In this document: one piece after another, positions 1 through 13,624 of the stretch
Numbering within the stretch: the first letter of the stretch is position 1
Layout: each line of letters opens with the position of its first letter
DNA from: Pseudomonadota bacterium
GTDB taxonomy: Bacteria > Pseudomonadota > Alphaproteobacteria > Rhizobiales > Beijerinckiaceae
Direction: 5' to 3'
Length of the DNA stretch: 13,624 bases
Assembly: GCA_023423995.1 (NCBI GenBank)
Contig: JAFAEL010000155.1
Span: 1 to 13,624 of the forward strand
Program-made: the position numbers and the translations under genes
The notes under the pieces: generated by a model
Database searches by the model: none
Told to the model about the DNA's origin: nothing
Seen by the model: the letters and a program-made list of their open reading frames with translations, nothing else

Positions 1-45
1 ATCCAGGGCCGGGCGGCGGCCTGCCCGAGAGATACCCGGCGGGGC

Positions 46-354
46 TCAGTAGCCCCCGTCCTGCTGCGAGGCGACCCAGGTCGCGAAAGCTTCGCGCGCG
101 GCAGCATCGGGCTGCCGGCCGGCATCGTCGCACCAGATGGAGAACTCGAACGGGTCGATGATCGCCCGGGCGGCCTTGCGCCCGCTGGCCTTGACCCGCT
201 GCTCGGTCTGCTCGGCCTCCTTCAGCCAATGCTCGAAGCGGTCGGGCAGGCTGTCGCTGTCCAGCATCATGTCCCGGGCCTGCTCGTAATCAGGCTCCAG
301 GAACCACGGGATGCCGACGGCTTCCGTCCGGACTCCCTGTGCCCCGTCCCCCAT
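46..354 (-). CDS. small uncharacterised soluble protein (102 aa)
   Basis: I do not recognise a named family. The product is small, acidic and soluble, with no signal peptide or membrane segment. It starts MGDGAQGVRTEAVGIPWFLE, has an acidic and Met-rich stretch (YEQARDMMLDSDSLPDRF), a charged helix containing EAEQTEQRVKASGRKAAR, and a tail with FEFSIWCDD and FATWVASQQDGGY. The frame is open 18 codons further upstream, but I chose the ATG at 354 because a clear GGAGG lies 5 bases before it and the extra residues are low-complexity. The pattern of conserved-looking aromatic residues suggests a real protein rather than a shadow. It follows the TPR gene on the same strand with a 148-base gap, so it may have its own promoter. 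Its function is unknown. Confidence 0.7.
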   Translation of the reverse strand: MGDGAQGVRTEAVGIPWFLEPDYEQARDMMLDSDSLPDRFEHWLKEAEQTEQRVKASGRKAARAIIDPFEFSIWCDDAGRQPDAAAREAFATWVASQQDGGY

Positions 355-359
355 CCGAA

Positions 360-364
360 CCTCC
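360..364 (-). promoter_or_regulatory. Shine-Dalgarno deciding the start of the 102-aa gene
   Basis: The minus strand reads GGAGG here, 5 bases upstream of the ATG at 352-354. This favours that start over the longer open frame beginning at 408. Confidence 0.65.
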
Positions 365-502
365 CCCGCGCGCCACCGCTCCGCCCCGGCGCCGGCTGCG
401 AAAACCACGCGAGTGTCGCGGAAACGGCCCCGAGTTCCAGATGCCCCGCGTCAGGTCTCGTGATCAAGGGGCCGGTCGCTTCGCGCGTCCGGCCCGCTCG
501 GG

Positions 503-1132
503 TCAGAGATCGCGGCCTTCGATCTCGGGTGTGATCCGCTCCACGATCTTCTTCGCATCGTCCAGGAACGGGTGCAGTTCCAGCGCCTTGCGATAGGCGT
601 CGAGGGCGCGGCGCTTGTCTCCGGACGCCATGTAGACGTGGCCGAGCGCCGCCCAGGCGGAGAAGTGGCGCGGCTCGGCCGTCAGGGCCCGGTGCAGGTC
701 CGCCATGGCGTCCGCCGGATCCTCCAGCAGGTAGAAGGCCGCGGCGCGGCGATGCCAGGCTTCCGCCCAGTTGGGCCGGAGCTGCGTCACCCGGTCGAGA
801 AGCTCGATGGCGAGCGGCGCGTCCTTGCCCTCCAGCGCCTCGACGGCGCGGGACATGAGGAGGTCGGCCGTGTCGCTCCCCGACCGGGCGAGACGCCGCT
901 CGATCAGGTTGGCGACGCCTTTCGCCTCCGTCTCGTCGCCGGCGGCGGCGAGGCGGGCGTAGAGGTCGTCCAGCGTGGAAGGCCTGCGGGTTTCGGGTTT
1001 CGGCTTCGCCTGGCCGTCGGCCGGGCTCTGCTCCAGCGAGAGGCCGGGAGAGCGCTCCGGGCGGGACATCTGGGCGAGCGCGGCCGTCGCGCCGAGCGCG
1101 CAGGCGAGCGTCGAGACGATGAGCCGTCGCAT
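503..1132 (-). CDS. secreted TPR-repeat protein
   Basis: This 209-aa protein begins with a Sec-type signal peptide: MRRLIVSTLACALGATAALA, with probable cleavage after ALA at residue 20. A Pro/Lys-rich linker (about 21-52) follows, then helices and three tetratricopeptide repeats at roughly 90-121, 122-155 and 156-189. The last repeat is the most canonical (AWAALGHVYMASGDKRRALD, then AYRKALELHPF). TPRs are protein-protein interaction scaffolds, so a periplasmic adaptor or assembly role is likely, but no partner can be named. Similar small exported TPR proteins are common in Hyphomicrobiales. The gene is divergent from rmuC across 142 bases that must hold both promoters; I could not pick out a convincing -35/-10 pair. 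The upstream Shine-Dalgarno is weak. Confidence 0.85.
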   Translation of the reverse strand: MRRLIVSTLACALGATAALAQMSRPERSPGLSLEQSPADGQAKPKPETRRPSTLDDLYARLAAAGDETEAKGVANLIERRLARSGSDTADLLMSRAVEALEGKDAPLAIELLDRVTQLRPNWAEAWHRRAAAFYLLEDPADAMADLHRALTAEPRHFSAWAALGHVYMASGDKRRALDAYRKALELHPFLDDAKKIVERITPEIEGRDL

Positions 1133-1274
1133 CCGGGGATCATCCCGGAGGCGTACGATCCCGTCAATGTGGCGCGATGGCCGGCGTCGCGCTGTGGATC
1201 GCGGCCGCTGCGGGCTCGCCCTGAAGGGCCGTTCGTTCTAGCTTTGTTCGGCTGTCCGACTCGCACGAGACCTC

Positions 1275-2810
1275 ATGCCGTTCGATCCCGTTTGGCTCGC
1301 CGTCGCGCTGGGTTGCGTAACCTCCGCGCTCTCGCTTCTCGCCGCCTTCAAGCCCCGGGTGGCGAGCGACCCGCTGCTGCGGGACAGCCTCGACGATCTC
1401 CGGAAGGATCTCGGCCTCCTGCGCACGGCCTTGGCGGAGGACCTGAGGCGCGGCCGCGAGGAGACCGGCAGCCAGGCCCGCGACCTGCGGGAGGAAGTGC
1501 AGACGATCGTGGCCCGGCTCAGCGAGACGCTCGGCGGCAATATCGGCCGGCTCGGGACGGCGCAGGCGGAGAAGATCGAGGGCGTCGTCACGAACGTGAA
1601 GTCGCTCGCGGATGCCAACGAGCGCCGGCTCGGCGAGATGCGACGCGACGCCGACGAGGGCGGCAAGGCGCTGCGCGAGGAGGTCGTGCGGCAGCTGAAA
1701 GCGCTGGGCGAACTCCTCGACGGCAGGCTGGAGAAGGGCGCGGTGTCGCAGAAGGAGCGCCTGGACGGGGTCGCAGGCGAGATCCGGCGCCTCATCCAGA
1801 CGAACGCGGAAGCCAACGAAAACCTTCGCCGGACCGTGGAAGGCAAGCTCGAGACGTTGCGCAACGACAATGCGCAGAAGCTCGAGGAGATGCGCAAGAC
1901 CGTCGACGAGAAGCTGCAGGGCACGCTCGAGGAGCGGCTCGGCGAGAAGTTCAAGATCGTCAGCCACCAGCTCGAACAGGTGTTCAAGAGCGTGGGCGAG
2001 ATGCAGTCGCTCGCCTCCGGCGTCGGCGACCTCAAGCGCGTGCTGACCAACGTGAAGACGCGCGGCACCTGGGCAGAGGTGTCGCTCGGCCACCTGCTCG
2101 AGCAGGTGATGGCGCCCGAGCAGTTCGTCCGCAACGTGGAGATCAAGCCGGGATCGGGCGAGCGCGTCGAGTTCGCGATCCGGCTCCCGGGGCAGGGCGA
2201 GGGCGACCGGGCCGTCCTCCTGCCGATCGACGCCAAGTTCCCGAGCGAGGATTACGAGCGGCTGATCGACGCTTCCGAACGCGCCGACGCGGCCGCCGTC
2301 GAGGCGGCCCTGAAGGGCCTGGAGACCCGCATCCGCCAGGAGGGGCAGACGATCTGCTCCAAGTACATCTCGCCCCCCGACACGACGGATTTCGGGATCC
2401 TCTACCTGCCGACGGAGGGCCTCTATGCCGAGGTGATCCGGCGGCCCGGCCTGGTCGATCACCTCCAGGGCCAGTGCCGCATCGTCGTGGCAGGCCCGAC
2501 CGTTCTCCTCGCCATCCTGAACAGCCTGCGCATGGGGTTCCGCACGCTCGCCATCCAGCAGCGCTCCAGCGAGGTCTGGCAGACGCTCGCGGCCGTGAAG
2601 ACCGAGTTCGGCAAGTATGGCGAAGTGCTCGATGCGGTGCGGAAGAAGCTGAACGAGGCCACGAACCAGATCGACAAGGTGGCCGTGCGCAAGCGCGCCA
2701 TCGACCGCAAGCTGCGGGATGTCGAGAGCCTGCCGGAAGGGGAGGCCGGGGCGGTCCTCTCCCTCGACCGGCTGATCCAGGACGGCGACCTGCTCGACGC
2801 TGCGGAGTGA
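1275..2810 (+). CDS. rmuC: RmuC family DNA recombination protein
   Basis: RmuC is a predicted nuclease-like protein that limits recombination at inverted repeats in E. coli. This copy (511 aa) has the standard plan: an N-terminal membrane anchor (about residues 5-24, ending LLAAF), a long charged coiled coil (about 30-250), then the RmuC domain. Domain signatures are GTWAEVSLGHLLEQ (264-277), ERVEFAIRLPG (296-306) and LLPIDAKFPSEDYERL (315-330). The D319-A-K321 triplet fits the D-x-K of the PD-(D/E)XK fold, to which RmuC is assigned. Length matches the family. The start ATG has only a weak GAG upstream, but it puts the anchor at the right place. Nothing downstream is obviously coupled to it; the next gene begins 121 bases later with its own strong ribosome-binding site. 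Confidence 0.95.
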   Translation: MPFDPVWLAVALGCVTSALSLLAAFKPRVASDPLLRDSLDDLRKDLGLLRTALAEDLRRGREETGSQARDLREEVQTIVARLSETLGGNIGRLGTAQAEKIEGVVTNVKSLADANERRLGEMRRDADEGGKALREEVVRQLKALGELLDGRLEKGAVSQKERLDGVAGEIRRLIQTNAEANENLRRTVEGKLETLRNDNAQKLEEMRKTVDEKLQGTLEERLGEKFKIVSHQLEQVFKSVGEMQSLASGVGDLKRVLTNVKTRGTWAEVSLGHLLEQVMAPEQFVRNVEIKPGSGERVEFAIRLPGQGEGDRAVLLPIDAKFPSEDYERLIDASERADAAAVEAALKGLETRIRQEGQTICSKYISPPDTTDFGILYLPTEGLYAEVIRRPGLVDHLQGQCRIVVAGPTVLLAILNSLRMGFRTLAIQQRSSEVWQTLAAVKTEFGKYGEVLDAVRKKLNEATNQIDKVAVRKRAIDRKLRDVESLPEGEAGAVLSLDRLIQDGDLLDAAE

Positions 2811-2919
2811 CGCCGCGAACTCTGGCGGAACCGGGGCCGCCTGCAGATCGGGGCCGAGTGGCGCAAGTTGACGAGCGTGCTAGAAGCCCGTCCCAAGAGA
2901 CTTCACCCAATAGAGACTT

Positions 2920-2924
2920 GGAGG
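2920..2924 (+). promoter_or_regulatory. strong Shine-Dalgarno of the substrate-binding protein gene
   Basis: GGAGG lies 7 bases before the ATG at 2932 and fixes that start. This is among the strongest ribosome-binding sites in the window, consistent with an abundant periplasmic binding protein. A TTGACG at 2868-2873 could be a -35 element, but I see no matching -10 at 16-18 bases. Confidence 0.65.
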
Positions 2925-2931
2925 ATCGCTT

Positions 2932-3960
2932 ATGGACCGCCGTTCGTTTGTCGCAGGCGCGGGTGCGCTGACATTTGCCGCAGCCCTGTCCGACCGCAGC
3001 CTCGCGCAGGCTGGGGGCGCGCCGGAAAAGGCCAAGGTCACGCTGGGCGTGGGCGGCAAGCCGCTCCTCTACTACCTCCCGCTGACCATCGCGGAGCGCC
3101 GCGGCTTCTTCAAGGAAGAGGGGCTCGACGTCGACATCAATGATTTCGGCGGCGGCGCGAAGTCGCTCCAGGCGCTGATCGGCGGCTCCGTCGACGTGGT
3201 GACGGGCGCCTACGAGCACACGATCCGCATGCAGGCGAAGGGCCAGGAGATCCAGGCCGTCTGCGAGCTCGGCCGCTTCCCGGCCATCGTCATCGGCGTG
3301 AAGACCGAGAAGGCGGGCGAGATCAAGTCGGTCGCCGATCTGAAGGGCAAGAAGGTGGGCGTGACGGCGCCGGGCTCGTCGACCGCGATCACCATGCAAT
3401 ATGCGCTCGTGAAGGCCGGCCTTCGGCCGAACGACGTCGCCTTCATCGGCGTCGGCGGCGGCGCCGGTGCGGTCGCCGCCATGCAGCGGGGCGAGATCGA
3501 CGCGATCTCGCATCTCGACCCGGTCATCGCGAAGCTCGAGGTCGACGGCGCCATCAAGGTGCTGATCGACACGCGCACCGAGGCCGGCACGAAGGATCTG
3601 TTCGGCGGCGCGAACCCGGCGGCGGTCGTCTACCTGAAGAAGGACTTCATCGCCGCGAACCCGAACACGACCCAGCGTCTCGTGAACGCCCACGTGAAGG
3701 CGCTCAAGTGGCTGGCTTCGGCCACTCCGGAGCAGGTCGCGGACGTGGTGCCGTCCGAGTATCATCTCGGCGACAAGCCGCTTTACCTGCGCGCCGTGAA
3801 GAACTCGCTCGAGAGCTATTCGCGCACCGGCATCATCCCGAAGGAGGGCATGGAGAGCGTGCTCGACACGCTGCGCAAGCTCGATGCGGAGCTCGCCAAC
3901 GCGAAGATCGATCTCGCGGCCACGTTCACGGACCGCTTCGTGAAGCAGGCCTCGGCCTGA
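2932..3960 (+). CDS. ABC transporter substrate-binding protein, NitT/TauT (SsuA/THI5-like) type
   Basis: This 342-aa periplasmic binding protein has a twin-arginine leader: DRRSFVAG at residues 2-9, a hydrophobic core, and likely cleavage after SLAQA around residue 26. The mature part has the NMT1/SsuA-like layout. It contains YYLPLTIAERRGFFKEEGLD near the N-terminus, then GGSVDVVTGAYEHTIRMQAKG, the hinge segment SVADLKGKKVGVTAPGSST, and GVGGGAGAVAAMQRGEIDAI. The family binds nitrate, sulfonates, taurine, thiamine precursors or aromatic acids; the ligand cannot be read from sequence. No ABC permease or ATPase gene lies beside it. It is an orphan component here and must work with a transporter encoded elsewhere, or be a sensor. 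The next gene is an MFS transporter 92 bases downstream on the same strand. Confidence 0.92.
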   Translation: MDRRSFVAGAGALTFAAALSDRSLAQAGGAPEKAKVTLGVGGKPLLYYLPLTIAERRGFFKEEGLDVDINDFGGGAKSLQALIGGSVDVVTGAYEHTIRMQAKGQEIQAVCELGRFPAIVIGVKTEKAGEIKSVADLKGKKVGVTAPGSSTAITMQYALVKAGLRPNDVAFIGVGGGAGAVAAMQRGEIDAISHLDPVIAKLEVDGAIKVLIDTRTEAGTKDLFGGANPAAVVYLKKDFIAANPNTTQRLVNAHVKALKWLASATPEQVADVVPSEYHLGDKPLYLRAVKNSLESYSRTGIIPKEGMESVLDTLRKLDAELANAKIDLAATFTDRFVKQASA

Positions 3961-3970
3961 CGCAGCGCTT

Positions 3971-3995
3971 GCGGTGCAGCACAGGGTTGCACCGC
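3971..3995 (+). other. 8-bp inverted repeat after the binding-protein gene
   Basis: GCGGTGCA (3971-3978) pairs perfectly with TGCACCGC (3988-3995) across a 9-base loop, starting 10 bases after the stop codon. No T-tract follows, so it is not a classical intrinsic terminator. It may protect the 3' end of the mRNA or attenuate read-through. Confidence 0.4.
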
Positions 3996-4009
3996 GCGTG
4001 ACGCTCGAA

Positions 4010-4048
4010 AGGTCTCCGGGGAGTATTCGCTGCGGCGCCCGGAGACCT
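4010..4048 (+). promoter_or_regulatory. 11-bp perfect hairpin covering the MFS gene's ribosome-binding site
   Basis: AGGTCTCCGGG (4010-4020) is perfectly complementary to CCCGGAGACCT (4038-4048), with a 17-base loop. The right arm contains GGAG (4041-4044), 8 bases before the ATG at 4053, and the stem ends 4 bases before that ATG. In RNA the stem would bury the Shine-Dalgarno of the exporter. It lacks a T-tract, so a terminator is less likely. A DNA operator is an alternative reading. Confidence 0.5.
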
Positions 4049-4052
4049 GCCC

Positions 4053-5297
4053 ATGAGCGCTAATGTTGCCGATGCCGGCGGCGCCTCCGGCGCTGCCGCC
4101 GCCACGCCGAGCCGGCCCAAGGAAGGCGCGGTCGTCGGGATCCTGGCGGCGATCAGCCTCTCGCATTGCCTGAACGACCTCATCCAGTCGCTCGTCCCGG
4201 CCCTCTACCCGATCCTGAAGAGCAGCTACGCGCTCGATTTCGGCCAGGTCGGGCTGATCACGCTCACGTTCCAGCTGACGGCTTCGCTCCTGCAGCCGCT
4301 GGTCGGCCTGTACTCGGACCGCAGGCCGCGCCCGTTCTCGCTCGCCGTCGGCATGGGGTTCACGCTGGTCGGGCTGGTGCTCCTCGCCCATGCGGCGAGC
4401 TTCGGCATGATCGTGATGGCGGCCGCCCTGATCGGCACCGGTTCATCTGTCTTTCACCCCGAGGCCTCGCGCATCGCACGGAGCGCGTCGGGCGGCCGCT
4501 ACGGGCTCGCCCAATCGGTGTTCCAGGTCGGCGGCAATTTCGGCCAGGCGATCGGGCCGCTCCTTGCGGCTTTCGTCGTCGTGCCGAACGGCCAGCGCAG
4601 CGTCGTGTGGTTCTCGCTCGTGGCGCTTGCCGCGATCGCCATCCTCTTCGGGGTCGGGCGCTGGTACAGCCGCCATCTCGTGGCCGCGCTCTCGCGCCCC
4701 CGGGCCGCGATACACCATCACGGCTTGCCGCGCGGGCGGGTCGCGTTCGCGATCGCGATCCTGGTCGTGCTCGTCTTCTCGAAGAACGTCTACACGGCGA
4801 GCCTCAGCTCCTACTACACCTTCTACCTGATCCAACGCTTCGGCGTGACCGTGCAGACCGCCCAGGTCCTGCTGTTCGTCTTCCTGGGATCGGTCGCACT
4901 CGGGACGATTCTCGGCGGCCCGATCGGCGACCGGATCGGCCGCAGGCTCGTGATCTGGGTCTCCATCTTCGGCGCGCTGCCCTTCGCGCTGGCGCTGCCC
5001 TACGTGAACCTGACCTGGACCGTGATCCTGACGATCCCGATCGGCATGATCATGGCCTCGTCCTTCCCGGCGATCGTCGTCTTCGCGCAGGAACTCCTGC
5101 CCGGGCGGGTCGGTGTCGTGTCGGGCCTGTTCTTCGGCCTCGCCTTCGGGATGGGCGGGCTCGGCGCGGCCTTCTTCGGCGAACTCGCCGACCGGACGTC
5201 GATCACCTTCGTCTACCAGGTCAGCGCCTTCCTGCCGGCGATCGGGATCGCGGCCGTGCTCCTTCCCAACCTGCGCCGGCCGGCCGGCTCTAGTTGA
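4053..5297 (+). CDS. MFS transporter, Fsr (fosmidomycin resistance) family
   Basis: This 414-aa inner-membrane protein has 12 predicted membrane segments after a Gly/Ala-rich cytoplasmic start (1-27). Family marks are SLSHCLNDLIQSLVPALYPI in segment 1 (about residues 35-54), the MFS loop 2-3 motif GLYSDRRPRP (85-94), GSSVFHPEASR (130-140), FQVGGNFGQAIGPLLA, and a second MFS motif GGPIGDRIGRR (278-288). SHxxND and FHPEA are typical of Fsr-type drug:H+ antiporters. Fsr exports fosmidomycin in E. coli; the natural substrate of this chromosomal homologue is unknown. The gene follows the lone substrate-binding protein on the same strand, and its Shine-Dalgarno sits in a hairpin. Its 3' end overlaps the convergent DedA-like gene by 8 bases. 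I am sure of the family and unsure of the substrate. Confidence 0.92.
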   Translation: MSANVADAGGASGAAAATPSRPKEGAVVGILAAISLSHCLNDLIQSLVPALYPILKSSYALDFGQVGLITLTFQLTASLLQPLVGLYSDRRPRPFSLAVGMGFTLVGLVLLAHAASFGMIVMAAALIGTGSSVFHPEASRIARSASGGRYGLAQSVFQVGGNFGQAIGPLLAAFVVVPNGQRSVVWFSLVALAAIAILFGVGRWYSRHLVAALSRPRAAIHHHGLPRGRVAFAIAILVVLVFSKNVYTASLSSYYTFYLIQRFGVTVQTAQVLLFVFLGSVALGTILGGPIGDRIGRRLVIWVSIFGALPFALALPYVNLTWTVILTIPIGMIMASSFPAIVVFAQELLPGRVGVVSGLFFGLAFGMGGLGAAFFGELADRTSITFVYQVSAFLPAIGIAAVLLPNLRRPAGSS

Positions 5298-5805
5298 GCC
5301 AGCCGCCCACCGTGCCCGCGGCGTAGAACACCCCGAAGCTCCAGCCGAGGGAGCCGATCAGGTTCGCGATATGGAACGGGACCGGCGACATCCGCACGAT
5401 CCCGGCGACCAGCGGCGCCAGCGGGCGGATCTGCCCCCAGAAATGGGACAGGAGGATGCCGAGCGCGCCCCAGCGCTCGAAGAAGTCGTGCGTCTTCTTG
5501 ACGAGGTCCGGCCGGCGCTTCAGCGGCCAGCGCTCGAGCAGGGACGGTCCGAGCCACAGGCCCAGCCAGTAGGAGACCCAGTATCCGGCCACGCTGCCGA
5601 TTGTCGCCGTGAGCGCCAGCGGCACCAGCCCGATGCCGCCCGCGCCGGCGACCGCGCCCAGAGCGGTGAACAGGACGGTGGCGGGCGCGATGATCGACAC
5701 GAACGCAAGGCATTCGAGGAAGGCGATCAGCAGGATCATCGGCAGGAGCAGTTCCATGTGCCCCTGCGCGAACTCCGTGACGGTCTTGACGAACTCCTGC
5801 AGCAT
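5290..5805 (-). CDS. DedA/SNARE-associated family membrane protein (171 aa)
   Basis: DedA/VTT-domain proteins are inner-membrane proteins, some of which act as flippases or scramblases for lipid carriers such as undecaprenyl phosphate, and affect envelope integrity. The sequence shows a re-entrant and membrane-rich start (MILLIAFLECLAFVSIIAPA, then TVLFTALGAVAGAG) and a glycine-rich segment with GSVAGYWVSYWLGLWLG. It also has the diagnostic C-terminal module: FFERWGALGILLSHFWGQIR, PLAPLVAGIVRMSPVPF, then ANLIGSLGW. At 171 aa it is shorter than the usual roughly 200. I chose the ATG at 5805, preceded by GGAGAG 9 bases upstream. The frame remains open far upstream, but that stretch is the shadow of pdxY. 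The gene is divergent from pdxY (69 bases) and converges on the Fsr gene with an 8-base overlap, so transcripts could interfere at their 3' ends. Confidence 0.88.
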   Translation of the reverse strand: MLQEFVKTVTEFAQGHMELLLPMILLIAFLECLAFVSIIAPATVLFTALGAVAGAGGIGLVPLALTATIGSVAGYWVSYWLGLWLGPSLLERWPLKRRPDLVKKTHDFFERWGALGILLSHFWGQIRPLAPLVAGIVRMSPVPFHIANLIGSLGWSFGVFYAAGTVGGWLN

Positions 5806-5874
5806 CCGGCCTAGCTCTCCGGCGGGTTCCCTCCCGCCCGCGGGACCCATATCTGCTTTCCGGCCGGAGCGCGC

Positions 5875-6723
5875 GTGAACATCCTCTCCATCCAGTCGCA
5901 CGTGGCCTTCGGGCATGTCGGCAATGCCTCCGCGACCTTCCCGATGCAGCGGCTCGGCCACGATGTCTGGCCGATCCACACGGTCCAGTTCTCGAACCAC
6001 ACCGGCTATGGCTCCTGGACGGGGCGCGTCTTCGACGGGCAGGCGATCGAGGAGCTGGTGGATGGGATCGCGGCCCGGGGCGTGCTGCCCTCCTGCGACG
6101 CGGTTCTGTCCGGCTACATGGGCTCGGCCGATATCGGCCAGGCGATCCTCGGCACGGTCGCCCGGGTGCGGGAGGCCAATTCGCAGGCCATCTATTGCTG
6201 CGATCCGGTGATCGGGGATGTCGGCCGCGGCGTGTTCGTCCGGCCGGGCGTTCCGGAATTCATGCGCGACAACGCCGTGCCCTCGGCGGACCTCGTCACC
6301 CCGAACCAGTTCGAGCTCGAATACCTGACCGGCCGCGAGATCCGGACCTCCGGCGACGCCAAGGAGGCCCTGGCGGCGCTCCATGCGATGGGGCCCCGGG
6401 TGGCGCTCGTCACCTCGCTCCACACCGAGGAGACGCCCGCGGATGCGATCGACCTCGCGGCAGGCGAGGGCGGGGTCGTGTTCCGGGTCCGCACGCCGCG
6501 GCTGGGCGTTTCCGTCAATGGCGCGGGGGACGCGATCGCGGCGCTCTTCCTGGTCCATTACCTGGAGAGCGGGTCGGCCCGGGTCGCGCTCGGACGGGCC
6601 GCGTCGTCGGTCTATGGTCTCCTGAAGCGCACGAGCGATGCCGGCTCCCGGGAGATCCTGACCGTCGCCGCGCAGGACGAGTTCGTCTCGCCCACCTGGA
6701 CCTTCGCGGCGGAGCCGGTCTAA
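5875..6723 (+). CDS. pdxY: pyridoxal kinase
   Basis: PdxY phosphorylates pyridoxal with ATP to make pyridoxal 5'-phosphate, in vitamin B6 salvage in the cytoplasm. The 282-aa length is typical. Visible family motifs are the start MNILSIQSHVAFGHVGNASA, DPVIGDVGRGVFV (110-122), TPNQFELEYLTG (142-153), and the ribokinase-family anion hole and catalytic base GAGD (216-219, D219). The start is a GTG at 5875 with GGAG 5 bases upstream, and it aligns with the family N-terminus. It is the first gene of a plus-strand set: a phzF-like gene follows after 26 bases and a NUDIX gene overlaps that one by 4, so they are probably co-transcribed. PdxK is the main alternative name; the N-terminal motif favours PdxY. 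Confidence 0.93.
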   Translation: MNILSIQSHVAFGHVGNASATFPMQRLGHDVWPIHTVQFSNHTGYGSWTGRVFDGQAIEELVDGIAARGVLPSCDAVLSGYMGSADIGQAILGTVARVREANSQAIYCCDPVIGDVGRGVFVRPGVPEFMRDNAVPSADLVTPNQFELEYLTGREIRTSGDAKEALAALHAMGPRVALVTSLHTEETPADAIDLAAGEGGVVFRVRTPRLGVSVNGAGDAIAALFLVHYLESGSARVALGRAASSVYGLLKRTSDAGSREILTVAAQDEFVSPTWTFAAEPV

Positions 6724-6749
6724 GGCAGCGCCTCACCAAAGGGGTCACG

Positions 6750-7652
6750 ATGCGACGCCGCTTCGCCACGCTCGACGTGTTCACCACCCGCCGCTTCGCC
6801 GGCAACCCGCTTGCGGTCGTCCTCGATTCCGAAGGACTCGACGACGGCGCGATGCAGACCATCGCGCGCGAGTTCAACCTCTCCGAGACGGTCTTCGTGC
6901 TCCCGCCGGAGGATCCGCGCCACAAGGCGAGGCTGCGCATCTTCACGCCCGGGCGCGAGCTGCCCTTCGCGGGCCATCCGACGGTCGGGACCGCCGTCCT
7001 TCTCGGTCTCCAGGGCCATAACGGCGCCGCCGCGCAGGCCTTCGGCCTGGAGGAGGGCGTCGGGATCGTCCCCTGCATCGTGGAGGCGCGAGGCGAGGGC
7101 AGCGCCTATGCCCGGTTCCGGCTGCCGCGGCTGCCCGAGGCGCTCGAGGGCGGGCCGGCCGTCGCGGATGCCGCCTGGGCGCTCGGCCTCGATCCGGGGG
7201 AGATCGGGTTCGACCGGCACCTGCCGAGCCGCCATTCGGCCGGCAATCCCTTCGACTTCGTGCCCGTCGCGAGCCGGGACGCGGTCGCCCGCGCGCGGCC
7301 GAACGGCGAGGCCTTCGCGAAGGCGCTCGGCGCCGACGGGCCCGGCGTCTACGTCTATTCCCGCGAGACCACCGAGGCGGGGCGCCATTTCCACGCGCGG
7401 ATGTTCGGCTCGCCGCGGACGGGGATCTCCGAGGACCCGGCGACGGGCTCGGCCGCCGCCGCCTTCGCGGGCGTGCTGATGCAATTCGAGCCGCTCGGCG
7501 ACGGCACCCATTCCTTCGTGATCGAGCAGGGCTACGAGATGGGCCGGCCGAGCGAGATCGACCTGCAGATCGTCATCGAGCACGGCGCGCTCACCTCGGC
7601 CGAGATCGGCGGCGAGGCCATCCTGGTCTCCGAGGGCGAGCTCGAGGCGTGA
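6750..7652 (+). CDS. PhzF family isomerase/epimerase
   Basis: PhzF-like proteins have a diaminopimelate-epimerase-type fold. PhzF itself isomerises a phenazine precursor (DHHA), but most chromosomal homologues have unknown substrates, and nothing here indicates phenazine synthesis. The 300-aa protein shows the family N-terminus DVFTTRRFAGNPLAVVLD (9-26), the catalytic glutamate in NLSETVFVLP (E46), the substrate loop LPFAGHPTVGTA (71-82, H76), and the second-half signature SEDPATGSAAAAFAG (227-241). The start ATG at 6750 has AAGGGG 5 bases upstream; the open frame continues further back through pdxY, but that is shadow. The stop overlaps the next start as GTGA, a sign of translational coupling to the NUDIX gene. 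Confidence 0.92.
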   Translation: MRRRFATLDVFTTRRFAGNPLAVVLDSEGLDDGAMQTIAREFNLSETVFVLPPEDPRHKARLRIFTPGRELPFAGHPTVGTAVLLGLQGHNGAAAQAFGLEEGVGIVPCIVEARGEGSAYARFRLPRLPEALEGGPAVADAAWALGLDPGEIGFDRHLPSRHSAGNPFDFVPVASRDAVARARPNGEAFAKALGADGPGVYVYSRETTEAGRHFHARMFGSPRTGISEDPATGSAAAAFAGVLMQFEPLGDGTHSFVIEQGYEMGRPSEIDLQIVIEHGALTSAEIGGEAILVSEGELEA

Positions 7653-8359
7653 GCGAGCTGTTCCGGGCCGCGTCCGTCGAGGCCCGGCTCGTCGAGCATC
7701 GCTGGCCCTGGGCGGAGCAGAACGCGGCCGCCATCGCGGCGAACTGGGAGCGGCGGCGCCGGCGCACGCCCGCCATCTTCAACGGCCGCGTCCTCATGGT
7801 GGCGGGGACGCGCCGCGCCGGCGGCACCGTGCAGGCCGAGTTCTTCGCCACAGACTACGCGAACCTCATCGCCTGGGTGGATGCCGGCTTCCCGGACCCC
7901 TCCGTGGCGAACGGCTTCGCCATGGGGGCCCTGCGCACGGCGGACGGCGCCTTCATCCTCGGCGAGATGGGCGCGCATACGGCCAATGCCGGGCGCCTCT
8001 ACTTCCCCTGCGGCACGCCCGACCTCACCGACGTCACGCCGGACGGCACGGTCGACCTCGCCGCCAGCCTCGTCCGCGAGATCGAGGAGGAGACCGGCAT
8101 CCGCGAGGACGAGCTCGCGATCGAGCCCGGCTGGACGATCGTCCGCGAAGCCGGGCTCCTCGCCTTCATGCGGATCGCGCGCCTCGCCTGGCCGGCGGAG
8201 GCGGCGCGGGCGCGGATCCTGGCGCACCTGAAGGCCGACCCGAGCCCCGAACTGTCCGACATCCGCATCGTCCGCCGCCTCGCCGATCTCGGCGATGCGC
8301 CCGTCCCGGCGGTGGTGCCCGCCTTCCTGGCGAGCGCCTTCGCGGCCGCTCAGCGATAG
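7649..8359 (+). CDS. NUDIX hydrolase
   Basis: NUDIX enzymes cleave nucleoside diphosphates linked to another group. The 236-aa protein has FNGRVLMVAG (44-53), ANGFAMGALRTADGAFILGE (87-106), ANAGRLYFPCGTPD and the NUDIX helix with REIEEETGI (143-151), which matches the R-E-U-x-E-E-x-G-U core including the metal-binding glutamates. The upstream half of the box is not canonical: V135 stands where the consensus has Glu, and the consensus Gly is absent. From memory, this VDLxxSxxRE arrangement recurs in a proteobacterial NUDIX subfamily, so activity is still plausible. It starts with GTG at 7649, overlapping the PhzF stop by 4 bases, and is the last gene of the pdxY set. Its end overlaps a convergent lipoprotein gene by 10 bases. 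Substrate unknown; housekeeping metabolite repair is an inference. Confidence 0.88.
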   Translation: MSELFRAASVEARLVEHRWPWAEQNAAAIAANWERRRRRTPAIFNGRVLMVAGTRRAGGTVQAEFFATDYANLIAWVDAGFPDPSVANGFAMGALRTADGAFILGEMGAHTANAGRLYFPCGTPDLTDVTPDGTVDLAASLVREIEEETGIREDELAIEPGWTIVREAGLLAFMRIARLAWPAEAARARILAHLKADPSPELSDIRIVRRLADLGDAPVPAVVPAFLASAFAAAQR

Positions 8360-8700
8360 CCGAAGCGGCTCTTGGTCGAGGCGAGCAGCGCCCGCGCATC
8401 GCCGTCCCGGCCCGCCGCGCAGGCGCTCTCCGCCCGGCCGAGATCGGCCGTCGCGCGGTTGTAGACGCTCTGCCCCACATTCCCGGTATCGACGTCGTTT
8501 CTCAGCACCGCCTTGAACTGGCCGATCTCGCCCGCGCAGCCCGACCCCTCCGGCATGCGGAACGTGCTCGGCGTCACGCCCGGGACGGCACCCGGCGGCG
8601 GCGCGGGCGGCGCCGAGGCGGTCTGCGTGCAGGCAGCGAGCGCCAGCGCGGCGCAGGCCACGCCGAAGGAGGAAGCGAGCGGCAGCGTGAATCGTGACAT
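8350..8700 (-). CDS. small putative lipoprotein (116 aa)
   Basis: The N-terminus is a lipoprotein signal: MSRFTLPLASSFGVACAALA followed by LAAC, with the lipobox cysteine at residue 24. A Pro/Ala linker (APPAPPPGAVPG) follows, and then a short helical domain with two cysteines: EGSGCAGEIGQFKAVLRND, SVYNRATADLGRAESACAAG and ALLASTKSRFGYR. The spaced cysteines could form a disulfide. From memory, similar small exported proteins with a GCAG...SVYN...ACAAG pattern are widespread and uncharacterised in Hyphomicrobiales. I chose the ATG at 8700 because AGGGA lies 6 bases upstream and it gives a clean signal peptide; the frame is open to 8754. The gene converges on the NUDIX gene with a 10-base overlap and lies 55 bases after the helix-turn-helix repeat gene on the same strand. 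Confidence 0.8.
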   Translation of the reverse strand: MSRFTLPLASSFGVACAALALAACTQTASAPPAPPPGAVPGVTPSTFRMPEGSGCAGEIGQFKAVLRNDVDTGNVGQSVYNRATADLGRAESACAAGRDGDARALLASTKSRFGYR

Positions 8701-8755
8701 CCGGGATCCCTGAAGGCCGATGGGGCCGCCCCCTGGAGAGCGGAGGCTCCGCATC

Positions 8756-9754
8756 TCACGGGATCGGCCAGAGCGACAAGGGGATGGTGCGCACGGAAGG
8801 CGCCGGCACCGGCCGCGTCACGCCCGGCCGCCGCCGCCGCGGCCGCTTGCGCCGGATGCGGCCATAGGGGTCCTCCTGGTCGCGCGGCCGCGTCCAGCCG
8901 CCCGCCTTCGCCCAGTGCCACACCCGCTCGGGCGTCGTCCCCACGCGCGCCGCGATGTTGCGCACCGGAATCTCCGTCTGCCGGTAGAGGTCGCGCGCCG
9001 CTGCCATCACGGCCGGCCCGTAGGGCCCCCGCCGTCCCTTGTTCCTGACAGCCGGATGCCGTGTCCAGCCGCGCTGCACGATCCACCGGCACAGCGTCGC
9101 CTTGCTGATCCCGGCCTGCGCGGCGATGCGGCGGAGCGGCAGGACCGAGCCGGTCACGAGGTCGCGCGCGATCCCGACCGCGTCGCCGCCATAGGGCCGG
9201 CCCCAGCGCCGCGAGCGGTAGTAGTGCAGCCCGCCCTTGTCCGGCGGGTCCGGACGCCGCCAGCCCGCAGCCTTGCGCCAGCGGTGGAGCGTGCCGACGG
9301 AGATGCCGAGCACGGCCGCGATCCACTCCATCCCGGCGTGGCTCCCCTCCACCATCCGCCGCGCCGCCTCCTGCAGCTCCGGCGGATAGCGGCGGGGCCT
9401 CGTGCCGCGCGCGCCCCCTCCACCAGGCTTCGCCTGGTTCCCCTCCCCCTGTGGGGGAGGAGACGCGAACGGCGCCGCCCCGTCTCCTCCCCCGCAGGGG
9501 GAGGGGGACCCCCGGGCTTGTCCCGGGGGTGGAGGGGGCATCTCGACCCCCCCGCCAGCCTCACCCCGCCGCCACCCGAGCCGCCGCGCCCACTCGCCGA
9601 CCAGCCCCTCCCGGAGCCCCGACCGGGCGGCCGCCTCGCGGTAGCTCAACCCCTCCTCGACAACGAGCCCCCGCACACTCGCGACAACCTCCGCCGGATA
9701 CCCGCGCCCGGCCGGGCTGCGGGAGGGGGACGAGGAGGGGTCGAGGGGAGACAT
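8756..9754 (-). CDS. protein with four helix-turn-helix repeats
   Basis: This 332-aa basic protein consists of four diverged copies of a 45-50-residue helix-turn-helix unit, at about 17-62, 122-166, 187-233 and 244-290. Each copy has a helix with AAxxxG or IAAxxG, a recognition helix ending in W (for example GISKATLCRWIVQRGW and GTTPERVWHWAKAGGW) and a closing GWxR. The last three copies carry a PYG or RYP lead-in. The unit resembles the HTH of transposases and resolvases, but there is no catalytic domain, so it is probably a DNA-binding protein of unknown target. The C-terminus is very basic (RIRRKRPRRRRPG, from about 299). The linker between repeats 1 and 2 (about 73-114, Gly/Pro-rich with SPSPCGGG and PPPQGEG) is encoded by a large palindromic repeat. 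The ATG at 9754 has no good Shine-Dalgarno nearby. Confidence 0.75.
   Translation of the reverse strand: MSPLDPSSSPSRSPAGRGYPAEVVASVRGLVVEEGLSYREAAARSGLREGLVGEWARRLGWRRGEAGGGVEMPPPPPGQARGSPSPCGGGDGAAPFASPPPQGEGNQAKPGGGGARGTRPRRYPPELQEAARRMVEGSHAGMEWIAAVLGISVGTLHRWRKAAGWRRPDPPDKGGLHYYRSRRWGRPYGGDAVGIARDLVTGSVLPLRRIAAQAGISKATLCRWIVQRGWTRHPAVRNKGRRGPYGPAVMAAARDLYRQTEIPVRNIAARVGTTPERVWHWAKAGGWTRPRDQEDPYGRIRRKRPRRRRPGVTRPVPAPSVRTIPLSLWPIP
9414..9538. repeat. 125-bp nested quasi-palindrome inside the HTH-repeat gene
   Basis: Several inverted repeats are nested. The outer arms are CCCCCTCCACC (9414-9424) and GGTGGAGGGGG (9528-9538). A hairpin ACCAGGC-TTC-GCCTGGT occupies 9422-9438. Central arms 9440-9465 and 9481-9506 are complementary at 25 of 26 positions, and each itself contains a short CTCCCCC/GGGGGAG palindrome. 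A final hairpin CCCCCGGG-CTTGT-CCCGGGGG lies at 9509-9529. This is the architecture of REP/BIME-like or palindromic-element insertions, and a diverged relative appears at the window's right end. It is read through in frame as a Gly/Pro-rich linker. Confidence 0.85.
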
Positions 9755-10115
9755 GATATAAGTATAGATTCCTTCTTGGGTCGATCAACGGCTATCTGCG
9801 ATGCCTTGCGAGCCAGATCCCTGGATTCAGGTGCAGCTCCACCAGACAAACAGCAGCGTTCGATCCTAGTTCACCCGAAGTTCTGGTCAGGACCAAAACG
9901 ACCGTGAGAGGAAAGCGAGATTCTGGTGTAGATCGATCACAAGCTCATAGCTGTCGGCTTGCCGGGTGAACGCAATCAGAGTATTTGACCTCGACGAATG
10001 CGCGGGATTGGGCTTGTCTAAAGACGGGCTATCCTTCGTAGATAGCAGTCGGCGCTCATGGGCGGTGTTCTAATTGCTCCGCTCGTGCAGGATGGGGGGC
10101 GAGAGCTATACAATA
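9755..10115. other. 361-bp gene-poor stretch at the left edge of the accessory module
   Basis: I see no convincing complete gene. The stretch should hold the promoters of the HTH gene (leftward) and of the two-gene module (rightward). On the minus strand, TATACTTATATC lies directly before the HTH ATG and is AT-rich for this genome. A minus-strand frame from about 10069 to 9887 is open without a start codon and ends with a protein-like segment (FTRQADSYELVIDLHQNLAF) before a TGA. It might be the tail of a lost gene, but I cannot name it. No tRNA, attachment-site repeat or transposase was found. Confidence 0.5.
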
Positions 10116-11384
10116 ATGGAGAAACGAACAAAAGGAGCGTGGTTGCTCGCTCAATCGAAGAATTTGGATGGGTATTCTGGGGCTGGGGCTGCGCGGCTTG
10201 AGAATGTTTCATACTCTGGGAAGATCGGGCGCCTCTACAATCTGCTGAGGCGTCACGCCGACGAGGGAATGACGTTCACGATCTCGAAGGAGACTGTTGA
10301 GAAGGCGTGTCAGCTCAACGGCGTTGACAAACCAGCTCGCCAAATGGGCTTGCAGGTGCTCAAAGACGCCGGCCGGATTGACGTCACTAGCGATGGAACC
10401 GTCGCCGTCTTGGGTGCCACCACGCAGGCAGTTCTCGAGGCCACCGCTGAAATTTTCGACGATCAGAGGCCGAGCGCGGACGAGCAGGCGATCATCGATC
10501 TATCTGAGCGAGTTTCGGGCAGGCCGGTAAAGAGAGCTGAGGCGGAGGAATATATTTCCGACATGCATCGGCTCAAGGCGGCCGATGCAACTTCGCTCGT
10601 GGATCTTTCGAAGAAGACCGCGCTCCTCGATGAGGAGGGGGATCGCGGACATAGTATCCTTTTCAATTCGCACACATTTCGTGATGGCAAGTACGCGCAA
10701 AAAGCTCATCGGATACTTGAAGAGCTTAAGCCTGACGAGCGAGTCCGGCTCTCCGAAGTTCAGGACAAGCTAAGCCGCTTTGGAGCTCTCTACGATGCTG
10801 ACGTAGAAAAGATGCTTGGCCCTGTTCTCTATAGGCGACTTGTAAGCGTGGGGTTATTTGATCGCATGGAGGTGAACAACAGCACGGAGTCTGTCGGATA
10901 CGTCGCCTCTCCGAACGACTTTCAGAAGTACGGCCGTCCCTTTGAAGAGGACCCGATCGACGACGCGAAAGCTCTCATCGCTTCGCTCACCTATGGGCAA
11001 ACGCGCAGCCATTACACGCGCGGGCAGATCACAATGCCAGACGCGCTTATCCGCAAACTGGTCCGCGGCGACGAGGTAGGGGCGCGCGGCGTGCGCGCAA
11101 TTGGCGAAGATTACCGCGAGCTCGAAGCTCGCCAAGTGGTCGAGGTAACTGAACGCAGCATCGGGCGTTATACTATGCGTCTCCTAAAGAGGGATGTTGG
11201 AGAACTTGCACTCACGATCATTCGCGGTGGAGCGCCAGCGCAAGAGGCCGTCCTAATGGATGGCTCCCCAGCCCGTGCCTTCAAGGGTCCCCACGCGACT
11301 CGAAACGAGGTACGGGAAAAGAACGACATTGCCGACAAGCGGTTTGTCCATGACGCGCTGGATCGCTTGCGGAGCGGGGGATAA
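10116..11384 (+). CDS. uncharacterised protein of two-gene module, probable winged-helix segments (422 aa)
   Basis: I do not recognise a named family. The protein starts MEKRTKGAWLLAQSKNLDGY and has no signal peptide, membrane segment, Walker motif or obvious catalytic site. Three parts look like winged-helix folds. Residues 35-100 contain KIGRLYNLLRRHADE, ISKETVEKACQLNGV and LKDAGRIDVTSDGTVAVLG. Residues 184-262 contain FNSHTFRDGKYAQKAHRILE, VRLSEVQDKLSRFG and LYRRLVSVGLFDRMEV. Residues 281-365 contain LTYGQTRSHYTRGQI and AIGEDYRELEARQVVEVTER. The tail is charged. I prefer the ATG at 10116; ATG 10092 and TTG 10074 are in frame, and none has a strong Shine-Dalgarno. The next gene begins 5 bases after the stop, so the two are co-translated. 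Codon use is visibly more AT-rich than in the flanks. A DNA-binding or scaffold subunit partnering the downstream nuclease-like protein is my inference. Confidence 0.8.
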   Translation: MEKRTKGAWLLAQSKNLDGYSGAGAARLENVSYSGKIGRLYNLLRRHADEGMTFTISKETVEKACQLNGVDKPARQMGLQVLKDAGRIDVTSDGTVAVLGATTQAVLEATAEIFDDQRPSADEQAIIDLSERVSGRPVKRAEAEEYISDMHRLKAADATSLVDLSKKTALLDEEGDRGHSILFNSHTFRDGKYAQKAHRILEELKPDERVRLSEVQDKLSRFGALYDADVEKMLGPVLYRRLVSVGLFDRMEVNNSTESVGYVASPNDFQKYGRPFEEDPIDDAKALIASLTYGQTRSHYTRGQITMPDALIRKLVRGDEVGARGVRAIGEDYRELEARQVVEVTERSIGRYTMRLLKRDVGELALTIIRGGAPAQEAVLMDGSPARAFKGPHATRNEVREKNDIADKRFVHDALDRLRSGG

Positions 11385-11389
11385 CGGCA

Positions 11390-12604
11390 TTGGCGAAGGG
11401 TGCGGGTCTTGAGGAGTTGGCGCGAGCGTACTTCACGCGGCAGGGCTTTGTCGCCATCCGCAGCGTCTCGATCCAATTCGAGGAGGAGGAGGTCACCGAC
11501 GTTGACGTATGGTTGTACGGTCGACAGGGCGGCGGCGTGCGCACCCGTGCACTAGTCGATGTGAAGGATAAGAAGTCGCCGAAAGCCTTTGAGCGCGTGA
11601 TGTGGGCTCGCGGGATGCAATTGGCTCTCGGATGTGATCGTGCGGTGGTCGCTACTACAGACACTAACGCGAAAGTTGTACGATTTGCGCAACAGCAAAA
11701 AGTCGCGCTCTTGACCGCGGCTTTCTTGCGTCGTTGGGAGGGCGATGATGACGTCCTCAAAGATCGCCTTGCCCTTGAGGAATTCGCTTCTAACATCCAA
11801 TACTACACCGAACAGAAGCAGGATGGTGACTGGCTCAAGCAAATCGCCGCAGCGAAGTCCGCTGTTGTCAGCCTCGCCCCCTATCCGGCTTTCAATAAGG
11901 CGATCAAATCCTTCCGCTTCTTCGCCGAGCGCGCCGCAACGCGCCCACAGCACCGAGAACAGGCTTTGCGGGGTGCTTTTCTGTCAGCTGCGCTGGCATG
12001 CGTGGCTCTCGACGCTGCGTTGGAGAAGCTCGCGTTCGAGGAGCTCCCTGCGCGCCAGCGCCTCCTCTACTCGGGTGTGACCTACGGAGACGCCGGCGAC
12101 AATCGGGTTCAAGGAAGCATTGACACCGTTCTGTCAGTCATCTCCAACGGCATGAAGAATGGTCGTGCTATTGCGCGCCAAACTAGCGACGCTTTGAAGG
12201 AGATGTTCGCCGGGCTCCGCGCCGAAATTATCGCCGAGTTTTTCGCAAAGGAGCAGAATGCGATCCATCTGTTCACGGTGGCCCGCGAGCTTGAGTTTCG
12301 CGCCCACGCGCGCTACCGGGCCGAACTTACTGCGCTGAGCGTTGAAGCCAAGGCGATCATCGGGATCTTCGCCGACTTTGTCGGGGCCAAGCGGACACCG
12401 CTGATGAGTAGCGAGTTCGTTACTCCAGCATCCGCACCAATCGCTCCTCGACTATCCACGCCCTCGACTAGTGAGCCGGCGGTGTCCGCTAGTGAGTCGC
12501 CGGACGTTGTCAAAGCGCGTGGAGAGGCTACGACGGCCGAGCTTGGGGCCTCTGCCGCTGGTATGGAAGAAGCCGACCCGGCCACAAGCCCGAAGCTGCT
12601 TTAG
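11390..12604 (+). CDS. PD-(D/E)XK nuclease-like protein of two-gene module (404 aa)
   Basis: The N-terminal ~110 residues have the layout of a restriction-endonuclease-like fold. A first helix with acidic residues comes first (LEELARAYFTRQGF, E8/E9), then a strand with TDVDVW (D37, D39), then RALVDVKDKK giving D57-V-K59. A following helix and strand read AFERVMWARGMQLALGCDRA and VVATTD. The 18-residue spacing from D39 to D57 suits the family. Residues 110-350 are mostly helical with no membrane anchor (FRFFAERAATRPQHREQALR, ALKEMFAGLRAEIIAEFFAK). The last ~50 residues are a Ser/Pro/Ala/Glu-rich, probably disordered tail. The start is a TTG at 11390, with a G-rich GGAGCGGGGG 9 bases upstream and only 5 bases after the previous stop; the next in-frame ATG is far inside the nuclease domain. 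Base composition matches the partner gene. Nuclease activity is predicted from the motif only. Confidence 0.8.
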   Translation: MAKGAGLEELARAYFTRQGFVAIRSVSIQFEEEEVTDVDVWLYGRQGGGVRTRALVDVKDKKSPKAFERVMWARGMQLALGCDRAVVATTDTNAKVVRFAQQQKVALLTAAFLRRWEGDDDVLKDRLALEEFASNIQYYTEQKQDGDWLKQIAAAKSAVVSLAPYPAFNKAIKSFRFFAERAATRPQHREQALRGAFLSAALACVALDAALEKLAFEELPARQRLLYSGVTYGDAGDNRVQGSIDTVLSVISNGMKNGRAIARQTSDALKEMFAGLRAEIIAEFFAKEQNAIHLFTVARELEFRAHARYRAELTALSVEAKAIIGIFADFVGAKRTPLMSSEFVTPASAPIAPRLSTPSTSEPAVSASESPDVVKARGEATTAELGASAAGMEEADPATSPKLL

Positions 12605-12659
12605 CCGAGCCGTCCGGCCATCGCGGCGCTAAAGGCCGAGTTCGGCCCATCCTTCCATA

Positions 12660-12803
12660 AGCCGGCAGGACGGTCACCTTCGTCTTGACGGGCGTGCGGC
12701 CGTAGAGGTGGATCATGTCCTGGGTGAGCAGGCCGACGCAGCCGCTCGTCACGCCCGAGCCGATCGATTCGGGATCGCTCGAGGCGTAGAGCGTGTAGTC
12801 GAA
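12660..12803 (-). pseudogene. remnant of an L,D-transpeptidase (YkuD) C-terminus
   Basis: Reading leftward on the minus strand, the frame gives DYTLYASSDPESIGSGVTSG, then CVGLLTQDMIHLYGRTPVKT and KVTVLPA. This is the end of a YkuD/L,D-transpeptidase domain, with the catalytic cysteine in SGCV. The enzyme cross-links peptidoglycan in the periplasm. The N-terminal part of the protein is missing; repeats replace it. Two usual residues are also lost: the His-Gly expected shortly before the SIG segment reads LYA, and the Arg after SGC(V/I) is Gly. The frame runs on past LPA without a stop at the normal place. I take it as decayed and non-functional. It lies between the accessory module and the repeat cluster. 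Confidence 0.75.
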
Positions 12804-12820
12804 CACGGCCGGCCTTTGAG

Positions 12821-12879
12821 GGATCCTCACCCGCGGAGCGGGGGAGGGGGACCGCCGGAGGCGGTGGAGGGGGCGCTTC
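12821..12879 (+). repeat. GC-rich palindromic repeat, form A copy 1
   Basis: This 59-bp unit starts GGATCCTCACCCGCGGAGCG and contains the hairpin ACCGCC-GGA-GGCGGT, then GGAGGGGGCGC. A second copy with a single mismatch (12858 versus 13038) lies exactly 180 bases downstream. Confidence 0.9.
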
Positions 12880-12935
12880 CGGTTTGCCGTGTTTCCCTCA
12901 GGCGTCCGCCGCGCCGCCCCCTCCGTCAGCCGCGC

Positions 12936-12994
12936 TGCCCCCTCAGTCGTCCGCTGCGCGACCGCCAGCTCCCCCGCGGGCGGAGGAGCATCCC
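12936..12994 (-). repeat. GC-rich palindromic repeat, form B copy 1
   Basis: This 59-bp unit runs from TGCCCCCTCAGTCGTCCGCT to GGAGCATCCC. It recurs at 13134-13192 with two mismatches. Its reverse complement has the same plan as form A (CTCCCCCGCGGGCGG...CTGGCGG...GAGGGGGC), so A and B face each other, as in BIME arrays. Confidence 0.85.
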
Positions 12995-13000
12995 GGCGCT

Positions 13001-13059
13001 GGATCCTCACCCGCGGAGCGGGGGAGGGGGACCGCCGAAGGCGGTGGAGGGGGCGCTTC
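13001..13059 (+). repeat. GC-rich palindromic repeat, form A copy 2
   Basis: Copy of 12821-12879 with one mismatch (A instead of G at 13038). It is followed at about 13076-13130 by a more diverged B-like unit (CCCCCTCCGTCAGCCGCTGC). Confidence 0.9.
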
Positions 13060-13133
13060 GGTTTCGGATGGGACGCCCCCTCCGTCAGCCGCTGCGCGAC
13101 TGCAACCTCGCCCGCGTGCGAGGCAGGATCCTG

Positions 13134-13192
13134 TGCCCCCTCAGTCGTCCGCTGCGCGGCCGCCAGCTCCCCCGCGGGCGGGGGAGCATCCC
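13134..13192 (-). repeat. GC-rich palindromic repeat, form B copy 2
   Basis: Copy of 12936-12994 with two mismatches. It overlaps the 3' end of the DUF559 gene and provides its last codons and stop. Confidence 0.85.
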
Positions 13193-13551
13193 GCGAGTTC
13201 CGCGCAAGCCGCCAGGATCGTCGGCAGGACGTGCTCCGCGTCGTCGCCTCGGAGCACGTCGCGGGCCGGGAGGCGGAGGATGCGGATGCCGTGCTGCGTG
13301 AGCCACGCGGTCCGGTGCTCGTCGCGGGCGGCGCGGACGGGATGGTCGTGGGCGGCGCCGTCGACCTCCAGCGCGAGCCGAACTTCCGGGCAGTAGAAGT
13401 CGAGCACATAGGGCCCGACGGGGTGCTGGCGGCGAAAGCGGAAGTTGCCGAGCGCCTGGCGGCGCAGCTCGCGCCAGAGGATCGCCTCCGGGAGCGTCAT
13501 GGCGCGGCGGAGGCGGCGCGCGCGGGCGACGGTGTTCGATGGGGCACGCAT
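13141..13551 (-). CDS. DUF559 endonuclease-like protein (136 aa)
   Basis: DUF559 proteins have a small Vsr-like/restriction-endonuclease-like fold and are of uncertain function. The domain is nearly complete: a helix with MTLPEAILWRELRRQALGNF (residues 18-37), then FRFRRQHPVGPYVLDFYCPE (37-56, D51), LALEVDGAAHDHP (59-71, E62 and D64), a helix, and HGIRILRLPARDVL with a closing helix to about 117. These are the canonical RRQHPIGPYIVDFYC and VEVDG motifs. I chose the ATG at 13551, with GGAG 7 bases upstream; the frame extends to 13608 but through low-complexity sequence. The last ~16 residues (GCSPARGGAGGRAADD) and the stop are encoded by a palindromic repeat, so the native C-terminus may have been replaced. 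DUF559 genes are often found singly near repeats or mobile DNA. Confidence 0.85.
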   Translation of the reverse strand: MRAPSNTVARARRLRRAMTLPEAILWRELRRQALGNFRFRRQHPVGPYVLDFYCPEVRLALEVDGAAHDHPVRAARDEHRTAWLTQHGIRILRLPARDVLRGDDAEHVLPTILAACAELAGCSPARGGAGGRAADD

Positions 13552-13576
13552 CGCGTCGCTCCGGGAGGGTAGGGCG

Positions 13577-13624
13577 CCCCCACCACCAAGCTGCGCATGG
13601 TTACCCACCCCCCCAACCCGGGGG
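13577..13624. repeat. partial, diverged copy of the palindromic repeat family at the window end
   Basis: CCCCCACCACCAAGCTGCGC followed by ATGGTTACCCACCCCCC resembles the left part of the 9414 element (CCCCCTCCACCAGGCTTCGC, CTGGTTCCCCTCCCCC). It is cut by the end of the window, so its full length and symmetry cannot be seen. Confidence 0.5.

Follow-up and report, generated by a model that had tools for sequence, protein, structure and literature searches.

A mobile two-gene cassette pairing a predicted multi-winged-helix protein with an Mrr-type nuclease, and its probable role against mobile elements

P1 and P2, the two adjacent genes described here, form an obligate-looking pair and are carried as a mobile, patchily distributed cassette that is usually AT-richer than its flanks. 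We propose that they are probably a mobile two-gene system directed against other mobile elements (antiphage and/or antiplasmid), in which P1 would license P2 to cut.

Organisation and co-occurrence of the two genes

In the window, by which we mean the whole stretch of 13,624 nucleotides analysed, P1 and P2 are intact reading frames on the forward strand with a gap of 5 bases between them (Table 1). A preliminary description of this DNA had singled them out as a closely spaced unit of low GC, and their composition confirms this: GC is 56.9% in P1 and 59.8% in P2 against 70.9% (positions 1-9754) and 74.4% (from 12661 on) in the flanks, while GC3 is 62.6% and 66.9%, respectively, whereas four flanking genes reach 91.5-95.4%. 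Both are real genes rather than chance reading frames, because P1 has 319 homologues (7,995 candidates scored) and P2 has 262 (7,998 scored) at E<=1e-3. The homologues of each protein begin at equivalent residues.

Table 1. Features of the cassette in the window and domains of P2.
Feature	Position	Strand	Remarks
AT-rich leader, 5' of P1	9755..10115	+	52.9% GC vs 70.9% in 1-9754
P1	10116..11384	+	422 aa; ATG start at 10116, stop ends 11384
Putative Shine-Dalgarno site of P2, GGAGCGGGGG	11371..11380	+	overlaps last P1 codons; purine-rich, by eye
P2	11390..12604	+	404 aa; TTG start at 11390, stop ends 12604
P2 nuclease domain	residues 1-117		Mrr/Can2-like PD-(D/E)XK
P2 helical domain	residues 129-340
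P2 disordered tail	residues about 345-404 (window 12422-12601)		ends KLL

The leader probably holds the putative promoter of the operon, and its last 150 bases contain no inverted repeat beyond chance (24 of 100 shuffles were as good). Of 25 P1-P2 junctions inspected by eye, most have a purine-rich stretch ahead of the P2 start codon; in the window this stretch, GGAGCGGGGG, is probably the Shine-Dalgarno site of P2, which would couple translation of the two genes. The same overlap would explain why P1 ends in LRSGG, as do 96 of its best 120 homologues out of 319. A ubiquitin-like meaning of this ending was considered and rejected, the bases concerned being the purine-rich stretch ahead of the P2 start.

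P1 and P2 are adjacent and co-oriented in all 32 loci that were read past P1, in both Proteobacteria and Actinomycetota. These comprise nine of ten initial genome loci (the tenth, L009, ends inside P1), five plasmid loci, four further genome loci, L066, seven phage-type contigs and six E. coli regions, and they are partly dependent on one another, with near copies in L001/L002, L053/L054, L056/L057 and three E. coli pairs. The set takes in six of the 29 E. coli matches and none of the plasmids matched in Vibrio (four) or Ensifer (a fragment covering 20% of the query). In L014 and L069, P2 was assigned by position and aligned residues rather than by a BLAST match from the window P2. Within the Alphaproteobacteria, two of 385 genomes contain P1, one of them a seed genome selected as a carrier, and these two also contain P2, which no other of the 385 does; exactly one P2 accompanies P1 in each of the nine genomes known to carry it. 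Pairwise identities of P1 and of P2 correlate strongly across 16 diverse loci (r=0.959; none of 5000 permutations reached this value). The contrary case raised in the preliminary description, that homologues of the two proteins rarely co-occur, is thus not what the 32 loci and the 385 genomes show.

Predicted folds and conserved residues

The AlphaFold2 model of P1 (mean pLDDT 80.1, pTM 0.73) can be read as four tandem winged helices, at residues of about 29-98, 121-183, 192-264 and 280-356. Structural matches fall mainly over residues 5-189, corresponding to the first two, and the third and fourth were read from the order of helices and strands in the model. The winged helices suspected from the sequence are therefore borne out as a prediction, and the earlier remark that P1 has no visible catalytic site also stands, since searches of Pfam, PADLOC and NCBIfam gave no catalytic family. 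A fold search of P1 against the PDB and viral models returned no match at E<=0.001. Across all searches of the pair and its relatives, several marginal similarities were taken as chance: chains of pentatricopeptide repeats (E 2.3e-4 and 6.3e-4, with no single stretch passing alone), matches to MCR_gamma, AbiJ_NTD5, TFIIB and DUF6272, and PHROG matches at 0.01-0.06.

The most distinctive segment of P1 is a conserved IGxDYxxLE stretch at residues 329-337. I329, D332, Y333, L336, E337 and V341 are invariant in two alignments, in 127/127 and 16/16 of the aligned proteins. On the strength of the model we propose that P1 is a DNA-reading or nuclease-gating subunit; the predicted fold suggests that P1 may bind DNA, and proteins can likewise be ligands of such domains.

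For P2, the nuclease motif noted in the preliminary description is confirmed. The Pfam family Mrr_cat (PF04471) matches with an E-value of 1.2e-4 and a score of 22.6 bits, above its gathering cut-off of 21, structural matches cover residues 1-120, and the PD-(D/E)XK active-site residues E8, D39, D57 and K59 are kept in 85/85 aligned relatives. A second alignment (n=16) has E8, D39 and K59 in all 16 proteins, with D at position 57 in 14 and E in two. The Mrr_cat score of P2 relatives is mostly below the cut-off, as in L012 (15.3 bits); eight other distant P2 proteins gave no match to this family, and the precomputed label is present in two of the best 120 of 262 homologues. No PDB structure matched P2 at E<=0.001 in the fold search.

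The C-terminal tail of P2 is variable in sequence; among the best 120 relatives out of 262, its last two residues are LL or LI in 107. It is present in L008 (Lysobacter) and L010, ends differently in L005 and L014, and is absent from the E. coli form and from five phage-type loci (L052, L053, L055, L057 and L058); its absence from some forms and altered ending in others imply that it is not essential to this kind of pair. It is possible that the tail serves as a docking peptide or a degron.

Distribution, mobility and genomic neighbours

The pair is sporadic at every taxonomic scale sampled, occurring in 2/385 genomes of the class Alphaproteobacteria, 4/149 of the family and 2/274 of the Gammaproteobacteria, each count including one seed genome selected as a carrier. 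No copy was found in nine genomes of the presumed genus of the window, a sample that shows little as it holds no positive genome; the genus is presumed from one member with a 91% identical RmuC and 82-83% identical flanking DNA. The window P1 is 78-83% identical to the P1 proteins of Brevundimonas, another alphaproteobacterium, Methylobacterium, Caulobacter and Lichenicoccus. Of these same five genomes, only that of Lichenicoccus gave a match to the window RmuC (36%), a crude yardstick given that the absence of a single gene may reflect loss or replacement instead of divergence. Of 23 loci compared, 21 have a pair poorer in GC than the flanking DNA, the exceptions being L011 and L052.

The pair is carried on a variety of mobile elements. 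By database match, plasmid carriage extends to Mesorhizobium, Rubrobacter, Streptomyces, Pseudarthrobacter and Vibrio. Five P2-like phage contigs (L053-L057, with gene families verified against PHROGs in L055) hold the pair between baseplate and tail-completion genes, on the opposite strand; in the phage-type contigs L052 and L058 it lies near an integrase, and in L010 it occurs together with a terminase. A search of 50,697 GenBank phage records gave no match to P1. Taken with the lower GC, this carriage and the sporadic occurrence support the earlier view of a transferred cassette, and the alternative then considered, of a pair present at the same locus in all relatives, does not accord with this sporadic distribution.

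In Brevundimonas (L001) the pair alone fills a site which, in L033, L036, L038 and L039, where both flanks match, holds other small cargo (named by eye in these congeners). The region 9864-12463 of L001 and its four counterparts thus represent one intergenic site whose cargo differs by species. Synteny between the window and three congeners (L094-L096) ends at 8,646-8,652, upstream of the cassette, and comparison with these three revealed no exact empty site. Positions 8650-13624 of the window form a variable block containing an HTH gene (8756-9754), the cassette and a decayed L,D-transpeptidase stretch. The window also contains several copies of a GC-rich repeat of ~50 bases (9412-9539, 12824-12875 and 13004-13055); this repeat seems to be dispersed in the genus and not to be part of the cassette, because all three places match one congener contig (L098, 135-265).

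In E. coli, 22 of 5,426 complete genomes contain one variant of the pair at a query coverage of 80% or more, and seven further genomes match over 11% of the DNA. L071 and L072, drawn from the latter, are P4-like satellites at ssrA with the gene order int, P1, P2, psu, so that by position, between int and psu, the pair is cargo of the P4-like hotspot. This int-psu pair is represented by proteins WP_039023249 and WP_039023248, and five further E. coli genomes match the variant in the genome search. PMC9122126 describes the stretch between psu and int in P4-like satellites as a reservoir of antiviral systems, and gpA-gpQ as a hotspot of P2-like prophages. In the P2-like prophages the pair occupies the tail-gene site and not gpA-gpQ as described there. 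The other E. coli variant is found in L067 (5091-10113), an island where the pair adjoins HxsABCD genes and the gene of a 'sporadically distributed' TIGR04141 protein, and in L068, where hxs genes accompany a DUF6119 protein and ABC-three-component genes. L070 and L073 carry this second variant at tRNA-Pro, close to genes for relaxases and ABC-three-component systems.

Neighbourhoods of up to about 7 kb per side, less where contigs end, were scanned against PADLOC (95 ORFs). Defence genes were identified at four of 12 chromosomal pairs among the best 25 of 182 families matched: a type I R-M system at L063, a C5-methylase with Vsr at L005, an SLFN-g3 helicase protein (PADLOC PDC-S41) at L008, and, at L004, an AAA_15 OLD-like ATPase weakly similar to AriA and GajA. 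Plasmid records add an Eco57I-type R-M system annotated beside L011 and C5-methylase genes at L014. The best match near the pairs was 4e-273 among those listed (best 25 of 182 families), against 3.6e-36 among those listed (best 25 of 45 families) in nine control regions of the same genomes, a rough comparison in that the ORF caller yields some false ORFs. The control scan covered 129 of 151 ORFs, the other 22, in L081, L084 and L085, being left out; its matches listed (best 25 of 45) include IetA, DrmC, E1-E2 and others, and none is R-M. The gene-neighbourhood survey suggested in the preliminary description has returned a pair that is conserved yet sporadic, located in some E. coli in the hotspot of P4-like satellites and accompanied by defence genes at a third of the chromosomal loci, within the families listed.

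At L004 (17728-20483) the stop of the OLD-like ATPase gene overlaps the start of a gene for a 315-aa protein, which has no Pfam match at 1e-5 and no PADLOC match at 1e-8. These two genes are possibly another two-gene system.

Proposed function and comparison with known systems

A defence role is probable because the pair travels between distant bacteria, plasmids and phages and sits in an antiviral site of E. coli satellites. Judging from location, we consider it likely that P1-P2 defends against mobile elements. We lean slightly towards P1 gating P2, and cutting of invader DNA appears to us somewhat better favoured than host suicide.

Three other readings of the pair were weighed. It is unlikely to be an addiction module resembling toxin-antitoxin systems, in which P2 would be a DNA-damaging toxin, P1 would restrain it and perhaps repress the operon, and the pair would stabilise plasmids, prophages and islands. 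A two-gene, probably translationally coupled operon that places a nuclease beside a DNA-binding-type partner, and that is carried by plasmids, satellites and prophage-type contigs, would suit such a module; yet both proteins are large and conserved, and the pair is also found where no mobile gene was recognised by eye (L006, L007, L064 and L065). Nor do 18 loci share an upstream inverted repeat, the best arms being 4-8 bases and at chance level except, marginally, in L053, L004 and L006.

We regard as similarly improbable, and if anything a shade more so, a scheme in which P2 by itself restricts DNA in a type IV-like manner and P1 regulates its transcription much as a controller protein does. 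P2 is a complete-looking nuclease with a helical domain of its own, and type IV enzymes need no methylase. P1, however, is large for a controller, is present in 32/32 loci read, and comes first in the same apparent operon. Least probable by some way is a DNA-processing or mobility function for the mobile elements themselves (integration, recombination or replication licensing): integrase genes adjoin the pair or lie near it in L052, L058, L070 and L071, but the elements differ in kind (P4-like, P2-like, relaxase-bearing islands and plasmids), and no mobile gene was recognised near the four loci L006, L007, L064 and L065.

In the proposed defence system, the winged helices of P1 would engage the DNA of the invader, either directly or within a protein-DNA complex that arises on it during infection, with the IGxDYxxLE stretch as the best candidate contact. 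P1 would then recruit or switch on P2, whose nuclease domain would cut DNA. As the unit contains no cognate methyltransferase, either self would be told from non-self by some property of DNA not shared by the host chromosome, or the nuclease would be a triggered one. Under the first option, the discriminating feature could be a modification, structure or replication state of DNA; under the second, the nuclease would remain silent until triggered during infection and would then kill the cell. If functional, the pair would add to the known repertoire a nuclease-based system, a means of discriminating self from invader without a partner methylase, and an unusual multi-winged-helix protein. As a small, intact unit that occurs in two phyla and has a few carriers in E. 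coli, it is amenable to standard phage assays.

The statement that the pair matches no named defence system has held: no system described in Pfam, PADLOC or NCBIfam fits it. Profile searches of both proteins gave Mrr_cat for P2 and no described system for the pair. Neither window protein matched a model of PADLOC-DB 2.0.0 (2023) at E<=1; among ten proteins of relatives, nine had no match to this database at E<=0.1 and one a weak match (Upx, 0.038), and none of the NCBIfam models fits the pair. Keyword searches in strict combinations, which are weak evidence of absence, retrieved no literature naming the pair, although the supplement of PMC9122126 may list it unnamed, and none that mentions any of six E. 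coli accessions. The psu-int cargo of P4 satellites (Rousset et al. 2022, PMC9122126) has the insertion site and the small-cassette format in common with the pair, which is not among the systems named in the sections of that paper used here.

Among the closest known systems are those with KITE tandem winged-helix subunits (MukE, ScpB and the JetB of Wadjet). Unlike SMC defence of the Wadjet type, the shared unit here has two genes and lacks SMC ATPase and kleisin partners; Pfam at E<=1 gave no SMC or kleisin match in the window P1 or P2. From Can2/Card1 and VC1899-type CRISPR ancillary nucleases the pair differs in that the nuclease of P2 is N-terminal. Pfam reports no CARF family in P2, where structural comparison is mainly of residues 1-120 and barely covers the helical domain (129-340). 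A type II R-M system differs in having a cognate methyltransferase, which the shared two-gene unit does not include, methylases being near only some loci (L005, L011, L014 and L063).

A close parallel is Mrr, a type IV restriction enzyme whose single chain carries both Mrr_cat and an Mrr_N winged helix. Both would bring together a winged-helix reader and an Mrr-type PD-(D/E)XK nuclease with no methylase in the unit. In contrast to Mrr, P1 and P2 are two chains with several predicted winged helices instead of one, and P2 has an additional helical domain and tail; neither protein matches Mrr_N at E<=1, and the single-chain layout of Mrr is not found here. P1-P2 is therefore neither Mrr nor a type II R-M system, and is so far an unnamed two-gene unit with an Mrr_cat-type nuclease. 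Tentatively, and with less than even confidence, we suggest that it may represent a separate class of restriction machine, in which a multi-winged-helix scaffold would inspect DNA for an invader feature (a replication intermediate, topology or chemical mark) and license a detached Mrr-type nuclease, and which plasmids, satellites and prophages would have disseminated among bacteria as distant as Proteobacteria and Actinomycetota. By analogy, the pair would work like a split and enlarged Mrr.
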